From: Ralstonia sp. UNC404CL21Col | GTDB lineage: Bacteria > Pseudomonadota > Gammaproteobacteria > Burkholderiales > Burkholderiaceae | Assembly: GCF_000620465.1 (NCBI RefSeq) | Contig: NZ_JIBE01000003.1 | Span: forward strand, 682,001 to 746,000 | Reading direction: 5' to 3' | DNA: 64,000 nt | Shown: in pieces, positions 1 to 64,000 of the stretch | How the letters are laid out: each line of letters opens with the position of its first letter | How positions within the stretch are numbered: position 1 is the stretch's first letter | The notes under the pieces: model-generated | The model's database searches: none | The model's input: only the letters and a program-made list of their open reading frames with translations | Told to the model about the DNA's origin: nothing | Made by a program: the position numbers and the translations under genes

Positions 1-587
1 ACGAGCAGGACTGGTTCCCCGTGTTCACGGTCGAGCGCATCACGATGCGCCGCGACCCGATCTATCACTCGACGTATACAGGCAAGCCGCCCGATGAGCC
101 GGCCGTGCTGGGCGTGGCGCTCAATGAAGTGTTCGTGCCGCTGCTGCAGAAGCAGTTTCCGGAGATTGCCGATTTCTACCTGCCACCCGAAGGCTGCAGC
201 TATCGCATGGCGCTGGTCAGCATGAAGAAGCAATACGCCGGCCACGCCAAGCGCGTGATGTTTGGCGTGTGGAGCTTCCTGCGGCAGTTCATGTATACGA
301 AGTTCATCGTGGTGGTGGACGACGACGTGAACCTGCGCGACTGGAAGGAAGTGATCTGGGCAATCACCACGCGCGTGGATCCGGCGCGCGACACGGTCAT
401 GGTCGAGAACACGCCGATCGACTACCTCGATTTCGCGTCCCCGGTGTCAGGCCTGGGCTCCAAGATGGGCATCGACGCCACCAACAAATGGCCCGGCGAA
501 ACCACGCGCGAATGGGGCCAGCCCATCGTCATGGATACCGCTGTCAAAGCCCGCGTCGACGCCATGTGGGACACGCTCTTCCAATAA
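1..587 (+). CDS. ubiD: UbiD, 4-hydroxy-3-polyprenylbenzoate decarboxylase (3' part only)
   Basis: This is the C-terminal ~194 residues of UbiD, the prenyl-FMN-dependent decarboxylase of ubiquinone biosynthesis. The reading frame is open from the left edge (first full codon at position 3), so the start and most of the ~490-510-residue family length lie outside the window. The tail carries the very conserved stretches [18 protein letters not shown] and [10 protein letters not shown], which match E. coli UbiD almost residue for residue. An internal GTG at 21 is not the real start. The gene is followed by a palindrome and a hairpin before gabD, so it probably ends its own transcript. Confidence 0.95.
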
Positions 588-616
588 CCACAAGGCTTGG
601 CGGCCTGGCCTGCGAG

Positions 617-630
617 CGAACGATCGTTCG
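617..630. promoter_or_regulatory. 14-bp perfect palindrome, candidate operator
   Basis: The sequence CGAACGATCGTTCG is a perfect 14-bp palindrome lying about 90 bp upstream of gabD. A 12/14 match and a half-site occur after aacS (4364-4410). Short GC-rich palindromes of this form are typical of TetR-family operators. The binding protein is not known from sequence alone. Confidence 0.45.
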
Positions 631-666
631 GTTATTCTTAGCGAGTTAAGCGACTGCTGCATCTAA

Positions 667-700
667 AAGGCGGGCCCTCTTTGTCTACTGGGCCCGCCTT
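667..700. terminator. Hairpin between ubiD and gabD
   Basis: An 11-bp perfect stem (667-677 with 690-700) closes a 12-nt loop and ends only 6 nt before the gabD Shine-Dalgarno sequence. There is no long U-run on the plus strand. It may end ubiD transcription, or act as a leader structure for gabD. Confidence 0.5.
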
Positions 701-716
701 CCTTATGGAGAACGCC

Positions 717-2228
717 ATGGCCGAAGCACTCGACGCATCCCGCACCGCCGCCAACGCGCTGGAGCGCATCACAGACCGCACTCTCGTCAAAACGCAGTCC
801 TATGTCGACGGGGCCTGGGTGGGCGCGGCAGACGGCGCGACCTTCCCCGTCTACGACCCTGCCACCAACGCACACCTGACCGATGTTGCCAATCTCGGCC
901 ACGCAGAAACGCTGCGCGCCATCGACGCGGCCAATGCGGCGTGGCCCGCATGGCGGGAGCTGACCGGCAAAGAGCGCGCTGGCCTGATGCGCCGCTGGTT
1001 CGACCTGCTGATCGCCAACGCCGACGACCTCGCCGCGCTGATGACCGCTGAACAAGGCAAGCCGCTGGCCGAAGCCAAGGGCGAAATTGTCTACGGCGCG
1101 TCGTTCATCGAATGGTTTGCCGAAGAGGCCAAGCGGGTCTCCGGCGACGTGATGGCCAGCACCTGGCGCGACAAGCGCATGGTCGTGTTGAAGCAGCCGG
1201 TGGGCGTGTGCGCGTCCATCACGCCGTGGAACTTCCCGCTGGCGATGATCACCCGCAAGGTCGCACCGGCCATGGCGGCAGGCTGCACCATCGTCATCAA
1301 GCCGGCCGAGCAAACGCCGCTGTCCGCGCTCGCGATGGCCGAACTGGCGCACCGCGCGGGCATTCCGAAGGGCGTCGTCAACGTCGTGACGGGTGACGCG
1401 GATCGCTCGATCGCCATCGGCAAGGCCTTGTGCGAATCGCCGATCGTGCGGCATCTGTCGTTCACGGGCTCGACGCCGGTGGGCCGCATCCTGATGCAGC
1501 AGTGCTCGCCGACGGTGAAGAAGGTGGCGCTGGAGCTGGGCGGCCATGCGCCGTTCATCGTGTTCGACGACGCCGATATCGATGCCGCCGTGGAGGGCGC
1601 GGTGCAGTCGAAGTACCGCAACGCCGGCCAGACGTGCGTGTGTACGAACCGCTTCTACGTGCATGCCTCGGTGTACGACACGTTTGTCGAGAAGCTCTCG
1701 GCCAAGGTGCGCGGCATCAAGGTCGGCAACGGCTTCGAGTCGGGCGTGGTGCAAGGCCCGCTGATCGACGATCAGGCCGTGGAGAAAGTGCAGCGCCACA
1801 TTGACGACGCGACGCAGAAAGGCGCACGCCTGACCGCCGGCGGCAAGCTGATGCAGGGCTTCGGTTCGCAGCGTTTTGTCGAGCCCACGGTGCTGGCGGA
1901 CGCCACGCCCGACATGCTGATCGCGCGCGAAGAAACCTTCGGCCCAGTCTCCGCGATCTTCAAGTTCCAGGACGAAGCGGAAGTCGTGCGCCTGGCCAAC
2001 GACACCGAATTTGGCCTGGCGTCGTACTTCTTCAGCCGCGACATCGGCCGCATCTGGCGCGTGGCCGAGCAGCTCGAATACGGCATGGTCGGCATCAACA
2101 CGGGGCTGATCTCGAACGAGGTCGCGCCGTTTGGCGGCATCAAGCAATCGGGCCTGGGCCGCGAAGGTTCGGTCTACGGCATCGACGAGTATCTCGAACT
2201 CAAGTATCTGTGCATGGGCGGCATCTGA
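717..2228 (+). CDS. gabD: Succinate-semialdehyde dehydrogenase, NAD(P)-dependent
   Basis: The 503-residue protein is an aldehyde dehydrogenase that closely follows the GabD pattern and would oxidise succinate semialdehyde to succinate (GABA and related catabolism) in the cytoplasm. The active-site loop GQTCVCTNR gives nucleophile Cys307. The general base Glu273 lies in LELGGHAP. The end APFGGIKQSGLGREGS is typical of the family. The ATG at 717 is chosen because GGAG (707-710) lies 6 nt upstream; an in-frame ATG at 705 has no such site. The next gene, aacS, starts 80 nt downstream on the same strand, and the two are probably cotranscribed. Other ALDH substrates cannot be excluded. Confidence 0.9.
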   Translation: MAEALDASRTAANALERITDRTLVKTQSYVDGAWVGAADGATFPVYDPATNAHLTDVANLGHAETLRAIDAANAAWPAWRELTGKERAGLMRRWFDLLIANADDLAALMTAEQGKPLAEAKGEIVYGASFIEWFAEEAKRVSGDVMASTWRDKRMVVLKQPVGVCASITPWNFPLAMITRKVAPAMAAGCTIVIKPAEQTPLSALAMAELAHRAGIPKGVVNVVTGDADRSIAIGKALCESPIVRHLSFTGSTPVGRILMQQCSPTVKKVALELGGHAPFIVFDDADIDAAVEGAVQSKYRNAGQTCVCTNRFYVHASVYDTFVEKLSAKVRGIKVGNGFESGVVQGPLIDDQAVEKVQRHIDDATQKGARLTAGGKLMQGFGSQRFVEPTVLADATPDMLIAREETFGPVSAIFKFQDEAEVVRLANDTEFGLASYFFSRDIGRIWRVAEQLEYGMVGINTGLISNEVAPFGGIKQSGLGREGSVYGIDEYLELKYLCMGGI

Positions 2229-2308
2229 AACGCCATCCCCCCTTGGCCGACCTGCCACATCGATAGAGCGGGCGGCCTTCCCCCTTGCCTGACCGGCGGA
2301 GGAGACAC

Positions 2309-4363
2309 ATGAGCACCATCCAGGAAGGCGCCCTGCTGTGGACGCCATCAGCTGACTTCATCGCACGCGCGCGCCTGACGCATTACCTCGACTGGCTTGC
2401 GCGCGAACGCGGGCTGCGCTTCTCGGCCACCACGCCCGGGGGCTACGCGCAACTCTGGGACTGGTCCACCACTGAGCTGGAGGCGTTCTGGACGTCCGTC
2501 TGGGACTACCTCGACCTGCGCGCCTCGACACCGTTCACGCAGATGCTGGGCGACCGCACCATGCCGGGTGCGCAATGGCTGGTCGGCGCCAAGCTGAACT
2601 ACGTCGATCAGGTCATGCGTCATGTGGAGGAAGGCGGCAGCCCCGACCGCACCGCCATCCGCTACGCCAGCGAGACCAAACCGCTGGCCGACCTGTCATG
2701 GCGCGAACTGCGCCAACGCGTTGCCTCGCTGGCGGATGCGCTGCGCAAGATGGGCGTGGTGCCGGGCGACCGCGTGGCCGCGTATCTGTCGAATACGCCG
2801 GACGCGATTGTGGCGTTTCTCGCCACCGCCAGCGTCGGAGCCATCTGGTCCGTCTGCGCGCCCGACATGGGCCAGGTGGCCGTGACCGACCGCTTCCGGC
2901 AGATCGAGCCCAAGGTGCTGATCGCGGTGGACGGCTATCACTATGGCGGCCGCGCATTCGACCGCACCGACGTGGTCGAAGAGATGGTCGCCGCGCTGCC
3001 AACCGTCGAACATCTCGTCGTCGTGCCGCAGTTGCTTGGCGAGGTCAACCGCGCGCGCTTCCCGCAAGCCCGCGACTGGCGCGACCTCACAGCGAACGAC
3101 GTACCACTCGTCGTCACGCCCGTCGCCGCCGACCACCCGCTGTGGATTCTCTATTCGTCCGGCACCACCGGCATGCCCAAGCCGATCGTGCACGGCCACG
3201 GCGGCTTGCTGCTCGTGCAGACGATGATGGGCGCGCTGCATCTCGACCTCGGCCCCGACGACGTCTACCACTGGTACAGCAGCACCGGCTGGGTCATGTG
3301 GAATTCGCAGGCGAGCGGCCTGCTCGGCGGCGTCACGCTCGCCATCTACGACGGCAACCCCGGTACGCCCGATCTCAATAGGCTGTGGCGTTTCGCGCAG
3401 GATGCGGGCGTGACCTTCTTTGGCGCCGGCGCGGCATTCTTCGCCAATTGCCTGAAGGCCGGCATCGAGCCCGGTCGCGATTTCGACCTGTCGAAGCTGC
3501 GTGCGGTCGGCTCGACCGGTTCGCCGCTCTCCGCCGAGGCGTACGACTGGATCTACCGCCACGTCAAAGCCGACGTCTGGCTCAATCCGATTTCCGGCGG
3601 CACGGACTTCGCAGGCTGCTTCGTAGGCGGCGTCGCCACACTGCCCGTCTATGCGGGTGAGATGCAATGCCGCAACCTCGGCTCGCGCGTGGAAGCGCTG
3701 GACGAGGCTGGCCAGCCGCTGATCGATGCGGTGGGCGAGCTGGTCTGCACCGCGCCCATTCCGTCGATGCCGCTTTTCTTCTGGGGCGATACCGACGGCA
3801 GCCGCTACCGCGACAGCTACTTCGACATGTACCCGGGCCAGTGGCGCCACGGCGACTGGATCAAGATCACCCTGCGCGGCGGCGCCATCATCTACGGCCG
3901 GTCCGACGCGACCATCAATCGCCACGGCATCCGCATGGGCACAGCCGAGCTGTACCGCGTGGTCGAAGATCTGCCGGAAGTGCTTGATAGCCTCGTCGTC
4001 GATCTGGAATTCCTTGGCCGTGAATCGTTCATGCCGCTGTTCGTCGTGCTGCGCGAAGGCGTGACGCTCGACGATACGCTGCGCAGCACGATCAATGCAC
4101 GCATCAAGGCGGGCCTGTCGGCCCGGCATGTGCCTAACGTGGTCGTACAGGCGCCGGGCGTGCCGCGCACGCTGTCGGGCAAGAAGATGGAAGTCCCCAT
4201 CAAGAAACTGCTGCTTGGCGCCCCAGTCGAGCGCGTCGCAAACCCTGATGCGATGGCCAATCCGGACGTGCTGGCGTGGTATGCGAACTACGCCGGGTCG
4301 CTGGTTCGGCAAGGCGGCGCGCACGGCGAGACCGCGCCCGCATTGGAATCGTGGCGGAGCTAG
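2309..4363 (+). CDS. aacS: Acetoacetyl-CoA synthetase (acetoacetate--CoA ligase)
   Basis: The 684-residue acyl-adenylate-forming enzyme activates acetoacetate to acetoacetyl-CoA, feeding ketone-body, leucine or PHB metabolism. The AMP-binding signature YSSGTTGMPKPIVHGHGG starts at residue 282. The N-terminal extension with WSTTELEAFW and the C-terminal LSGKKMEVPIKKLL stretch, which carries the catalytic lysine region, are typical of the AacS branch rather than acetyl-CoA synthetase. GGAGGAG at 2298-2304, 4 nt before the ATG, fixes the start; a GTG/TTG-type start further upstream is not needed. It is a likely operon partner of gabD, and a palindrome like the one before gabD follows its stop codon. 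Confidence 0.9.
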   Translation: MSTIQEGALLWTPSADFIARARLTHYLDWLARERGLRFSATTPGGYAQLWDWSTTELEAFWTSVWDYLDLRASTPFTQMLGDRTMPGAQWLVGAKLNYVDQVMRHVEEGGSPDRTAIRYASETKPLADLSWRELRQRVASLADALRKMGVVPGDRVAAYLSNTPDAIVAFLATASVGAIWSVCAPDMGQVAVTDRFRQIEPKVLIAVDGYHYGGRAFDRTDVVEEMVAALPTVEHLVVVPQLLGEVNRARFPQARDWRDLTANDVPLVVTPVAADHPLWILYSSGTTGMPKPIVHGHGGLLLVQTMMGALHLDLGPDDVYHWYSSTGWVMWNSQASGLLGGVTLAIYDGNPGTPDLNRLWRFAQDAGVTFFGAGAAFFANCLKAGIEPGRDFDLSKLRAVGSTGSPLSAEAYDWIYRHVKADVWLNPISGGTDFAGCFVGGVATLPVYAGEMQCRNLGSRVEALDEAGQPLIDAVGELVCTAPIPSMPLFFWGDTDGSRYRDSYFDMYPGQWRHGDWIKITLRGGAIIYGRSDATINRHGIRMGTAELYRVVEDLPEVLDSLVVDLEFLGRESFMPLFVVLREGVTLDDTLRSTINARIKAGLSARHVPNVVVQAPGVPRTLSGKKMEVPIKKLLLGAPVERVANPDAMANPDVLAWYANYAGSLVRQGGAHGETAPALESWRS

Positions 4364-4411
4364 ACCGATCGTTCGTCCCAGGTTTCACAATCTCCGCCAA
4401 TCGAACGATGG
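4364..4411. promoter_or_regulatory. Second and third copies of the CGAACGATCGTTCG-type motif
   Basis: AGACCGATCGTTCG just after the aacS stop matches the 617-630 palindrome at 12 of 14 positions. A half-site CGAACGAT follows at 4402-4409. They lie 80-130 bp upstream of the hypothetical gene at 4493 and may be operator sites that link it to the gabD-aacS unit. Confidence 0.35.
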
Positions 4412-4492
4412 CAAGGCTCGGATGTGATGACTAACGTACAGCTTGCACCGGCACATCAAGATGCCGGGCGAGTTGCTTAACGGGGAGTCACC

Positions 4493-5206
4493 ATGCTTGT
4501 AACGACGAACGTCCTGATCAAGACGGAGGACGGCCGCGAGGCCTTGGCCCAGCGCCGCCACGACATGCAGATGCGCCAGCGCCATCTGCTGATCCTCATC
4601 GACGGTGCCCGCACGGTCGGGCAACTGCATCAACTGCTGAGCGACTGGTCGGACCTCGACGAACTGCTGCTGGGGCTGCAACGGGCCGGCATGGTCGACG
4701 TGCTTCCGGGCCTCTCACATGAAAACGCAGCCGGTGCCGCCCCCTTCGACCCCATCGCACACTTCAACCGTCCCTTGCTGGACGATGACAGCGACAGCGT
4801 CCCTGCCGCCCTGTCGCTCATCTACGACGAACTGCCGCCGCTGACGGGCATGACGCTCGGCCTGCAAACGGCTGCAGCGCCCATCGACGAGCCTGCAGCC
4901 AACGACGCCATGCTGCCGCAAGTGGCGCCCGTCCAGGCGTCTTCCGCCCCGCAGCCGGCCGTGCCGCCGGAGTTGGCCGACGTGTTGCCCAATGTGGTCA
5001 AGGTCGAGTTGATGCGGTTGGCGGTGCAGCACTTTGGCTCGGCTGCCGGCGCCGCCATGCCGCTGCTGCGCGCCTGCAAGGAAGATCCGCAATCGCTGTG
5101 CGACGTGGTTGCCGCGTGCGCCAAAGCCGCGGCCCCGACGGCCGGCGAACGCGCCGCTGCGAAGTTCGTGGATGCAGCCATGCAGGCGATGGCGCTGCGG
5201 CGTTAG
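4493..5206 (+). CDS. Hypothetical protein, possible winged-helix-like N-terminus
   Basis: I do not recognise this 237-residue protein. The N-terminal ~70 residues (QRHLLILIDGARTVGQLHQL, then a Leu-rich segment ending LLLGLQRAGMVDVLP) read like a small helix-rich domain with winged-helix-like spacing. The middle (about 80-160) is Ala/Pro-rich and low in complexity. The C-terminal 75 residues form another amphipathic helical segment (VKVELMRLAVQHFG). There is no signal peptide or membrane segment, so it is probably cytoplasmic. The start is fixed by GGGGAG at 4482-4487. Upstream copies of the gabD palindrome suggest co-regulation with that operon. It is convergent with the aminotransferase gene. 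Confidence 0.7.
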   Translation: MLVTTNVLIKTEDGREALAQRRHDMQMRQRHLLILIDGARTVGQLHQLLSDWSDLDELLLGLQRAGMVDVLPGLSHENAAGAAPFDPIAHFNRPLLDDDSDSVPAALSLIYDELPPLTGMTLGLQTAAAPIDEPAANDAMLPQVAPVQASSAPQPAVPPELADVLPNVVKVELMRLAVQHFGSAAGAAMPLLRACKEDPQSLCDVVAACAKAAAPTAGERAAAKFVDAAMQAMALRR

Positions 5207-5288
5207 GCAACGGCGCCGATGTAAGCGTGGCCTGCTTCCGGACAGTGCAGAGCGCGCTGCCCGGGTTCAAAGCGAAGTCCCAGGTCGT

Positions 5289-6494
5289 TCAGGCCAATGC
5301 ACAGGCCATGTCGGAAGCCACGGCGACGAGCGCGCCGGCCACGCGGTCAATCTGCGCCGGTGCGAGCCCGGCAATATTGATCCGACCACCCTGGGTGCCA
5401 TAGATGGCGTGGTCTGTGCGCAAGCGCTCCATGGCATCGGCGCCCAACGGCAGCATCGAGAACATGCCCTTGTGCCGCGACAGATTCTGAAGCGCAACGG
5501 GGGCGCCGAGACCCGCCAGTGCGTCATCAAGGCGCCGTCGGTTGCCAACGATACGCTGACGCATGTGCTCCAGCTCGTCCCGCCAGCAGGCCGTCAATGC
5601 GGCATCGCCAAGGATGGCCGCCACGATGGCAGCGCCGTGGTCGGGCGGCATCGAATAGTTGCTTCGCGTGATGCGCTCCAGCACGCCGCCAACCGGCTGC
5701 AGGGCTACCGCGTTCTTGCCGATCACCATGGCGGCGCCGGTGCGTTCGCAGTACAGGCCCATGCTCTTCGAGCAGCTTGCCGCGACGAGCACCGTGTCGA
5801 GCGCATCGGCCACCAACCGCAGGCCCGCGGTGTCCTGCACCAGACCATCGGCCAGGCCCAGATACGCCATGTCGACGAGCGGGATCAGACCCTGCTTCGC
5901 GCAGCGCTCCGCCACGCTTTGCCAGACCTCGATATCCATGTCGATGCCGGTCGGGTTGTGGCAGCAACCATGCAGCAGCACAACGTCGCCCGCACGCGCG
6001 GCCCACAGGTCTGCGAACATGGCATCCGCATCAAGCACCCCGCCCTCGGCACGCCAGCGGTAGCGGTCTACCGCAAGCCCCGCCGCGCGCATGATGGGCA
6101 CGTGGTTGACGTAGCCGGGGTCGGACACCCAGACGCGAGCGCCGGGTGAAGCCACGGCGATGAAGTCGGCGAGCAACCGGAGCGCGCCCGTCCCGCCCAC
6201 GGTCTGCATGGTGTGCTGGCGCGCCAGGCGCCCCGCGTCGTTGCCAAGCAGCAGCGTCGCCAACGCGGCATTGAACTCGGTATTGCCGGCCAAGCCGCGG
6301 TAGGCCTTGGAGGCACCGGCAGCGGCCAGGCGCTCCTCCGCAGCCTTCACCGCAGACATGACCGGCGTCTGCCCGGCGTCATCGCGGTAGACACCCACGA
6401 CAAGATCGACCTTGTCGGGCCGAGGGTCCGCACGGAAAGCAGCGGTCAGGCCCCACAGCGGGTCCGGGGCAACGGTGGCGAGGCTTGCGAGCAT
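5289..6494 (-). CDS. tyrB: Aromatic amino acid/aspartate aminotransferase (class I)
   Basis: The 401-residue class I PLP aminotransferase probably transfers amino groups between aromatic amino acids or aspartate and 2-oxoglutarate. VVLLHGCCHNPTGIDMD (residues 171-187) is the cofactor-binding loop. SCSKSMGLYCERTG contains the PLP lysine, Lys243. The length fits the family (~397). The motif around the lysine differs from the usual S(F/Y)SKNFGLYNERVG of AspC/TyrB, so substrate preference may differ. It is transcribed after the EamA gene on the same strand with a 31-nt gap, so export and transamination of an amino acid could be linked. The symbol is assigned by family only. Confidence 0.8.
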   Translation of the reverse strand: MLASLATVAPDPLWGLTAAFRADPRPDKVDLVVGVYRDDAGQTPVMSAVKAAEERLAAAGASKAYRGLAGNTEFNAALATLLLGNDAGRLARQHTMQTVGGTGALRLLADFIAVASPGARVWVSDPGYVNHVPIMRAAGLAVDRYRWRAEGGVLDADAMFADLWAARAGDVVLLHGCCHNPTGIDMDIEVWQSVAERCAKQGLIPLVDMAYLGLADGLVQDTAGLRLVADALDTVLVAASCSKSMGLYCERTGAAMVIGKNAVALQPVGGVLERITRSNYSMPPDHGAAIVAAILGDAALTACWRDELEHMRQRIVGNRRRLDDALAGLGAPVALQNLSRHKGMFSMLPLGADAMERLRTDHAIYGTQGGRINIAGLAPAQIDRVAGALVAVASDMACALA

Positions 6495-6525
6495 GGTGTG
6501 GTCTCCGGAAGAACAATGCGATGGT

Positions 6526-7452
6526 CTACGCGCGGTTTGCGAGGATCACGCCAGCGGTGATCACGGCAATGCCGCAGGCAACGGTCAGCGTCAGCGATTC
6601 ACCGAGCAACGGCACCGCCCCGAGGCAGGCCAGCGCAGGCGCCAGCGAGCCAATGGCGGAACAGCGCGGCGTATCCAGATGACGAATCGCCAGCGCGTAG
6701 GACAGGCTGGAAACCACGCCAACCCCCAAGCCCTGGGCCAGCAGGAAAGGCATGGCGTTGGCCACGGTGAAATGCCCGGCATGGCTGTCGACCACGCCCA
6801 GGCCCACCAGCAGCGCCGTCAGCAAGAAGGACGGCACGCTCAGCAGCAATGCGCAGCCGATGGCATCGAGCCCCGCCCGGCGCAGCCCCAGCGTGTAGCT
6901 GCCCCAGAGCAGACTCGCCAGCAACAGCAATCCGGCGCCGGCCACAAACGCGCCATGCGAGACGTGCGATTGCGAGACCAACAGGAGCAGCACGCCAGCG
7001 AGGATGATCGCGATGGCGCGCCCGCGTGCCGCCGCGATGCGCTGGCGGTCCACCACATACGCGATCAGCGCCACCGACAGCGGCGTCGTACCCGCAATCA
7101 ACGCAGCCACGTGGGCGGCCGATGTCACCTTGCCGCCGGCTGAAGCCATGAAGAAGAACGGCACACCGCCGCCCACCAACACCATCAGCGCGCTGAGCGG
7201 CTTCACCCGCCGCAGCATCGGCCAGCGGGAGGGCAGGAACGGCAACAGCAACAAGGTCGGCAGGCCGAATCGGATGAGCGCCACGTCGGCAGGCGCCAAC
7301 GGCGACGCGCCAATTGCCCGGATCGACAGCGCAAACCCGGCCCAGATCAGCACCGTCAGCACCATCGCCGCATACCCGATCAGCGGGTTGGCCTGGAAGG
7401 CATGTCGCCCCGCCTGCGCGCCCACGCCCACTGCCCATGTCGAACCACGCAT
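6526..7452 (-). CDS. EamA/DMT-family transporter, probable amino acid or metabolite exporter
   Basis: The 308-residue inner-membrane protein has about ten hydrophobic segments in two EamA repeats. The first repeat begins near GYAAMVLTVLIWAGFALSIR and the second near LLLLASLLWGSYTLGL, as in drug/metabolite transporters of the RhaT/YdcZ type. GAGGGTGG a few bases upstream supports the ATG at 7452. The gene diverges from an Lrp-type regulator 118 bp away, an arrangement common for amino acid exporters controlled by their neighbour. It is followed by an aminotransferase. The substrate cannot be read from sequence. Confidence 0.8.
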   Translation of the reverse strand: MRGSTWAVGVGAQAGRHAFQANPLIGYAAMVLTVLIWAGFALSIRAIGASPLAPADVALIRFGLPTLLLLPFLPSRWPMLRRVKPLSALMVLVGGGVPFFFMASAGGKVTSAAHVAALIAGTTPLSVALIAYVVDRQRIAAARGRAIAIILAGVLLLLVSQSHVSHGAFVAGAGLLLLASLLWGSYTLGLRRAGLDAIGCALLLSVPSFLLTALLVGLGVVDSHAGHFTVANAMPFLLAQGLGVGVVSSLSYALAIRHLDTPRCSAIGSLAPALACLGAVPLLGESLTLTVACGIAVITAGVILANRA

Positions 7453-7570
7453 GCTGCCACCCTCGATTTCAGAATGGAGACAGAATGCCGCAGTATGAAA
7501 AGTAGTATCTTGCTATTTCCACCAATGCTGATAGTCAATTTGGCAGAACCTGCCCCTCTGGAAAAATCAC

Positions 7571-8083
7571 ATGGATAAGAAAGACAGGCAAATCATTGCC
7601 GCCCTTCAGAAGGAAGGCCGCTTGACCAACCAGGAGCTGTCGGAGCGGGTGAACCTGTCGCCCTCACCGTGCCTGCGCCGGCTGCGGTTGCTGGAAGAGG
7701 CAGGCATCATCCGCGGCTACACGGCCATCGTCGATGAAGAGGCATACGGGCTGCCGGTGACGGCATTCGTGCATATTCGTCTGCAGCAGCACTCGCGGGA
7801 GGTGGTCTCGACGTTCGAGAACCGCATCCGCGCCATCGACGCGATCCTCGATTGCTACGTGCTGACCGGCGAGGCGGATTACCTGCTGCGCGTGCTGGTG
7901 GAAAGCCTGCAGGACTACGAGCAGTTCGTGCGTGGGCAATTGCATGCCATCCCGGGCATCGCCGCCATCGACACGAGCTTTGCGTATGGCGTGGTCAAGC
8001 GGTCGACGGTGTTTCCGGCGTGGGATGAGAACAAAAGGAGTTCGGTGCGGCGGCGTGGAAAATCTCCAAGCTCAACAGCTTGA
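7571..8083 (+). CDS. Lrp/AsnC-family transcriptional regulator
   Basis: The 170-residue regulator has an N-terminal helix-turn-helix (residues ~4-50, with NQELSERVNLSPSPCLRRLR) and a C-terminal RAM/AsnC ligand domain (about 65-140, with DCYVLTGEADYLLRVLVESL). The family binds amino acids and controls their metabolism or export. The divergent EamA exporter is the most likely target, and the AT-rich 118-bp spacer would hold the shared operator. The ribosome binding site is weak. The C-terminal tail (about 20 residues) is basic and unlike the domain core. Confidence 0.85.
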   Translation: MDKKDRQIIAALQKEGRLTNQELSERVNLSPSPCLRRLRLLEEAGIIRGYTAIVDEEAYGLPVTAFVHIRLQQHSREVVSTFENRIRAIDAILDCYVLTGEADYLLRVLVESLQDYEQFVRGQLHAIPGIAAIDTSFAYGVVKRSTVFPAWDENKRSSVRRRGKSPSSTA

Positions 8084-8327
8084 GCGGGGTATGCAGCGAT
8101 ACGGCAGTAACCGCGAGGGCCAAGCAGACAATCCGCCTCCCGGTCAAACGCCTATGATGCCGCTCCCTTGCACGTGCCGTGTTGCGGCGCGCAATTGCAA
8201 GGGTCGACGTGCCCTCCCGCATGGAACACGGTGACTAGGCCCTACTCTGGTGGGGAAACGCTCAAGATTGATATGGCAACGCCGAAAGCATCTTCGAGTA
8301 TTCACTAGAAGAACATGTCCACGCACA

Positions 8328-9086
8328 ATGCTAAGAACTCTCCTGACCGTCATTGGGACCACAGCGCTTTTCTCGGGATGCGCCGCGCCTACCTCCTCCG
8401 GCGTCGGCCCGGCAAATGCCGACAGGCTGCGCTCCGTGAAGACCATCGCCATTGCCACGCCGCTTAACGTCTCCTACTACACGACGACTGGCGCGGCCCC
8501 GACGGTCTTGTTTCCTGGCGCAGGAGCGATCGCAAATATCGCTAGCGGTGCGGTTTCAGGCACGCTGAACTCTGGCGCAAAAAATAGTACTGACGAATTC
8601 AACAAGCTCGCCATCGAAAGCCGCGGAGGAAGACTGCCATCACAAGATGCACTCGATACCGTCAAGACAGAGTTGAGCAACGGCAGCTTTTCCGTCTCTG
8701 AAGTGGACCTAGCTCAGGATGGGGCGCCCAAGCTGAAGCTTGATGGTTATCTGCCGATCATGACTGGCAACCCTTACCGTGGCGCCGACGCAATCATGGT
8801 GATCGCGCTACAACCCGGTTACAAAGCACCAGGCCCGCTGAACTCGTACCGACGAGAAGTCATCGGTTCGATCACTGTCTTCGACAGCGCCTCGCTCAAG
8901 CCGATCTTCCGAAAAGGCATCCGATACTGGAAGACCTTCGATGAATCCAGCTATCCCACCTACGCCGGCTTGAAGCAGGACCTTCCCAAAGCCATTAATG
9001 CCCTGGACAAGATCACGACAGAAGAGCTGCTTGGAGCAACCAAGGCATTCATCGCAGCAACCCGCCAAGCGAGTTCATCGCAATAG
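8328..9086 (+). CDS. Predicted lipoprotein of unknown function
   Basis: The 252-residue protein begins with a lipoprotein signal ([21 protein letters not shown]; lipobox LFSG before Cys17). I do not recognise the mature domain. It contains a glycine/alanine-rich stretch ([19 protein letters not shown]) that could be a membrane-contacting segment, then a mixed alpha/beta part with [13 protein letters not shown]. Its composition, with more lysine and AT-rich codons than neighbours, suggests an accessory gene. The ATG at 8328 is chosen because it starts the signal sequence; the frame is open for 26 further codons upstream. It is likely anchored in the outer membrane. No operon partners are visible. 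Confidence 0.65.
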
Positions 9087-9136
9087 CAGCGAATGCGGCG
9101 GTAGTGGCACTTTTCACGCCCGCTTTTGCCGCTCGC

Positions 9137-9166
9137 TTGCCCAACCGCCACAACCCCGCATAAAAT
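9137..9166 (+). promoter_or_regulatory. Promoter of tRNA-Gly
   Basis: TTGCCC (9137-9142) and TAAAAT (9161-9166) with an 18-nt spacer lie 10 nt before the tRNA 5' end. They fit a sigma-70 promoter for the tRNA transcript. Confidence 0.5.
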
Positions 9167-9176
9167 GTCGGGCTAC

Positions 9177-9250
9177 GCGGGCGTCGTATAATGGTAATAC
9201 CCTAGCTTCCCAAGCTAGAGCCGTGGGTTCGATTCCCATCGCCCGCTCCA
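9177..9250 (+). tRNA. tRNA-Gly, anticodon CCC
   Basis: The 74-nt cloverleaf has a 7-bp acceptor stem (GCGGGCG/CGCCCGC), D-stem GTAT/ATAC, anticodon stem CTAGC/GCTAG with loop TTCCCAA (anticodon CCC, reads GGG), T-arm GTGGG-TTCGATT-CCCAT, and an encoded CCA at 9248-9250. A strong terminator follows. Confidence 0.95.
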
Positions 9251-9262
9251 CCGAACTGTCTG

Positions 9263-9285
9263 AAGCCGCCCTCGGCGGCTTTTTT
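9263..9285 (+). terminator. Rho-independent terminator after tRNA-Gly
   Basis: An 8-bp stem AAGCCGCC/GGCGGCTT with a 3-nt loop runs straight into six T residues, 13 nt after the CCA end. Confidence 0.9.
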
Positions 9286-9336
9286 GTTGCCTGCGCGCCC
9301 GTCGCTCCATCGACGAGCAACCGGCACGGGATCTCC

Positions 9337-10110
9337 ATGCAGCCCATCGAACAGCCGGGCACCGGCCCCGACGACATCACGCCGGAATCGCAAGACACCC
9401 ATACTGCGGAGGGCGCCGAGACGGGCGCGGAAACCGGCCACCCGCGCCGCATCCGCTCGTTCGTCCGCCGCGCTGGCCGCACGTCTACCGGTCAGCAGCG
9501 CGCCATCGACGAACTCGGCCCGCGCTTCCTGCTGCCTTACGCTGCCGAGCCCTTGGATTGGGACGCCGCCTTCGGCCGCGCCGGCGCCAAGCGCATCTTC
9601 GAGATTGGCTTCGGCATGGGCGAGACCACGGCCCACATCGCGCAATTGCGTCCGGACGACGATTTCCTCGGCGTGGAAGTGCATGAGCCGGGCGTCGGTG
9701 CGCTGCTCAAGCTCATCGGCGAACGCGAGATCGGCAACATCCGCATCGTTTCGCACGATGCCGTGGAAGTGCTGGCCCACATGATTCCGGAAGGCACGCT
9801 CGATGGCATCCATGTGTTCTTCCCGGACCCGTGGCACAAGAAGCGCCACAACAAGCGGCGCCTGATCCAGAGCCCATTCGTCGCTCGCCTGGCCGCGCAC
9901 CTCAAGCCGGGCGGCTATCTGCATTGCGCGACGGACTGGGAGGAATACGCCCACCAGATGCTGGAAGTGCTGTCCGCCGAACCGACGCTGGAAAACACGG
10001 CCGACGGCTTCGCGCCGCGCCCGGACTATCGCCCCGTCACCAAGTTCGAGAAGCGTGGCCTGCGCCTCGGGCACGGCGTGTGGGACGTGGTCTTCCGCAA
10101 GCGGGCCTGA
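9337..10110 (+). CDS. trmB: tRNA (guanine-N7-)-methyltransferase
   Basis: TrmB (257 residues) makes m7G46 in tRNA variable loops using S-adenosylmethionine. The SAM site [15 protein letters not shown] and the signature [16 protein letters not shown] are both present and diagnostic. The N-terminal ~45 residues are acidic and non-conserved, ending in a basic [12 protein letters not shown] stretch usual for the family. The frame stays open far upstream through the tRNA gene; ATG 9337 is the only sensible start after the tRNA terminator. The gene is convergent with namA across a 10-bp hairpin. Confidence 0.93.
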
Positions 10111-10118
10111 CCACGTCC

Positions 10119-10146
10119 GCGCACGCTGGCGCGCGTCAGCGTGCGC
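10119..10146. terminator. Hairpin between convergent trmB and namA
   Basis: A perfect 10-bp stem GCGCACGCTG/CAGCGTGCGC with an 8-nt loop lies at the junction of the two convergent genes and overlaps the namA stop region. There is no U-run, so its role in termination is an inference. Confidence 0.5.
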
Positions 10147-11248
10147 CGAAATGCGTATCGCCGAAGAGGTTCTTGGCGTGGCGCGGGAAGGCGCGCCAGT
10201 ATTGCGGCGGCGCCTTGACCGTCGCGCCCAGCTCAGCGGCGGCGGCCCAAGCCCAGTGCGGGTTGTAGAGGAACGCCCGGCCGACAGCGACCAAGTCCGC
10301 ACGCCCTTGCGCGACGATGGCCGCCGCCTCATGCGCCTCGTTGATGAGGCCGACGGCGATGGTCGGGATGTCAGCCTCGTTTCGGATCTTCTCGGCAAAC
10401 GGCACCTGGTAGCCGGTCGATAACGGAATCTGCTGCAGCGGCGACACACCGCCCGACGACGCATCGATCCAATCGCAGCCGCGCGCACGCAGCGCCTGCG
10501 CAAAGACCACCGAATCTTCCGGCGTCCAGCCGCCCTCGACCCAATCGGTGGCCGACACGCGCACGCCCACCGGGATGTTGTCCGGCACGACGGCGCGCAC
10601 CGCATCAAAAATCTCCAGCGGATAGCGCATGCGGTTCTCACGCGAACCGCCGTAGGCATCGGTGCGCTGATTGGCAATCGGCGACAGGAATTCGTGCAGC
10701 AGATAACCGTGTGCGGCGTGCAGTTCGATGGCGGACAGCCCCAGGCGCACAGCACGGCGCGCAGTCTCGACGAACTGATCGCGCACGCGGGCCAGGTCTG
10801 CATCGGTCATTTCGCGGGGCGCGCGCTCTTCGGGGCGCTGCGGCAACGCGGACGGACCGATCGTTTCCCAGCCGCCAGCATCGAGCGCCAGCAACGCGCC
10901 GCCTTCCCAAGGCCGAGCGCTCGAAGCCTTGCGGCCCGCGTGCGCGATCTGCATGCCGATCGGCACCAGCGCGTTCTGCCGAATGGCAGCCAGCGTGCGC
11001 TCAAGCGCAGCTTCGGTCGCGTCGTCCCACAAACCCAGGCAGCCGTTGGTGATGCGACCTTCCGGCGACACCGCGGTCGCCTCGATCATCAGCAACCCGG
11101 CACCCGACAGCGACAGGCTGCCCAGATGCGTGTGATGCCAGGCCGTGGCTTGGCCGTTGTCGGCCGAGTACTGGCACATCGGCGAGATGACGATGCGGTT
11201 CTCAAGCGTGAGACCGCGCAGGGAGAAAGGCTGGAAGAGAGCACTCAT
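10136..11248 (-). CDS. namA: NADH:flavin oxidoreductase / old yellow enzyme, YqjM (NamA) type
   Basis: The 370-residue FMN-dependent ene-reductase reduces activated C=C bonds of electrophilic compounds and may serve detoxification. It starts FQPFSLRGLTLENRIVISPM, followed by CQYS, the cysteine that tunes FMN in YqjM-type (thermophilic-like) enzymes. HAAHGYLLHEFLSP and the C-terminal VAVGRAFLYNPHWAW are family landmarks. The length fits (~340-370). It lies downstream of uppP on the same strand, 119 nt away, with an 8-bp hairpin (11322-11342) between, so cotranscription is doubtful. The physiological substrate is unknown. Confidence 0.87.
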   Translation of the reverse strand: MSALFQPFSLRGLTLENRIVISPMCQYSADNGQATAWHHTHLGSLSLSGAGLLMIEATAVSPEGRITNGCLGLWDDATEAALERTLAAIRQNALVPIGMQIAHAGRKASSARPWEGGALLALDAGGWETIGPSALPQRPEERAPREMTDADLARVRDQFVETARRAVRLGLSAIELHAAHGYLLHEFLSPIANQRTDAYGGSRENRMRYPLEIFDAVRAVVPDNIPVGVRVSATDWVEGGWTPEDSVVFAQALRARGCDWIDASSGGVSPLQQIPLSTGYQVPFAEKIRNEADIPTIAVGLINEAHEAAAIVAQGRADLVAVGRAFLYNPHWAWAAAAELGATVKAPPQYWRAFPRHAKNLFGDTHFGAR

Positions 11249-11367
11249 GATCGGGAGATTCGGCAGTCAGCGGCTGACGGAAGAAACCGCCAGTGTGTCC
11301 GAATCCGCCCGATCGTGCAGACGGTGCGAAAGCCTCGCACCGAGGAAGGGAAATGCTCGCCGGTGGC

Positions 11368-12249
11368 TTAGGCCTGCCAGGCGATGAGGTGCGTATAGGC
11401 CGTCACCAGGACGATGATGCCGAAGATGATCCGGTACCACGCAAAGCCGCGGAAATCATGCGTGGCGATGAACTTCAGCAGCCAGCGCACACAGAAGAAC
11501 GCCGAGATGAACGCGGCCACAAAACCCACCGCGAAGATCGACAGATCGTCCGCCGACAGCAGCGCGCGCGACTTGTACAGCTCGTACACCGTCGCGCCAA
11601 AAATCACGGGGATCGCCAGGAAGAACGAGAACTCCGTCGCCACCTTGCGCGACAGGCCGAACAGCAGGCCGCCGATGATGGTCGAGCCCGAACGCGACGT
11701 ACCCGGAATCAGCGCGAAGCACTGCGCGAAGCCCACCTTGATGGCGTCGGAGATGCGCAGGTCATCGAGCGTTTCAATGCGCGGCGCGCCAGCCTTGGCG
11801 GCTTCGAGCAGCGCGTTGGCGCGCGGGTCATGCGTCTCGCCGCGATGACGCTCACGCCATTCGGCCCACAGGATCACGAAGCCCCCGAGGATGAACGCCG
11901 ACGCCACCACGATCGGGTTGAACAGATGCGCCTTGATCGCCTTGCCGAAAATCAGCGCAAGCGTGATTGCGGGGATCGTCGCCACGATCACGTTGATCGC
12001 AAAGCGCTGCTGACGCGGATCATTCGGCAGACCCTTGATCACGTCGATGATCTTGTGACGGAATTCCCAGCACACCGCCAGGATGGCGCCGAACTGGATC
12101 ACGATCTCGAAGATCTTGCCCTTTTCGTCATTGAAGTCGAGCAGCTGGCCAGCGAGGATCAGATGGCCGGTACTGGAAATGGGAAGGAACTCGGTCAGGC
12201 CTTCGACGATGCCGAGAATCAGCGCTTTGATGGCGAGTGCGATATCCAT
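11368..12249 (-). CDS. uppP: Undecaprenyl-diphosphatase UppP (BacA)
   Basis: This 293-residue integral membrane phosphatase recycles undecaprenyl diphosphate to the monophosphate lipid carrier used by peptidoglycan and O-antigen synthesis; extra copies give bacitracin resistance. Both catalytic signatures are intact: [14 protein letters not shown] (residues 16-29) and PGTSRSG (182-188). At least seven hydrophobic segments are visible. It is slightly longer than E. coli UppP (273) because of a charged loop near residues 130-165. The DUF1439 gene lies upstream on the same strand with a 52-nt gap. Confidence 0.95.
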
Positions 12250-12301
12250 GCAGTAAGCAAAGAGGGAAAAAGAAAACGAAGCGCTGGGCGTGCAGCAGAA
12301 C

Positions 12302-12895
12302 TCAGGGCCGCTTGGCCTGGACGTGCACGCCTTCGGGCAAAACCGTGATTGTACCGGGCTCTACGGCAATGCCAGCCACTTTCAACTGTTCGGGCTTGAA
12401 CGTGTAGACGGCGTAGTCGTTGAGCAACTGGCCGGCAATCAGCGAACCGATCGAGCTGATTTGCGGGCCGATACCGCCGGGCACGTTCTGCAGGTCGAAG
12501 CGATCGACAGTCGGCTGATCCAGGCGAATCGAATGCGTGGGGGCGTCGTAATGCAGGCCGCTGGACACCGCCAACGGCCCCGTCAGCGGCTGGCGGAACA
12601 GCCCGCTCTGCACCACGGCATCTGCCTGGATCGCGATGCGATTTCGCGCCGGGTCGAGCGACACCTGGGGGTTCGACAGCGTCACGTCGAAGAAGCCGAG
12701 AAAGCGCCGCTGGAACGGGAACTTGCGCGCCAGCGCATCCTGCATCTGGCTGCGCGAAAAGGTGTAGCCGTCGCCGGACCAGCCGGTCGGCATGCAAGCC
12801 ACCAGCGTGACGGCAATGGCCACGGCAACGGCGGCCGCACCCGCCCACCAGCGGATTCGGTTGGAGCGGGCAGCAGGTTTCGTGGAATCGGTCAT
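12302..12895 (-). CDS. DUF1439 (YceB-like) lipoprotein
   Basis: The 197-residue protein carries a late lipobox (VTLVAC, Cys34) after a short basic cytoplasmic N-terminus and one hydrophobic segment. The mature part, with [20 protein letters not shown] and later [17 protein letters not shown], has the pattern of the DUF1439/YceB family, whose tube-like fold resembles lipid-binding proteins. Its exact role is unknown; it is probably outer-membrane anchored and faces the periplasm. It ends 6 nt after the stop of the small Cys-cluster gene, so the two are probably one transcript. Confidence 0.75.
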
Positions 12896-12901
12896 GACAA
12901 A

Positions 12902-13159
12902 TCAACGCGCTGCGGTAGCGATTTCAAGTCGGGTCAAAAACTGCATGGCGTGCGTGGCCGAGCCTCCGCACATGTCGGGTTCGGGCTGCAAGCTGCTGCA
13001 GACCGCCGGACGTTCCGGCTGGCCGAAGATACGACAGCCGTTGGTCTCATCCAGTTGCGCACAGCGCACGCCGGCCGGCTTGCCGTTCGGCATGCCAGGA
13101 ATGGGGCTGGAAATGGAAGGCGCGATGCAGCACGCGCCGCAATGAGGTCGACAGTCCAT
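12902..13159 (-). CDS. YkgJ-family Cys-cluster protein
   Basis: The 85-residue protein begins [11 protein letters not shown] and contains eight cysteines in all, including CRIF and CSSL further on. This is the CxxCxxCC-type cluster pattern of the YkgJ (zinc- or iron-chelating, UPF0153) family. GGAAAG upstream supports the ATG at 13159; the longer open frame above it is not coding. It is the first gene of a short minus-strand unit with the DUF1439 lipoprotein and diverges from the TetR gene. The function of the family is not established. Confidence 0.8.
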
Positions 13160-13339
13160 GCTTTCCGAGTGCGTGAAAACAGGGCGGAAAGCGCTATTGT
13201 GCACCAGCACAATCGAGGCCCAGTCCGATTGACAGTGCCGAAGCCGCTTGACCCACCCCTGCCGCATGCGTACATTAATGACCGAAAAGTAAGTTATCTG
13301 TGAGTCAGTGACCTCGTGCGCTGGCTGACGCCTACCGCC

Positions 13340-14083
13340 GTGACCGATCAAGATTCCGACTCCTCCTCCAAACGCTGGACGCGCCGCAAAGAGGCCCGCC
13401 CCCAAGAACTGGTCGCCGCCGCGCTGAACCTGTTCGTGGCGCGCGGCTATGCGGCCACGCGGCTGGAAGACGTGGCGTCGGCGGCCGGCGTGTCCAAGGG
13501 CACGGTCTACCTGTACTTCGCCAACAAGGAAGAGCTGTTCAAGGCCGTGGTGCAGGAAAACCTGGTGCCCGCGCTGGCCGAGGGCGAGGCCCTGATCGAC
13601 AGTTTTGACGGCACCAGCGAAGCGCTGCTGCACGAGATTCTGATGGGCTGGTGGGAACTCATCGGCGAATCGCCGGCTTCGGGTCTCACCAAGCTGCTGA
13701 TGGCCGAGTCGGGCAACTTTCCCGACCTGGCGCAGTACTACCACGAAGAAGTCATCGACCGCTGCGACCGCCTGTTCGCGCGCATCCTCGAACGCGGCAT
13801 GGCCCGCGGCGAATTCCGCGACGTCAACGTCGATCTCACCACGCTGACCATGGTCGCGCCGATGATCTTCCTGATGATGTGGAAGCATTCGTTCGGCCCC
13901 TGCTCGCACCGAGAGCTGGAACCCAAGGCGTTCATCGCCCACGTCGTATCGCTGCTGCTGCATGGCGTGCTGCGCAATCCGGCGACGGGCGCTGTGATTC
14001 CGCCTCCACCCGCCCTCACCGCACAGCCGTGGCGCACGCTCCCAGAGCGCGCCAACAACCCCGACGAAGGCGCGTCGTCATGA
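13340..14083 (+). CDS. TetR/AcrR-family transcriptional regulator
   Basis: The protein has about 247 residues with an N-terminal TetR DNA-binding domain: [20 protein letters not shown] then [20 protein letters not shown] helical ligand/dimer domain follows and a Pro-rich tail ends it. GTG 13340 (MTDQDS...) is preferred, but an in-frame GTG at 13316 is possible; neither has a clear Shine-Dalgarno site. It diverges from the Cys-cluster gene and precedes the PCMT-like methyltransferase-rhodanese-tolC cluster, so control of the tolC efflux/secretion component is plausible. It could also be the protein that reads the palindromes near gabD, but nothing shows this directly. Confidence 0.85.
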
Positions 14084-14111
14084 CAACGTCTGCCGGAATG
14101 TCCTCCGGACT

Positions 14112-14120
14112 TGCTAAAAT
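14112..14120 (+). promoter_or_regulatory. Possible extended -10 element before the PCMT-like gene
   Basis: TGCTAAAAT fits an extended -10 (TG-n-TAAAAT) 59 nt before the start codon. No good -35 hexamer is visible. Confidence 0.3.
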
Positions 14121-14178
14121 GCCGGGTTTGTCGTCAAACCCTCATTTGCATCACTCGCTCCGCGTGGAAGGCATGCCC

Positions 14179-14829
14179 ATGGACATCGAAAAATCCCGGT
14201 TCAACATGATCGAGCAGCAAATCCGTCCTTGGGACGTGCTCGATACCGACGTTCTCGACCTGCTCAGCGTCGTCAAGCGCGAACACTACGTGCCCGAGGC
14301 CTACCGCGCGCTGGCCTTCGTCGACATGGAAATCCCGCTGGCCGGCGGCCAGAACATGCTGGCGCCGCGCGTTGAAGCTCGCGTGCTGCAAGAGCTGGCC
14401 GTGCGCAAGCACGAAGACGTGCTGGAAGTCGGCGCTGGCTCCGGCTACATGGCCGCCCTGCTGGCCCATCGCGGCCGCCAGGTCACCACGCTCGACATCG
14501 TGCCGGAACTCGTCGCCTTCGCCCGCGACAATCTCTCGCGCAACGGCGTCACCAACGTCGACGTGGTCGAGGCCAGCGGCGCCCAAGGCTGGGGCGACGG
14601 CGTCTACGACGTCATCTGCGTGTCGGGCTCGGTGCCCGCCGTGCCGGAAGCCCTGCTCAAGCAACTCAAGGTTGGAGGCCGCCTCTCGATCTTCGTGGGC
14701 GGCGCGCCGGTCATGGAAGCACAGCTCATCACGCGCATCTCCAACACCGAATATCAGACGCGCAACCTGTTCGAGACGTATGTGACGCCGCTGGTAGGCG
14801 TTCCCGCACCGTCGGCCTTCCGCTTCTGA
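14179..14829 (+). CDS. PCMT-family (protein-L-isoaspartate O-methyltransferase-like) protein
   Basis: The 216-residue SAM-dependent methyltransferase has motif I VLEVGAGSGYMAALLA (residues 81-96) and the overall layout of protein-isoaspartate methyltransferases. The substrate loop that in true Pcm reads roughly GQTISQPY is here GGQNMLAP (56-63), lacking the Ser/Thr residues that contact isoaspartate, so repair activity is doubtful. The start at 14179 is chosen because GGAAGG (14166-14171) lies 7 nt upstream; the ATG at 14173 would leave only 1 nt. It is followed by rhodanese and tolC on the same strand, an arrangement I recall from other beta-proteobacteria. Confidence 0.8.
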   Translation: MDIEKSRFNMIEQQIRPWDVLDTDVLDLLSVVKREHYVPEAYRALAFVDMEIPLAGGQNMLAPRVEARVLQELAVRKHEDVLEVGAGSGYMAALLAHRGRQVTTLDIVPELVAFARDNLSRNGVTNVDVVEASGAQGWGDGVYDVICVSGSVPAVPEALLKQLKVGGRLSIFVGGAPVMEAQLITRISNTEYQTRNLFETYVTPLVGVPAPSAFRF

Positions 14830-14852
14830 TTCCTTTCGGCTCCCCAATCACC

Positions 14853-15185
14853 ATGCAGCAGCTCGCTCCCACCGCCCTCGCCCAATGGCTCGCCGACGCA
14901 TCGCGCGCGAAGCCCGTCCTGCTCGACGTGCGCTGGACGGAGGAGGTGGAAATCTGTGCCATTCCCGGCATCACGCACATCCCGATGGACCAGATCCCGG
15001 CGCGTGCCAGCGAGCTGAATGCTGACCAAGACATCGTCTGCATCTGCCACCACGGCGGGCGCAGCGCGCAGGTTGCGCAGTTTCTGATTCAACGTGCCGG
15101 CTTTGATGCTGCGCGCGTCTACAACCTGCAAGGCGGCGTCCATGCCTGGGCTAACCAGGTGGACCCGCAGATGGCGACGTACTGA
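14853..15185 (+). CDS. Single-domain rhodanese-like protein
   Basis: The 110-residue protein has one rhodanese domain: LLDVRWTEEVEICAIPGITH at the front and the active-site loop CHHGGRS with Cys65. YNLQGGVHAWANQVDP is the usual C-terminal signature. It would carry persulfide sulfur in the cytoplasm; the physiological acceptor is unknown. The gene starts 23 nt after the PCMT-like gene and likely shares its transcript. Confidence 0.88.
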   Translation: MQQLAPTALAQWLADASRAKPVLLDVRWTEEVEICAIPGITHIPMDQIPARASELNADQDIVCICHHGGRSAQVAQFLIQRAGFDAARVYNLQGGVHAWANQVDPQMATY

Positions 15186-15210
15186 TTGGGGAAGCCGCCG
15201 CCGGGCAAAG

Positions 15211-15242
15211 CCCTGTTCACGCTCCACAGGCACTGAACAGGG
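15211..15242 (+). other. Hairpin in the rhodanese-tolC spacer
   Basis: A perfect 9-bp stem CCCTGTTCA/TGAACAGGG with a 14-nt loop lies 59 nt before tolC. There is no U-run; it may be a processing or attenuation structure in the tolC leader. Confidence 0.4.
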
Positions 15243-15300
15243 TCTGACGCGCCCGCGCTGCCTTCCGAACGCGAACGTTTCCTCCTCGCTCGGGGGCTTT

Positions 15301-16767
15301 ATGACTGTTGCTCGCAGTAGCCGTACGCGGATGGCCGCGCGCGGTTCGCTTGTTGTGCTGTGCTGTTCGATGATGCCGATGTTCGCGTGGGCGCAGTCCC
15401 AACCGAACACGGCCGCTGCAACCGACCTCCTCTCCGCCTACCGCGCCGCGCTGGCCAACGATCCGCAATTCGCATCGGCGCGTGCGCAGTCGCTGGCGCA
15501 ACGCGAAAAGCTCACGCAGGGCCGCGCTGGTTTGCTGCCGCAAATCGGCGGCGCCTGGAGTTCCACGCGCATCATCTTCGATCAAACCGCCCCGGCGGAA
15601 TTCAACAAGACGTTCTCGTCGACGGGCTGGACGCTGTCGCTGTCGCAACCGCTCTTCCGCTGGGACCGCTGGGAAACCTACAAGCAAGGCGAGATTGCCG
15701 CGCAAGCCGCCGAGGCTTCGCTGGCGCAGGCGCAGCTCGACCTGATCACGCGCACGGCGCAGGCCTACTTTGACGTGCTCAACGCCCAGGACACGCTGCA
15801 GCTCGCCACCGCGCAGCGCGATGCGATCCAGCAGCAATACGAACAGGCGCGCCGCAACTTCGACGTCGGCAACGCCAACATCACCGACGCGAACGACGCG
15901 CAGGCACGCCGCGACGCAATCGACGCCAGCGTCATCGCCGCACGCAGCGACTTCGAGATCAAGCAGTCGGCGCTCAAGCAGATCATCGGCGAACCCGTTG
16001 GCACGCTGGCCGGCGTGCGCCCAGGCGTCACGATCCCCCTGCCGGAGCCTGCTTCAGCAGAACCTTGGGTGGACCAGGCGCGCAGCTGCAACCTGCAGGT
16101 GGCACTGGCGCAATACAACCTGCAAAGTGCAGAGCGCGATGTGAAGAAGGCCACCGCGGGCCACCTGCCTTCGGTCGACCTCGTGGCGCAGACCGGCCAC
16201 ACCAATGCCAGCGGCAACCAATACCTGCCGTCGCTGCCGGGCGGCGCACGCTTCGACAGTTCACAGATTGGCGTGCAGGTGTCGATCCCGATCTTTGCGG
16301 GCGGTGCGATCCAGTCGCGCGTGCGTGAAAACATCGCGCTGGAAACCAAGGCCGCAAACGATCTTGAGTTCGCCCGCCGTTCTGCCGAACAAGGCGCGCG
16401 GCAAGCCTATATCGGCGTCATTGCCGGACTTGCGCAGGTGAAAGCGCTGGAAGCGGCCGAGCTGTCGGCGCGCACGGCGTACGACTCCAATCAGCTCGCC
16501 TACGGTGTGGGCGTCCGTATCGGCACCGATGTGCTGAATTCGCAGGCGCAGCTCTTTCAGGCACGCCGCGATCTGGCCCGCGCGCGTTACGACACCATCG
16601 TCAACGGGCTGCGGCTGAAGTCCGCCGCCGGCTCGCTGACCGAGGCAGACGTGATCCAGGTGAACACGCTGCTCACGGCCAACGGCTCGAGCGATATCAC
16701 CGCGTTGCCGCCGGCAAGCGCCAAACCTGAATCGGCGAAACCGGCCGGCAAATCCGCCAAACGCTGA
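15301..16767 (+). CDS. tolC: TolC-family outer-membrane channel protein
   Basis: The 488-residue protein has a cleavable signal peptide (hydrophobic core ending MFAWAQ) and the internally repeated TolC architecture: DLLSAYRAALANDPQFASAR begins repeat 1 and a second helical repeat starts near residue 240. Periodic Gln/Ala-rich heptads (QAQLDLITRTAQAYFDVL, YGVGVRIGTDVLNSQAQLFQ) mark the coiled-coil tunnel. It would form the trimeric exit duct for type I secretion or RND/ABC efflux. The C-terminus (SDITALPPASAKPESAKPAG) is a disordered periplasmic tail. The ATG at 15301 is the first codon of the signal peptide. Its stop is directly adjacent to that of the convergent META gene. Confidence 0.93.
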   Translation: MTVARSSRTRMAARGSLVVLCCSMMPMFAWAQSQPNTAAATDLLSAYRAALANDPQFASARAQSLAQREKLTQGRAGLLPQIGGAWSSTRIIFDQTAPAEFNKTFSSTGWTLSLSQPLFRWDRWETYKQGEIAAQAAEASLAQAQLDLITRTAQAYFDVLNAQDTLQLATAQRDAIQQQYEQARRNFDVGNANITDANDAQARRDAIDASVIAARSDFEIKQSALKQIIGEPVGTLAGVRPGVTIPLPEPASAEPWVDQARSCNLQVALAQYNLQSAERDVKKATAGHLPSVDLVAQTGHTNASGNQYLPSLPGGARFDSSQIGVQVSIPIFAGGAIQSRVRENIALETKAANDLEFARRSAEQGARQAYIGVIAGLAQVKALEAAELSARTAYDSNQLAYGVGVRIGTDVLNSQAQLFQARRDLARARYDTIVNGLRLKSAAGSLTEADVIQVNTLLTANGSSDITALPPASAKPESAKPAGKSAKR

Positions 16768-17448
16768 TTAGTGTGTCTGGCCGCGCGGCGGCAGAGGCCG
16801 CTCGGCAAATTGCAGCAGCGCGCCGCTGGTCGTTTTCCAGATGACCTGGCGGCCCTGCTTGCCGTTGGCCGACGGCTGCATGCCGACGGTCGCCAACGGC
16901 GACTTGAGCGCCTCCAGGAACGCGGTTTCCAACTCCATGCGCGCCGGGTCGCACGCCATGCGCGTCGACACCAGATTGCCGAAGCGCATGCCCGAGGCGA
17001 GCTTCTCATACGGCCCCGAGAAGCGATTGCAGCCCGAATAGCCCGACACTACGCCGTTGGCCGCCTCCAGGCCGGCACTGAATTCGATCGAGATCGGCTG
17101 CGTAGCCGGATCAGCGTCGTCGCCTTCCGCGGAAGGCAATTCCTTAGGCGCGGCACCCGACTCCTGCCAACGCACCAGCACGAAGCGTGAGCGGCCTTCG
17201 CCCTGCGCTTGGGCGAGCGTCGCCTGGCCCGGATTGGGCGTTGCGTTGGCGGGCGTCTGTTTGGTTTCAGCGACCGGCGCTGATGCGGCAGCGGGGGCGG
17301 CGGCGGCAGGCGCAGATGACGGCGTCGGGGTCATGCAGCCGGCACCGATGATGGTGGCGGCGGTCACGGCAGCCAGCGCCGCGGCGGTCAGCACCACCCG
17401 GCGCGGCGTTTGCAGAAGGCTCGGCTTGGGTCGATTCGATTGGGACAT
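16768..17448 (-). CDS. META/HslJ-like domain lipoprotein
   Basis: The 226-residue predicted lipoprotein has basic N-terminal residues, then VVLTAAALAAVTAATIIGAGC (lipobox IGAGC, Cys38), and an Ala/Pro-rich linker. The C-terminal ~130 residues hold a META domain: GVVSGYSGCNRFSGPYE and later STRMACDPARMELETAFLEAL, as in HslJ. HslJ-type proteins are linked to novobiocin resistance in E. coli, but the molecular role is unclear. Stops of this gene and tolC abut with no spacer (16767/16768). Confidence 0.82.
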   Translation of the reverse strand: MSQSNRPKPSLLQTPRRVVLTAAALAAVTAATIIGAGCMTPTPSSAPAAAAPAAASAPVAETKQTPANATPNPGQATLAQAQGEGRSRFVLVRWQESGAAPKELPSAEGDDADPATQPISIEFSAGLEAANGVVSGYSGCNRFSGPYEKLASGMRFGNLVSTRMACDPARMELETAFLEALKSPLATVGMQPSANGKQGRQVIWKTTSGALLQFAERPLPPRGQTH

Positions 17449-17549
17449 GAACGGATCGTGAACGGTGACGGAATGCAAACTACACGAAGAGCCATTAGTC
17501 TGTCCGGCTCGCCATGAGTTCGCACGTTTCGTGCCGGACGTAGACAGCG

Positions 17550-18866
17550 TTACAGCGTCGGCAACACCAGGGACGCCACCGCCTCCACCGTGCGTGCCGT
17601 CGCACCGCCGTGCGTGGCGGCAAAGGCCAGCGCGGCGCGCGACGCGGCTTCGCGCGTATCGGCATCCGACAGCCACGCGTCGATCACACGTATCGCCGCA
17701 GCCGCATCCGCAACCTGCTCGCACGCGCCCGCGGCCACCGCATCGCGTGTCGCCTGCGCAAAGTTGAATGTATGCGGGCCGATGACCACAGGCGTGCCGA
17801 CCGCGCAGGCCTCGATCAAATTCTGCCCCCCGAGCGGGAGCAGGCTACCGCCGATGAACGCCACTTCGCCTGCCGCGTAATACAGTGCCATCTCGCCCAT
17901 CGAGTCCCCGAGCAAGACGTCGGCGTCGGCAAGTTGATCGGCCTCCGTCACACCTGCGGCAGACACCGACAACGCGCTGCGACGCACGACACGCAAGCCT
18001 GCGCGTTCAGCTCCCTGCGCCACTTCATCAAAACGCTGCGGGTGACGCGGCACGAGAATCAGCAAGGCATGCCGCCGCCCCACATGCTGCGCGCGATGCG
18101 CCTGCCACGCGTCGAGCAGCAACGCCTCTTCGCCCTCGCGCGTGCTGGCGGCCACCCATGCCGATCGGCCACGCAGCGCATCGTGCAGCACACGTCCGGC
18201 CATGATCTGGTCCACATGCGGTGTGATGTCGAACTTGAGGTTGCCGGTCACGCGCACGCGCGGCACGCCGAGCGAGCGGTAGCGGTCGGCATCGTCAGGC
18301 GTCTGGGCCAGCACGGCAGCGAGCTGCGCGTACGTCTGGCGCGCGGCGTCGCCGAGGCGCGCGGTGCGCCGGTGACTGCGCGCAGACAGGCGCCCGTTGA
18401 CGAGCACCATCGGCACACCGGCCGCATAGGCGCGCTCGATCAGCACCGGCCAGATCTCGGTCTCCATCAGCAGCCCAAGGCGCGGTTGGAAATGGCGCAG
18501 AAACCGATCGACTGCGCTCGGCAAATCGTACGGAAGATACGCCTGGATAACGCGCCCGCTGCGTTGCGCCGCGAATTCGGCCCCTGTGCGGCGACCCGTC
18601 GGCGTCATGTGGGTCAGCAGGACAGCGTGGTGCGGAAAGCGCGCCAACAGCGCATCGATGAGCGGCTGTGCGGCGCGTGTCTCGCCAACGGACACGGCAT
18701 GCACCCACAGCAACGGACGATCCGGATTCGGGCGCGGCGGGTAGAAACCCAGCCGCTCGCCGACGTGCTCGCGATAACCGGGCTCCTTGCGACCGCGCCA
18801 CCACAGGCGCAGCAATGCGAACGGCAGCGCGATGCGCCACAACCAGCGATACAGAAGGCGCAGCAT
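17550..18866 (-). CDS. waaA: 3-deoxy-D-manno-octulosonic acid (Kdo) transferase
   Basis: WaaA (438 residues) adds Kdo to lipid IVA, the first inner-core step of lipopolysaccharide, at the cytoplasmic face of the inner membrane. It begins with a membrane-anchor segment (LLYRWLWRIALPFALLRLWW). It contains WVHAVSVGETRAAQPLIDAL, TGNLKFDI, and FIGGSLLPLGGQNLIEACAV, all signatures of the GT30 family. The start codon overlaps the waaC stop (TGATG), so the genes are translationally coupled. The C-terminus is slightly longer than in E. coli (425). Confidence 0.95.
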   Translation of the reverse strand: MLRLLYRWLWRIALPFALLRLWWRGRKEPGYREHVGERLGFYPPRPNPDRPLLWVHAVSVGETRAAQPLIDALLARFPHHAVLLTHMTPTGRRTGAEFAAQRSGRVIQAYLPYDLPSAVDRFLRHFQPRLGLLMETEIWPVLIERAYAAGVPMVLVNGRLSARSHRRTARLGDAARQTYAQLAAVLAQTPDDADRYRSLGVPRVRVTGNLKFDITPHVDQIMAGRVLHDALRGRSAWVAASTREGEEALLLDAWQAHRAQHVGRRHALLILVPRHPQRFDEVAQGAERAGLRVVRRSALSVSAAGVTEADQLADADVLLGDSMGEMALYYAAGEVAFIGGSLLPLGGQNLIEACAVGTPVVIGPHTFNFAQATRDAVAAGACEQVADAAAAIRVIDAWLSDADTREAASRAALAFAATHGGATARTVEAVASLVLPTL

Positions 18867-19864
18867 CAGAGCACACCCAGCGCACGCAGCGCATCGAGCG
18901 CCTGCGCGCTGGTGGGATGGGCATCGGCGTTGCCGATGTCGTGCACGTTAGGCGTCCAATAACCACCGGTACGCCACGACGTGGTGAAGTTGTAAAGCGC
19001 GACGGTCGGCTTGCACAGTGCGGCCGCAATGTGCACGAGTCCGGTGTCCACGCCCACCACCGCCGTCGCTTGATCGAGAAACGCCGTCACATCGGGCAGC
19101 GACATGCGCGGCGGAATCACCACGCGTCCGACCGTACCCGGCACCGCCGCGACGATGGCTTCGCGGATGGATTCACTCGTGCGTCGCTCGGTCTCGCTGC
19201 CCCACGGCAAGGCGATGGCGTAGTCGCGTGCAAGCAGCGCGCGTGCAACATCCACCCACGCCTCGAGCGGCCAACCTTTGTCGGCGCGCGAAGTCGCATG
19301 CACCAGTGCCACGTACGGACGTGGCAGATTGAACGGCAAGTCGGCGGGCGGCTGCAAACCGAAGTCGATGGTGTCGGGCAGCGCGTAACCGAGCGCCTCC
19401 GCCACCATGCGGCGCGAGCGCTCGACCACGTGGATGTGCGGTTCCATTTCGACCTTGCGTTGGTAGAACAGCTTCGCAAGCGGCTCATAGCCGGCGCCTT
19501 CCGTCCGATTGCCGAAGCCCGCCACGAAACCACCCGGCGCCAGCTTGGCCTGCGCAGCCACCAGCGCCGTCTTGATGAGACCTTGCGTGTCGAGCACCGC
19601 GTCGTACGACTTGGATCGCAACGCGCGACGGAACGCCGCCACCTCGCCCAAGGTCCTGCCGGAGCCGAGTGACTTGCGCCACCGCCGCAGCGCAAACGGA
19701 ATCACGCCCTGCACACCACGCACAATGCGGACGATGCCGGCGAAACCCTCCTCGACCACCCAGTCGATCTCAGCATCCGGATACGCACGCAGGATATCGG
19801 CCACCACCGGCGTGCAATGCACCACATCGCCAAGCGACGATACCTTGACGATCAGCACACGCAT
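18866..19864 (-). CDS. waaC: Lipopolysaccharide heptosyltransferase I
   Basis: WaaC (332 residues) transfers the first L-glycero-D-manno-heptose to Kdo in the LPS inner core. The N-terminus MRVLIVKVSSLGDVVHCTPV and the donor-site region VVGVDTGLVHIAAALCKPTV are typical of GT9 heptosyltransferase I. It is coupled to waaA by a one-base overlap. The phosphomannomutase/phosphoglucomutase gene lies 43 nt upstream on the same strand, so the three probably form one envelope-sugar operon. Confidence 0.95.
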   Translation of the reverse strand: MRVLIVKVSSLGDVVHCTPVVADILRAYPDAEIDWVVEEGFAGIVRIVRGVQGVIPFALRRWRKSLGSGRTLGEVAAFRRALRSKSYDAVLDTQGLIKTALVAAQAKLAPGGFVAGFGNRTEGAGYEPLAKLFYQRKVEMEPHIHVVERSRRMVAEALGYALPDTIDFGLQPPADLPFNLPRPYVALVHATSRADKGWPLEAWVDVARALLARDYAIALPWGSETERRTSESIREAIVAAVPGTVGRVVIPPRMSLPDVTAFLDQATAVVGVDTGLVHIAAALCKPTVALYNFTTSWRTGGYWTPNVHDIGNADAHPTSAQALDALRALGVL

Positions 19865-19907
19865 GCCGTCACCCTTTCCCCCAACTTCATGAGTGCAGAC
19901 CGTGCGA

Positions 19908-21296
19908 TCAGAACGGCAGTTGCGCGTCCGGCTTCTCGGCCAGGATCACGCGGCGGAATTCACCTTGGATGCGCGCCATCGCGGCATCGTTGTCAGCCTC
20001 GAAGCGCATCACCACCACCGGCGTGGTGTTGGACGGACGCGCCAGGCCGAAGCCGTCTTCGTATTCCACGCGCACGCCGTCGATGCGGTTGACTTCCTTC
20101 GCGCCGGCAAAGGTGGCGTTGGCCTTGATCTTGTCGAGCAACTCGAAGGATTCGCCCTCGGCGCATTTCAGTTGCAGCTCAGGCGTGCAGTGCGAGTTCG
20201 GCAGCGCGTTGAGCGTAGCGCTCGGATCGGCCAGGCGCGAGACAATTTCCAGCAGGCGCGCGCCCGTGTACAGACCGTCGTCGAAACCATACCAACGGTC
20301 CTTGAAGAAAATGTGGCCGCTCATCTCGCCGGCCAGCGGAGCGCCCGTTTCCTTGAGCTTGGCCTTGACGAGCGAATGGCCCGTCTTCCACATCGTGGCC
20401 TTGCCGCCGTGCTCACGAATGAACGGCGCCAACTTGCCCGTGCACTTCACGTCGAAGATGATTTCGCCGCCCGGGTTACGCGACAGGACTTCCTGCGCGA
20501 ACAGCATCAACTGGCGGTCGGGGAAGATGACCTGGCCGTCCTTGGTCACCACGCCCAGGCGGTCGCCGTCGCCATCGAACGCCAGGCCGAGTTCGCAGTC
20601 CGTGGTCTGCAGCGTGCGCACGAGGTCCTGCAGGTTCTCGACGTGCGCCGGGTCCGGATGGTGGTTCGGGAAATGGCCATCCACCTCGCAGAACAACTCC
20701 GTCACCTCGCAGCCCATCGCACGGAACAGCTCCGGCGCAAAGGCGCCTGCCACACCGTTGCCGCAGTCCACGGCAATCTTCATCGGGCGGCTCACCTTGA
20801 CGTCCGAGACGATTCGGTCGATGTACTGTTGGCGGATGTCCACCTGTACGTAATCGCCGGCGCCTTCAGTGAAGTCGGCCTGCTCGATACGCGTGCGCAA
20901 TGCTTGGATCTGTTCGCCGTAGATGGCCTGGCCCGCCAGCACCATCTTGAAGCCGTTGTAGTCGGGCGGGTTGTGACTGCCCGTGACCATCACGCCCGAC
21001 GTGGCGCGACGGCCAGCCAATTCGATGTTCGTGCCGAAGTAGACCATCGGCGTGGCCACAAGACCCAGATCGATCACATCGACGCCGCTCGCGCGCAGAC
21101 CGTCCGCCAACGCCGCCAGCAACTCAGGGCCCGATAGGCGGCCATCGCGGCCGATGACAACGGCGGATTCACCCTTGGCGCGTGCTGCCGAGCCGAAGGC
21201 ACGGCCGATCAGGCGTGCGGTTTCGGCATCGACGGTTTTTCCGACGATGCCGCGGATGTCGTAGGCTTTGAAGATGGTGGGGTTGATGGTGGACAT
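19908..21296 (-). CDS. manB: Phosphomannomutase/phosphoglucomutase (AlgC/ManB type)
   Basis: The 462-residue alpha-D-phosphohexomutase interconverts hexose 6- and 1-phosphates and so supplies glucose-1-P (for RmlA) or mannose-1-P for nucleotide sugars. The phosphoserine loop MVTGSHNPPDYNGFKM, metal loop LAFDGDGDRLGVV, sugar-specificity loop GEMSGHIFF and the phosphate-binding RPSNTTPVVVMR are all intact. The length matches AlgC (463). The start MSTINPTIFKAYDIRG at 21296 is chosen over the longer open frame. It sits directly beside the O-antigen locus and upstream of waaC-waaA, a sensible supply role. Confidence 0.92.
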   Translation of the reverse strand: MSTINPTIFKAYDIRGIVGKTVDAETARLIGRAFGSAARAKGESAVVIGRDGRLSGPELLAALADGLRASGVDVIDLGLVATPMVYFGTNIELAGRRATSGVMVTGSHNPPDYNGFKMVLAGQAIYGEQIQALRTRIEQADFTEGAGDYVQVDIRQQYIDRIVSDVKVSRPMKIAVDCGNGVAGAFAPELFRAMGCEVTELFCEVDGHFPNHHPDPAHVENLQDLVRTLQTTDCELGLAFDGDGDRLGVVTKDGQVIFPDRQLMLFAQEVLSRNPGGEIIFDVKCTGKLAPFIREHGGKATMWKTGHSLVKAKLKETGAPLAGEMSGHIFFKDRWYGFDDGLYTGARLLEIVSRLADPSATLNALPNSHCTPELQLKCAEGESFELLDKIKANATFAGAKEVNRIDGVRVEYEDGFGLARPSNTTPVVVMRFEADNDAAMARIQGEFRRVILAEKPDAQLPF

Positions 21297-21451
21297 GCGA
21301 GCCCTAGTGAGAAAGGAAAGCGAACCGCAATTGTAAACGTTGACGTTGCGCACCGCCGCATCGGCATCGGGAGGAACCTCAACGTCCCTCAAGCCGAGGC
21401 TCTGCCATACACCGGACTGCCTTTCACCAAAAGCACTTTCTCCATGCACGG

Positions 21452-21457
21452 TATAAT
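21452..21457 (+). promoter_or_regulatory. -10 element of the wzz promoter
   Basis: TATAAT is a consensus -10 located 34 nt before the wzz ATG. The -35 region at 17-nt spacing (AAAAGC) is poor. It lies in the divergent spacer between the manB and wzz genes. Confidence 0.5.
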
Positions 21458-21490
21458 GCCGGGCCTACCTAAAAAGACCTAACAAGCTTC

Positions 21491-22351
21491 ATGCCACTCC
21501 CGCTCGCGAATGCCGCCCAATCCAATAGGGACCTTGCGAGTCTCCTACGCCGTTCGATCACGTTCGTCGTGATAGGCATGACAATCGGCGCGATCCTCGG
21601 GCTGGCCGTCTCGCTGGCAATGCAGGCTCGGTGGACAGCGAAAATGACTGTGCAGATCGGGCAAATTTCCACGTGGGACCCTAAGGGGATTTCCAGTCGC
21701 ATGATTGAAAATCAGCTGACCGCCAGCGACCGTTATAATTTGCCCAGCTCCCGTTTGAGCGTCTTGCGAGCCTTGGGGTTACCTGGCCCGGATGCAGGCA
21801 ATCGCACGGCCAATCTGGTGTTTGACTCATTGCACGCAACCGCAGCCAAAAGCCCCGATCTAGTTAATGTCCAAGTGTCCGCTTATTCTAGAGAAGCTGC
21901 GAGCGCCGTGTTGGCCGCAGCAATGAAAGCATTTTCAGCGGAACATCAAAAACAGTACGAGTTAGCTGTTAGCGGGATGAAACGTGACCTCCAGGAAACA
22001 GAGGTAAAGTTGGTGGCCGCCGAGCGAGAATATCAGCTTGCCACTCAAGCGCTGAAAACCGGGATAGCGGCGGGGGCGGCGGCCTCAGATCAGACGCGCA
22101 ACGTTCTGGTAACTAACATGGCCACACTCATCAACGCACAGATCCTCGAGCTGCGTCAGAGCCTTAGAGGTTACCGTGAAGCGCTTGAACCCTTGCGGAC
22201 TTACCCGACTCGCATGGTCGGTGACATTTACGCGCCGATTTCGCCCAGTACCCCGGGCCGGCTTACGCTGACGGCAATTGGCGCCGTATTAGGGATGTTT
22301 GCAGCCATGGCCTGCGCATTACTTCGAACCTCGAACTCCATCACCGTGTGA
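21491..22351 (+). CDS. wzz: Wzz-type O-antigen chain-length regulator
   Basis: The 286-residue polysaccharide co-polymerase has an N-terminal membrane helix (SITFVVIGMTIGAILGLAVS), a periplasmic domain with coiled-coil character (about 130-230), and a C-terminal helix (LTLTAIGAVLGMFAAMACAL). A proline-rich motif (APISPSTPGR) precedes the last helix, as in Wzz. It would set the modal chain length of the polymer made by the Wzx/Wzy system downstream. It is the only plus-strand gene of the locus and is cut off from the rest by an insertion-sequence relic. It is more AT-rich than the housekeeping genes to its left. Confidence 0.8.
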   Translation: MPLPLANAAQSNRDLASLLRRSITFVVIGMTIGAILGLAVSLAMQARWTAKMTVQIGQISTWDPKGISSRMIENQLTASDRYNLPSSRLSVLRALGLPGPDAGNRTANLVFDSLHATAAKSPDLVNVQVSAYSREAASAVLAAAMKAFSAEHQKQYELAVSGMKRDLQETEVKLVAAEREYQLATQALKTGIAAGAAASDQTRNVLVTNMATLINAQILELRQSLRGYREALEPLRTYPTRMVGDIYAPISPSTPGRLTLTAIGAVLGMFAAMACALLRTSNSITV

Positions 22352-22640
22352 CCAAGAGTGGGAAGACAACAAGGGACAGATTTAGTCGATTTACCCGATG
22401 ATACGCGCACGAGCCCAGTGTGCTGCCGGCAATCCGATTATCTCCTCTGATGGATTTTCAAGTGACAGGCCAGGACAAATCCGTCACGCCGATTTAATTA
22501 TGCAGGCAGCAGCTGAGAAAAGAGACACTGAGTGCGCTACGTGGTTCGAATCGTAGCTGTGTGCCGAGGATATTGGTATGGTCTCTGGTTTTTGTCAGTA
22601 ATTTCGTGTTCAAGGCATAACATGCTCTCAAGGAGACGTT
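22352..22640. other. Intergenic stretch with no recognisable gene
   Basis: About 290 bp between wzz and the insertion-sequence relic. I see no convincing reading frame, RNA or terminal repeat. It may be decayed DNA that came in with the insertion. Confidence 0.5.
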
Positions 22641-23683
22641 ATGCCTCGCAAACCGCAGACCAAGCCGGCAAACTTTGCCGGCAATCCCCGTCAAAGCAAT
22701 TAATGTCGCGACGCCGTCCCTCAGGAAGGCTCTATCGAGTGGGCGCCACCAACCGGCCACAGTGACCAAACAACACAATGGCACAGGCACCTAGACGGTT
22801 CCGAGCGAGGCTGGCCCGAGCCGCCCGAGGCTTCCTGCTGAGGTAACACGGTCCCGAGGTCTCGCCCGAGCTCATCAGCTCTGTGACCGACGAGGTGATG
22901 GCCAAAGTCACCGCCTGGCAAGCCAGCCACTCGATCCCCTGTACGCGGTGGTGTTCTTCGGCGCGCTGCGCGTCAAGATCCGGAAAGACGCCGTGGTGCG
23001 CAACAAGGCCGGTCGTCTATCTGGCGCTGGAAGTGCTGCCCGACAGCAAACGTGACATCCGAGGGCCTGTGGATCAAGAACACCGAGGAGGCCGTTCGGG
23101 ATGACGGTATTCAACGATCTAAAGACGCGCGGGGTCCATGACGTCCTGGTCGCCGTGACTAACGGCCTCAAGGGCATGCCTGAAGCGCTGGGGTCTGTGT
23201 TCGCGACTACCTCGCGCAGACCGGCATCGTTCACCTCGCCCACAACGGCTTGGAATATGCGAGTTGGAAGGCTGGTGTTGAGTTGGCTGCCGCGATCCGG
23301 CCGACTTACACGGCGCCAAGAGCAAAGGCCGCGCAAGCGGGGTTCCATGCCGCTTGCTGAGGGCCCGCGGGGGATAGCAATACCCGGCGGCCAGCGCCGC
23401 TTGGCACAACGCCTAGGATCACGCGATTGCGTTCTTTGCATTCCCGCCGACGGCGCGCAAGGTGATCTACATGACGAATGCCATCGAAAACATCAACGCC
23501 CAGCTACGCAAGATCATCAAGACCCGAGGCCACTTCCCGACCGAGGAGTCTGCGACGAAGCTCATCTGGCTGGCACAGCGCAACATCGCGGCGGGTTGGA
23601 GTTGGGCTGCTCACGACTGGAAGCAGGCGACGAACCCACTCACTATCCTCTACGCGGATAGTTTCGTTCAATCGCCCGCGTGA
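22641..23683 (+). pseudogene. IS256-family transposase relic (multiply broken)
   Basis: Pieces of one IS256-type mutator transposase follow each other in changing frames: MPRKPQTKPANFAGN (22641-22703, then a stop), DEVMAKVTAWQAS (22883 on), YAVVFFGALRVKIRKDAVV, NDLKTRGVHDVLVAVTNGLKG (from 23101), and the C-terminus YMTNAIENINAQLRKIIKTRG to AAHDWKQA (23470-23640). Several frameshifts, stops and at least one internal deletion (around 22800-22840) are evident. The catalytic first Asp (usual FFDALRVK) is Gly and the second (usual VTDGLKG) is Asn, while the third (Glu of NAIE) remains, so this copy is dead twice over. I could not define the terminal inverted repeats. Confidence 0.85.
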
Positions 23684-23834
23684 ATCTCAACCCCGACTTG
23701 AACACGGAAATCCTGTAACTCCCGTGGCCTCCCTCAGCTCCAAATCGCAGGTGCACCTTGGTCAATTAGAAGCGCACCATGGTAAGAGATACCAATATGG
23801 ATTCTTTGATTCCTATCCAAATCAAACGGGTACT

Positions 23835-25778
23835 TTATACAGCGCACGCGGTAGTCGTGCACTGCGGCTCATAGCCGTGTACGCGCTCCTTCAATATCTC
23901 TTTGATTGACGGCTCATCGCCTTCTTCGGCGGCGACGCGCATCCTCGCTAGGACGGGAGCGAACTGGGGCCACGGTACGTAGTGTTCGCGCGCTTTCATG
24001 ATACGCTCGTGAACGGTACCTTCAGGATTATCTCCAATAAGTAACTCTTCATACAATTTTTCGCCTGGGCGCAGTCCAGTGACTTTGATTTCAATATCTC
24101 CAGCAGGATGATCAACATCACGAACTGCTAGACCGGAGAGTTGCACCATGCGTCGGGCCAGATCCATGATCTTGACAGGTTGTCCCATATCGAGCACGAA
24201 CACTTCTCCACCATGCGCCATTGCTCCTGCTTGCAGCACCAGCTGTGCTGCCTCGGGAATTGTCATGAAGTAGCGCGTCACCTCTGGGTGCGTCACAGTC
24301 AACGGACCACCCTCTTGTAGCTGTCGGCGGAACAGTGGAACAACGCTACCACTGCTGCCCAACACGTTGCCAAAACGCACCATCGCAAACACGGTGTGAT
24401 TTTGAACGACGTCGCGCGAACGACCGTGCAGCAGGCCGAAATCGATGGCATCACTGGCCGCAAGCGCTTGCAATACCAACTCCGCCATTCGCTTCGTTGC
24501 GCCCATGATATTTGTCGGGCGGACAGCCTTATCGGTCGAAACGAGGACGAAGTACTTTGCATCGCTTTCCATGGCCGCACGCGCCATATTAAGCGTACCA
24601 AAGATGTTATTCAGCACGCCCTCAGATGGATTGCACTCCACAAGCGGAACATGTTTATACGCCGCCGCGTGATAGACCGTTTGCGGCTGATGGGCGCGAC
24701 AGACCTCGCGCAAACGGTCAAGATTCGCCACGCTGGCCAACAACGGCACGATTTCAACAGACAGTCGATGTTCGGCCCGCAGCCCTTCCAACTCGCGGTG
24801 AATGCTGTACAACCCGAACTCGCTATGTTCCACAAGTACCAGCTTGTGCGGCCGCTCGAGTAATATCTGGCGACACAGCTCGCTGCCGATACTGCCGCCG
24901 GCACCGGTTACAAGAACCGTCTTGTTGGCGAGATTACGCGCCAACAGCGCTTCATCGGGAGGCACAGGAGCACGTCCCAAGAGATCTTCGATGTCCAGCT
25001 CTTGGATGTCACGCACCGTGACGCGGCCTGATGCCAGATCGACCATGCCTGGCAATGTACGAACGTGGACCGGTAGCTCTCGCAGTTTCGCAATGATTGC
25101 ATTACGTCGGGCCCGCCCAAGCGATGGCACAGCGAGCAAGATATCGGTAATACCCATCCGCTCCACCGCCTCAGCCACATCCTCCGGCCCGATGATGTCC
25201 AACCCATTAATGGTGCGGCCGACCTTTGAGCTGTCATCGTCGATATAGCCCAGCAGCACAAATTCACGCACTACGGTGAGCGCCAAAGCCGTCTGCACGC
25301 CCGCCTCACCCGCACCGTAAATCAGCAGCCGGCCGACACCGTGATGGTGTCCCTTGCCCAACTGGCCAGCCAGCCAAAACCGCGCCGTCGCCCGACTACC
25401 ACTGACTAACAACAGGAACAGGATAGGTTGTATCAACCCGATGCTTCTTGGCACGCCATCCCACTTGAACGCAAGGATAGCAAGAAAGAACACTACGCCA
25501 TACAAGCCCACCGCCTTGGCAGTGCTCGCCAAAGCGGACATACCGGTGTAGCGAAAAATCGCCCGGTATAGACCGAAACGTACAAACAGGGGAAACGCAA
25601 GCAGCGGAGCAAGCAGGTAAACGCACTTCTGCTGCAACTGAGGTAATCCTGCTTGATCGATTCGCAGGTAGAACGCAATCCAAACCGAAACGAGAGACAG
25701 TACCAAATCCAGCAGGACCACTAGGGCGCGCTTGACGGGGCGGGGAAGTGCCAGCAGGGGAATCGTAAGCTTGTTCAC
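23835..25778 (-). CDS. Membrane UDP-GlcNAc 4,6-dehydratase, WbpM/PglF (CapD) family
   Basis: The 647-residue protein has about four N-terminal membrane helices (to residue ~130), a first Rossmann domain (LLIYGAGEAGVQTA, 151-164), and a C-terminal SDR dehydratase domain with TGAGGSIGSE (291-300). STDKAVRPTNIMGATKR (414-430) gives the Met425-x3-Lys429 pair that replaces Tyr-x3-Lys in this family. It would make UDP-2-acetamido-4-keto-2,4,6-trideoxyglucose, the precursor of QuiNAc, FucNAc, bacillosamine and related sugars. It is the last gene of the minus-strand operon and overlaps the aminotransferase by 4 nt, which points to 4-amination of its product. Confidence 0.92.
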   Translation of the reverse strand: MNKLTIPLLALPRPVKRALVVLLDLVLSLVSVWIAFYLRIDQAGLPQLQQKCVYLLAPLLAFPLFVRFGLYRAIFRYTGMSALASTAKAVGLYGVVFFLAILAFKWDGVPRSIGLIQPILFLLLVSGSRATARFWLAGQLGKGHHHGVGRLLIYGAGEAGVQTALALTVVREFVLLGYIDDDSSKVGRTINGLDIIGPEDVAEAVERMGITDILLAVPSLGRARRNAIIAKLRELPVHVRTLPGMVDLASGRVTVRDIQELDIEDLLGRAPVPPDEALLARNLANKTVLVTGAGGSIGSELCRQILLERPHKLVLVEHSEFGLYSIHRELEGLRAEHRLSVEIVPLLASVANLDRLREVCRAHQPQTVYHAAAYKHVPLVECNPSEGVLNNIFGTLNMARAAMESDAKYFVLVSTDKAVRPTNIMGATKRMAELVLQALAASDAIDFGLLHGRSRDVVQNHTVFAMVRFGNVLGSSGSVVPLFRRQLQEGGPLTVTHPEVTRYFMTIPEAAQLVLQAGAMAHGGEVFVLDMGQPVKIMDLARRMVQLSGLAVRDVDHPAGDIEIKVTGLRPGEKLYEELLIGDNPEGTVHERIMKAREHYVPWPQFAPVLARMRVAAEEGDEPSIKEILKERVHGYEPQCTTTACAV

Positions 25779-26950
25779 CGAGAGGCCCGTCCCAATACGT
25801 CCGCGAGTACGGCACAGGTCTTAGCAATCTCAGTATCGGTCAAGGTCGGGTGCACCAAGAACATGATGCTTGTCTCACCCAGCGAACGGGCCACGGGTAG
25901 CGGGTCAGCGGGACGCCAACCCGTTCGATCAAAGGCCCGTTCAAGATAGACCTCCGAACACGAACCTTGATAGCTGGGTACCCCTGCGGCGTTGATCTCA
26001 TTGATGATGCGATCGCGGGTCCAGCCATCCGCTAGGTGCTGCGGCTGAACGTAAACGTAGCACTTGTAGTGACCGTGCACGTTATCTGCTGGCACAGCCG
26101 GTACCTTTACGACAGCGTGTTCTCGACACACAGCCCAAATTGCCTCTGCGTGCGCCGTGCGGCGCGCTGTCCAGTCGGGCATGCGGCGCAGTTGAATCCG
26201 CCCAATCGCGGCCTGCATCTCCAGCATCCGCCAGTTGGTGCCAAAGCTTTCATGCAGCCATCGGAAGCCGGGAGGATGCTGCCGCTCATACACAGCCTCA
26301 TAGCTCTTGCCGTGATCCTTGAACGACCACATAGCGCGCCACAGTGCCTCGTTGTTCGTGGTCACCATGCCGCCCTCACCGCCAGTCGTCATGATCTTAT
26401 CCTGGCAAAAGCTCCATGCGCCAACATGGCCAATGGAGCCGACGCTACGACCCCGATATCGCGCGCCATGGGCCTGCGCGCAGTCCTCAATGACCTTGAA
26501 ACCATGGGTGTCAGCCAACGCCATGATGGGGTCCATATCGCACGGCCATCCCGCAAGATGGACGCAGATGACGGCTTTGGTGCGTGGCGTAACAACCCGA
26601 GCGATCGTCTCTGCCGACAAGTTGCCGCTGTCCGGATCGACATCGGCAAACACCGGGGTTGCGCCCGCATTCACTACGCAGGAGATACTGGCGATGAAGG
26701 TGCGGGGCGTCACGATGACTTCATCGCCGACGCCGACGCCGAGGGCCTTGAGGGCAACATCCAATGCTAGCGTGCCGTTAGCCAATACCACGGCGTAGCG
26801 GGTGCCTGCCCATTGGGCAAATTCTTTTTCAAACTCTCGACATTCCGTGCCGGTCCAGTAGTTGACCTTGTTGGAGAGCAGCACGCTCTGGACTGCATCA
26901 GCCTCTTCTTGCGTAAAGCTTGGCCACGGAGAGAATGGGGTGTTCAACAT
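25775..26950 (-). CDS. DegT/DnrJ/EryC1-family nucleotide-sugar aminotransferase
   Basis: The 391-residue PLP enzyme has the internal aldimine lysine at Lys185 (AWSFCQDKIMTTGGEGG) and the EDCAQAHGA motif of sugar 4-aminotransferases such as PglE and perosamine synthetase. It overlaps the WbpM/PglF-like gene by 4 nt and the HAD gene by 7 nt. By position it would aminate the 4-keto product of the dehydratase to a UDP-4-amino-2-acetamido-2,4,6-trideoxyhexose. The stereochemistry (gluco or galacto) cannot be read from sequence. It is only distantly similar to the WecE enzyme encoded 11 kb upstream in the same operon. Confidence 0.85.
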   Translation of the reverse strand: MLNTPFSPWPSFTQEEADAVQSVLLSNKVNYWTGTECREFEKEFAQWAGTRYAVVLANGTLALDVALKALGVGVGDEVIVTPRTFIASISCVVNAGATPVFADVDPDSGNLSAETIARVVTPRTKAVICVHLAGWPCDMDPIMALADTHGFKVIEDCAQAHGARYRGRSVGSIGHVGAWSFCQDKIMTTGGEGGMVTTNNEALWRAMWSFKDHGKSYEAVYERQHPPGFRWLHESFGTNWRMLEMQAAIGRIQLRRMPDWTARRTAHAEAIWAVCREHAVVKVPAVPADNVHGHYKCYVYVQPQHLADGWTRDRIINEINAAGVPSYQGSCSEVYLERAFDRTGWRPADPLPVARSLGETSIMFLVHPTLTDTEIAKTCAVLADVLGRASR

Positions 26951-27600
26951 AGAATGTCAGGCAGTTCAGTTAGCGTATCAATCCATTGGTTCGGAAGCAT
27001 TTCGGAAACCAGTCCCTCGCAGACCTGCGAGTGAATATTCCGCTCATCCCCCCTTAAGCCGATTGTCCTCCAGCGCAGCCTATTCGGCGCAATGAAGTCC
27101 TTCATTGGATTATCTGCCACGTAAACATACTCGCGAGCAGTATAATCCTTCATGATTATCTCAAATCGAAGAGAATCCGGCTTTGCCGAACAATGATCCT
27201 CAGAAATATAAACAGGCAATCGCTGCAACCCGAGCGCAAGGATCTTCTTCCTTTGCGTCACAGAGCGGCCATCTGTCAATACAATAATGGGATATTTTTG
27301 TTCCAACTGCTTGAGTACATGCTGCACGTCTTCCGTCAAAAAGATGTCCGGTGTATGTAGTCGGTATATCCAGAGAAGGGATTCCTTGACACTCAACGGC
27401 AAACCTGCACGCTGGCACAGCAATTCAAGGACATCTCCGTCGCCTCGATCTTCTTCAAGATCGCGGGCCAATGATTTACCGTACAGCACCTCGATTTCTC
27501 TACATACGGCTCGAAACCCAGATTGCCGATAATCCGCTTCTTTGTATAGTGTGTCGTCCAGATCCAGAACGACAACTTTTTCCGATTTAGATATCGTCAC
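26944..27600 (-). CDS. HAD-superfamily hydrolase of the polysaccharide locus
   Basis: The 218-residue protein contains all four HAD motifs: DLDDTLYKE (Asp13 and Asp15), VLTDGRS, a lysine in SAKPD, and VADNPMKDFIAPNR. The cap is helical and small, as in phosphatases of subfamily I. It starts with GTG inside the end of the ATP-grasp gene (14-nt overlap), and it overlaps the aminotransferase gene by 7 nt, so it is co-translated with both. It could dephosphorylate an intermediate made or used by the ATP-grasp partner. The substrate is unknown. Confidence 0.8.
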   Translation of the reverse strand: MTISKSEKVVVLDLDDTLYKEADYRQSGFRAVCREIEVLYGKSLARDLEEDRGDGDVLELLCQRAGLPLSVKESLLWIYRLHTPDIFLTEDVQHVLKQLEQKYPIIVLTDGRSVTQRKKILALGLQRLPVYISEDHCSAKPDSLRFEIIMKDYTAREYVYVADNPMKDFIAPNRLRWRTIGLRGDERNIHSQVCEGLVSEMLPNQWIDTLTELPDILC

Positions 27601-28549
27601 GCACCAGCACCTTGGCGTCGTAGCGCAGCATCAACAGGTTGTTTTCCCATTGATCAAAGAACTCGATGTCGTGCCCCAAGAGGTATTCATCAATAAGCCA
27701 CCCTGGATAGTTTGCGCCGGCGCTGTATGAAAGTGGATAACCACCGCCAAAACGCGGATTGATTTCGAGCGCCGCAAACCGGCCTGTGGCCTCATTGGCA
27801 AATACTTGAACCGTAATGCAGCCGCGCGCCCCTTGCAGCTTAGCGAGACGAGGCAGCAGGTACTCATAGACGAAATGCCGACGAGTCGCGCCTTTACTGA
27901 CCTCACCTCCACGCACTTCGATGCGCTGACGAGGTACGGCACATGTCAGCCGGCCCATGCGGTCGTAATAGGCGTCCACCGTATACTCGACATGAGTCGA
28001 GTCAATGTACTCCATGAACATCATCTTCTCGTCTTCAAGCATCGCCGAAGTCAACGCGTCCGGACGAGGGAGCAACGCCGCACCAACACTGCAACTCCCA
28101 TCGTATGGTTTCGCGAAGCATGGAAACGTGATTGCCGAGCGCTCATAGATTCGCGGTGTATCGATACCAAGCTCGGTGAAAAGATCGGACGTTTTCCGCT
28201 TATCGCGGCACAACGCAACCAACGATTCATCGGAGATGATGAGATGTATGCCTGCTGCTGCGAAGCGGCTTTGGTTGTGGGCAAGGAGTAACAATTCCGT
28301 ATCGATGGTAGGAACGACCAAGCGGATACCTTCTGCAAGGCAGGTTTCGAGCAGAAAATCAATATATCCGGGGTCGGTAATCCGAGGAGCCTTGAAAGCA
28401 CGGTCAGCGATCTGGCACGCGGCGGACAGGCGTGGCTGTAAGTCCGTAGCGCAAACATGACCCTCTAGGTTCCTCTTGGCCATCTCAATCTTGAACGCTT
28501 CCACAAGCTCCACGCGCCGGCCTGCGGATAAAAGCAACACGTTATTCAT
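27587..28549 (-). CDS. ATP-grasp carboxylate-amine ligase-like protein
   Basis: The 320-residue protein has an N-terminal Rossmann-like pre-ATP domain (NNVLLLSAGRRVELVEAF), a nucleotide-binding lobe (FPCFAKPYDGSCSVGAALL), and a metal/ATP region FAALEINPRFGGGYPLSYSA with the Glu-x-Asn pair. This is the pattern of CarB/PylC-like ATP-grasp enzymes that join a carboxylate to an amine via an acyl phosphate. The start at 28549 is chosen by homology-like N-terminus; it overlaps the PglC-like gene by 8 nt. In the operon it sits where PglD acetyltransferases sit in bacillosamine pathways. I infer that it may acylate the 4-amino sugar, but this is unproven. Confidence 0.8.
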   Translation of the reverse strand: MNNVLLLSAGRRVELVEAFKIEMAKRNLEGHVCATDLQPRLSAACQIADRAFKAPRITDPGYIDFLLETCLAEGIRLVVPTIDTELLLLAHNQSRFAAAGIHLIISDESLVALCRDKRKTSDLFTELGIDTPRIYERSAITFPCFAKPYDGSCSVGAALLPRPDALTSAMLEDEKMMFMEYIDSTHVEYTVDAYYDRMGRLTCAVPRQRIEVRGGEVSKGATRRHFVYEYLLPRLAKLQGARGCITVQVFANEATGRFAALEINPRFGGGYPLSYSAGANYPGWLIDEYLLGHDIEFFDQWENNLLMLRYDAKVLVRDDI

Positions 28550-29153
28550 CTTTGTCCTGAGAATTCTTTGTTCCCTGGAAAACGGGCATGGTTGCATCGC
28601 CAGGGGCGGAAATGCCATCCCGCACAACGACCTTACGAACCGTCATCCATATGATCCTGATGTCCAACAGCACCGAAGCGTGGTCGACATACCAAACGTC
28701 GTGTGCGAACTTTTCTTCCCAACTTAGCGCGTTCCGTCCGTTGACCTGCGCCCACCCGGTAACACCAGGTCGAACTTCGTGGCGACGTGCCTGCTCCGGC
28801 GTATAGAGCGGCAAGTACTCCATCAGCAATGGGCGCGGCCCTACTAGACTCATATCGCCTTTGAGGACATTCCACAGCTCAGGCAACTCGTCAAGGCTCG
28901 TAGACCGCAGAAACCGCCCAAAAGACGTCAAGCGCTGCGCATCCGGCAACAAAGCGCCATCCGGACCCCGAGCGTCGGTCATTGTCCGAAACTTGATCAT
29001 GCGGAACGGCTTGCCGCGCATACCCGGACGCACCTGGGAAAACAGCACCGGTTTGCCCAGCTTGACCCGCACCAGCAACGCCAACAGCAGCAAAGGGATC
29101 GCGAGAAGAACCAGCGCTACAGCGGCCACGCAAACGTCGAAACAGCGCTTCAT
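28542..29153 (-). CDS. PglC-type initiating phosphoglycosyl transferase (bacterial sugar transferase)
   Basis: The 203-residue monotopic phosphoglycosyl transferase moves a sugar-1-phosphate from a UDP-sugar to undecaprenyl phosphate, starting the repeat unit. It has one re-entrant N-terminal hydrophobic segment (FDVCVAAVALVLLAIPLLLL), KFRTM, the catalytic Asp-Glu pair in SLDELPELWN, and GDMSLVGPRPLL. The short length without extra membrane helices matches PglC/WeeH rather than WcaJ/WbaP. PglC enzymes use UDP-diacetamido-trideoxyhexoses, which fits the neighbouring dehydratase and aminotransferase. It overlaps the wbuB-like gene by 4 nt. Confidence 0.9.
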   Translation of the reverse strand: MKRCFDVCVAAVALVLLAIPLLLLALLVRVKLGKPVLFSQVRPGMRGKPFRMIKFRTMTDARGPDGALLPDAQRLTSFGRFLRSTSLDELPELWNVLKGDMSLVGPRPLLMEYLPLYTPEQARRHEVRPGVTGWAQVNGRNALSWEEKFAHDVWYVDHASVLLDIRIIWMTVRKVVVRDGISAPGDATMPVFQGTKNSQDKDE

Positions 29154-30382
29154 CTTGAACGACTCACCGCCAGCTTGCTAAAGATGGCGCCAAACCTCGA
29201 GACGCCGACGCGTAGAGCCAACTGCTCACGATAATACTCCTGGGCACGACGCCCCATCGCCGCCAAGTCATCGGGGGCCAGCATGGCCAACGACTGAGCG
29301 GCGTTGGCAATAGACTGCGCATCCTCGGAAGTTGCCACGATTCCTCCGCCAGACTGGCGCACAAGGTCCGCCGCATCACCATCGACGGCCATCAGCAACG
29401 GCTTGCCTACTGCCATGTATGCCTGCGTCTTTGAGGGAATTGTGATCTGGAACAGTGGATCCCTACGCAAATGCACGAGCAATGCATCTGCCTCGTTCAA
29501 TAGCGTACCTACCTCTGACATTGGGACGGGTGGAATGAACACGACGTTATCCAACGCAAGTTTGGCGGCTTGTGCTTTGAGCGTGTCCACGTCCACGCCC
29601 CCACCGACGAACACGAAGCTGACCTTCGATCCACGCTGCTGAAGCAAGGCTGCTCCATGCAACACAGTCCCCAATGCCTGGGCCTTTCCCATATTTCCAG
29701 CAAAAACCACGCGAAAACGATCCGGCCCAGGAAAGTTCGTGGGCAACGCACCCACTGGCGCTGCCAACGAAGCCTCATCAGCCCAATTACAGATGATGTC
29801 GATTTTTTCCTCAGGGACGCCCCGTTGTCCGAGCAAACGCTTGAATCCCGGTGATAGAACGACGATGTGGTCTACCCGCCGGTAAACCCAGCGACACACT
29901 TTTTCGACTACATCTAGCGCGGTGGGATTGCCGATCATGCCGGTTGCCCGCAGCGTATCGGGCCACATATCTTGAATGTCGTACACCACGGGAATTCTGC
30001 GAAACAAGCGGATAAAGCTTGCCGCCAAACCTACCGTCAAGGGAGGGTGATATGCATAAATCACATCGCAGCGGCGTACCGAGAAAAGCCCATGAAGTAG
30101 AGCGAATGCCGCGAAACTGACGTAGTTTAAGACGCGCCGTAGCGCAGACTGGTCGTGACTGGGATAAAGCGGCACACGGGTGACGTGTACACCATCAATC
30201 GTTTCACGTTGCAGCCATCGCATCCGGTAGCCCGGATAAAGCCTACCGCCTGGATAGTTCGGGAAACCCGTCAGAACCTCAACCTCAAAACCCTGGCGCA
30301 CCAGTTCACGGGCGAAAACCATGCCCTTGAAGGTCGGCTCGGGATCGAACCATTGGGTCAACAGCAATACACGTACGCCCAT
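29150..30382 (-). CDS. wbuB: WbuB-like glycosyltransferase (GT4), probable L-FucNAc transferase
   Basis: The 410-residue GT-B enzyme of family GT4 follows the WbuB/WbjE pattern: MGVRVLLLTQWFDPEPTFKG, GFPNYPGGRLYPGYRMR, and YDIQDMWPDTLRATG. WbuB homologues transfer UDP-L-FucNAc onto the first, lipid-linked sugar of the repeat unit and are usually encoded beside fnlABC, as here (fnlC is 3 nt upstream). It would therefore add the second sugar after the PglC-like step, on the cytoplasmic membrane face. Confidence 0.85.
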   Translation of the reverse strand: MGVRVLLLTQWFDPEPTFKGMVFARELVRQGFEVEVLTGFPNYPGGRLYPGYRMRWLQRETIDGVHVTRVPLYPSHDQSALRRVLNYVSFAAFALLHGLFSVRRCDVIYAYHPPLTVGLAASFIRLFRRIPVVYDIQDMWPDTLRATGMIGNPTALDVVEKVCRWVYRRVDHIVVLSPGFKRLLGQRGVPEEKIDIICNWADEASLAAPVGALPTNFPGPDRFRVVFAGNMGKAQALGTVLHGAALLQQRGSKVSFVFVGGGVDVDTLKAQAAKLALDNVVFIPPVPMSEVGTLLNEADALLVHLRRDPLFQITIPSKTQAYMAVGKPLLMAVDGDAADLVRQSGGGIVATSEDAQSIANAAQSLAMLAPDDLAAMGRRAQEYYREQLALRVGVSRFGAIFSKLAVSRSR

Positions 30383-30385
30383 GAG

Positions 30386-31516
30386 TCAGTACTTTTTCCA
30401 AACCACGCGGTTTACGTAGTCGGTATAGCTATGGATGATACGCAGCACCTTGTCCGACACGTTGGGCATGCTGTAGTCGGCGACCTGCCGCAACAACCGC
30501 TCGCCGCCGCGCGGCTGGCTATCAAGAATTGCTAGACCTTGCATAACGCGATCAGATTCCAGCCCAACCATCATTACAGCCGCTTCCTCCATGCCTTCGG
30601 GGCGCTCATGTGCTTCACGAAGATTCAGCGCGGGGAAGTTCATGATCGACGACTCTTCATTGATCGTGCCACTGTCCGATAAGACTGCCTTGGCCGAAAG
30701 CTGGAGCTTGTTGTAGTCCGTAAAGCCCAAGGGCTTGAGGAGTTGCACGTTCGCATGGAACTTTGCACCCATCGCGTCCACCCGCTTCTGGGTGCGAGGA
30801 TGGGTCGACACGATCACGGGCAAGCCGTAGTGCTCCGCCACTGTATTAAGAACGCTAACCAACTTCCCGAAATTGGCGTCCGAATCGATGTTCTCTTCGC
30901 GATGTGCGCTCACCACAAAGAATTTGCCAGCGTCCAGCCCGAGGCGCACAAGCACATCTGACTTTCCAATGCCCGGCAGATAGTGGGCCAACACTTCAGC
31001 CATCGGGCTGCCGGTCTTGATGACCATGTCCGGCGGCAATCCTTCGCGCAACAGGTACTCACGCGCGATCGAGCTATAGGTCAAATTGATGTCGGCAGTG
31101 TGGTCCACGATACGGCGATTCGTCTCTTCGGGAACGCGCAGGTCAAAGCACCGGTTACCTGCCTCCATATGAAAGATGGGAATCTTGCGACGCTTGGCCG
31201 GAATAACGGAGAGGCAGCTATTAGTATCGCCAAGTACAAGCAGGGCCTCGGGCTTCTCGCGACCCAGCAGCTCGTCCATGGCGATGATGATCTTGCCGAT
31301 GGTTTCGGCGGCACCGCCGCCGGCGGCGTTCAGAAAGTGATCCGGTTTGCGGATGCCCAAGTCATCAAAGAAAATCTGGTTGAGTTCGTAGTCGTAGTTT
31401 TGGCCGGTATGCACCAGCACATGTTCACAATGCTCATCCAAGCGTGCCATCACGCGGGACAAACGGATGATCTCTGGCCGCGTACCGACCACGGTCATGA
31501 CTTTGAGCTTTTTCAT
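30386..31516 (-). CDS. fnlC: UDP-N-acetyl-L-fucosamine synthase (UDP-HexNAc C2-epimerase)
   Basis: The 376-residue member of the WecB superfamily has VVGTRPEIIRLSRVMARL, HTGQNYDYELNQIFFDDLGI, GDTNSCL, and HMEAGNRCFDLRVPEETNRR. The FDLRVPEE and AGGGAAETIGKII stretches distinguish the FnlC/WbjD branch from ordinary UDP-GlcNAc 2-epimerase. It performs the last step of UDP-L-FucNAc synthesis, following FnlA and FnlB encoded immediately upstream. It is soluble and cytoplasmic. Confidence 0.92.
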   Translation of the reverse strand: MKKLKVMTVVGTRPEIIRLSRVMARLDEHCEHVLVHTGQNYDYELNQIFFDDLGIRKPDHFLNAAGGGAAETIGKIIIAMDELLGREKPEALLVLGDTNSCLSVIPAKRRKIPIFHMEAGNRCFDLRVPEETNRRIVDHTADINLTYSSIAREYLLREGLPPDMVIKTGSPMAEVLAHYLPGIGKSDVLVRLGLDAGKFFVVSAHREENIDSDANFGKLVSVLNTVAEHYGLPVIVSTHPRTQKRVDAMGAKFHANVQLLKPLGFTDYNKLQLSAKAVLSDSGTINEESSIMNFPALNLREAHERPEGMEEAAVMMVGLESDRVMQGLAILDSQPRGGERLLRQVADYSMPNVSDKVLRIIHSYTDYVNRVVWKKY

Positions 31517-31549
31517 CAGTAGCTATGTATGGAGTCGATGGCCTCCGCT

Positions 31550-32677
31550 TTACAGCGGGCAAGCATAAGTGTCCGGGCGAGTCCGATCAAAAATTTCATT
31601 GGCCCACAGCATCACGATCATCTCGTCTTCGCCGATGTTGGTGATGTCATGCGTCCACCCAGGCACTGTTTCCACAATCTCTGCCTTCTCACCACTGGTA
31701 ACCAGCTCATGCGTCTCACCGGTATGCATATGGCGGAACTTGAAGCGGGCCTGCCCCTTGATCACTAGGAACTTCTCGGTCTTGGTATGGTGATAATGCC
31801 CGCCACGGGTGATGCCCGGATGGGCCGTAAAAAACGAAAACTGCCCGCAATCCGGCGTCTTCAGCATCTCGACAAAAACCCCGCGCGGATCACCATACTG
31901 AGGCACCGTATAGGCAAAAGAATCGACGGGCAGATAGCTCACGTAGGTTGCATACAACGCGCGAACCAAGCCGGTGCCGACACGGTCGATCACCAAGGAT
32001 TCACGACTGTTGCGGAACGATTGTATGTACGCTGCCAGTTCGCCCACCGTGGCGGTGTATTGCGGCGACACTACGGCAAAGCCATCCGCATCGACCTGAG
32101 CGTCGGCGCCATCCATCAATTGCACGAAGCGATCGATGACGTCGTCCACATACACAAGCGTCACCGGTGCTGCCGGATCATTCACCTGAATAGGAAGGCC
32201 GCGTGCCACGTTGTAGCAAAACGTGGCAACCGCCGAGTTGTAGCTGGGTTTGCACCACTTGCCGAACACATTTGGTAACCGAAACACATGGACGGGGATC
32301 CGATGACTGTCGCGGGCAGCAAACAAGGCATCCTCTGCACCTCGCTTGCTATGTCCGTAGGCATTATCGTGGTTTGCCTGCGTAGACGATGTATAGATGA
32401 CCGGAATTCTGCGTCCAGTTGCGTCGGCCTCATTGCACAGCGCCTGGCATAGCGCCTGGGTGAGCCCAGCATTGCCGCTTGCGAACTCTTGAGGATCCTG
32501 TGGCCGATTGACTCCCGCTAAGTGGAAAACAAAATCCGCCTCACGCAGCAGTGTCGGCAAATGCTCAATCTCATCGGCGCGCGTGAAACAGTGCACTTGG
32601 ACGTCCTTCCGCTCGGACAGGAACAGCCGCAGATTCTTGCCGATAAAACCATCGGCTCCGGTAATCAATACGTTCAT
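31550..32677 (-). CDS. fnlB: UDP-2-acetamido-2,6-dideoxy-L-hexulose reductase (WbjC/FnlB)
   Basis: The 375-residue bifunctional-looking protein has an N-terminal SDR domain (MNVLITGADGFIGKNLRLFL; GHSKRGAED supplies the Lys region) and a C-terminal cupin-like RmlC-type domain (about 250-375, with GGHYHHTKTEKFLVIKGQA). This arrangement is characteristic of WbjC/FnlB, which epimerises at C3 and reduces C4 in the UDP-L-FucNAc pathway. GGAGGA upstream of ATG 32677 fixes the start. It lies 4 nt after fnlA. Confidence 0.92.
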   Translation of the reverse strand: MNVLITGADGFIGKNLRLFLSERKDVQVHCFTRADEIEHLPTLLREADFVFHLAGVNRPQDPQEFASGNAGLTQALCQALCNEADATGRRIPVIYTSSTQANHDNAYGHSKRGAEDALFAARDSHRIPVHVFRLPNVFGKWCKPSYNSAVATFCYNVARGLPIQVNDPAAPVTLVYVDDVIDRFVQLMDGADAQVDADGFAVVSPQYTATVGELAAYIQSFRNSRESLVIDRVGTGLVRALYATYVSYLPVDSFAYTVPQYGDPRGVFVEMLKTPDCGQFSFFTAHPGITRGGHYHHTKTEKFLVIKGQARFKFRHMHTGETHELVTSGEKAEIVETVPGWTHDITNIGEDEMIVMLWANEIFDRTRPDTYACPL

Positions 32678-32681
32678 GCAG

Positions 32682-33719
32682 TTAGTCCTCCGCCACTGCG
32701 TGCTCTCCGCGCGCAATGCGTTGCATGAAATCAAGCTTCAGGAGCAGCTTCTTCATGCCCTCCACATCCAGACGCGTGGTGTTGTGAGAGTTGTAGTCTT
32801 CACCATGCGCGCTCTGCGTCAGGCGTTGCTCCCCTTCTTCCACAAACTTTGCGTAGTTGAGGTCGCGGCCATCAGGCGGCACACGGAAGTAGTCGCCCAT
32901 ATCTTCCGCGCACGCCATTTCCTCGCGACTGAGAAGCGCCTCGTAGAGTTTTTCCCCATGACGCGTGCCGATAACATGTACGGGATGCTCAGGCTTACGC
33001 ATCAGTTCCAGGATGGCTTTGGTCAAGACATCGACGGTCGCCGCCGGCGCCTTCTGCACAAAAATGTCGCCGTTGTTGCCGTGTTCGAAGGCATAGAGCA
33101 CGAGATCCACCGCATCAGCCAACGTCATCATGAAGCGCGTCATCGTCGGGTCTGTCACCGTAATCGGGTTTCCAGCGAGGACCTGGTCGACGAACAGCGG
33201 GATAACCGAGCCGCGCGAGGCCATCACATTGCCGTAGCGGGTGCCGCAGATGACGGTATTGGTGCCTTCTAGGTTACGGCTGGCAGCCACCATGACCTTT
33301 TCCATCAGCGCTTTGCTGATGCCCATTGCGTTGATGGGATAAACGGCCTTGTCGGTGCTCAGGCACACCACACGTTTCACCCCCGCATCCACAGCGGCAT
33401 TCAGAACGTTCTCGGTCCCCAGTACGTTCGTGCGCACTGCTTCCATCGGGTGGAACTCGCAGGATGGCACTTGCTTGAGCGCCGCTGCGTGATAGACGTA
33501 GTCCACCCCGCGCATGACTGCATCTACACTGCACCGATCCCTGACGTCGCCGATGTAGAACTTGAGCTTAGGGCTGGCATACCGCTTACGCATGTCGTCC
33601 TGCTTTTTCTCGTCTCGGCTGAAGACGCGAATCTCGTCAATCTCGCTGTCGAGGAACCGCTTGAGGACAGCATTGCCGAAGGAGCCGGTACCACCGGTAA
33701 TCGTTAGAATTCCCTTCAC
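32682..33719 (-). CDS. fnlA: UDP-GlcNAc 4,6-dehydratase/5-epimerase (FnlA/WbjB)
   Basis: The ~345-residue soluble SDR starts the UDP-L-FucNAc pathway by 4,6-dehydration and C5-epimerisation of UDP-GlcNAc. ITGGTGSFGNAVLKRFL is the NAD site and STDKAVYPINAMGISK gives the Met-x3-Lys catalytic pair of the inverting dehydratases. GTG 33719 gives the family length and overlaps the wzy stop (GTGA); an ATG at 33752 would add 11 residues. It should not be confused with the larger membrane dehydratase at the end of the operon, which keeps the D-configuration. Confidence 0.93.
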   Translation of the reverse strand: MKGILTITGGTGSFGNAVLKRFLDSEIDEIRVFSRDEKKQDDMRKRYASPKLKFYIGDVRDRCSVDAVMRGVDYVYHAAALKQVPSCEFHPMEAVRTNVLGTENVLNAAVDAGVKRVVCLSTDKAVYPINAMGISKALMEKVMVAASRNLEGTNTVICGTRYGNVMASRGSVIPLFVDQVLAGNPITVTDPTMTRFMMTLADAVDLVLYAFEHGNNGDIFVQKAPAATVDVLTKAILELMRKPEHPVHVIGTRHGEKLYEALLSREEMACAEDMGDYFRVPPDGRDLNYAKFVEEGEQRLTQSAHGEDYNSHNTTRLDVEGMKKLLLKLDFMQRIARGEHAVAED

Positions 33720-34945
33720 TGGAGTGATCCCTTGATTTGATTTGTGGAGCACGTGCCGATCGATACAAACGCTGCAGCGAGCAGAAGCATGAACGCGACA
33801 GAAGCACGGCTAGCCGTTATTACGGGGCCGCCTATCGAGCCCGCAACCGCCAGAACTAGCAGACAACCGATTAGTTTACCCCCTGCAGTCGCTCGATAGC
33901 GAATCGCCGCTATTGCGAGCACCACAAGAAACGCCAGATAGCCCATGATGGCCAATACGCCACCTTGATAGAAGTACTCTAAGTAACCGCTATCCAGCGG
34001 CAAGTGAGATCCCAATCCGCGACCAAGAATCCATCTATCGCGATCCCAGAGATCAGCAAACAACTGAGAGACCCCCGTTTCGCTGGAACCCAATCTTCCT
34101 GCTGAAATCGCCATGAGAATTCCGCCTTCGCGGTACAGATCTGCGAGGGAGTCGAAGTAGGCTGGATTAAGCCCCGAAATCACCACAGGAATCGCGATCA
34201 CGCCGCCAACCAGCATGAGCAGAACAGCCCAGAGTCCAACTAGGTTGATCCACGTGGCAAACAACAGCGCCGTGACAACGCCCAGGAGAGAGAAGTTCTT
34301 TGAGAAGGAAATCATCCCGCCCGCAACGATCACCACCAAGCCAAGTGCGGTCACGACAATGCCGCGTCGGGCGTACTTGATCAGATAGACCTGCGCCAAC
34401 AGCGCAACGCTGTAGAAAATTCCTGCCTCCAGCGGCTGGTTGAACAAGCCCGGGTACCTTCCGATCGCGACTGAATTCTCCCAGACCGAGCCGGAGTCCT
34501 GCTGCACCCATGGCGCGAGAAGACTTGACAAGTCGATTAGCGCACTCAGGACAGCACACAAGCCTGCAGGGATAGCAATCCAGACAATGGCCCTGGATGT
34601 CGTTTCAAGCGCTTCAGGCACACGCGACAGCAGAATTACAAAGCTAAATAGCATTAGTACCGGCATGCACAGCCGCAAAAACATTGCCTCAGGTCGCGCA
34701 TCAAAACCCGTGATATCAGAAAACATGCTGCCAAGCACCACCCCACCCAAACCAACCCATAGCACAAATACGGCAAGAAACAACAGTACGCGAGAATTAG
34801 AATTCAACCGGACATCCTTGCCAGACATGACCAGCGCCAGCCCAGCGAGAACAGGCACGACGATATGCTCGGGCCGCAGACCGCTGAACAGGTAGGGCAT
34901 CATCGCCGACGCCATGATCGCAAACGGCATCATTCTTCTAGTCAT
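33716..34945 (-). CDS. wzy: Wzy-type O-antigen polymerase
   Basis: The 409-residue protein has ten or more hydrophobic helices and a long periplasmic loop (about residues 250-310, ending DRWILGRGLGSHLPLDSGYLEY). That loop resembles the Wzy_C/O-antigen ligase-type loop with the GxG...H pattern. As the only polytopic protein of this kind in the locus besides the flippase, it is the best candidate polymerase for undecaprenyl-linked repeat units in the periplasm. Sequence identity among Wzy proteins is low, so the call rests on topology and context; a ligase role (WaaL) is less likely inside this locus. Confidence 0.75.
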   Translation of the reverse strand: MTRRMMPFAIMASAMMPYLFSGLRPEHIVVPVLAGLALVMSGKDVRLNSNSRVLLFLAVFVLWVGLGGVVLGSMFSDITGFDARPEAMFLRLCMPVLMLFSFVILLSRVPEALETTSRAIVWIAIPAGLCAVLSALIDLSSLLAPWVQQDSGSVWENSVAIGRYPGLFNQPLEAGIFYSVALLAQVYLIKYARRGIVVTALGLVVIVAGGMISFSKNFSLLGVVTALLFATWINLVGLWAVLLMLVGGVIAIPVVISGLNPAYFDSLADLYREGGILMAISAGRLGSSETGVSQLFADLWDRDRWILGRGLGSHLPLDSGYLEYFYQGGVLAIMGYLAFLVVLAIAAIRYRATAGGKLIGCLLVLAVAGSIGGPVITASRASVAFMLLLAAAFVSIGTCSTNQIKGSLQ

Positions 34946-34951
34946 AGCTGC

Positions 34952-36199
34952 TTAAAAAGACTGGTTGCGTCTCTCCGCAAAGGCGGACGACACGCCAAGC
35001 CTGTGCGCCAAGGCCATAGCAGCCAAAGAGATAGCGAGACGGACCAGTTCACACGAACCCAAGCGAGGCGTTTTCATGCTTGCCGTTTGATCAAGCAACA
35101 ACAGCCCGTCAACCGTAGCCGCCACCGAAAACATGTGAGATTTCGCCCGACAAGCTCGGCCCATTGCGAGCCGATATTCAGTATCCGCCAGGAGTCGATC
35201 AACAAGATCCTGCATCGATATCTTCGGAATTGGCAGGTTGTCCTCGTTGTAAGACAACCCGCTGACATCTGAAAGTAGTCCGTAGGTTTCCGGGGTGGGA
35301 ATCGACTCAATGCCAATGATGGCAGGCACACCCAGCGCTGCAGCCTCGATCAATGCGGTTCCGCTGCCGACAAACAACGTTGCCGTTTCAATAGTCTCGA
35401 CCAGGTTGGCGTAGGGCAACGGTCCAAGCAACCGCACATGTTGCTCGATTTTCAGTCGAGCTATCAATGCATGTAGCGTTGATTCCTCCTTGCCCGCCCC
35501 ATAGATTTCATATCGAAGACCCGGATACTTTCCCGCGAGCTTGGCAACCACTCCGATCATGTGTGCGTTGTACGTCTTGAAAGCCTCTAGATTGCCAATG
35601 GAGACAATACGGTTGGTGTCGGACGACTTCTTGGTGACTTCAATACGCGAGAGATCAATTCCGATTGGTACCGTGGTTGAGCCGCTATAGTCGAGATTAA
35701 AAAAGTCTCCGTAATTATCGCGCGTACTCTCGTTAAAAAAAACAACATTGCTGGTCGGCAATCGAGCAAAAAGGCGTTGCGTTGCTCTCGCAAAATAAAA
35801 GGGAATTTCCGCAAAAATGAATTCGTTCTGGTGGTAAATACCCACGGTTACTCGACTACGTTTACGCCACCCAGCAAGGCGGAGCGCAAAGATAAGGCTG
35901 AACACGCCCATTGCATGCAACTGCTCGCCGAATCCAAACAACGCCGAATTGAGCCTCCGCCAAGCCACGAGACCGAACGTTCCGAAATACGAGCGAAACA
36001 GCTTTCCTTTGTCCAGCAAGAAATCGTCGAGCCAAAATACTGTCGCGTAGCCTTCAAGTTCTGCCAGCAACGCTGGTTCAAAGTGGCGGCGCAACACTAG
36101 GACGGCACTACGCTGACCGCGCTTTGCCAATTCACGGCAGGTTCGAATCAGAAACGTGGTGCCGCCATTCATTGCCAGCACATTGGCAACAAAGATCAT
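34952..36199 (-). CDS. GT4-type glycosyltransferase
   Basis: The 415-residue GT-B glycosyltransferase has the C-terminal donor domain with RIVSIGNLEAFKTYNAHMIG, YEIYGAGKEE, RLLGPLPYANL, and SGTALIEAAALGVPAIIG (the E-x7-E type region). The N-terminal GGTTFLIRTCRELAKRG resembles acceptor-binding GT4 domains. Donor and linkage cannot be deduced. By elimination it adds L-rhamnose or Fuc4NAc to the growing repeat unit. It overlaps the flippase gene by 4 nt (ATGA). It is distinctly AT-rich. Confidence 0.8.
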   Translation of the reverse strand: MIFVANVLAMNGGTTFLIRTCRELAKRGQRSAVLVLRRHFEPALLAELEGYATVFWLDDFLLDKGKLFRSYFGTFGLVAWRRLNSALFGFGEQLHAMGVFSLIFALRLAGWRKRSRVTVGIYHQNEFIFAEIPFYFARATQRLFARLPTSNVVFFNESTRDNYGDFFNLDYSGSTTVPIGIDLSRIEVTKKSSDTNRIVSIGNLEAFKTYNAHMIGVVAKLAGKYPGLRYEIYGAGKEESTLHALIARLKIEQHVRLLGPLPYANLVETIETATLFVGSGTALIEAAALGVPAIIGIESIPTPETYGLLSDVSGLSYNEDNLPIPKISMQDLVDRLLADTEYRLAMGRACRAKSHMFSVAATVDGLLLLDQTASMKTPRLGSCELVRLAISLAAMALAHRLGVSSAFAERRNQSF

Positions 36200-37485
36200 C
36201 TACCACCTCGTTGGTAAAGCGCGAGGCCAACAATGGCTATACAGAGGTATACGAAATAAGTCAGTGCGTAGACTTGCGCAACTTGCTGCAAACCGCCTCC
36301 GTGGTTCAATACAAGATAGGTCAATGTTCCATAAAGTCCTGCCTGCAAGACCTCTGCTCCGATGTACAGACCAACGGCCGCTTTTGCGACACCGAGGAAT
36401 CCGATCACATAGGCAAGAACTCGACAGAAATCACCGACCAGTTGCCAGCCAAACAATGCCGACATGCCGGAAAACGCGTCGGAAAACAACAGCTTGATAA
36501 CAAATCCTTGCAGGAAGTAGAGCACGCAGGCGAACACTACAAAAGCAAGCCCAATGCGCAGGAGCATGGTCCTAACTTCACGCACCACAGCATCGGTGTC
36601 GAACAAGCCTGACAGTCGAGGCATGAAGTTCGTCGCCAGAAACACAGAAAAAAATCCTAGATAGGCTCCTGACAATCGGGTCATGGCCTGCCAGAGTCCT
36701 GCTGCTTCGATGCCTAGTAGCTGGATCAGGTGATTGCGGATGGCAATCTCTGTCATCGGGAACACGCTAGCTGAGACTATCAACATGACGCTGAAGCGAC
36801 CAAGTTTCCGGACGTCCGACGCTCGGATTCGAAGCGGCATCAGGCGAGTGACAGGAGAGCGCGCCGCTACCCACAGAGCAGGAATGCCCGTACACGAGAT
36901 CACCAACATCAGTGCCAGCGCTGCGCCTTGGATGCCGCAGCACGTGATTAGCAGGTAAACAACGGGGAGCGAGCCCACGTAACCAACTATCGAGATGATT
37001 GCGAACAACGCACTCTTCTGCTGCCCGTTCGCAATGGCAATCACCGCGGTACCGACAAAACAGAATAGCTGTGCTACCCCCAGAGCTGGCAGCAACCACG
37101 CATAACGCTGGTCACCAAAAAGCGCTGTAGAAATCGCCGCCCTGAAGACCACGCTCACGCAGAGAATCAACAGGGAGAAAATCAAACCATATGCCGCTGC
37201 GGCACCAATGAAGCGCAGCGACCGAACTGGCTTGCCTCGATACTCTGCAACATACTTTGTAATACCGTTACCGATACCGCCGCCAGCAAATACAGAGACC
37301 ATTGTTGTCAAGCTCATAAAGTGCCCTAGGACACCCATGCCTGGCGGACCGATGAACACAGCAATCATCTTGACGACGAGCAGATTCACGGCCATCCGCA
37401 AACCTTGCGCGGTAACCGCGGCGACGGCTGGCGACGCCAACATGAGCGATGGCAATCTACCTGTACGAACCATACGAGGCGACAT
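36196..37485 (-). CDS. wzx: WzxE-like flippase (MOP superfamily)
   Basis: The 429-residue membrane protein with about 12 helices moves undecaprenyl-PP-linked oligosaccharide across the inner membrane. It resembles the enterobacterial common antigen flippase WzxE more than typical O-antigen Wzx: GGGIGNGITKYVAEYRGKP, EAAGLWQAMTRLSGAYLGFF and FGWQLVGDFCRVLAYVIGFL align with equivalent stretches I recall in WzxE. This fits the presence of wecE and a wecD-like gene immediately upstream (6-nt gap), because ECA contains Fuc4NAc. Confidence 0.87.
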   Translation of the reverse strand: MSPRMVRTGRLPSLMLASPAVAAVTAQGLRMAVNLLVVKMIAVFIGPPGMGVLGHFMSLTTMVSVFAGGGIGNGITKYVAEYRGKPVRSLRFIGAAAAYGLIFSLLILCVSVVFRAAISTALFGDQRYAWLLPALGVAQLFCFVGTAVIAIANGQQKSALFAIISIVGYVGSLPVVYLLITCCGIQGAALALMLVISCTGIPALWVAARSPVTRLMPLRIRASDVRKLGRFSVMLIVSASVFPMTEIAIRNHLIQLLGIEAAGLWQAMTRLSGAYLGFFSVFLATNFMPRLSGLFDTDAVVREVRTMLLRIGLAFVVFACVLYFLQGFVIKLLFSDAFSGMSALFGWQLVGDFCRVLAYVIGFLGVAKAAVGLYIGAEVLQAGLYGTLTYLVLNHGGGLQQVAQVYALTYFVYLCIAIVGLALYQRGGR

Positions 37486-37491
37486 CCGACG

Positions 37492-38613
37492 TCAGCAAGC
37501 GGCGATGACTGCGTCAGCGACAAGATCGACGTCGCTATCACTCATCTCGAAGTAAAGCGGAAGCCGCACCAGACAATCGGAGAATCGGTCGCTGTTCGGC
37601 AATGGACGACCATCATGCTGCTGTGTGAAATATGGGCTCCCGTGCAACGAGAGGTAATGAAACACTGCGTGAATCTGCTGCTCTTTGAGACTTGAAATCA
37701 ATGCACTGCGCTGCGCCAAGTCACCGCATACCAGATAAAACATATGCGCGTTGTTGGTCGCATACTCTGGGATCACGGGCAGCGAGATGCCCCGCCCTGG
37801 AAGCTCGGCAGCAAAGTGATTCCAATAGCGTTGCCAAATAGCCTTTCGCCGCGCCTGAATCAGCTCGAGATTTTCCAGCTGTGCAAACAGGTAGGCCGCG
37901 ACGATATCCGATGGCAAGAACGAGGAACCAACGTCCACCCATCCATACTTGTCAACCTCACCGCGAAAGAATGCCGAACGATTGGTCCCCTTCTCGCGAA
38001 TGATTTCCGCCCGCGGCACGAACGATGGCACGTTGACGGTAAGCAGGCCGCCCTCGCCCGCTATAACGTTCTTCGTTTCGTGAAAGGAGAATGCGCCAAA
38101 TTGCCCTATAGCACCCAGCGGGGTACCTTTGTAGTATGAATCAATCGCTTGGGCCGCGTCTTCCACAACCGCGATGCCATGCCGATTTGCAATAGACATG
38201 ACCTTATCCATATCACACGCGACACCCGCATAATGAACCACAACGATGGCGCGCGTTCTTGGGGTAATCAATAACTCAAGCTGCTCAACATCGATGTTCG
38301 GGTTAATCGGTTCACTGTCAGCAAAAACCAGGCTGGCACCCCGCAACGCAAAGGCATTGGCACTCGAGACAAAGGTAAACGAAGGAACAATAACCTCGTC
38401 ACCTGGTTTGATATCCAACAACAGTGCCGACATCTCCAGCGCATCAGTGCACGATGTTGTCAGAAGCGCCTTACCGAAACCGAAGCTGCGCTCAAAGAAA
38501 TCATGGCACTTCCTGGTAAACATCCCGTCACCAGATATCTTGCCAGACGCAACAGCCTGCGCGATGTAGACCAACTCACGACCGTGGAGGTATGGCTTAT
38601 TAAACGGAATCAT
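37492..38613 (-). CDS. wecE: dTDP-4-amino-4,6-dideoxygalactose transaminase (WecE/RffA)
   Basis: The 373-residue PLP enzyme aminates dTDP-4-keto-6-deoxyglucose to dTDP-4-amino-4,6-dideoxy-D-galactose. Landmarks match WecE: SGDGMFTRKC, LLTTSCTDALEMSALLLDI, HYAGVACDMDKVM, and FSFHETKNVIAGEGG with Lys181, then EIIREKGTNRSAFFRGEVDK. Its substrate comes from RmlA and RmlB of the same operon. It overlaps the downstream-acting acetyltransferase gene by 14 nt. It is the best family match among the aminotransferases of the locus. Confidence 0.92.
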   Translation of the reverse strand: MIPFNKPYLHGRELVYIAQAVASGKISGDGMFTRKCHDFFERSFGFGKALLTTSCTDALEMSALLLDIKPGDEVIVPSFTFVSSANAFALRGASLVFADSEPINPNIDVEQLELLITPRTRAIVVVHYAGVACDMDKVMSIANRHGIAVVEDAAQAIDSYYKGTPLGAIGQFGAFSFHETKNVIAGEGGLLTVNVPSFVPRAEIIREKGTNRSAFFRGEVDKYGWVDVGSSFLPSDIVAAYLFAQLENLELIQARRKAIWQRYWNHFAAELPGRGISLPVIPEYATNNAHMFYLVCGDLAQRSALISSLKEQQIHAVFHYLSLHGSPYFTQQHDGRPLPNSDRFSDCLVRLPLYFEMSDSDVDLVADAVIAAC

Positions 38614-39337
38614 CGTTCACCCACACATGAAACGTGTAAAAACTGTTGAGGGGTTCCATGCCAACCCGGCACCAGTTTTTTTGAACTACCACATTGGTAA
38701 TTTGCGTTGACACGACCATTCGTCCGAATTTACGCTCAACCCCCCAATTTTGCGACAATTTCATCAGATCGAGATAGAGCCCTTTACCCTGATGCTCGGG
38801 AGCAACCCCAAACAACACGCCTTCAAATGTCGATGAATTTATTATTTTTAAAGTCGCAAAAGCAGCAATCTGTTGGCCAGCCTTAATCAAAATAACGTCG
38901 TCTGCCAAATCTCCTTTGCGGCAAGAATTCAGGGCCCATGACGAATACACTGCATCACAAGCGCCCCGATCCAAACGAGGGTCGGCATGATAGTGGCCGA
39001 AATATCCTTTGAATGATTCCGCTGCAATGTGGCCAACGGCATCGATGTCGCTGGCTTCAACCAGACAGGCTCGGTAACCATCGGGCAGGTCATCCGAATA
39101 CTGCTCTATCCTCTTCTTTTGGTAGTAGACCAACGTATCTGAAAGAATCCCACCTCTACGCTCCAACTCCTGCGCCAGCGCAAGTTCGCTTGTGGGAAGT
39201 CGGACGATAACCATTTCGGCCTTACCCTCTCGCGCGGCGGACAGCAACGCGTCCACATCGTCGCCGGACTCGAGCTTTGCCTTTGCAATCACATAGCCAA
39301 ATCGTTCTTCGTCGATCTTTGATAGATAGAAATCCAT
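38600..39337 (-). CDS. WecD-like dTDP-4-amino-sugar N-acetyltransferase (GNAT)
   Basis: The 245-residue protein has an N-terminal WecD-like segment (MDFYLSKIDEERFGYVIAKA) and a C-terminal GNAT domain (about 95-235) with the acetyl-CoA loop VAPEHQGKGLYLDLM. By position next to wecE it would acetylate dTDP-4-amino-4,6-dideoxygalactose to dTDP-Fuc4NAc. Overall identity to E. coli WecD appears low, so the symbol is withheld. AAAGGCGGAA before the ATG supports the start. Confidence 0.75.
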   Translation of the reverse strand: MDFYLSKIDEERFGYVIAKAKLESGDDVDALLSAAREGKAEMVIVRLPTSELALAQELERRGGILSDTLVYYQKKRIEQYSDDLPDGYRACLVEASDIDAVGHIAAESFKGYFGHYHADPRLDRGACDAVYSSWALNSCRKGDLADDVILIKAGQQIAAFATLKIINSSTFEGVLFGVAPEHQGKGLYLDLMKLSQNWGVERKFGRMVVSTQITNVVVQKNWCRVGMEPLNSFYTFHVWVNDDSV

Positions 39338-39370
39338 TTCCGCCTTTACATTCTTGTGCTTCTGGACACG

Positions 39371-39919
39371 TTACCAACCAATTCCAATATTCTTTATGCC
39401 GGGAGCACCAGCATCCTTCGCCGAAAGCAAGGGAGCACCGCCGTGCAACGGCCACTCAATACCAAGATCAGGATCATTCCACGCAATACACCGCTCGTGC
39501 TCGGGCGCATAGTAGTCCGTGACCTTGTACAGAAAATCAGCCGACTCGCTTAGCACCAAAAAACCATGCGCGAACCCGGGGGGAATCCAGACCTGTTTCA
39601 GGTTGTCTTCGGTTAGTTCTTCGCCGACCCATCTTCCAAACGTGGCCGACCCCTGCCTCAGATCGATAGCTACGTCGAATACCGCGCCCTTGGCCACACG
39701 CACAAGCTTTCCCTGTGGTTGGTCCAATTGAAAATGAAGCCCTCGCAGCACCCCTTTTTTTCCGCGGGTATGGTTGTCCTGCACAAACGCTACATCGAGC
39801 CCAGTGGCATTAAGAAACGTGGTCTTGTTGTAGCTCTCGTAGAGGAGGCCACGTGCATCCGTAAAAACGCAGGGCTCAATTACCAATACGTCTGGGATGG
39901 CTGTCATGGTGACCTTCAT
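39371..39919 (-). CDS. rmlC: dTDP-4-dehydrorhamnose 3,5-epimerase
   Basis: The 182-residue cupin epimerase converts dTDP-4-keto-6-deoxyglucose to dTDP-4-dehydro-L-rhamnose. It contains RGLHFQLDQPQGKLVRVAKG with the catalytic His, DVAIDLRQGSATFGRW and PPGFAHGFLVLSE. The start MKVTMTAIPDV is kept because homologues begin at the same place; an ATG four codons in is possible. It lies 3 nt after rmlA. Confidence 0.95.
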   Translation of the reverse strand: MKVTMTAIPDVLVIEPCVFTDARGLLYESYNKTTFLNATGLDVAFVQDNHTRGKKGVLRGLHFQLDQPQGKLVRVAKGAVFDVAIDLRQGSATFGRWVGEELTEDNLKQVWIPPGFAHGFLVLSESADFLYKVTDYYAPEHERCIAWNDPDLGIEWPLHGGAPLLSAKDAGAPGIKNIGIGW

Positions 39920-39922
39920 GGA

Positions 39923-40795
39923 TCACCCATCCCGCAACAATCGAAGCAGATACTGCCCATAGCCGTTTTTTGCCAGCGGCTGTGCAAGTTGTTCAACCTG
40001 CTCTGCAGTAATAAAGCCCTGGCGCCAGGCAATCTCCTCCGGGCAGGAAATCTTTAGACCCTGTCGGCTCTCGAGCGTCGCGATGAATTGACTGGCTTCA
40101 AGGAGGCTGTCATGCGTGCCGGTATCGAGCCAAGCATAGCCTCGACGCATAATTTGCACGCTCAGTTGCCCGCGCTCGAGATAAGCGTGGTTGACAGCTG
40201 TGATCTCCAATTCCCCCCGCTCACTCGGCTTGACGGACTTGGCAATATCGACCACTTGGTTGTCATAAAAATAGAGGCCCGTTACAGCGAAGTGGCTTTT
40301 TGGCGTTTTGGGCTTTTCTTCAATACTGCTGACCTTGCCACTTCGATCGAACTCGACAACGCCGTATCGCTCTGGATCCTGTACGTGATAGGCGAACACG
40401 GTTGCGCCTGTCGGCTGATGATCCGCCTGCGTCAAGAGCGACTGGAAGCCGTGCCCATAAAAAATATTGTCACCCAACACCAGTGCACTTGGCCCATTAC
40501 CGACGAAATCCTCTCCAATAATGAACGCCTGGGCCAAGCCTTCCGGCTTGGGCTGCACAGCATACTGCAGGTTGATACCCCACTTGCTGCCGTCTCCGAG
40601 CATTTCCGCAAACCGCGAAGTATCTTCCGGCGTAGAGATCACCAAAATATCCCGTATCCCGGCCAACATGAGCGTGGATAGGGGATAGTAAATCATGGGC
40701 TTGTCATAGACGGGCAGCAGCTGCTTGGAAATTGCGCGTGTAATGGGATACAACCGCGTACCGGAGCCGCCGGCCAAAATAATGCCTCTGCGCAT
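39923..40795 (-). CDS. rmlA: Glucose-1-phosphate thymidylyltransferase
   Basis: RmlA (290 residues) makes dTDP-glucose from glucose-1-phosphate and dTTP, opening both the L-rhamnose and Fuc4NAc branches. [20 protein letters not shown] is the nucleotide-binding signature; [11 protein letters not shown] and [14 protein letters not shown] complete the active site. The family has feedback inhibition by dTDP-rhamnose. It sits between rmlD (12-nt gap) and rmlC (3-nt gap). Confidence 0.96.
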
Positions 40796-40807
40796 AGTGT
40801 CGTTGGG

Positions 40808-41725
40808 TCAGGAAAGAACCTGGTCGAGCAGGTGCCGCACACCTTCTCGCCAATCGGGTAGATGAATACCAAATGTCTCTCGCAGCTTGCGAGTGTCGAG
40901 GCGCGAATTGGACGGGCGCCGCGCCAACGAAGGACGTGCTGCGACGGGAATTGCGCTGACAGAAATAGGTTCCGCCCTCAAAACACACCCTCTCGATTTC
41001 GCATAGTGGAGCACCTCGACGGCATAGCTGTGCCATGTCGCTTCGCCCGATGCACAAAGGTGATAGAGGCCAAAGGGAAATTCAGTTCGATTGCCAAACA
41101 ACCAATGGCGCGCAATGATCTGGGCTGTGACATCGGCAACAAGAGACGCGGTGGTTGGCGCGCCGTACTGATCCGCCACCACTTCCAAGAACTCACGCTC
41201 ATGCGCCAGCGCCAGAATCGTCTTGGCAAAATTCTCCCCGTGTGCCCCAGCCATCCAGCTGGTACGCAATATCAGCGCAGCTGTGCCAGCCTCGGCAATA
41301 GCTCGCTCGCCGGCCAATTTACTACTTCCATAGACTGAAAGCGGGCGGGCCACGTCCGTCTCCACGTACGCAGACGGCTTACCGCCATCGAACACATAGT
41401 CAGTCGAATAGTGCACGAGGAGACCGCCGAGTGTCGCCACCTCTTCCGCCAGCACCTGCGGCGCCTTCGCATTCACAGCGAACACCATGTCAACTTCACT
41501 TTCAGCGCGGTCCACTGCCGTATACGCCGCTGCATTGACGATCACTGAGGGGCGATGTGTTCGCACCGTGCGTCGAATGGTTTCTGGATTCCGAAAATCG
41601 CATTCCCTACGATCTGGTGCGATGACGCGACCGAGCGGCGCCAGGCTGCGGCACAACTCAAACCCAAGTTGACCGCTGCAGCCGGTCACCAGAAAGGTTG
41701 GAGACTCTGCTCTGCTATACAGCAT
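40808..41725 (-). CDS. rmlD: dTDP-4-dehydrorhamnose reductase
   Basis: RmlD (305 residues) is the NAD(P)H-dependent SDR that finishes dTDP-L-rhamnose. [16 protein letters not shown] is the nucleotide site, [18 protein letters not shown] and [10 protein letters not shown] give the Ser/Thr, Tyr and Lys of the catalytic set. It overlaps the end of rmlB by 11 nt. Confidence 0.95.
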
Positions 41726-42779
41726 ATTGGGTAGCCACCCAGTTCCGATACTCGCCGGACATCACGTCTTGCACCCAAGCTTGGTTTTCCAAGTACCACA
41801 GAACCGTCTTGCGAAGACCCGTCTCGAAGGTCTCTGCAGGTTTCCAACCAAGCTCGCGCTCCAGCTTGCGCGCATCAATCGCATAACGACGGTCGTGTCC
41901 CGGGCGGTCCTTCACAAACGTAATCTGGTCGCGGTACGAACCCGTGGCCTTCGGCTTCAGCTCATCGAGCAGATCACACAATGTGTAGACGACATCGAGG
42001 TTGGTCTTCTCATTCCAGCCACCGACGTTGTACGTTTCACCCAAACGTCCACGCGCGAGCACTTCGCGAATTGCCGCGCAGTGGTCCCCCACATAAAGCC
42101 AGTCCCGCACGTTCTGCCCATCACCGTAAACCGGGAGCTGCTTCCCGTTGAGCGCGTTCGCGATCATCAGCGGAATCAGCTTTTCCGGGAAATGATACGG
42201 ACCGTAGTTATTCGAGCAATTGGTCGTCAGGACCGGCAAACCATACGTATGGTGATATGCGCGGACGAGATGGTCCGATGCGGCCTTAGATGCTGAGTAC
42301 GGGCTATTCGGCGCATACGGCGTGGTTTCTGAGAACTGCGGATCGCTGGGGCCTAACGAGCCAAACACCTCATCGGTCGAAACGTGCAGGAATCGGAATG
42401 CCGCCTTGGCGTTAGCATCGAGCCCTTCCCAGTAGGCTCGCGCAGCTTCAAGCAGGGTGAACGTACCAACGATATTCGTCTGCACAAATTCGCCCGGGCC
42501 ATGGATCGACCGATCGACATGGCTTTCTGCGGCAAAGTGCACCACGGCGCGGGGCCTGTATTTGGCAAACAAGCCGTCCAGTGCAGTGCGATCACAAATA
42601 TCCGTCTGGGAAAAAATATGGCGCGGATCGCCCTCAACCGGCGCAAGTGTTTTGCGATTGCCGGCATAGGTCAGCTTGTCGACGTTCACAACGCCATCAG
42701 CGTCTGAGTCAGCCAACCAGTTGAGAACAAAGTTGCCGCCGATGAAACCGGCGCCGCCGGTAACGAGAATGTGAGACAA
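41715..42779 (-). CDS. rmlB: dTDP-glucose 4,6-dehydratase
   Basis: RmlB (354 residues) converts dTDP-glucose to dTDP-4-keto-6-deoxyglucose, the branch point used by RmlC and Wec[36 protein letters not shown] and [15 protein letters not shown] are diagnostic. The start codon is TTG at 42779 with AGGAG about nine bases upstream; no in-frame ATG lies nearby. It is the first gene of the 18-gene minus-strand polysaccharide operon that runs to 23835, so its promoter should lie in the 42780-43000 spacer. Confidence 0.96.
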
Positions 42780-43000
42780 AACTTAATGCTCCTTGCTGCG
42801 GGCCCAGCCACGCGCCTTGCGATTCCGCGCAATCCCCCGCCGGAGGGCACGAAATATTACGTTCGATTAGAAGTGTCGTATTCTATCCGACCCCAAGGTA
42901 TGCCCTGCCGCAGGATGTCACCTTTTTGTAGCGAGCTGTAACGCGATCAACATAGAAAAGTCGGGCGCCCTTTGCACGCGGCACGCTTCATATAACTTCC
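42780..43000. promoter_or_regulatory. Divergent spacer, likely promoter region of the polysaccharide operon and apaH
   Basis: This 221-bp spacer separates two divergent starts and has an AT-rich core (about 42855-42900 and 42925-42960). On the minus strand TAGAAT near 42886-42891 could be a -10 for the rml operon, but no good -35 is seen. I found no JUMPstart/ops element. Confidence 0.3.
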
Positions 43001-43846
43001 GTGTCCATTTCCCCCCACGCCATCGGCGACCTCCAAGGCTGCTGCTCCCCCCTCCAGTCGCTGCTGGCCGCCCTCCCCGCCAACGCCCCGCTGCGCTTCG
43101 TCGGCGACCTCATCAACCGCGGCCCCGAGTCGCTCGCCACGCTACGCCAAGTCATCGCACTGTGCGAGGCCGGCCGCGCACGCACCGTCCTGGGTAACCA
43201 CGACATCCACCTGCTAGCGGTCGCTGCAGGCGTCCGAAAACCCGGCAAGCGCGACACGATCGCCGACATCCTCTCCGCGCCCGATAGCGACCAGCTCATC
43301 ACATGGCTGCGTCAACAGCCACTGGCCATCTTCGAAAACGGCTTCCTGATGGTGCACGCCGGCGTCCTGCCGCAGTGGACGACGGGCGACGTACTGGAGC
43401 TGGCCGGTGCGGTCGAGCGTGAATTGCGCAGCCCACATTGGAAAACGTTCCTGGCGGACGCCTTCGGTAACCATCCGGACAAGTGGAGCAACGATCTCGT
43501 CGGTATGGACCGCCTGCGCCTGACCATCAACGCGCTGACACGCCTGCGCTTCTGCAAGCCCGACGGCACGATGGAGTTCGAAACGACGGATGCCGATGGT
43601 GCTCCGGATGGCCACATGCCCTGGTTCGACGTGCCGGGCCGCCGTACGCGTGGCACGCCGATCGTGTTCGGGCATTGGTCCACGCGCGGGCTGGTGATGC
43701 GCGACGACGTGATGGGCCTGGATACAGGCTGCGTGTGGGGCGGCAAGCTGACGGCGGCCAAGCTGTCGCTGGCGCCGGCCGGGCGCGACGTGGTGCAGGT
43801 GGAGTGCGAGCAGGCGCAAGACCCCCTCGCGCACAAGAAGAAGTAG
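43001..43846 (+). CDS. apaH: Symmetrical bis(5'-nucleosyl)-tetraphosphatase
   Basis: ApaH (281 residues) splits Ap4A into two ADP, and in E. coli also removes Np4 caps from RNA. The metallophosphatase motifs AIGDLQGC, GDLINRGP, LGNHDIHLL, MVHAGVLP and VFGHWSTRG are all present. The start is GTG at 43001 without a strong Shine-Dalgarno sequence. GC-rich housekeeping codon use resumes here right after the polysaccharide locus, marking its boundary. Confidence 0.93.
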   Translation: MSISPHAIGDLQGCCSPLQSLLAALPANAPLRFVGDLINRGPESLATLRQVIALCEAGRARTVLGNHDIHLLAVAAGVRKPGKRDTIADILSAPDSDQLITWLRQQPLAIFENGFLMVHAGVLPQWTTGDVLELAGAVERELRSPHWKTFLADAFGNHPDKWSNDLVGMDRLRLTINALTRLRFCKPDGTMEFETTDADGAPDGHMPWFDVPGRRTRGTPIVFGHWSTRGLVMRDDVMGLDTGCVWGGKLTAAKLSLAPAGRDVVQVECEQAQDPLAHKKK

Positions 43847-43856
43847 CCTTGAGGCC

Positions 43857-44654
43857 TCAGCCCGCGCGGTTGATCAGCGCGGCCACGGCTTCCTGGCTAT
43901 GGGCTGCCAAGGCCCGACGGTCCATCTCGGGGGCCAGGGCCGGCCCCACCAACACTTCCACCACCAACGGCGGCCCGTTCAGGATCGCATTGATCGTGTC
44001 CATCATCGACAGATCGCCGATGTACGCCGGAATGGTCGTCAATTCGCCCGTGGCGGCGACGCGATAGCGCAGCGCCAGTGGGCGGATCGGAGCGCCAGCG
44101 CTGACGGGCGCCTGGAACAGGTTGGCGTGGAACGGCAGCAGCTGCAACCCGTCCGACGTCGTCCCTTCAGGAAACACGCAAATGGCATCGCCAGAGCGCA
44201 TCGCGTCTGCAATGACGTGCATGATGCGATGCGCGTCGCGTTTGCGGGCGCGCTCGACGAACAGCACGCCGGTCTGCGCGCACAGCCAGCCAATTACCGG
44301 CCAGCTGCGAATCTCCGATTTGGCGACGAAGCGCGGCGGATACCAACTGTTGATCGCGTAGATGTCGATCCACGATACGTGGTTGGACACCAGCATGGAT
44401 CCCGCCAGTTCCTGGCCCGCGACATGCTCGCCATGCACCACGAGCGAAACGCGGAACAGCGCCAGCAACTTGCGCGACCAGCGTTGGATCAGCGCGTGCT
44501 TGGTCTGCGGCTTGATCCACCAGAACAGCAGCGCGCACGTGATCAGGCCTTCTGCCAGATGCACGAGCAACCGGAGCTTGCGCAGCACATGCTTGCGCTG
44601 TGGCGTGCGCATCTCGGTGGGCGCGCTTGTCACGCGCTGATCAATGCCCGTCAT
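43857..44654 (-). CDS. 1-acyl-sn-glycerol-3-phosphate acyltransferase-like (PlsC/LPLAT family)
   Basis: The 265-residue protein has one N-terminal hydrophobic segment (LITCALLFWWI) and an LPLAT domain with the catalytic NHVSWID (His92-x4-Asp97) and FPEGTTSDG (161-169). It acylates a lysophospholipid or related acceptor at the inner membrane. The start overlaps the pyrC' stop by 14 nt, so it is the last gene of the algH-ruvX-pyrRBC' operon. Whether it is the main PlsC or a paralogue such as an ornithine-lipid (OlsA-like) acyltransferase cannot be told from sequence. Confidence 0.82.
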   Translation of the reverse strand: MTGIDQRVTSAPTEMRTPQRKHVLRKLRLLVHLAEGLITCALLFWWIKPQTKHALIQRWSRKLLALFRVSLVVHGEHVAGQELAGSMLVSNHVSWIDIYAINSWYPPRFVAKSEIRSWPVIGWLCAQTGVLFVERARKRDAHRIMHVIADAMRSGDAICVFPEGTTSDGLQLLPFHANLFQAPVSAGAPIRPLALRYRVAATGELTTIPAYIGDLSMMDTINAILNGPPLVVEVLVGPALAPEMDRRALAAHSQEAVAALINRAG

Positions 44655-45918
44655 AGGCAAGATGCCCGGCAACCATCGTGGCACGTACGCGGCCGGCCAG
44701 CTCAAAGCCCAGATACGGCGAGTTCTTGCCCTGGCTGCGCAGGGTTCGCGGCTCGAGTTTCCACGTTGCATCCGGATCGAACACGCACACGTCGGCCATC
44801 GCACCCACCTCCAGCGAGCCCGCATGCAGACCCAGCACACGGGCGGGCTCGCTCGTGATGCGGGCCAGCGCCTTCGGCAGCTCGACCTTGTGCTCGGCTG
44901 CCCAGCGCAGCGTGAGCGGCAGCAGGGTCTCGAGGCCGGTTGCACCGGGCGTGGCTTCGGCAAACGGCAGCAGCTTCTCGTCGTCGTCCACGGGCGTGTG
45001 GTCCGAGCAGATTGCGTCGATGGTGCCGTCGGCGAGCGCGCGCACGATGCCGTCACGATCACGGCCGGAGCGCAGCGGCGGCACGAAGCGCATCTGCGAA
45101 TTGAAGTAGCCGATGTCGACGTCAGTCAGCGAGATGTGATGGACGTTCACGTCGCACGTCACCGGCAGGCCTTCGGCCTTGGCGCGACGCACGAGGTCGA
45201 TGCCGGCAGCAGACGACAGGCGGCAAAGATGCACGCGGGCACCCGTGCTGCGCATCAGCTCAAAAATGGTATGCAGGCGCACGGTCTCGGCCATCACCGG
45301 CACACCGGACAGGCCCAGGCGCGAAGCCAGCGGCCCGCTTGCTGCCACGCCGCCCTTGCCCAGATACGGATCCTCAGGGCGCAGCCAGACGGTAAAGCCG
45401 AAGGTCTGCGCGTACTGCATCGCACGCATCAGGACCTGCGTATCGATGATCGGCGAGTCGGCCTGCGAGAAGCCCACGCAGCCCGATTCGGTCAGCTCGG
45501 CCATCTCGGTCAGCACCGCGCCTTTGAGACCCACCGTCAGTGCGCCGAGCGGATACACATGCGCCTGGTTCAGGTTGCGCGCACGGAACTTCAGCATCTC
45601 AACCAGGCCGGGTTCGTCCAGCACCGGATCGGTGTCCGGCGGGCACACCAGCGAAGTCACGCCGCCGGCCATCGCCGCAGCCATTTCCGATTCGAGCGTG
45701 GCCTTGTATTCGAAGCCCGGCTCGCGCAGGCGGGCGGACAGGTCAATCAGGCCCGGACACACCACCAGGCCAGTCGCGTCGAGTGTCTTGTTGGCGTGGA
45801 AATCCGCCGGCGCATGGCCGACACCGACCACCTTGCTCGCCGCAATGTACAGATCCTGTTGGGCATCGATGCCGTTGGCCGGGTCGATCAGGCGACCGCC
45901 TTTGATATGCAGTTTCAT
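44641..45918 (-). CDS. pyrX: Dihydroorotase-like PyrC' (PyrX), probably inactive subunit of aspartate transcarbamoylase
   Basis: The 425-residue amidohydrolase-fold protein aligns with dihydroorotases (PGLIDLSARLREPGFEYKA, then ATPGATGLETLLPL) but has lost the zinc ligands. The HxH of active enzymes is replaced by Ser61-Ala-Arg63. The later region reads SDHTPVDDDEK instead of the usual HAPH. In Pseudomonas a similar PyrC' has no activity but is needed to build the PyrB dodecamer. The gene follows pyrB by 8 nt, exactly as there. A true pyrC should exist elsewhere in the genome. Confidence 0.87.
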   Translation of the reverse strand: MKLHIKGGRLIDPANGIDAQQDLYIAASKVVGVGHAPADFHANKTLDATGLVVCPGLIDLSARLREPGFEYKATLESEMAAAMAGGVTSLVCPPDTDPVLDEPGLVEMLKFRARNLNQAHVYPLGALTVGLKGAVLTEMAELTESGCVGFSQADSPIIDTQVLMRAMQYAQTFGFTVWLRPEDPYLGKGGVAASGPLASRLGLSGVPVMAETVRLHTIFELMRSTGARVHLCRLSSAAGIDLVRRAKAEGLPVTCDVNVHHISLTDVDIGYFNSQMRFVPPLRSGRDRDGIVRALADGTIDAICSDHTPVDDDEKLLPFAEATPGATGLETLLPLTLRWAAEHKVELPKALARITSEPARVLGLHAGSLEVGAMADVCVFDPDATWKLEPRTLRSQGKNSPYLGFELAGRVRATMVAGHLAYDGH

Positions 45919-45926
45919 TGCTTTTC

Positions 45927-46898
45927 TTAGTCGTTGTTGCCAGCCACAATGCCCATGACCGCCATGCGCACGGCGATGCCGAACGTCACCTGATTCAGGA
46001 TCACCGATTGCACGCCGTCGGCCACGGCGGAATCGATTTCCACGCCGCGGTTCATCGGGCCGGGGTGCATGACGATGGCATCCGGCTTGGCCAGCGCCAG
46101 GCGCTCCTGCGTGAGGCCGTAGGCCTTGAAGTACTCCTGCGCGGACGGCAACAGCGCACCGCTCATGCGCTCGTTCTGCAGGCGCAGCATGATGACCACG
46201 TCCACGCCCTTGAGGCCCTCTTCCATGTTGTGGAAGACACGCACGCCCATGTGCTCCAGGCCGCCCGGCAGCAGCGTGCGCGGGCCGATGGCACGCACTT
46301 CGGCGCAGCCCAGCGTCGTCAACGCGTGAATGTCGGAACGCGCCACGCGCGAGTGCAGGATGTCACCGACGATGGCCACCGTCAGGTTGGAGAAATCCTT
46401 CTTGTAGTGGCGGATGGTGAACATGTCGAGCAGCCCCTGCGTGGGGTGCGCATGACGGCCATCGCCTGCATTGATCACGTGCACGTGCGGCGCGACGTGC
46501 TCGGCGATCAGGTACGGCGCCCCGGAACTGGCATGCCGCACGACAAACATGTCCGCCTGCATCGCCGACAGGTTGTTGATCGTGTCGAGTAGCGACTCGC
46601 CCTTGCTCGTGGACGACGCATTGATGTTCAGGTTGATCACGTCCGCTGACAGCCGCTTGGCCGCGATCTCGAACGTCGTGCGCGTGCGCGTGGAGTTCTC
46701 GAAGAACAGGTTGAACACGCTCTTGCCGCGCAGCAGCGGCACCTTCTTCACCTCGCGGTCGGAATCCGATACGGACACGAACTGCTGCGCGGTGTCCAGC
46801 ACGTGCGTGAGGATGTCGCGCGACAGTCCCTCGATCGACAGCAGGTGCTTAAGCTCGCCGTTTTTCGTGAGCTGCGGGTTGGCAAAAGTCTTGGGCAT
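45927..46898 (-). CDS. pyrB: Aspartate carbamoyltransferase catalytic chain
   Basis: PyrB (323 residues) condenses carbamoyl phosphate and aspartate in pyrimidine synthesis. [19 protein letters not shown] is the carbamoyl-phosphate site, [16 protein letters not shown] the catalytic His region, and [12 protein letters not shown] the C-terminal signature. The N-terminal extension (about 20 residues beyond the E. coli chain) fits the class A enzyme that associates with PyrC'. No pyrI is present, as expected for this class. Confidence 0.95.
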
Positions 46899-46963
46899 GG
46901 AGAAACGAAAGGCGACGAGGTCAGTACAGGTCAGGTCAAAGCAGGTGCGGTGCGCGCTTGAAG

Positions 46964-47482
46964 TCAGGTGCCCTTGGGCTCGCGCGTGAAGGTGAAGCGC
47001 GCAGCAGCGCCCTCGCCGGCTTCGCTCAGCACGAGCGATTCATCGGCGGGCAGCGTGATGCGTTCTCCGATGTAATCCGGCGCAACAGGCAGTTGGCGTT
47101 CACCGCGGTCGACCAGCACGGCCAGCTCCACCGCCGCCGGGCGGCCGTAGTCGAACAGTTCATTGATGGCCGCGCGGATGGTGCGGCCGCTGGCCAGCAC
47201 GTCGTCCACCAGCAGGATGCGGCGCTCGTTCACGTCGAACGGCAGCGTGGTGGGTTGCGCCTTGGCGTGCAGGCCTTTCTTGGCGTAGTCGTCGCGGTGC
47301 ATCGCAACATTGACGACGCCGTATTCCGGCAGGCCAAGGTCATGCGCCAGCCGCCTGGCGATCCAGGCGCCGCCGCTGACAATGCCGGCCACCGACCAAG
47401 TGTGGCCGTCGGCCAGCCGCGTGCGCAGTTGTGCAACGAGGCTCTGGTACAGCGCCTCGGCATCGATCTGTTGCGATGTCAT
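46964..47482 (-). CDS. pyrR: PyrR, pyrimidine operon regulator / uracil phosphoribosyltransferase
   Basis: PyrR (172 residues) is a phosphoribosyltransferase-fold protein; in Bacillus it attenuates pyr mRNA, while in proteobacteria its regulatory role is less clear. The PRPP loop [14 protein letters not shown] (residues 89-102) and [10 protein letters not shown] are typical. The ATG overlaps the ruvX stop (ATGA), so the start is certain. I see no obvious PyrR-type terminator/antiterminator in front of pyrB. Confidence 0.92.
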
Positions 47483-47910
47483 GCGTGTTCGTCGAAAAAC
47501 TGTTGGAGGATGATGCGCGCGGCTTCTGCGTCGAGCACATCGTCGGAAGCACCGGCGTCCTGTGCGGCGATGGACGAATAGCGCTCGTCCACCCAGGTGA
47601 CCGGCAGGCCATAGCGGCCATGCAATTGATTGCCGAAGCGCTTGGCGAGTTTGATCATCGGCTGCTCTTCGCCGTCGGGATGGACGGGCATGCCGACCAC
47701 GAAGCCCACAGGCTGCCATTCGCCGACCAGCCGGCTGATCTGCGCGAAGCGGAAATCGACCGAGCGGTTCGGAATGGTTTCGAGCGCCCGGGCCGAGCGC
47801 GTGATGGAATTGCCGAGCGCCACGCCAATGCGCTTTTCGCCGTAATCGAATGCCAGCAAGGTGCCTTCTGCGGGCATGGAAGCGGAGGCCGGACGCGCCG
47901 GCTCAAGCAT
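47479..47910 (-). CDS. ruvX: RuvX/YqgF, pre-16S rRNA nuclease (Holliday-junction-resolvase-like)
   Basis: The 143-residue RNase H-fold protein processes the 5' end of 16S r[20 protein letters not shown] supplies the first acidic residue, [11 protein letters not shown] and [10 protein letters not shown] the others. The ATG at 47910 is chosen because GAGG lies 6 nt upstream; a GTG at 47922 is possible. It overlaps algH by 8 nt and pyrR by 4 nt. Confidence 0.92.
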
Positions 47911-48475
47911 GCCCGGCCTCACCCGACAACATGGCGGGGTTAATGCCGAGCAGGTTCAGCGCCGCGGCAAACCGCGCTTCGGGAGGCACGTTGAAGATGA
48001 TCTCGGGATCGGCCTGGACGGTCAGCCAGCCGTTGCGGCTGATTTCGTCTTCCAGTTGACCGGCGCTCCAGCCGGCATACCCGAGCGTCAGGATGAAGCG
48101 GTGTGGGCCGCCGCCTTGGGCAACGGCTTCCAGCACATCCTTGGAGGTGGTCATTTCCAGCCCGCCCGGCACCGCCAGTGACGACGAATACGCGCCTGTG
48201 GCGTCGTGCAGCACAAAGCCGCGCTCGGTCTGCACCGGACCGCCGTAGTACACAGATTGTTCTGCGAGGGGATGGATTTCGAGCTTGAGGTCGATCTTGT
48301 CGAACAGCGTCGCCAAGTCGATGTCGATAGGCCGGTTGATCACGAGCCCGAGCGCGCCGCGCTCGTTGTGCTCGCACATGTACACGACCGTGCCCGAAAA
48401 CGTCGAATCCGCCATGCCGGGCATAGCGATCAGGAACTGATTCGTGAGATTGATGAGTGCGTCAGGCGAGGCCAT
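47903..48475 (-). CDS. algH: AlgH/YqgE (UPF0301) family protein
   Basis: The 190-residue protein matches the UPF0301 family: [52 protein letters not shown] and [15 protein letters not shown]. Pseudomonas AlgH was linked to alginate regulation, but the biochemical role is unknown. It heads the algH-ruvX-pyrR-pyrB-pyrC'-acyltransferase operon. There is no clear Shine-Dalgarno sequence before the ATG at 48475; the MPGM codon 18 residues in is an alternative. Confidence 0.92.
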
Positions 48476-48537
48476 AAGGGGGAGTTTACCAAAAGCCCCC
48501 GGCCGCTGCCCCTCTCATTTGGAGGAATCGGCTCTCG

Positions 48538-48561
48538 GCGCAAGCTTTTTTGGGCTTGCGC
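48538..48561 (-). terminator. Hairpin after rsuA
   Basis: An 8-bp stem GCGCAAGC/GCTTGCGC with an 8-nt loop lies 12 nt past the rsuA stop. The T-rich loop, not a T-tail, weakens the terminator call. Confidence 0.4.
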
Positions 48562-48572
48562 ATTGTGCCGCT

Positions 48573-49319
48573 TCAGGCACTTGACCCACTGGCGTGGGGC
48601 GGCGTGGTGTTCAGCGCTTCCAGATCGGCGGCTTCCAGCCAGCGCCACTCGCCGGGCGCCAGATCGCCGAGCGACAAGCCTCCGATGGCGCTGCGATGCA
48701 ATCCGGCCACGTGGTTGCCGGCGGCGGCCACCATGCGTTTCACCTGGTGGTATTTGCCCTGCGTGAGCGCCATGCGCAGGTGATGCGTGTCTACGCGCTC
48801 GGCCCAGGCGGCGGCAACGTTTTCATTTTCGTCGGCCAGCAGCACGCCGGCGCACAGCTGGGCGATCTGCGCATCGGTCACGGGCTCGGCGGTGGTGATT
48901 TCATACACCTTGGGCACTTGGTGGCGCGGGCTGGTGATGGTGTGGACGAACTGGCCGTCGTCGGTCAGCAGCAGCAACCCCGTGGTGTCCTGGTCGAGCC
49001 GCCCGACGCACTGCACGGCGCGCTCGCGCAGCGGCACCGGCAGCAGCGTGTACACGCTCGGATGATGTTTCGGCTTTTGCGAGCACTCGACGCCAGCCGG
49101 CTTGTTGAGCATCAGATAGGCGCGGGCGTGGTATGCCCAGCGCTCGCCGTCGACCTCGAGCACCAGGCCGGCGGTATCGACCAGCGCATCCGGGCTTTCC
49201 ATCTCGACGCCGTTGATGAATACGAGACCCGCGAGTACGAGGTCCTTGCAATAGCGGCGCGTGCCGAAGCCCTGGGATTGCAGGATGCGATACAGCGGAA
49301 GACGAGAAGAATCAGCCAT
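48573..49319 (-). CDS. rsuA: 16S rRNA pseudouridine synthase (RsuA family)
   Basis: The 248-residue enzyme has an N-terminal S4 RNA-binding domain (LPLYRILQSQGFGTRRYCKD) and a catalytic domain with GRLDQDTTGLLLLTDDG, in which the Asp is the nucleophile. YLMLNKPAGVECSQKP and GKYHQVKRMVAAAGN are the other family landmarks. The pattern resembles RsuA (pseudouridine 516 of 16S rRNA) most, though RluB/E/F relatives share it. The ATG at 49319 starts the S4 domain directly; the longer open frame is ignored. It diverges from the photolyase gene across 79 bp. Confidence 0.88.
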   Translation of the reverse strand: MADSSRLPLYRILQSQGFGTRRYCKDLVLAGLVFINGVEMESPDALVDTAGLVLEVDGERWAYHARAYLMLNKPAGVECSQKPKHHPSVYTLLPVPLRERAVQCVGRLDQDTTGLLLLTDDGQFVHTITSPRHQVPKVYEITTAEPVTDAQIAQLCAGVLLADENENVAAAWAERVDTHHLRMALTQGKYHQVKRMVAAAGNHVAGLHRSAIGGLSLGDLAPGEWRWLEAADLEALNTTPPHASGSSA

Positions 49320-49398
49320 GACAACAACGTGAACAAGACAAAAAGGGGCGATTTTTGCGATACGCTCCGCCAGTCTAAAGAGCAACCGATTCCATCCG

Positions 49399-50955
49399 AT
49401 GCCCTCCACCGCCCCAAACCGCCAGCCATACAACATCGGAGCGCACTTCCAGCGAGGTCTGGTGTGGTTCCGGCGCGATCTGCGGCACTTCGACCACGCG
49501 GCGCTGCATTATGCCCTGCGGCACTGCCGCGAGGTCTATTGCGTGTTCGTGTTCGACCGCGACATCCTCGACGCGCTGCTCGCGCGCGGGCTCAAGGCCG
49601 ACCGCCGCATCGAGTTCATCCGCGCGTCCATCGAGGAACTGCGCAGCGCGTTGCGCGAGGCAGGCGGCGACCTCATCGTCGTGCATGACCACCCTCGCCA
49701 AGCCATTCCCGAGCTCGCCCGCAAGTTGAACATCGAAGCCGTCTTCGCCAACCATGACGAAGAACCTTCCGCGCAGGCCCGCGATGAAGCGGTGCGCAAA
49801 GTGCTCGCCCAGCAGCCGTGCGCCTGGTTCGACTTCAAGGATCAGGTGATCTTCGAGCGCGACGAAATCCTGAACGGGCAAGGCAAACCGTACGGCGTCT
49901 TCACGCCTTACAAGAATGCCTGGTTGGCCGCGCTGACGCCGTTTGACTTGCGTGCGTACCCCACGGAGCCCTACTTCGGCGCCCTGGCCAAGCCACCGCA
50001 GGCGCTCACGCAGCCTACGCCCGCGCTGGAAGCGATGGGCTTCGCACGCACCAACCTGTCGGAAATCGCCCTGCCCAGCGGCATGTCGGGCGGGCAAACC
50101 CTGCTCGACGAGTTTGAAGAGCGCATGGACGACTACCATGCGCGCCGCGACTTTCCCGCCGTGCGCGGGCCCAGCTATCTGTCAACGCATTTGCGCTTTG
50201 GCACCGTGTCGATCCGCACGCTGGCCGCGCGTGCCCACGCCGCCATGCTGCGCGGCAGCCGGGGCGCGGCGACGTGGCTGTCGGAGCTGGTCTGGCGGGA
50301 TTTCTATTTCATGATCCTGCATCACCGCCCGGACCTGGCAGACGGCGCCGCCTTCCATCCGGAATTCGATCGCATCCGCTGGGTGGACGGCGACACTGGC
50401 GACGCGCGCTTTGAAGCATGGAAGGCCGCGCGTACCGGTTATCCACTCGTCGATGCGGCCATGCTGCAGATCTTCCAGAGCGGCTACATGCACAACCGCC
50501 TGCGCATGGTGGCGGCCAGTTTTCTCATCAAGGATCTTGGTATCGACTGGCGGCGCGGCGAGCAGTATTTTGCCGACGTGCTCAACGATTTCGACTTTTC
50601 CGCCAACAACGGCGGCTGGCAGTGGGCGGCGTCCAGCGGGTGCGACGCGCAACCGTGGTTCCGCATCTTCAACCCGGTCACGCAGTCGGAGAAGTTCGAC
50701 CCGCAGGGCCGCTTCATCCGCAAGTACCTGCCGCAACTGGCGAAGCTGCCCGACAAGTACATCCATGCGCCATGGACCGCGCCCGCCAATGTACTGAAGG
50801 AAGCCGGCATCGTGCTGGGCGAGACGTATCCGCTGCCCATCGTCGATCACGCGACCGCGCGCGCAGCAACGCTCGACCGCTACGCCGTCACCAAGGCACA
50901 TCGCACATCGGGCGCTGAGGCCGCGGCGCTCAGCAAGGCCAGCGCCGACGATTGA
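49399..50955 (+). CDS. phrB: Deoxyribodipyrimidine photolyase (class I CPD photolyase family)
   Basis: The 518-residue flavoprotein repairs UV cyclobutane pyrimidine dimers using light. The N-terminal antenna domain begins LVWFRRDLRHFDHAALHYAL. The FAD-binding half contains YLSTHLRFGTVSIR, ELVWRDFYFMILHH, TGYPLVDAAMLQ, and NDFDFSANNGGWQWAAS. The last motif includes the Trp/Asn residues around FAD typical of CPD photolyases, so a cryptochrome is less likely. A strong bidirectional terminator follows. Confidence 0.93.
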   Translation: MPSTAPNRQPYNIGAHFQRGLVWFRRDLRHFDHAALHYALRHCREVYCVFVFDRDILDALLARGLKADRRIEFIRASIEELRSALREAGGDLIVVHDHPRQAIPELARKLNIEAVFANHDEEPSAQARDEAVRKVLAQQPCAWFDFKDQVIFERDEILNGQGKPYGVFTPYKNAWLAALTPFDLRAYPTEPYFGALAKPPQALTQPTPALEAMGFARTNLSEIALPSGMSGGQTLLDEFEERMDDYHARRDFPAVRGPSYLSTHLRFGTVSIRTLAARAHAAMLRGSRGAATWLSELVWRDFYFMILHHRPDLADGAAFHPEFDRIRWVDGDTGDARFEAWKAARTGYPLVDAAMLQIFQSGYMHNRLRMVAASFLIKDLGIDWRRGEQYFADVLNDFDFSANNGGWQWAASSGCDAQPWFRIFNPVTQSEKFDPQGRFIRKYLPQLAKLPDKYIHAPWTAPANVLKEAGIVLGETYPLPIVDHATARAATLDRYAVTKAHRTSGAEAAALSKASADD

Positions 50956-50973
50956 AGATCGCCACGCGCCAAA

Positions 50974-51010
50974 AACAACGGGCCGGTGTGTTACCGGCCC
51001 GTTGTTGTTT
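50974..51010. terminator. Bidirectional rho-independent terminator between phrB and chpA
   Basis: A perfect 14-bp stem (50974-50987 with 50993-51006) closes a 5-nt loop, with A-rich sequence before and T-rich sequence after it. It serves the two convergent genes. Confidence 0.9.
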
Positions 51011-51025
51011 CTGCGAGGCGCCTCG

Positions 51026-54000
51026 TCAGCCGGCGTTGGCCGCCGGCGCACGCTCGCCGATGAGGTTGCGCAGATGCTGCAGCAGTTCCTCTTCGTTGTA
51101 CGGCTTACCGAGGTAGACGTTCACGCCGATCTCCGCTGCGTAACGGCGGTGTTTGTCCGCCGTACGCGAGGTGATCATGATGATCGGCGTGGCGCCGATG
51201 CGTTCGTCCGCACGTACGTTGCGCGTGAGGTCGAAGCCGTCCATGTGCGGCATCTCGATGTCGACGAGCATTGCGTCAGGCGTGATCTCCTGCAACTGAC
51301 GCAGCGCATCCACACCGTCGCGTGCGAGCACGGCCTGGTAGCCGGAGCGCGTGAGCAGACGCTGCGTGACCTTGCGCACCGTCAGCGAATCGTCGACCAC
51401 CATGACGATCGGCTGTGTGGCGAGGCCCGGCACGGCGTCGGTGCTGCCGTCGCGCTGCAGCTCGGCCACGGCGCCCGTGGCTTCCGGGTCTGACAGGCTG
51501 CGCGCAACCGCTTCGCGCTCGAAGCGCTGCGTGAGCACCACGGGGTTGTAGATGAGCACGATTTCGCCGTCGCCCAGCGTCGTTGCACCGGCAATGCCTT
51601 CCAGACGCGCGAGGTGCGGGCCAATGTGCTTGACCACCACTTCGCGGTTGCCGATCACTTCGTCGACGTGCACGGCGGCACGGTCAGCACCGTTGCGCAC
51701 CACCACAGCCGGCGAGTACTTGCGTCCGCCCGTGACAGACGTTGCTTCTTCAAGCAGCGCGCCAAAGTAGTGGAACGGCACCGGCCCGGTCGGCAATTGC
51801 AGCGCAGCCGCGTTGTACGCCTCGGCCAGCGCCTGCGGGCGCAGTTGCTGCACGTGGTCGATCATGCCCGACGGAATCGCGTACACACGCTCGCTCACAC
51901 GCACCAGCAGCACCTGCGTAATCGCAGTCGTCAGCGGCAGGTGGATGGTGAAGCGCGTGCCGACTTCCGGCGTGGTCTGCAGCGAGATCCGGCCGCCCAG
52001 GGCGACGGTTTCCGCACGCACCACGTCCATGCCCACGCCGCGGCCGGCCAGTTCCGACACCTGATCGGCAGTGGAGAAACCCGGCGTGAAGATCATCTCG
52101 GTGAGGCGCGCGTCGCTGGCTTCTTCGTCGGCGGCCAGCAGTTGACGCTCCAATGCTCGGGCGCGGATGCGGTCGAGATTCAGCCCGGCACCGTCGTCGA
52201 CGAAGTGCAGCACGACTTCGTTACCCTCTTGCTGCACTTCCAGCGTGAGTTCACCGGCGGGGGCCTTGCCCTTGGCGCGGCGCTCGTCGGCGGATTCAAT
52301 GCCGTGCGCCACCGCGTTGCGGATCATGTGCTCGAGCGGACCGCCCATGCGGTCCAGCACGCTGCGATCCAGTTCCACCGTACCGCCCTTGATGAACAGC
52401 CGGACTTCCTTGCCGGTTTCCGCTGCGGCCTGGCGCGCCACGCGATACAGACGGTCGGCCACGGTATCGAACTGCACCATGCGCGCGCGCATCAGGCTGC
52501 GCTGCAGACCGCGCGTGAGGCGCGCCTGCGTTTCCAGATCGAGCGATGCCTGATCGAAACCGCGGAACAAGTTCTGCTGCACCGTCGCCACGTCGTTGAC
52601 GGACTCGGCCATCATTCGCGTGAGTTCCTGCAAGCGCGTGAAGCGGTCGAACTCCAGGGGGTCGAACGCTTCGGAGTGTGCTGCCGCATCGGCAATGCGC
52701 GACTCCATCTGCGTTTCGGCCTGGATTTCGATCTCGCGCACCTGCGAGCGCAAACGCGCCACGTTGTCGTTCAGTTCCGACAGATAGGTCTTCAGCGCAT
52801 CGACTTCCGACTCAAGGCGCGCACGCGCCGCACCGACTTCACCCGCATCGTTGATGAGCGAATCGAGCGCACGCGCCTGCACCCGCACCATCGCCCGCTG
52901 GCGTTCGGCCACTTCCAGCGCCTCGGCTTCGGGGCTGCGCGTACCGGTCAGATCCACGCTCGTCGACACTGCAACCGCCGGCAGCATCGACGCGGAGGAC
53001 GATGCCTGCGCATCGGCGGTTTGCTGCACATCGGCGGCATCGGCAAGGCCGGCGTCGAGCGGCAGCAGGTTGCCCGCGCCCAGCGCATCGACGTGCGCCT
53101 GAATGCGGTCGAACCAGACGTAGAGCTTGCGGAACAGCGCGTCGTCCACGCGGTTCTGGCGCAAGCCGCCTTCAATGGCGCTCTCCATTTCGTGCGCGGC
53201 CTGGCCCAGCGTCATGGCGCCCGCCATGCGCGCACTGCCCTTGACGGTGTGCAGATTGCGCAGCAGCAGGCCAGCGGCATTGCGGTCCTGCGGCGCGGCT
53301 TCCCACGCACGCAGATGCTGGCCCAACTCGGGCAGCGCAACGTGCGCTTCCTCCAGGAAAATCTCGAGCAGCGCCGGGTCGAGCGCGTCGGTCGGCGCCT
53401 GGCGGACCAGTTCGCCCACAGCGGGCTCGGCCACCGGCGACTCGTGCGCGGGCACGAACGTCGACGTCACCTGTGCCGGTTCAAAGTCGGGCTCGCCAGC
53501 CAGGCCCGCGGTTTCGTTCTCGGCTTGTTCGGCTTCGGTAAAGGCGGCAGGCGCCGGCTCCAGCGGCAGGCGCGGACGCACGAGCAGCCGCTCGCACAGT
53601 TCGTCCAGGCTGCGGCGCAGCGGCTCGTCGGTCTCCGGCCAGAGGCTGGCGGCAAATTGATGCAGCATGCCGCGCATGCGCTCGACGGCTTGATCGAGCA
53701 GGCGGAAGTCGCCCGGATGCATCGCCACCGGACGGCTGTTCAGGTTCAGCAGCACCTGCTCCAGCGCGGCAGCCAACTGGCGCACGGGTTCCAGTTCAAC
53801 TACGGCGGAGCTGCCTTGCAGCGTGTGCGCGGCGCGCAGGGCCAGCTCGCTCGGCGGCGTGCGGCCTTCGTGGCGCCACTCCGAGAAATCCACGCCCAGG
53901 CGGCGGATCAGATCATCGGCTTCCTGCAGGTAGACGTTGTACAGCGCCACGCTGATGCGGACCGGACCAATCTCCTTCACGCCATCGTCGTGCGGTGCTT

Positions 54001-57000
54001 CTTCGGGCTCGCCGGTCTGCGCGAACGGGAACGGGATCACCTTGGCGTCGGCATCGGCATCGGCAGCCACCGGTTCAGCGGCCGCTTCCTGAATCGTCTC
54101 TTCGACGTGTTCCGCAACCGGCTCGGCGGCCTCATGCTCGACCAGCGGTGCGGTCGCCTCGGGCATCGGCGCCTCGACTTCAGGCAGCGCAGGTTCGTCA
54201 TCCCACGTGAGCGCGACCGCGTCCTCGGCTTCGGTTTCGGTTTCAGCAACGGGGGCATCCGGCGCGGCCAGTTCCAACGATGGTTCAGCGACTGCGTCGT
54301 GCGATGCGGTGTCAGCCACCGGCGCTTCCACCGGTTGCGGCTCCGCGTATTCAGCAGCCGGAGCGACTTCGGCCGGCTCAGACGCTTCGGACGCCGGCAC
54401 GGCCTCCAGCCACACGAACGGACCGCCGTGGCGCACGCGCTCTGCGGCGGCGACCAGCGGTTCGATGGCGTGATCGGCTTGCGGCGACTGGGCAATGGCA
54501 GCAGCCCACGTCGACAGTTCCGACTCGGCGCGCGTCAGCAGCGCGGCAAGGTCGTGCGTCGGCACGCGGCTCTCCGCCAGCCAGACATTCATCACCTGCT
54601 CGATGGCCCAGGCGGCTTCGCCATAGCGTGTGAGGCCGACCATGCGGCCCGAGCCCTTGAGCGTGTGGAACGCACGGCGCAGCTGCGTGAGCAGGTCCAG
54701 GTCCGAGCCGGCAGCCAGGCCGCCCGTACCCATGTCGGCAGCGGCCTGCAGGCCCTGCAGGTCGGCGCGCACGCCGGCCAGCACTTCTTCGGCTTCGGAC
54801 AGGAAGATGTCGAGCAGCTCGGCATCAATGGATTGGGTATCCCGCGCGGCAGCGGGCGCAGGCGCGGCGGCCGCAGGCACGGCAGCCGGTGCCGCCAATG
54901 CGGCCTGCATGCGCTCAAGCGCGCCGGCGCTGCCAACCTGCCATGCGTCGAACTGGGCCAGCGCCTCTTCCAGGCGACGGCGGCGAGCCGGATCATCGTC
55001 GATGGCGGCGGCGTCGCGCGCTTCCTGCAGCGCCGTACGCAACTCCGCGGCGAGCGGGTCGGTCGGGTCGACCGGTTGTTTGGCCAGCAGCCGATCCAGC
55101 AACGATTGCAGCGGCGATGCGGCATCGGCATTGGCGATGTCTGCACCGGCCTGCGCTTCGGACTGCGGCTCGCGGCGGGCCAGCATGCCGGCTTCCGTAT
55201 CGAAGGCGAACTCGCGCCACGCGGTTTCGCGCTCTGTCGGCGTCAGCTGGCCTTCGATGACGATCTCATCGACCTGCCCGCCCGTCAGCTCGGTGCTGGC
55301 TGACAGGGCGTCGAGCAGGGCCTGCAGGCCGCTGACATTGGCGGCCAGCGCAGCGAGGTAGCGTTCGCGATCGGCGGTCGCGCCCTCGCCCGCGGCTTGC
55401 AGCGCGTCGATGGTCGATTGCGCCGCTTCGGTGGCGTGGACCGCCTCATAGGCGTCGAGCGCAGCAAAGGCACTCTGCATCTCGCCGAACAGGCGGGCGG
55501 CTTCCTGCAGCCCGCCGCTTTCTGCACCTTCGCGCTCGAAGGCGTCGAGGTGCGTTTCGGCAGAGGCCAGCAGCGTTTGCAGCGCACGAACCTGATCGGC
55601 ACGCGAGCGGCGTTCAGCAGCCTGCTCGGCCAGCAGCGTGAGCCATGCCGGCGCCGGCACGGCGTGACCGTCTTGCGTGGCGCGGGCGTGTTCGGCCAGC
55701 TCGCTGCAGCGGGCGGCAAACCACGCGCTGCGCAAGTCGCCGGATTCGCCATGCAGCGCCCAGGGGCGCGCGAGCATGCGCGAGAGAAATTGCAGCGTGG
55801 GCGCAACGTCCTGCCCGGCAGCTTCGGTCAGGCGGTTCGACAGGTCGGACAAAGCCGGCTGGCCCAACGCATCGGCATGCAGCGCCAGCGTCTGGAGTGC
55901 AGCGTCGAGCTCGTCGGCAGCAGGCGCGGGTTGTTGGCTCAGCGTTTCGAGCGAGCGGCCGACGCGTTGCAGCGTGTCGCTGGCGTCGGTCGGCAGCAAT
56001 GCGTAGTACTGGCGTGTGTGCAGTGCGCCGGCAGGCGCGTGCGTGGGCGGAATCGCAAAGGCCTGCACGCAGGCCACGATGTCCGGGCCCAGCGTGTCGT
56101 CGCCCACGGGCACAGCCGGTGCGTTGCTGTACGCCATGCCGGCCAGCAAATACAGCGCGTCGGTCAGCAGGCCTTGCGGTAGGTGGACGTTGTTGTGCGA
56201 ATACTGGCGCAGCAGCAGGTTGACGCGTGCGGCCAGGCGCTTGGCCGTCATGTCGGCCGGTACCAGGCCAGCACGGAGGGCACCAAAGGTCAGGGCCAGC
56301 ACGAGCCACAGATCGCGCTGCAGATCGTCCCCGGCGCGGCGCGGTTCACGCTCCAGCGCGCGGATGCCATGCAGCAAATCTTCCAGCGGCGCGTAGGCCG
56401 CTGCGGCGGCAGCCGGATCCACCACCGCACCGTCGGCGTTGGAGGCCGGCGCACGCAGCGCAGTCAGCAATGCGAGTTCGAACTTGCGACGCAGGCGTGC
56501 CAGCCCCGGCAGATCGCGCGAGGGCAGCAGCAGCGCCGGCAGGTGGCGCAGCTCATCGGCCCACAGGTCGGCCGGGTGAATGCGTTCTTCGCCCAGGCGG
56601 GCGAGCACGGCTTGATACGGCTGGAACAGGCGCAGCGGCTCTTCGGCCATGCCGGCCATCAGGTCGGAGACGTATTCCTGCAGCGCCTGCACGGCGCGCG
56701 AGAACACGTCCAGCGTCTGGGCGTCGGCGGCGACGCTGCCGGTATCCACCGCCTCGAGCAGGCGCTTGGCGGCCTGGCAATACACGTCGACACCACGCAG
56801 GCCGACGATCAGCAGCGCGCCGGCGGCCTGGTGCAGATACTGGCCGGCCAGGCGCAGCGACGTCGTATCGCGCGCACCGATGACTTCCGGATCGGCGATC
56901 ACATCGGCCGCATATTCGCCGAACTCGCGCACGGCATCGTCCAACGCGGCGCGCATGTTGGGCGCCACCCACGCCAGCGCGGAAAGATCACGCGCGGGCA

Positions 57001-57094
57001 CGGCAGGCTTCGGGACGGACTTCTGACGCCCGGCTGGGGCTCCCACCGCCTCGACAGAGGCGGATTCGGGCTGGGCGGAAGATTGATGACGCAT
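51026..57094 (-). CDS. chpA: ChpA/PilL, hybrid CheA-type histidine kinase of type IV pili
   Basis: The 2022-residue kinase controls twitching motility and surface sensing. The N-terminal ~760 residues are helical and resemble degenerate Hpt repeats. Phosphotransfer domains follow with His810 (HTLKGSG), His1090 (HTLQGSS) and His1282 (HTVKGSA), separated by acidic Ala/Pro linkers. Then come a dimerisation helix, an HATPase domain (HMIRNAVAHGIE near 1590; GRGVGMDVV), a CheW-like domain (ending near 1860), and a receiver with Asp1945. ATG 57094 has GGAAG 5 nt upstream; a TTG at 57106 is also in frame. It is the last gene of pilGHIJ-chpA. Confidence 0.93.
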   Translation of the reverse strand: MRHQSSAQPESASVEAVGAPAGRQKSVPKPAVPARDLSALAWVAPNMRAALDDAVREFGEYAADVIADPEVIGARDTTSLRLAGQYLHQAAGALLIVGLRGVDVYCQAAKRLLEAVDTGSVAADAQTLDVFSRAVQALQEYVSDLMAGMAEEPLRLFQPYQAVLARLGEERIHPADLWADELRHLPALLLPSRDLPGLARLRRKFELALLTALRAPASNADGAVVDPAAAAAAYAPLEDLLHGIRALEREPRRAGDDLQRDLWLVLALTFGALRAGLVPADMTAKRLAARVNLLLRQYSHNNVHLPQGLLTDALYLLAGMAYSNAPAVPVGDDTLGPDIVACVQAFAIPPTHAPAGALHTRQYYALLPTDASDTLQRVGRSLETLSQQPAPAADELDAALQTLALHADALGQPALSDLSNRLTEAAGQDVAPTLQFLSRMLARPWALHGESGDLRSAWFAARCSELAEHARATQDGHAVPAPAWLTLLAEQAAERRSRADQVRALQTLLASAETHLDAFEREGAESGGLQEAARLFGEMQSAFAALDAYEAVHATEAAQSTIDALQAAGEGATADRERYLAALAANVSGLQALLDALSASTELTGGQVDEIVIEGQLTPTERETAWREFAFDTEAGMLARREPQSEAQAGADIANADAASPLQSLLDRLLAKQPVDPTDPLAAELRTALQEARDAAAIDDDPARRRRLEEALAQFDAWQVGSAGALERMQAALAAPAAVPAAAAPAPAAARDTQSIDAELLDIFLSEAEEVLAGVRADLQGLQAAADMGTGGLAAGSDLDLLTQLRRAFHTLKGSGRMVGLTRYGEAAWAIEQVMNVWLAESRVPTHDLAALLTRAESELSTWAAAIAQSPQADHAIEPLVAAAERVRHGGPFVWLEAVPASEASEPAEVAPAAEYAEPQPVEAPVADTASHDAVAEPSLELAAPDAPVAETETEAEDAVALTWDDEPALPEVEAPMPEATAPLVEHEAAEPVAEHVEETIQEAAAEPVAADADADAKVIPFPFAQTGEPEEAPHDDGVKEIGPVRISVALYNVYLQEADDLIRRLGVDFSEWRHEGRTPPSELALRAAHTLQGSSAVVELEPVRQLAAALEQVLLNLNSRPVAMHPGDFRLLDQAVERMRGMLHQFAASLWPETDEPLRRSLDELCERLLVRPRLPLEPAPAAFTEAEQAENETAGLAGEPDFEPAQVTSTFVPAHESPVAEPAVGELVRQAPTDALDPALLEIFLEEAHVALPELGQHLRAWEAAPQDRNAAGLLLRNLHTVKGSARMAGAMTLGQAAHEMESAIEGGLRQNRVDDALFRKLYVWFDRIQAHVDALGAGNLLPLDAGLADAADVQQTADAQASSSASMLPAVAVSTSVDLTGTRSPEAEALEVAERQRAMVRVQARALDSLINDAGEVGAARARLESEVDALKTYLSELNDNVARLRSQVREIEIQAETQMESRIADAAAHSEAFDPLEFDRFTRLQELTRMMAESVNDVATVQQNLFRGFDQASLDLETQARLTRGLQRSLMRARMVQFDTVADRLYRVARQAAAETGKEVRLFIKGGTVELDRSVLDRMGGPLEHMIRNAVAHGIESADERRAKGKAPAGELTLEVQQEGNEVVLHFVDDGAGLNLDRIRARALERQLLAADEEASDARLTEMIFTPGFSTADQVSELAGRGVGMDVVRAETVALGGRISLQTTPEVGTRFTIHLPLTTAITQVLLVRVSERVYAIPSGMIDHVQQLRPQALAEAYNAAALQLPTGPVPFHYFGALLEEATSVTGGRKYSPAVVVRNGADRAAVHVDEVIGNREVVVKHIGPHLARLEGIAGATTLGDGEIVLIYNPVVLTQRFEREAVARSLSDPEATGAVAELQRDGSTDAVPGLATQPIVMVVDDSLTVRKVTQRLLTRSGYQAVLARDGVDALRQLQEITPDAMLVDIEMPHMDGFDLTRNVRADERIGATPIIMITSRTADKHRRYAAEIGVNVYLGKPYNEEELLQHLRNLIGERAPAANAG

Positions 57095-57183
57095 GTGTGC
57101 TTCCAAAAAGCAGGTGGCGGTTGCCGCGATTGCCCCGGGGTGGCCCCTTCGGCGTTCCCGCCCGAAATCCAGAGGTGACGAGA

Positions 57184-59421
57184 TCAGGCGATGCGGAACC
57201 GCGCCACCGAGTCACGCAGTTCTTCGGCAAGCTGCGTGAGCTGGCGCACCGACTGCGCGGTCTGGCGCGTACCGGTCGACGTCTGTTCCGTGATGTGCAG
57301 GATCTGTTCGATGTTCTGCGCAACGTCCGAAGCCAGCGTCGCTTCGTGCGACGTCGTCTGCGAAATGCTCTCGATCAGTTCGGCAAGCTGGCGTGACACA
57401 CGACCGATCTCCACCAGTGCGGCACCGGCGTTATCGGACAGCTTCGCCCCTTCCACCACACCCGCCGTGCTGCGCTCCATGGCGTGCACCGCGTCTTGCG
57501 TGTCGGTCTGAATCGTGCGGATCAGCGCGCCGATCTGCTTGGCTGCCTCGGCGGAACGTTCTGCCAGGCGCTGCACTTCTTCTGCCACCACCGAGAAGCC
57601 GCGGCCGGCTTCACCAGCGGATGCCGCCTGGATGGCAGCGTTCAGTGCCAGCACGTTGGTCTGCTCGGTAATGTCCGAGATCAGCTCCACGATTTCACCG
57701 ATCTCCTGCGACGATTCACCCAGGCGCTTGATCCGCTTCGAGGTTTCCTGAATCTGGTCACGGATGTCGTTCATGCCCGTGATGGCGTTCTGCACGGCCT
57801 GCTGACCTTGCTCTGCAGCGGCCAGCGAGGCGCGTGCAACGTTGGCCGATTCGGCTGCGCCGCGCGAGACCTGCGTAATGCGGTCCGCCATCTCCACCAC
57901 CGACTGACCGGTCTGGCGAATCTGGCGCGACTGTTCTTCCGATGCGGCCACGAGGCTTTCCGACGTGGTCTGCACCGCCGACGATGCCTGCGTCACCTGC
58001 TCGGCCGTCTGCTGCACCCGGCCGACCAGCTCGCGCAGTTCTTCCACGGTGTAGTTCACCGAGTCGGCGATGGCGCCGGTAATGTCTTCCGACACGGTGG
58101 CCTGCTTGGTCAAGTCACCGTCTGCAATGTCCTGCAGCTCGTTCATCAGACGCAGAATTGCAGCCTGGGTGGAATCGTTGTTGCGCTTTTCCACCATCCG
58201 GCGCTCTTCAGCTTCGCGCTGACGGGCTTCTGCTTCCATCGTACGCACGCGCGAATCGCGCAGGTACAGGGCGGCCAGGCCGGCCAGGCAGACCACGGTC
58301 AGGATGGCCGACAGCACCACCGCACCGAGCGTCACCGGACGACTGCGCACGCTGCCGGCATAGGCGGACTGCAGGTCCGACAGGTCGGCACGCAGCTTTT
58401 CGTTGTCGTTGAAGATCTGCTGCTGGGCGCGCTTGGCGGCGATCAGGCCCGGCAGGTTTTCCAGAATGATCTGCGTGGTCTTCTGCACGTTGTCGAAGCG
58501 GGTCGACAGCTCTTGCAGGTAGCCCTTCGTCTCGGCATCGGTGGCAGCCGACAGGCGCAGCGCTTCCGAGCCGTTGAGCAGGCCGTTCAGGGTTTCGCGG
58601 AAGGTGTTGGTGTCCTTACCGAGCAGGAACGCCGTTTCCGGGTTCACGCCTTCGCCGGCCAGGAACTCGTTCATGTTCTTACCCAGACGCTGCGTCAACA
58701 TCACCAGCTGCGACGAGGCGGCCACTTCACGGGCCGGCGCGTTGGTCTGCAGCTTCATCGACGAGATCTGCTCGGCTTCTTCCAGCAGTTCGGGGTTCGA
58801 CGCGTTGAACACGTTCAGCGTCTTACCCACCGCCACCAGCGTCTTTTCCTGCGCCAGAATGGCCTGCGCGCTCTTGTCGCTGCGCTTCCACTCTTCGATC
58901 GACTTGTCGAGCAGCGCTTCGGCTTCGCCGCCCGAGGCGCGCACGCCGCGCTCGGAATTGCCGTTCTTCAGCGCATCGAGGTTTTCCTGCAGACGCGCGC
59001 GGCTTTCCTTGAGCTGCGCGAATGCGTTGGTGTTACCCAGCAGCGCCACCGGCACCGCCTTGGCCAGACGCTGCGAGTGCATCAGCGTGTCACCGGCAAT
59101 TTCAATCTGCACCGAACCGTTGTTGGCCTGGCGGTTATCCAGGTACACCGAGATCAGCAGGGCCAGCAGACCAACCACCAGGCCGATCGTGAACACGCGC
59201 TGCTGCGCGGCAAACGGCACGCGCTCCATCCAGCCGACCACGGCATCCATGGGCGAGCGGCCCAGCTGCGTGGGCGGGCCAGCGGGATTGTCGTCATCCG
59301 CATGGGGCGCATTGTCCAACTGCGCCAACTGCACGGAAGCCGCTGATGCGCCCTCCGCTGCAACCTCCGGCGCCCCTGCCTGACCGGCACGGCGACCTGC
59401 GTTGAACCACTTGAACCCCAT
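57184..59421 (-). CDS. pilJ: PilJ, methyl-accepting sensor of the pilus chemosensory system
   Basis: The 745-residue chemoreceptor has two membrane helices (about 77-94 and 363-387) around a periplasmic region. That region carries two PilJ-type repeats, each with a conserved SQRLAK/TQRLGK helix (116-121 and 243-248). A cytoplasmic HAMP-like segment and a signalling hairpin follow, with the tip at [20 protein letters not shown] (586-605). It would sense pilus or surface signals and control ChpA through the CheW-like PilI. The charged 60-residue cytoplasmic N-terminus is an unusual extension. AGAGGG just before the ATG fixes the start. The gene is 77 nt upstream of chpA. Confidence 0.93.
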
Positions 59422-59679
59422 AGGACCCTCTTTTCTTGTCGATGCTGCCGTCCCGTTCTGTCGAGATCAGCCGCATGGATTTCCCGTCCGCGTCCGCGCC
59501 TTGTTCCACCTGGCGTGGTACGCACCTTCGGCGGTGCCTGTGAATACACTTGGCCACCTGGCGCGCCCTGTTGCACGCGCCGCGCACCGCCTCTTGCCCC
59601 TGCACACCCCGCTCCCGTTGCGGCGTGCCCAATCGTTCTTGCTGGCTCTAAGGCTCTACGGCCTGATTGCCCAATCGCT
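59422..59679 (-). other. Non-coding gap inside the pil operon
   Basis: About 258 bp separate pilI and pilJ, unlike the short spacers elsewhere in the operon. Open frames here lack the family features of any known pil gene. It could hold an internal promoter for pilJ-chpA. Confidence 0.4.
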
Positions 59680-60225
59680 TTACGTGCGGCTGCGGCCAAC
59701 CTGCAGAAACGCCGGATCGGCCAGCAACTGCCGCACATCCAGTTCGCGCCATTGCGTGCCCTGGGCGTCGCGCCAGGCGCGGCCCAACCACGGACGCCCT
59801 TCTTCCACCGTGGCTTCCGCGGGCTGCAGATCGCTCAGGCTGCGCAGGCCGGCCACGCGCGGCACGACAATCGCGCACGCACGCTGCGGGTCTTTGGACA
59901 GCACCACGATCTTGGCGCCGCTGCCACTGCCCGTCGGCGCTTCACCGCAGAACAGGCCGAAATCGATCACGCCGAGCAGGTTGCCGCGCGCATTCACGAG
60001 ACCGAGGTACCACGGCTGCGTGAGCGGCACGCGTGCGGGCGGCTGGTAGTCCAGCACCTCGCCGGTTTCGGTCAGCGACAGCAGCCAGTGGTGCTCGCCG
60101 ATCTGCACGCCCAGAAAGCCTTCCGTCGACGACTTGGCGCGCGCCTCCTGCAGGCGGCGGGCCAGCATCGCCTGGTATTCGTGCAGGCGCTGGCGGGAGG
60201 TCAGGTTGGTGCGCTGTTCGTTCAC
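59680..60225 (-). CDS. pilI: PilI, CheW-like coupling protein
   Basis: The 181-residue CheW-domain protein links PilJ to ChpA. FLGVQIGEHHWLLSLTETGE and PWYLGLVNARGNLLGVIDFG are the two CheW beta-barrel signatures. The start is GTG at 60225. It follows pilH by 76 nt. Confidence 0.88.
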   Translation of the reverse strand: MNEQRTNLTSRQRLHEYQAMLARRLQEARAKSSTEGFLGVQIGEHHWLLSLTETGEVLDYQPPARVPLTQPWYLGLVNARGNLLGVIDFGLFCGEAPTGSGSGAKIVVLSKDPQRACAIVVPRVAGLRSLSDLQPAEATVEEGRPWLGRAWRDAQGTQWRELDVRQLLADPAFLQVGRSRT

Positions 60226-60301
60226 GTCTGGCTCATGTCCGGTGCTGGTTCTTTGCTGCGCGCGGTCTTGATGTCGCGCTTTTAAACGAACTGCCGCAGG
60301 A

Positions 60302-60670
60302 TCACTGCGCCAGCTTGGCGATCTTCTCGAGCAGCTCTTCGGCCTTGACCGGCTTGACGATGTAGTCCGATGCGCCCTGGCGCATGCCCCACACGCGGTC
60401 GGTCTCCAGGCCCTTGGTCGTGCACATGATCACGGGGATGCCCTGGAAGCGCTCGTCCTTCTTGATGGCGCGGGTCGCCTGGTAGCCGTTCTGGCCCGGC
60501 ATCACCACATCCATCAGGATCAGGTCGAAGGTTTCGGCTTCGAGCTTGGTCATGGCCTGCTCGCTATCGGCCGCGACCGTCACCTTGAAACCGTTCTTGC
60601 CGAGAATCTCCGACAGATGCAGCGCTTCGGTCGGAGAATCATCGACCACCAACACTTTCTTGATTGCCAT
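60302..60670 (-). CDS. pilH: PilH, CheY-like response regulator
   Basis: The 122-residue stand-alone receiver has the acidic pocket VLVVDDSPTE, phospho-acceptor Asp54 (LILMDVVMPGQNG) and the conserved Lys in YIVKPVKA. In Pseudomonas, PilH works with PilG as output or phosphate sink for twitching (retraction side). It lies 30 nt after pilG. Confidence 0.92.
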   Translation of the reverse strand: MAIKKVLVVDDSPTEALHLSEILGKNGFKVTVAADSEQAMTKLEAETFDLILMDVVMPGQNGYQATRAIKKDERFQGIPVIMCTTKGLETDRVWGMRQGASDYIVKPVKAEELLEKIAKLAQ

Positions 60671-60700
60671 ACAAACAGTCCTTCATTAAGAGAGATGCCG

Positions 60701-61162
60701 TCACTGCGCGGCAGCTTGCGCCACCGGCAAATGCGTCTGGACCGCCTCCAGCAGCGCTTCCTTCGAGAACGGCTTGGCGAGATGGTCCACCGCCCCGACC
60801 GACTTGCCGCGCGCGCGGTCGAAAATTCCGTCGCGCGAAGACAGCATGATCACAGGCGTGGCATGAAACTTTGGGCTTTTCTTGATCAGCGAGCAGGTCT
60901 GGTAGCCGTCGAGATTCGGCATCAGGATGTCGCAGAACACGAGATCGGGCTTCAGGTCACCCACCTTGGCCAGTGCGTCGAAGCCGTCTTCGGCCAGCAC
61001 GACCTGGCACCCGGCCTGGGTGAGGAAAATCTGCGCGGTACGGCGGATGGTGCTGGAATCGTCGATTACCAGCACTTTGCAGCCTGTCAGGGAATGCGCC
61101 AGCGGAGAGTTCGCCAGCGGTTGAGAGTCAGCCAGTTGTTCCACCCGCGCGGATTGCATCAT
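60701..61162 (-). CDS. pilG: PilG, CheY-like response regulator
   Basis: The ~153-residue protein has a short N-terminal extension and a receiver domain with VLVIDDSSTIRRTAQIFL, Asp78 (LVFCDILMPNLDG), and KPFSKEALLEAV. In the Pil-Chp system PilG promotes pilus extension. ATG 61162 (MMQSAR) is preferred with GAG upstream; ATG 61198 would add 12 residues. It is the first gene of the pilGHIJ-chpA operon. pilK (the methyltransferase) is absent. Confidence 0.9.
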   Translation of the reverse strand: MMQSARVEQLADSQPLANSPLAHSLTGCKVLVIDDSSTIRRTAQIFLTQAGCQVVLAEDGFDALAKVGDLKPDLVFCDILMPNLDGYQTCSLIKKSPKFHATPVIMLSSRDGIFDRARGKSVGAVDHLAKPFSKEALLEAVQTHLPVAQAAAQ

Positions 61163-61198
61163 GTTCTCGCAGTGCGCGACCACGGGTCGCCACGACAT

Positions 61199-61490
61199 TC
61201 TGACCGGATGGATCGCGGCAAATCGCCGCGCAGCGTGCCCTCCAAACGGAAAGGGCCCACGCTGGCGACGACTTCAAAACTACGCCCCCCGGCCCGCTTA
61301 TGAAGTGTGAAGCTCAGAATTTGACGAAGTGTGACAAGTCACCTATTCGCCGTCAATGGCGCCGGCCGTCCGCCGAGCGCTTGTGGCATGGAAGCGACGA
61401 GCCGATTCATCGAACCGTCACTTCCTGATACTTGGCTGTCAGCAAGAGGGCAAACACTCACTTGCTGACGGGAGACAGGTCAGATCCGGA
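61199..61490. promoter_or_regulatory. Spacer between pilG and rubredoxin, probable pil promoter region
   Basis: This ~290-bp stretch has no gene. It contains two copies of GAAGTGTGA (61302-61310 and 61326-61334) spaced 24 bp apart, which could be tandem activator sites for the pil operon. No clear -10/-35 pair is evident. Confidence 0.3.
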
Positions 61491-61673
61491 TCAGATCTGC
61501 ACCATTTCGAAATCTTCCTTGCGCGCGCCGCATTCCGGGCACGTCCAGTTGATGGGCACGTCTTCCCACTTCGTGCCGGGCGCAATGCCGTCGTCCGGGG
61601 CGCCTTGTTCTTCGTCGTAGATCCAGCCGCAAATCAGGCACATCCACGTCTTGTATTCAATCTGTTGTTCCAT
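61491..61673 (-). CDS. rubA: Rubredoxin
   Basis: The 60-residue iron protein has the two Cys pairs of rubredoxin: CLICGWIYDE and CPECGARKEDFE, which bind one iron for electron transfer (alkane hydroxylase or oxidative-stress systems). The ATG at 61673 gives the normal family length. It diverges from hemL, and no alkane hydroxylase gene is nearby. Confidence 0.94.
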   Translation of the reverse strand: MEQQIEYKTWMCLICGWIYDEEQGAPDDGIAPGTKWEDVPINWTCPECGARKEDFEMVQI

Positions 61674-61888
61674 AGGGCAAAGCTTCGGTGGGTTCCGTCT
61701 ATTAAAATGGCAGGCCAGATGGTACCGAATCACGCCCGGCTACGCCAGAACAGGCGCCGGGCAGACACGGTGTTTGACTGCATCCAACCCGGATCTGCGG
61801 CAAACCACCGCATAATCGCCTCGAACCGCCTTTAAACCGTACCGCAGCGCCGCTCTGCTCGGCGCCACGCTCTCTTCCAACACCCTCC

Positions 61889-63190
61889 ATGTCGACTCCC
61901 TCCCGCAGCGCCGCCCTGTTTGAACGTGCCCAGAAGACCATCCCCGGCGGGGTGAACTCGCCGGTACGCGCCTTCCGCTCGGTGGGCGGCACCCCGCGCT
62001 TCATTGCCAAGGCAGCCGGCCCGTACCTGTGGGACGCGGACGGCACCCGCTATATCGACTACGTCGGTTCGTGGGGTCCGATGATCGTCGGGCACGCGCA
62101 TCCCGAAGTCGTGCGTGCCGTGCAGGACGTCGCGGCCGACAGCTTCTCGTTTGGCGCGCCCACCGAGGCCGAAGTCGTCATGGCCGAGGAAATCTGCAAG
62201 CTCGTGCCGTCGATCGAGCAAGTGCGGCTCGTGTCGTCGGGCACCGAAGCGACCATGAGCGCCCTGCGCCTGGCGCGCGGCTTTACCGGGCGCGACCTGA
62301 TCGTCAAGTTCGAAGGCTGCTATCACGGTCACGCCGACAGCCTGCTGGTCAAGGCCGGTTCGGGCCTGCTGACGTTTGCCGATACGACGCAGAACGCGCC
62401 GTCTTCCGCCGGCGTGCCGGAAGACGTGGTCAAGCACACGATGGTGCTGCCGTACAACGACGTCGCCGCGCTGCGTGAGGCCTTTGCCCGCCACGGCAAG
62501 GAAATCGCCGCCGTGATCGTCGAGCCGGTGGCCGGCAACATGAACCTCGTGCGTGGCAGCAACGAATTCCACCAGGCCATGCGTTCGCTGTGTACCGAGC
62601 ACGGCGCCGTGCTGATCTTTGACGAGGTGATGACCGGCTTTCGCGTCGCGCTCGGTTGCGCGCAGGAGCTGTACGGCATCAAGCCGGACCTGACGTGCCT
62701 GGGCAAGGTCATCGGCGGGGGCATGCCGGCCGCTGCGTTTGGCGGCCGCCGCGACATCATGGGATTCCTGGCGCCGCTGGGCAACGTGTACCAGGCCGGG
62801 ACGCTGTCAGGAAATCCGCTGGCCGTGGCAGCCGGGCTCACCACGTTGCGGCTGATTGCGGCGGAGGGTTTCCATGATCGACTGGCCGCGCAAACACGCA
62901 AGCTGGTGGATGGGCTGGCCGATATCGCACGTGAAGTTGGCGTGCCGTTTGCCGCGGACAGCGTGGGCGGAATGTTCGGCATCTACTTCCGCGAAGGCGT
63001 ACCGACGAGCTTTGCTGAAGTGACCAAGAGCGATGTTGGACGCTTCAATGCGTTCTTCCATGCGATGTTGGATCAGGGCGTGTATCTGGCGCCGTCTGCG
63101 TTTGAGGCTGGGTTTGTGTCTGCGACGCATGATGATGGGATTTTGGAGGCGACGTTTGAGGCGGCTCGGAAGGCGTTTAGGGCTGTTTGA
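61889..63190 (+). CDS. hemL: Glutamate-1-semialdehyde 2,1-aminomutase
   Basis: HemL (433 residues) converts glutamate-1-semialdehyde to 5-aminolevulinate, the first dedicated heme precursor in the C5 pathway. [12 protein letters not shown], the PLP site [16 protein letters not shown] with Lys273, and [10 protein letters not shown] are typical. The gene starts 215 bp from the rubredoxin start on the opposite strand. It is followed by a dense block of inverted repeats. Confidence 0.96.
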
Positions 63191-63236
63191 GCGCTAGTGG
63201 TGCATCCCTTGTTTCATCCCCTGCCGGGGCTGACTC

Positions 63237-63673
63237 ACTTTCTTTGGTCTTGCCCAAAGAAAGTAAGCAAAGAAATGCGCGCCCGAGATGGCGAAGGATT
63301 CCTTGAATTTATGTCGCAGGGAGGGAGGGGAGGCAAACTCGCTGCGCTCAGACAGCCTCCCCTCTTTTTCCTCCCTGCAACAGAAATTCAAGGCGCCATC
63401 TAGGGCAGGAAAGTCAAAGGACAAAGCCACACCCTCGGGGCGCAAGCCCAAACGAAAAGGCCAACCTCGCGACGGGTTGGTCTTTTTCTTTTGACGTTGA
63501 GCCCTAGATGGCGCCTTGGATTTTTGTTGCGGGAAGGATAAAGAGGGGAGGCCTGTCTGAGCGCAGCGAGTTTGCCTCCCCTCCCTTCCCGCGACACAAA
63601 TCCAAGGGGAAGTCGCCATCTCGGGCGCGCCTTTCTTTTGCCTACTTTTCTTTGGCAAGACAAAGAAAAGTAG
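63237..63673. repeat. Composite inverted-repeat block after hemL
   Basis: About 440 bp built of paired hairpins. Outer hairpins: an 11-bp stem at 63237-63247/63254-63264, and a 13-bp stem at 63642-63654/63661-63673. Two larger, mutually inverted units (about 63282-63404 and 63502-63625) each carry GAGGGGAGGC/GCCTCCCCTC (10-bp stem, about 20-nt loop) nested in longer imperfect arms ending in GATGGCG(C). A terminator-like stem lies at the centre (63455-63486). Open frames here are repeat artefacts. It resembles the intergenic repeats common in Ralstonia and relatives. Confidence 0.85.
63455..63490 (+). terminator. Terminator-like hairpin at the centre of the repeat block
   Basis: CCAACC (63461-63466) pairs with GGTTGG (63475-63480), with the stem extended by AAAAGG and TCTTTTT. 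A T-rich run (63483-63490) follows. Confidence 0.55.
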
Positions 63674-63721
63674 GTCGTGCCCGGCAGGGTACGAAAAGCA
63701 GGTGGACCACCAACAACAAAA

Positions 63722-64000
63722 TCAAACCCGCCCAACCACCTCCACCAACTCCCTCCCCACCCCCTCAGAAACCCCCATCATCGGCGCCCGCAACACATTC
63801 CGAATCAACCCCTCGGCAGCCAGCCAAGCCTTCAAAGGCCCAGGGTTCGTCTCGGCAAACAGCAACCGAATCACCGGTGCCAGCGCATGATGCAACCGCC
63901 GTGCATCGTTCAACCGCTGCTCCTGCACCGCCCTGGCCATCTCGACAAACAGCTCCGTGCGGACATGCGCGGCAGCAATGATCGCCCCGACACCGCCGGC
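63722..64000 (-). CDS. dapA: DapA-family protein (4-hydroxy-tetrahydrodipicolinate synthase), C-terminal part
   Basis: The last ~92 residues of a DHDPS/NAL-superfamily aldolase are read on the minus strand up to the window edge. GGVGAIIAAAHVRTELFVEM and LFAETNPGPLKAWLAAEGLI match the C-terminal helices of DapA, and LRAPMMGVSEGVGRELV is the usual end. The start lies outside the window, so other members of the aldolase superfamily are possible. Confidence 0.82.
   Translation of the reverse strand, partial: AGGVGAIIAAAHVRTELFVEMARAVQEQRLNDARRLHHALAPVIRLLFAETNPGPLKAWLAAEGLIRNVLRAPMMGVSEGVGRELVEVVGRV

What the first reader, a model, noticed from the sequence alone, without database searches (positions are those of the whole stretch)
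23835..29153. Possible new amino-sugar acylation route: ATP-grasp ligase plus HAD phosphatase in place of PglD
In bacillosamine-type pathways the order is dehydratase (PglF), 4-aminotransferase (PglE), acetyltransferase (PglD), then PglC. Here the PglF-like, PglE-like and PglC-like genes are present and overlapping, but no acetyltransferase is. Between them sit an overlapping ATP-grasp protein (27587-28549) and a HAD hydrolase (26944-27600). ATP-grasp enzymes join a carboxylate to an amine. I infer that the 4-amino group may be coupled to an amino acid or other carboxylate by ATP, with the HAD protein removing a phosphate before or after. The overlaps of 4, 7, 14 and 8 nt argue for a single functional unit.
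Basis: partly seen in the sequence, partly recalled or inferred. Interest (0 to 1): 0.75.

Follow-up and report, generated by a model that had tools for sequence, protein, structure and literature searches.

The report
Likely glyceramide-sugar O-antigen cassette
A five-gene set in a surface-polysaccharide locus most likely makes a rare amino sugar decorated with glyceric acid instead of acetate, using a ligase already known from Neisseria pilin sugars plus an unexplained partner phosphatase.

Summary
In detail: five overlapping minus-strand genes (23835-29153) encode a PglF-type dehydratase, 4-aminotransferase, HAD phosphatase, ATP-grasp ligase and PglC-type transferase, with no PglD. The proposed mechanism is largely right, but the route is not new: Neisseria PglB2 is this transferase plus ATP-grasp and makes the 4-glyceramido sugar GATDH. 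The window's ATP-grasp shares a strongly supported clade with the Neisseria ones, and one genome of that genus has a fused transferase/ATP-grasp followed by HAD, aminotransferase and dehydratase. The aminotransferase is a near relative of Pcryo_0638, which makes UDP-QuiNAc4N. Of 30 aminotransferase loci read, 14 have PglD nearby, 2 (window included) have ATP-grasp+HAD, none has both. Most likely product: Und-PP-QuiNAc4N-glyceramide, first sugar of an O-antigen that also holds L-FucNAc. The open part is the HAD: adjacent to ATP-grasp in 69 of 80 loci and fused in 3, yet I found no function for it in print. It probably frees glycerate from a phosphoglycerate, or dephosphorylates the ligated product. 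11 of 80 loci also carry a PglD-like gene, one in a triple fusion, so "replacement" is not universal.

The parts
23835..25778 (-). PglF-type UDP-GlcNAc 4,6-dehydratase with N-terminal membrane part
   Evidence: Pfam Polysacc_synt_2 at 288-597; best solved relative C. jejuni WlaL/PglF 5bju, 307 bits over residues 260-612; membrane part by reading
25775..26950 (-). DegT-family 4-aminotransferase, expected product UDP-2-acetamido-4-amino-2,4,6-trideoxy-D-glucose (UDP-QuiNAc4N)
   Evidence: Pfam; 7l7x Pcryo_0638, 636 bits over residues 1-384; reaction of Pcryo_0638 read in PMC8040287
26944..27600 (-). HAD phosphatase with a helical cap; D13, D15, D110, K140, D163, D168 present in 43 of 43 relatives aligned, position 109 T or S in all
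27587..28549 (-). ATP-grasp carboxylate-amine ligase, homologue of the C-terminal domain of Neisseria PglB2
28542..29153 (-). PglC-type phosphoglycosyl transferase (first sugar onto undecaprenyl phosphate)
   Evidence: Pfam Bac_transf; N,N'-diacetylbacillosaminyl-1-phosphate transferase 8g1n, 230 bits
29150..30382 (-). GT4 glycosyltransferase, probably adds L-FucNAc to the first sugar
   Evidence: next to FnlA/B/C-type genes; related gene in the same position in Acinetobacter terrae L031 (516 bits); the acceptor is inference
30386..33752 (-). UDP-L-FucNAc pathway (FnlC-, FnlB/WbjC- and FnlA-like)
   Evidence: the FnlB-like gene is over its NCBIfam cut-off, the FnlA-like one is not (619.9 against 730); the FnlC-like one is over the cut-off of the 2-epimerase family wecB
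33716..42779 (-). rest of the O-antigen cluster: possible Wzy, glycosyltransferase, Wzx, WecE-type aminotransferase, GNAT acetyltransferase, RmlC/A/D/B-like genes
   Evidence: Wzy and Rml names by reading (no Pfam match for the Wzy candidate; no family search made on the Rml genes)

Best explanation
The cassette is a relative of the Neisseria PglB2 pathway, with transferase and ligase as separate genes, working inside an O-antigen locus. PglF-type dehydratase and aminotransferase turn UDP-GlcNAc into UDP-QuiNAc4N (strong homology). The ATP-grasp enzyme activates a small carboxylate with ATP and joins it by an amide bond to the 4-amine, instead of acetylation by PglD (homology and slot exchange). 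By the Neisseria precedent the acid is glyceric acid, giving a 4-glyceramido sugar (inferred). The HAD phosphatase either makes D-glycerate from 2- or 3-phosphoglycerate for the ligase, or removes the phosphate after a phosphoglycerate has been ligated (inferred). The PglC-type transferase loads the sugar onto undecaprenyl phosphate, and the next enzymes add L-FucNAc and further sugars (inferred).
For: ATP-grasp relatives were found in 6 of 399 genomes of the order, its own and five others all in one genus. That genus is inferred to be Neisseria: L004 is 96.4% identical to N. sicca L015 over 3,957 bases. Tree of 55 ATP-grasps: window in a 16-row clade, support 100/99, with N. sicca, N. weixii, Vibrio, Photobacterium, Billgrantia, Oceanisphaera and others. 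L121 holds one 527-residue ORF, transferase 10-207 plus ATP-grasp 209-527, then HAD, aminotransferase, PglF; Pfam agrees on both domains. PMC11130364 (passages) describes PglB2 as ATP grasp plus phosphoglycosyl transferase and gives GATDH as its product. PMC6959607 (passages and section 7) gives GATDH spectra for N. oralis and N. mucosa and names an N. oralis HAD hydrolase in its figure of the pgl region. In that genus (46 genomes): ATP-grasp only 20, PglD family only 19, both 5 (over 600 kb apart in 3, on different contigs in 2), neither 2 (68% and 81% complete); Fisher p 1.5e-6, not corrected for kinship. Aminotransferase orthologues in 32 of 369 genomes of the class; 30 loci read: PglD-like gene nearby in 14, ATP-grasp+HAD in 2 including the window itself, both 0, neither 14. 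HAD adjacent to ATP-grasp in 69 of 80 loci, fused in 3 more. Aminotransferase close to Pcryo_0638.
Against: No chemistry was tested. The acid is inferred from Neisseria, not from this organism. HAD is not next to ATP-grasp in 8 of 80 loci (L011, L013, L014, L017, L021, L046 at a contig end, L053, L065). In L021 it lies one gene further on. In the Billgrantia genomes (3 of 3) and those of L053 and L065 no HAD homologue was found at E 1e-8, and Oceanisphaera L011 has only a remnant with a stop. So the HAD is not always needed, or is replaced. PglD-like genes (60 bits or more) lie in 11 of 80 loci, some fused to the ATP-grasp. 7 of 60 long loci have the pair with no aminotransferase or transferase within 10 kb. 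Outside the order, only 3 other genomes of 369 (class, E 1e-30) and 1 other of 398 (phylum) have the ATP-grasp, and one of these (L009) shows no HAD beside it.
Confidence: 0.7

Rival explanations
1. Same ligase chemistry but with an amino acid (for example alanine, serine or glycine) rather than glycerate; in lineages with PglD as well, the amino group of that residue would then be acetylated by the PglD-like domain, which would explain PglD together with ATP-grasp and HAD.
For: The fold is shared with PylC and with an L-amino-acid ligase. Triple fusion ATP-grasp-HAD-PglD in L072 and PglD-ATP-grasp fusion in L087. Amino-acid-decorated amino sugars are recalled from the literature, from no call.
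Against: The window's clade is that of the Neisseria ATP-grasps and its genome has no PglD over cut-off. A HAD phosphatase is not obviously needed for an amino acid unless it is phosphoserine.
Confidence: 0.17
2. The 4-amine stays free, as in sugars of the FucNAc4N type, and the ATP-grasp/HAD pair acts on another sugar or metabolite.
For: 14 of 30 aminotransferase loci have neither a PglD-like gene nor ATP-grasp within the 1.5-kb flanks. 7 of 60 long loci have the pair without aminotransferase or transferase within 10 kb.
Against: Overlapping position between transferase and aminotransferase, fusion with the transferase in L121, and the exchange with PglD.
Confidence: 0.07
3. The GNAT protein at 38600-39337 acetylates the QuiNAc4N 4-amine.
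For: It is the only acetyltransferase among the cluster proteins given to a family search.
Against: It overlaps a WecE-type aminotransferase that is over its cut-off (548 against 375 bits), and its best family is the matching dTDP-Fuc4N acyltransferase, though under cut-off (53.5 against 219). It lies about 9.4 kb from the cassette.
Confidence: 0.04

Closest known systems
Neisseria pgl core locus with pglB2 (PglB2 = phosphoglycosyl transferase + ATP-grasp; product GATDH)
   Same: Same five functions in the same order, with the ATP-grasp in one clade; separate transferase and ATP-grasp genes also occur in that genus (L002, L015, L122, L123).
   Different: Here the cassette sits in an O-antigen cluster with FnlABC-, Wzx- and Rml-type genes instead of a protein O-glycosylation locus. 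No formyltransferase gene follows HAD, as it does in L002. The product was not determined.
Campylobacter bacillosamine pathway PglF-PglE-PglD-PglC
   Same: Dehydratase and first transferase are homologous; the same UDP-QuiNAc4N intermediate is expected.
   Different: No PglD. The aminotransferase is of the Pcryo_0638 type, which PMC8040287 reports as 27% identical to PglE.
Psychrobacter cryohalolentis Pcryo_0638/0637 (UDP-2,4-diacetamido-2,4,6-trideoxy-D-glucose)
   Same: Aminotransferase very close (636 bits).
   Different: Acyl group put on there by an acetyl-CoA enzyme (Pcryo_0637), here by an ATP-grasp.
Flavobacterium psychrophilum Qui2NAc4NR O-polysaccharide
   Same: L-FucNAc plus QuiNAc4N with a variable R group (PMC6519341, passages).
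   Different: That paper predicts that R is put on by PglD homologues, for R1 from an acyl carrier protein, not by an ATP-grasp.

Membership tests
PglB2-type glyceramide cassette | PglC-type phosphoglycosyl transferase directly joined to, or overlapping, the ATP-grasp | tested here: met
   8-nt overlap; families; fused counterpart in L121
PglB2-type glyceramide cassette | ATP-grasp homologous to that of PglB2 | tested here: met
   55-61% identity to 25 proteins of the genus inferred to be Neisseria; clade support 100/99. A named, published PglB2 record was not itself compared
PglB2-type glyceramide cassette | dehydratase and aminotransferase that make UDP-QuiNAc4N | tested here: met
   by homology only:
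PglB2-type glyceramide cassette | 4-glyceramido product (GATDH) | not testable with these tools
   needs NMR or mass spectrometry
Campylobacter-type bacillosamine pathway | PglD acetyltransferase | tested here: not met
   0 of 11 matches over the TIGR03570 cut-off in the genome
NCBIfam NF009405 (PRK12767 carbamoyl phosphate synthase-like) | score over the curated cut-off | tested here: met
   401.7 against 390 bits
HAD phosphatase | catalytic Asp pair, Thr/Ser, Lys and acidic motif IV | tested here: met
   D13, D15, K140, D163, D168 in 43 of 43, position 109 T in 41 and S in 2; which residues are catalytic is recalled
HAD phosphatase | activity on a phosphoglycerate | not tested
   no assay; fold neighbours include a sugar-acid phosphatase and phosphoglycolate phosphatases, which shows no substrate

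The most novel reading that the evidence does not exclude
The ATP-grasp/HAD pair is a widespread two-enzyme acylation module of bacterial surface sugars in which the ligase takes a phosphorylated hydroxy acid (phosphoglycerate) and the HAD removes the phosphate from the ligated sugar. Loci without HAD (Billgrantia, Oceanisphaera) would then carry a phosphoglyceroyl group, and lineages with PglD-ATP-grasp-HAD fusions would build a doubly acylated group. That would be an enzymatic logic not described, as far as I found, for bacillosamine-type sugars.
Probability: 0.2. Interest if true: 0.62.

Novelty: new member of a known kind. Interest (0 to 1): 0.45.

Why it matters
It places a Neisseria-type 4-acyl sugar pathway in O-antigen loci of other Proteobacteria, with related gene sets in Bacteroidota. 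It lets glyceroyl-decorated sugars be predicted from sequence, and it singles out a conserved phosphatase whose role has no published explanation that I found. The question of where the glyceroyl group comes from becomes directly testable.

Tried and rejected
Providencia alcalifaciens O22 D-glyceramide 2-phosphate was considered as a precedent for a ligated phosphoglycerate and rejected. In PMC6222762 (section 14) the glyceramide is joined through its phosphate to GalNAc, and the FucNAc4N amine is free.

Shewanella oneidensis flagellin sugar of 274 Da was considered because its nominal mass resembles GATDH and rejected. PMC3765264 (passages) reads it as a likely nonulosonic acid with oxonium ion C11H19N2O6+, and its one 'ATP-grasp' occurrence is in the reference list.

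Campylobacter di-O-methylglyceric acid on pseudaminic acid (PMC3068675, passages): a related acid, no ATP-grasp named there; left as an analogy.

Literature: searches gave no paper, in the rows listed, whose title or abstract start describes the cassette outside Neisseria or assigns the HAD; only the papers cited here by passages or sections were opened. The library lacks most subscription journals. The key paper for GATDH (PMC1976187), the one on pglB2 alleles (PMC3719539) and one on amidoligases (PMC3268129) are not held. PMC4569582 (passages) mentions a split pglB2 gene that keeps function; PMC1976384 was searched for five terms and had none. The meningococcal gene called ORF8 next to pglB2 (PMC11130364) was not identified.

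Foldseek of the HAD model was not run; only the VIA-align second look was obtained. No acceptor-pocket modelling was made. The first search (methyltransferase family) served only to learn where the window lies.
Full report
WHAT IS THERE. Five minus-strand ORFs overlap by 4, 7, 14 and 8 nt exactly as reported, and the next glycosyltransferase overlaps by 4 nt. In transcription order they are a PglC-type phosphoglycosyl transferase, ATP-grasp, HAD, DegT aminotransferase and PglF-type dehydratase. They end an O-antigen cluster that runs from Rml-type genes (about 42.8 kb) through a GNAT/WecE-type pair, Wzx, glycosyltransferases and L-FucNAc genes. In 2-kb steps G+C is 0.52-0.58 from 22 to 42 kb and 0.61-0.70 on both flanks. 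The ATP-grasp is in 1 of 16 held genomes of its genus and 1 of 200 of its family, in both cases the window's own, so the cluster is probably horizontally acquired (inference).

SUGAR BEFORE ACYLATION. The dehydratase matches C. jejuni WlaL/PglF (5bju, 307 bits). The aminotransferase matches Pcryo_0638 (7l7x, 636 bits over 384 residues). PMC8040287 (section 2 and passages) shows that Pcryo_0638 acts on UDP-4-keto-6-deoxy-GlcNAc and gives UDP-2-acetamido-4-amino-2,4,6-trideoxy-D-glucose. The Gln 183 that it names as contact to the 2-acetamido group lies in a stretch (SFCQDKIMTTGGEGG) that is identical in the window protein. The transferase matches the N,N'-diacetylbacillosaminyl-1-phosphate transferase 8g1n (230 bits). 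UDP-QuiNAc4N is therefore the expected intermediate.

NO PglD. In the whole genome 0 of 11 TIGR03570 matches reach the cut-off. Of 36 genomes or records holding related ATP-grasp loci (36 of the 80 loci were given to the call), 14 have a TIGR03570 match over cut-off somewhere and 22 have none.

THE PRECEDENT. Of 399 genomes of the order, 6 have the ATP-grasp at E 1e-20: the window's own and five of one genus. PMC11130364 (passages) describes PglB2 as ATP grasp plus phosphoglycosyl transferase, making glyceramido acetamido trideoxyhexose. PMC6959607 (passages and section 7) reports GATDH spectra for N. oralis and N. mucosa, says that PglB2's distinct C-terminal domain is proposed to transfer the glycerol moiety, and names a HAD hydrolase and a formyl transferase of N. 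oralis in its figure of the pgl region. L121, from that genus, holds a fused 527-residue transferase/ATP-grasp followed by HAD, aminotransferase and dehydratase. L002, L015, L122 and L123 have separate genes as in the window. The tree of 55 ATP-grasps (55 of those held, window first) puts the window in a 16-row clade (100/99) with Neisseria, Vibrio, Photobacterium, Billgrantia, Oceanisphaera and others; forks inside that clade are partly unresolved, and two distant rows (L008, L010) have long branches.

EXCHANGE WITH PglD. In that genus (46 genomes) 20 have only the ATP-grasp, 19 only the PglD family, 5 both and 2 neither (68% and 81% complete). In the 5 the two genes lie over 600 kb apart on one contig (3) or on different contigs (2). 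Fisher p is 1.5e-6, without correction for shared ancestry. In the class sample the aminotransferase orthologue is in 32 of 369 genomes. Of 30 loci read with flanks of 1.5 kb or less, 14 have a PglD-like gene, 2 have ATP-grasp+HAD (one is the window), none has both, 14 have neither. PglD-like here means a phmmer match to PglD-like proteins of L013, L027 and L043 that I picked by reading. In L092, L094, L102 and L114 the PglD-like gene stands exactly between transferase and aminotransferase, the place that ATP-grasp and HAD take in the window.

HOW GENERAL. Outside the order the ATP-grasp is rare at E 1e-30: 3 other genomes of 369 in the class and 1 other of 398 in the phylum. Of these, L007 has transferase, ATP-grasp, HAD and aminotransferase in order and L010 has aminotransferase, ATP-grasp and HAD; L009 shows no HAD. 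The genome-contig scan kept the best 80 of 566 relatives, so its counts describe near relatives only. Of these 80, HAD is adjacent on the same strand in 69 and fused in 3 (L027, L043, L072). An aminotransferase lies within 10 kb in 52, a transferase in 60, a PglF-like gene (over 60 bits) in 38; all three in 35, of which 30 have HAD adjacent and 3 a PglD-like gene of 60 bits or more, 7 if weaker hits count. Acinetobacter terrae L031 repeats FnlA-B-C, glycosyltransferase and the five genes in order.

AGAINST A SIMPLE REPLACEMENT. 11 of 80 loci have a PglD-like gene of 60 bits or more. In L087 it is fused to the ATP-grasp and in L072 to ATP-grasp and HAD. The Billgrantia loci (3) have no HAD, none was found in their genomes at E 1e-8, and two of the three have a PglD-like gene three genes after the ATP-grasp. 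In Oceanisphaera L011 only a HAD remnant with a stop remains. 7 of 60 long loci have ATP-grasp and HAD without aminotransferase or transferase within 10 kb. So HAD is usual but not essential, and the module may serve more than one sugar or acid.

CONCLUSION. Shown: anatomy, homology, gene-order conservation, exchange with PglD, intact expected catalytic residues. Inferred: acylation of the 4-amine (about 0.85), glycerate as the acid (about 0.65), the HAD making glycerate or dephosphorylating the product (about 0.5 for either). It is a new member of the PglB2 kind in an O-antigen setting. The unexplained part is the HAD.

Noticed in passing
window 23101-23661 (+): Fragment of a Mutator-family transposase (PF00872, 37 residues matched) beside the 3' end of the cassette; probably an insertion-sequence remnant.
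   Followed up: partly
L072:9935-12289: Triple fusion ATP-grasp-HAD-PglD in an uncultured Prevotellaceae genome.
   Followed up: partly
L087:9302-10957: PglD-ATP-grasp fusion in Parabacteroides goldsteinii, followed by HAD, aminotransferase and L-FucNAc-type genes.
   Followed up: partly
L008:1471-3914: ATP-grasp and weak HAD-like matches (25-29 bits) beside what look like nonulosonic-acid synthase and methyltransferase genes (those two named by reading); the module may also serve pseudaminic- or legionaminic-type sugars.
   Followed up: no
L002:3144-3944: Formyltransferase gene (Formyl_trans_N) after HAD in that Neisseria-genus locus; its substrate is unclear.
   Followed up: no
L011:1594-1740: Decayed HAD remnant with a stop, between ATP-grasp and aminotransferase in Oceanisphaera arctica; described only.
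   Followed up: partly
L034, L037, L054, L056, L060, L064, L090: ATP-grasp/HAD pairs without aminotransferase or sugar transferase within 10 kb, all in Flavobacteriaceae or their kin by record title.
   Followed up: no
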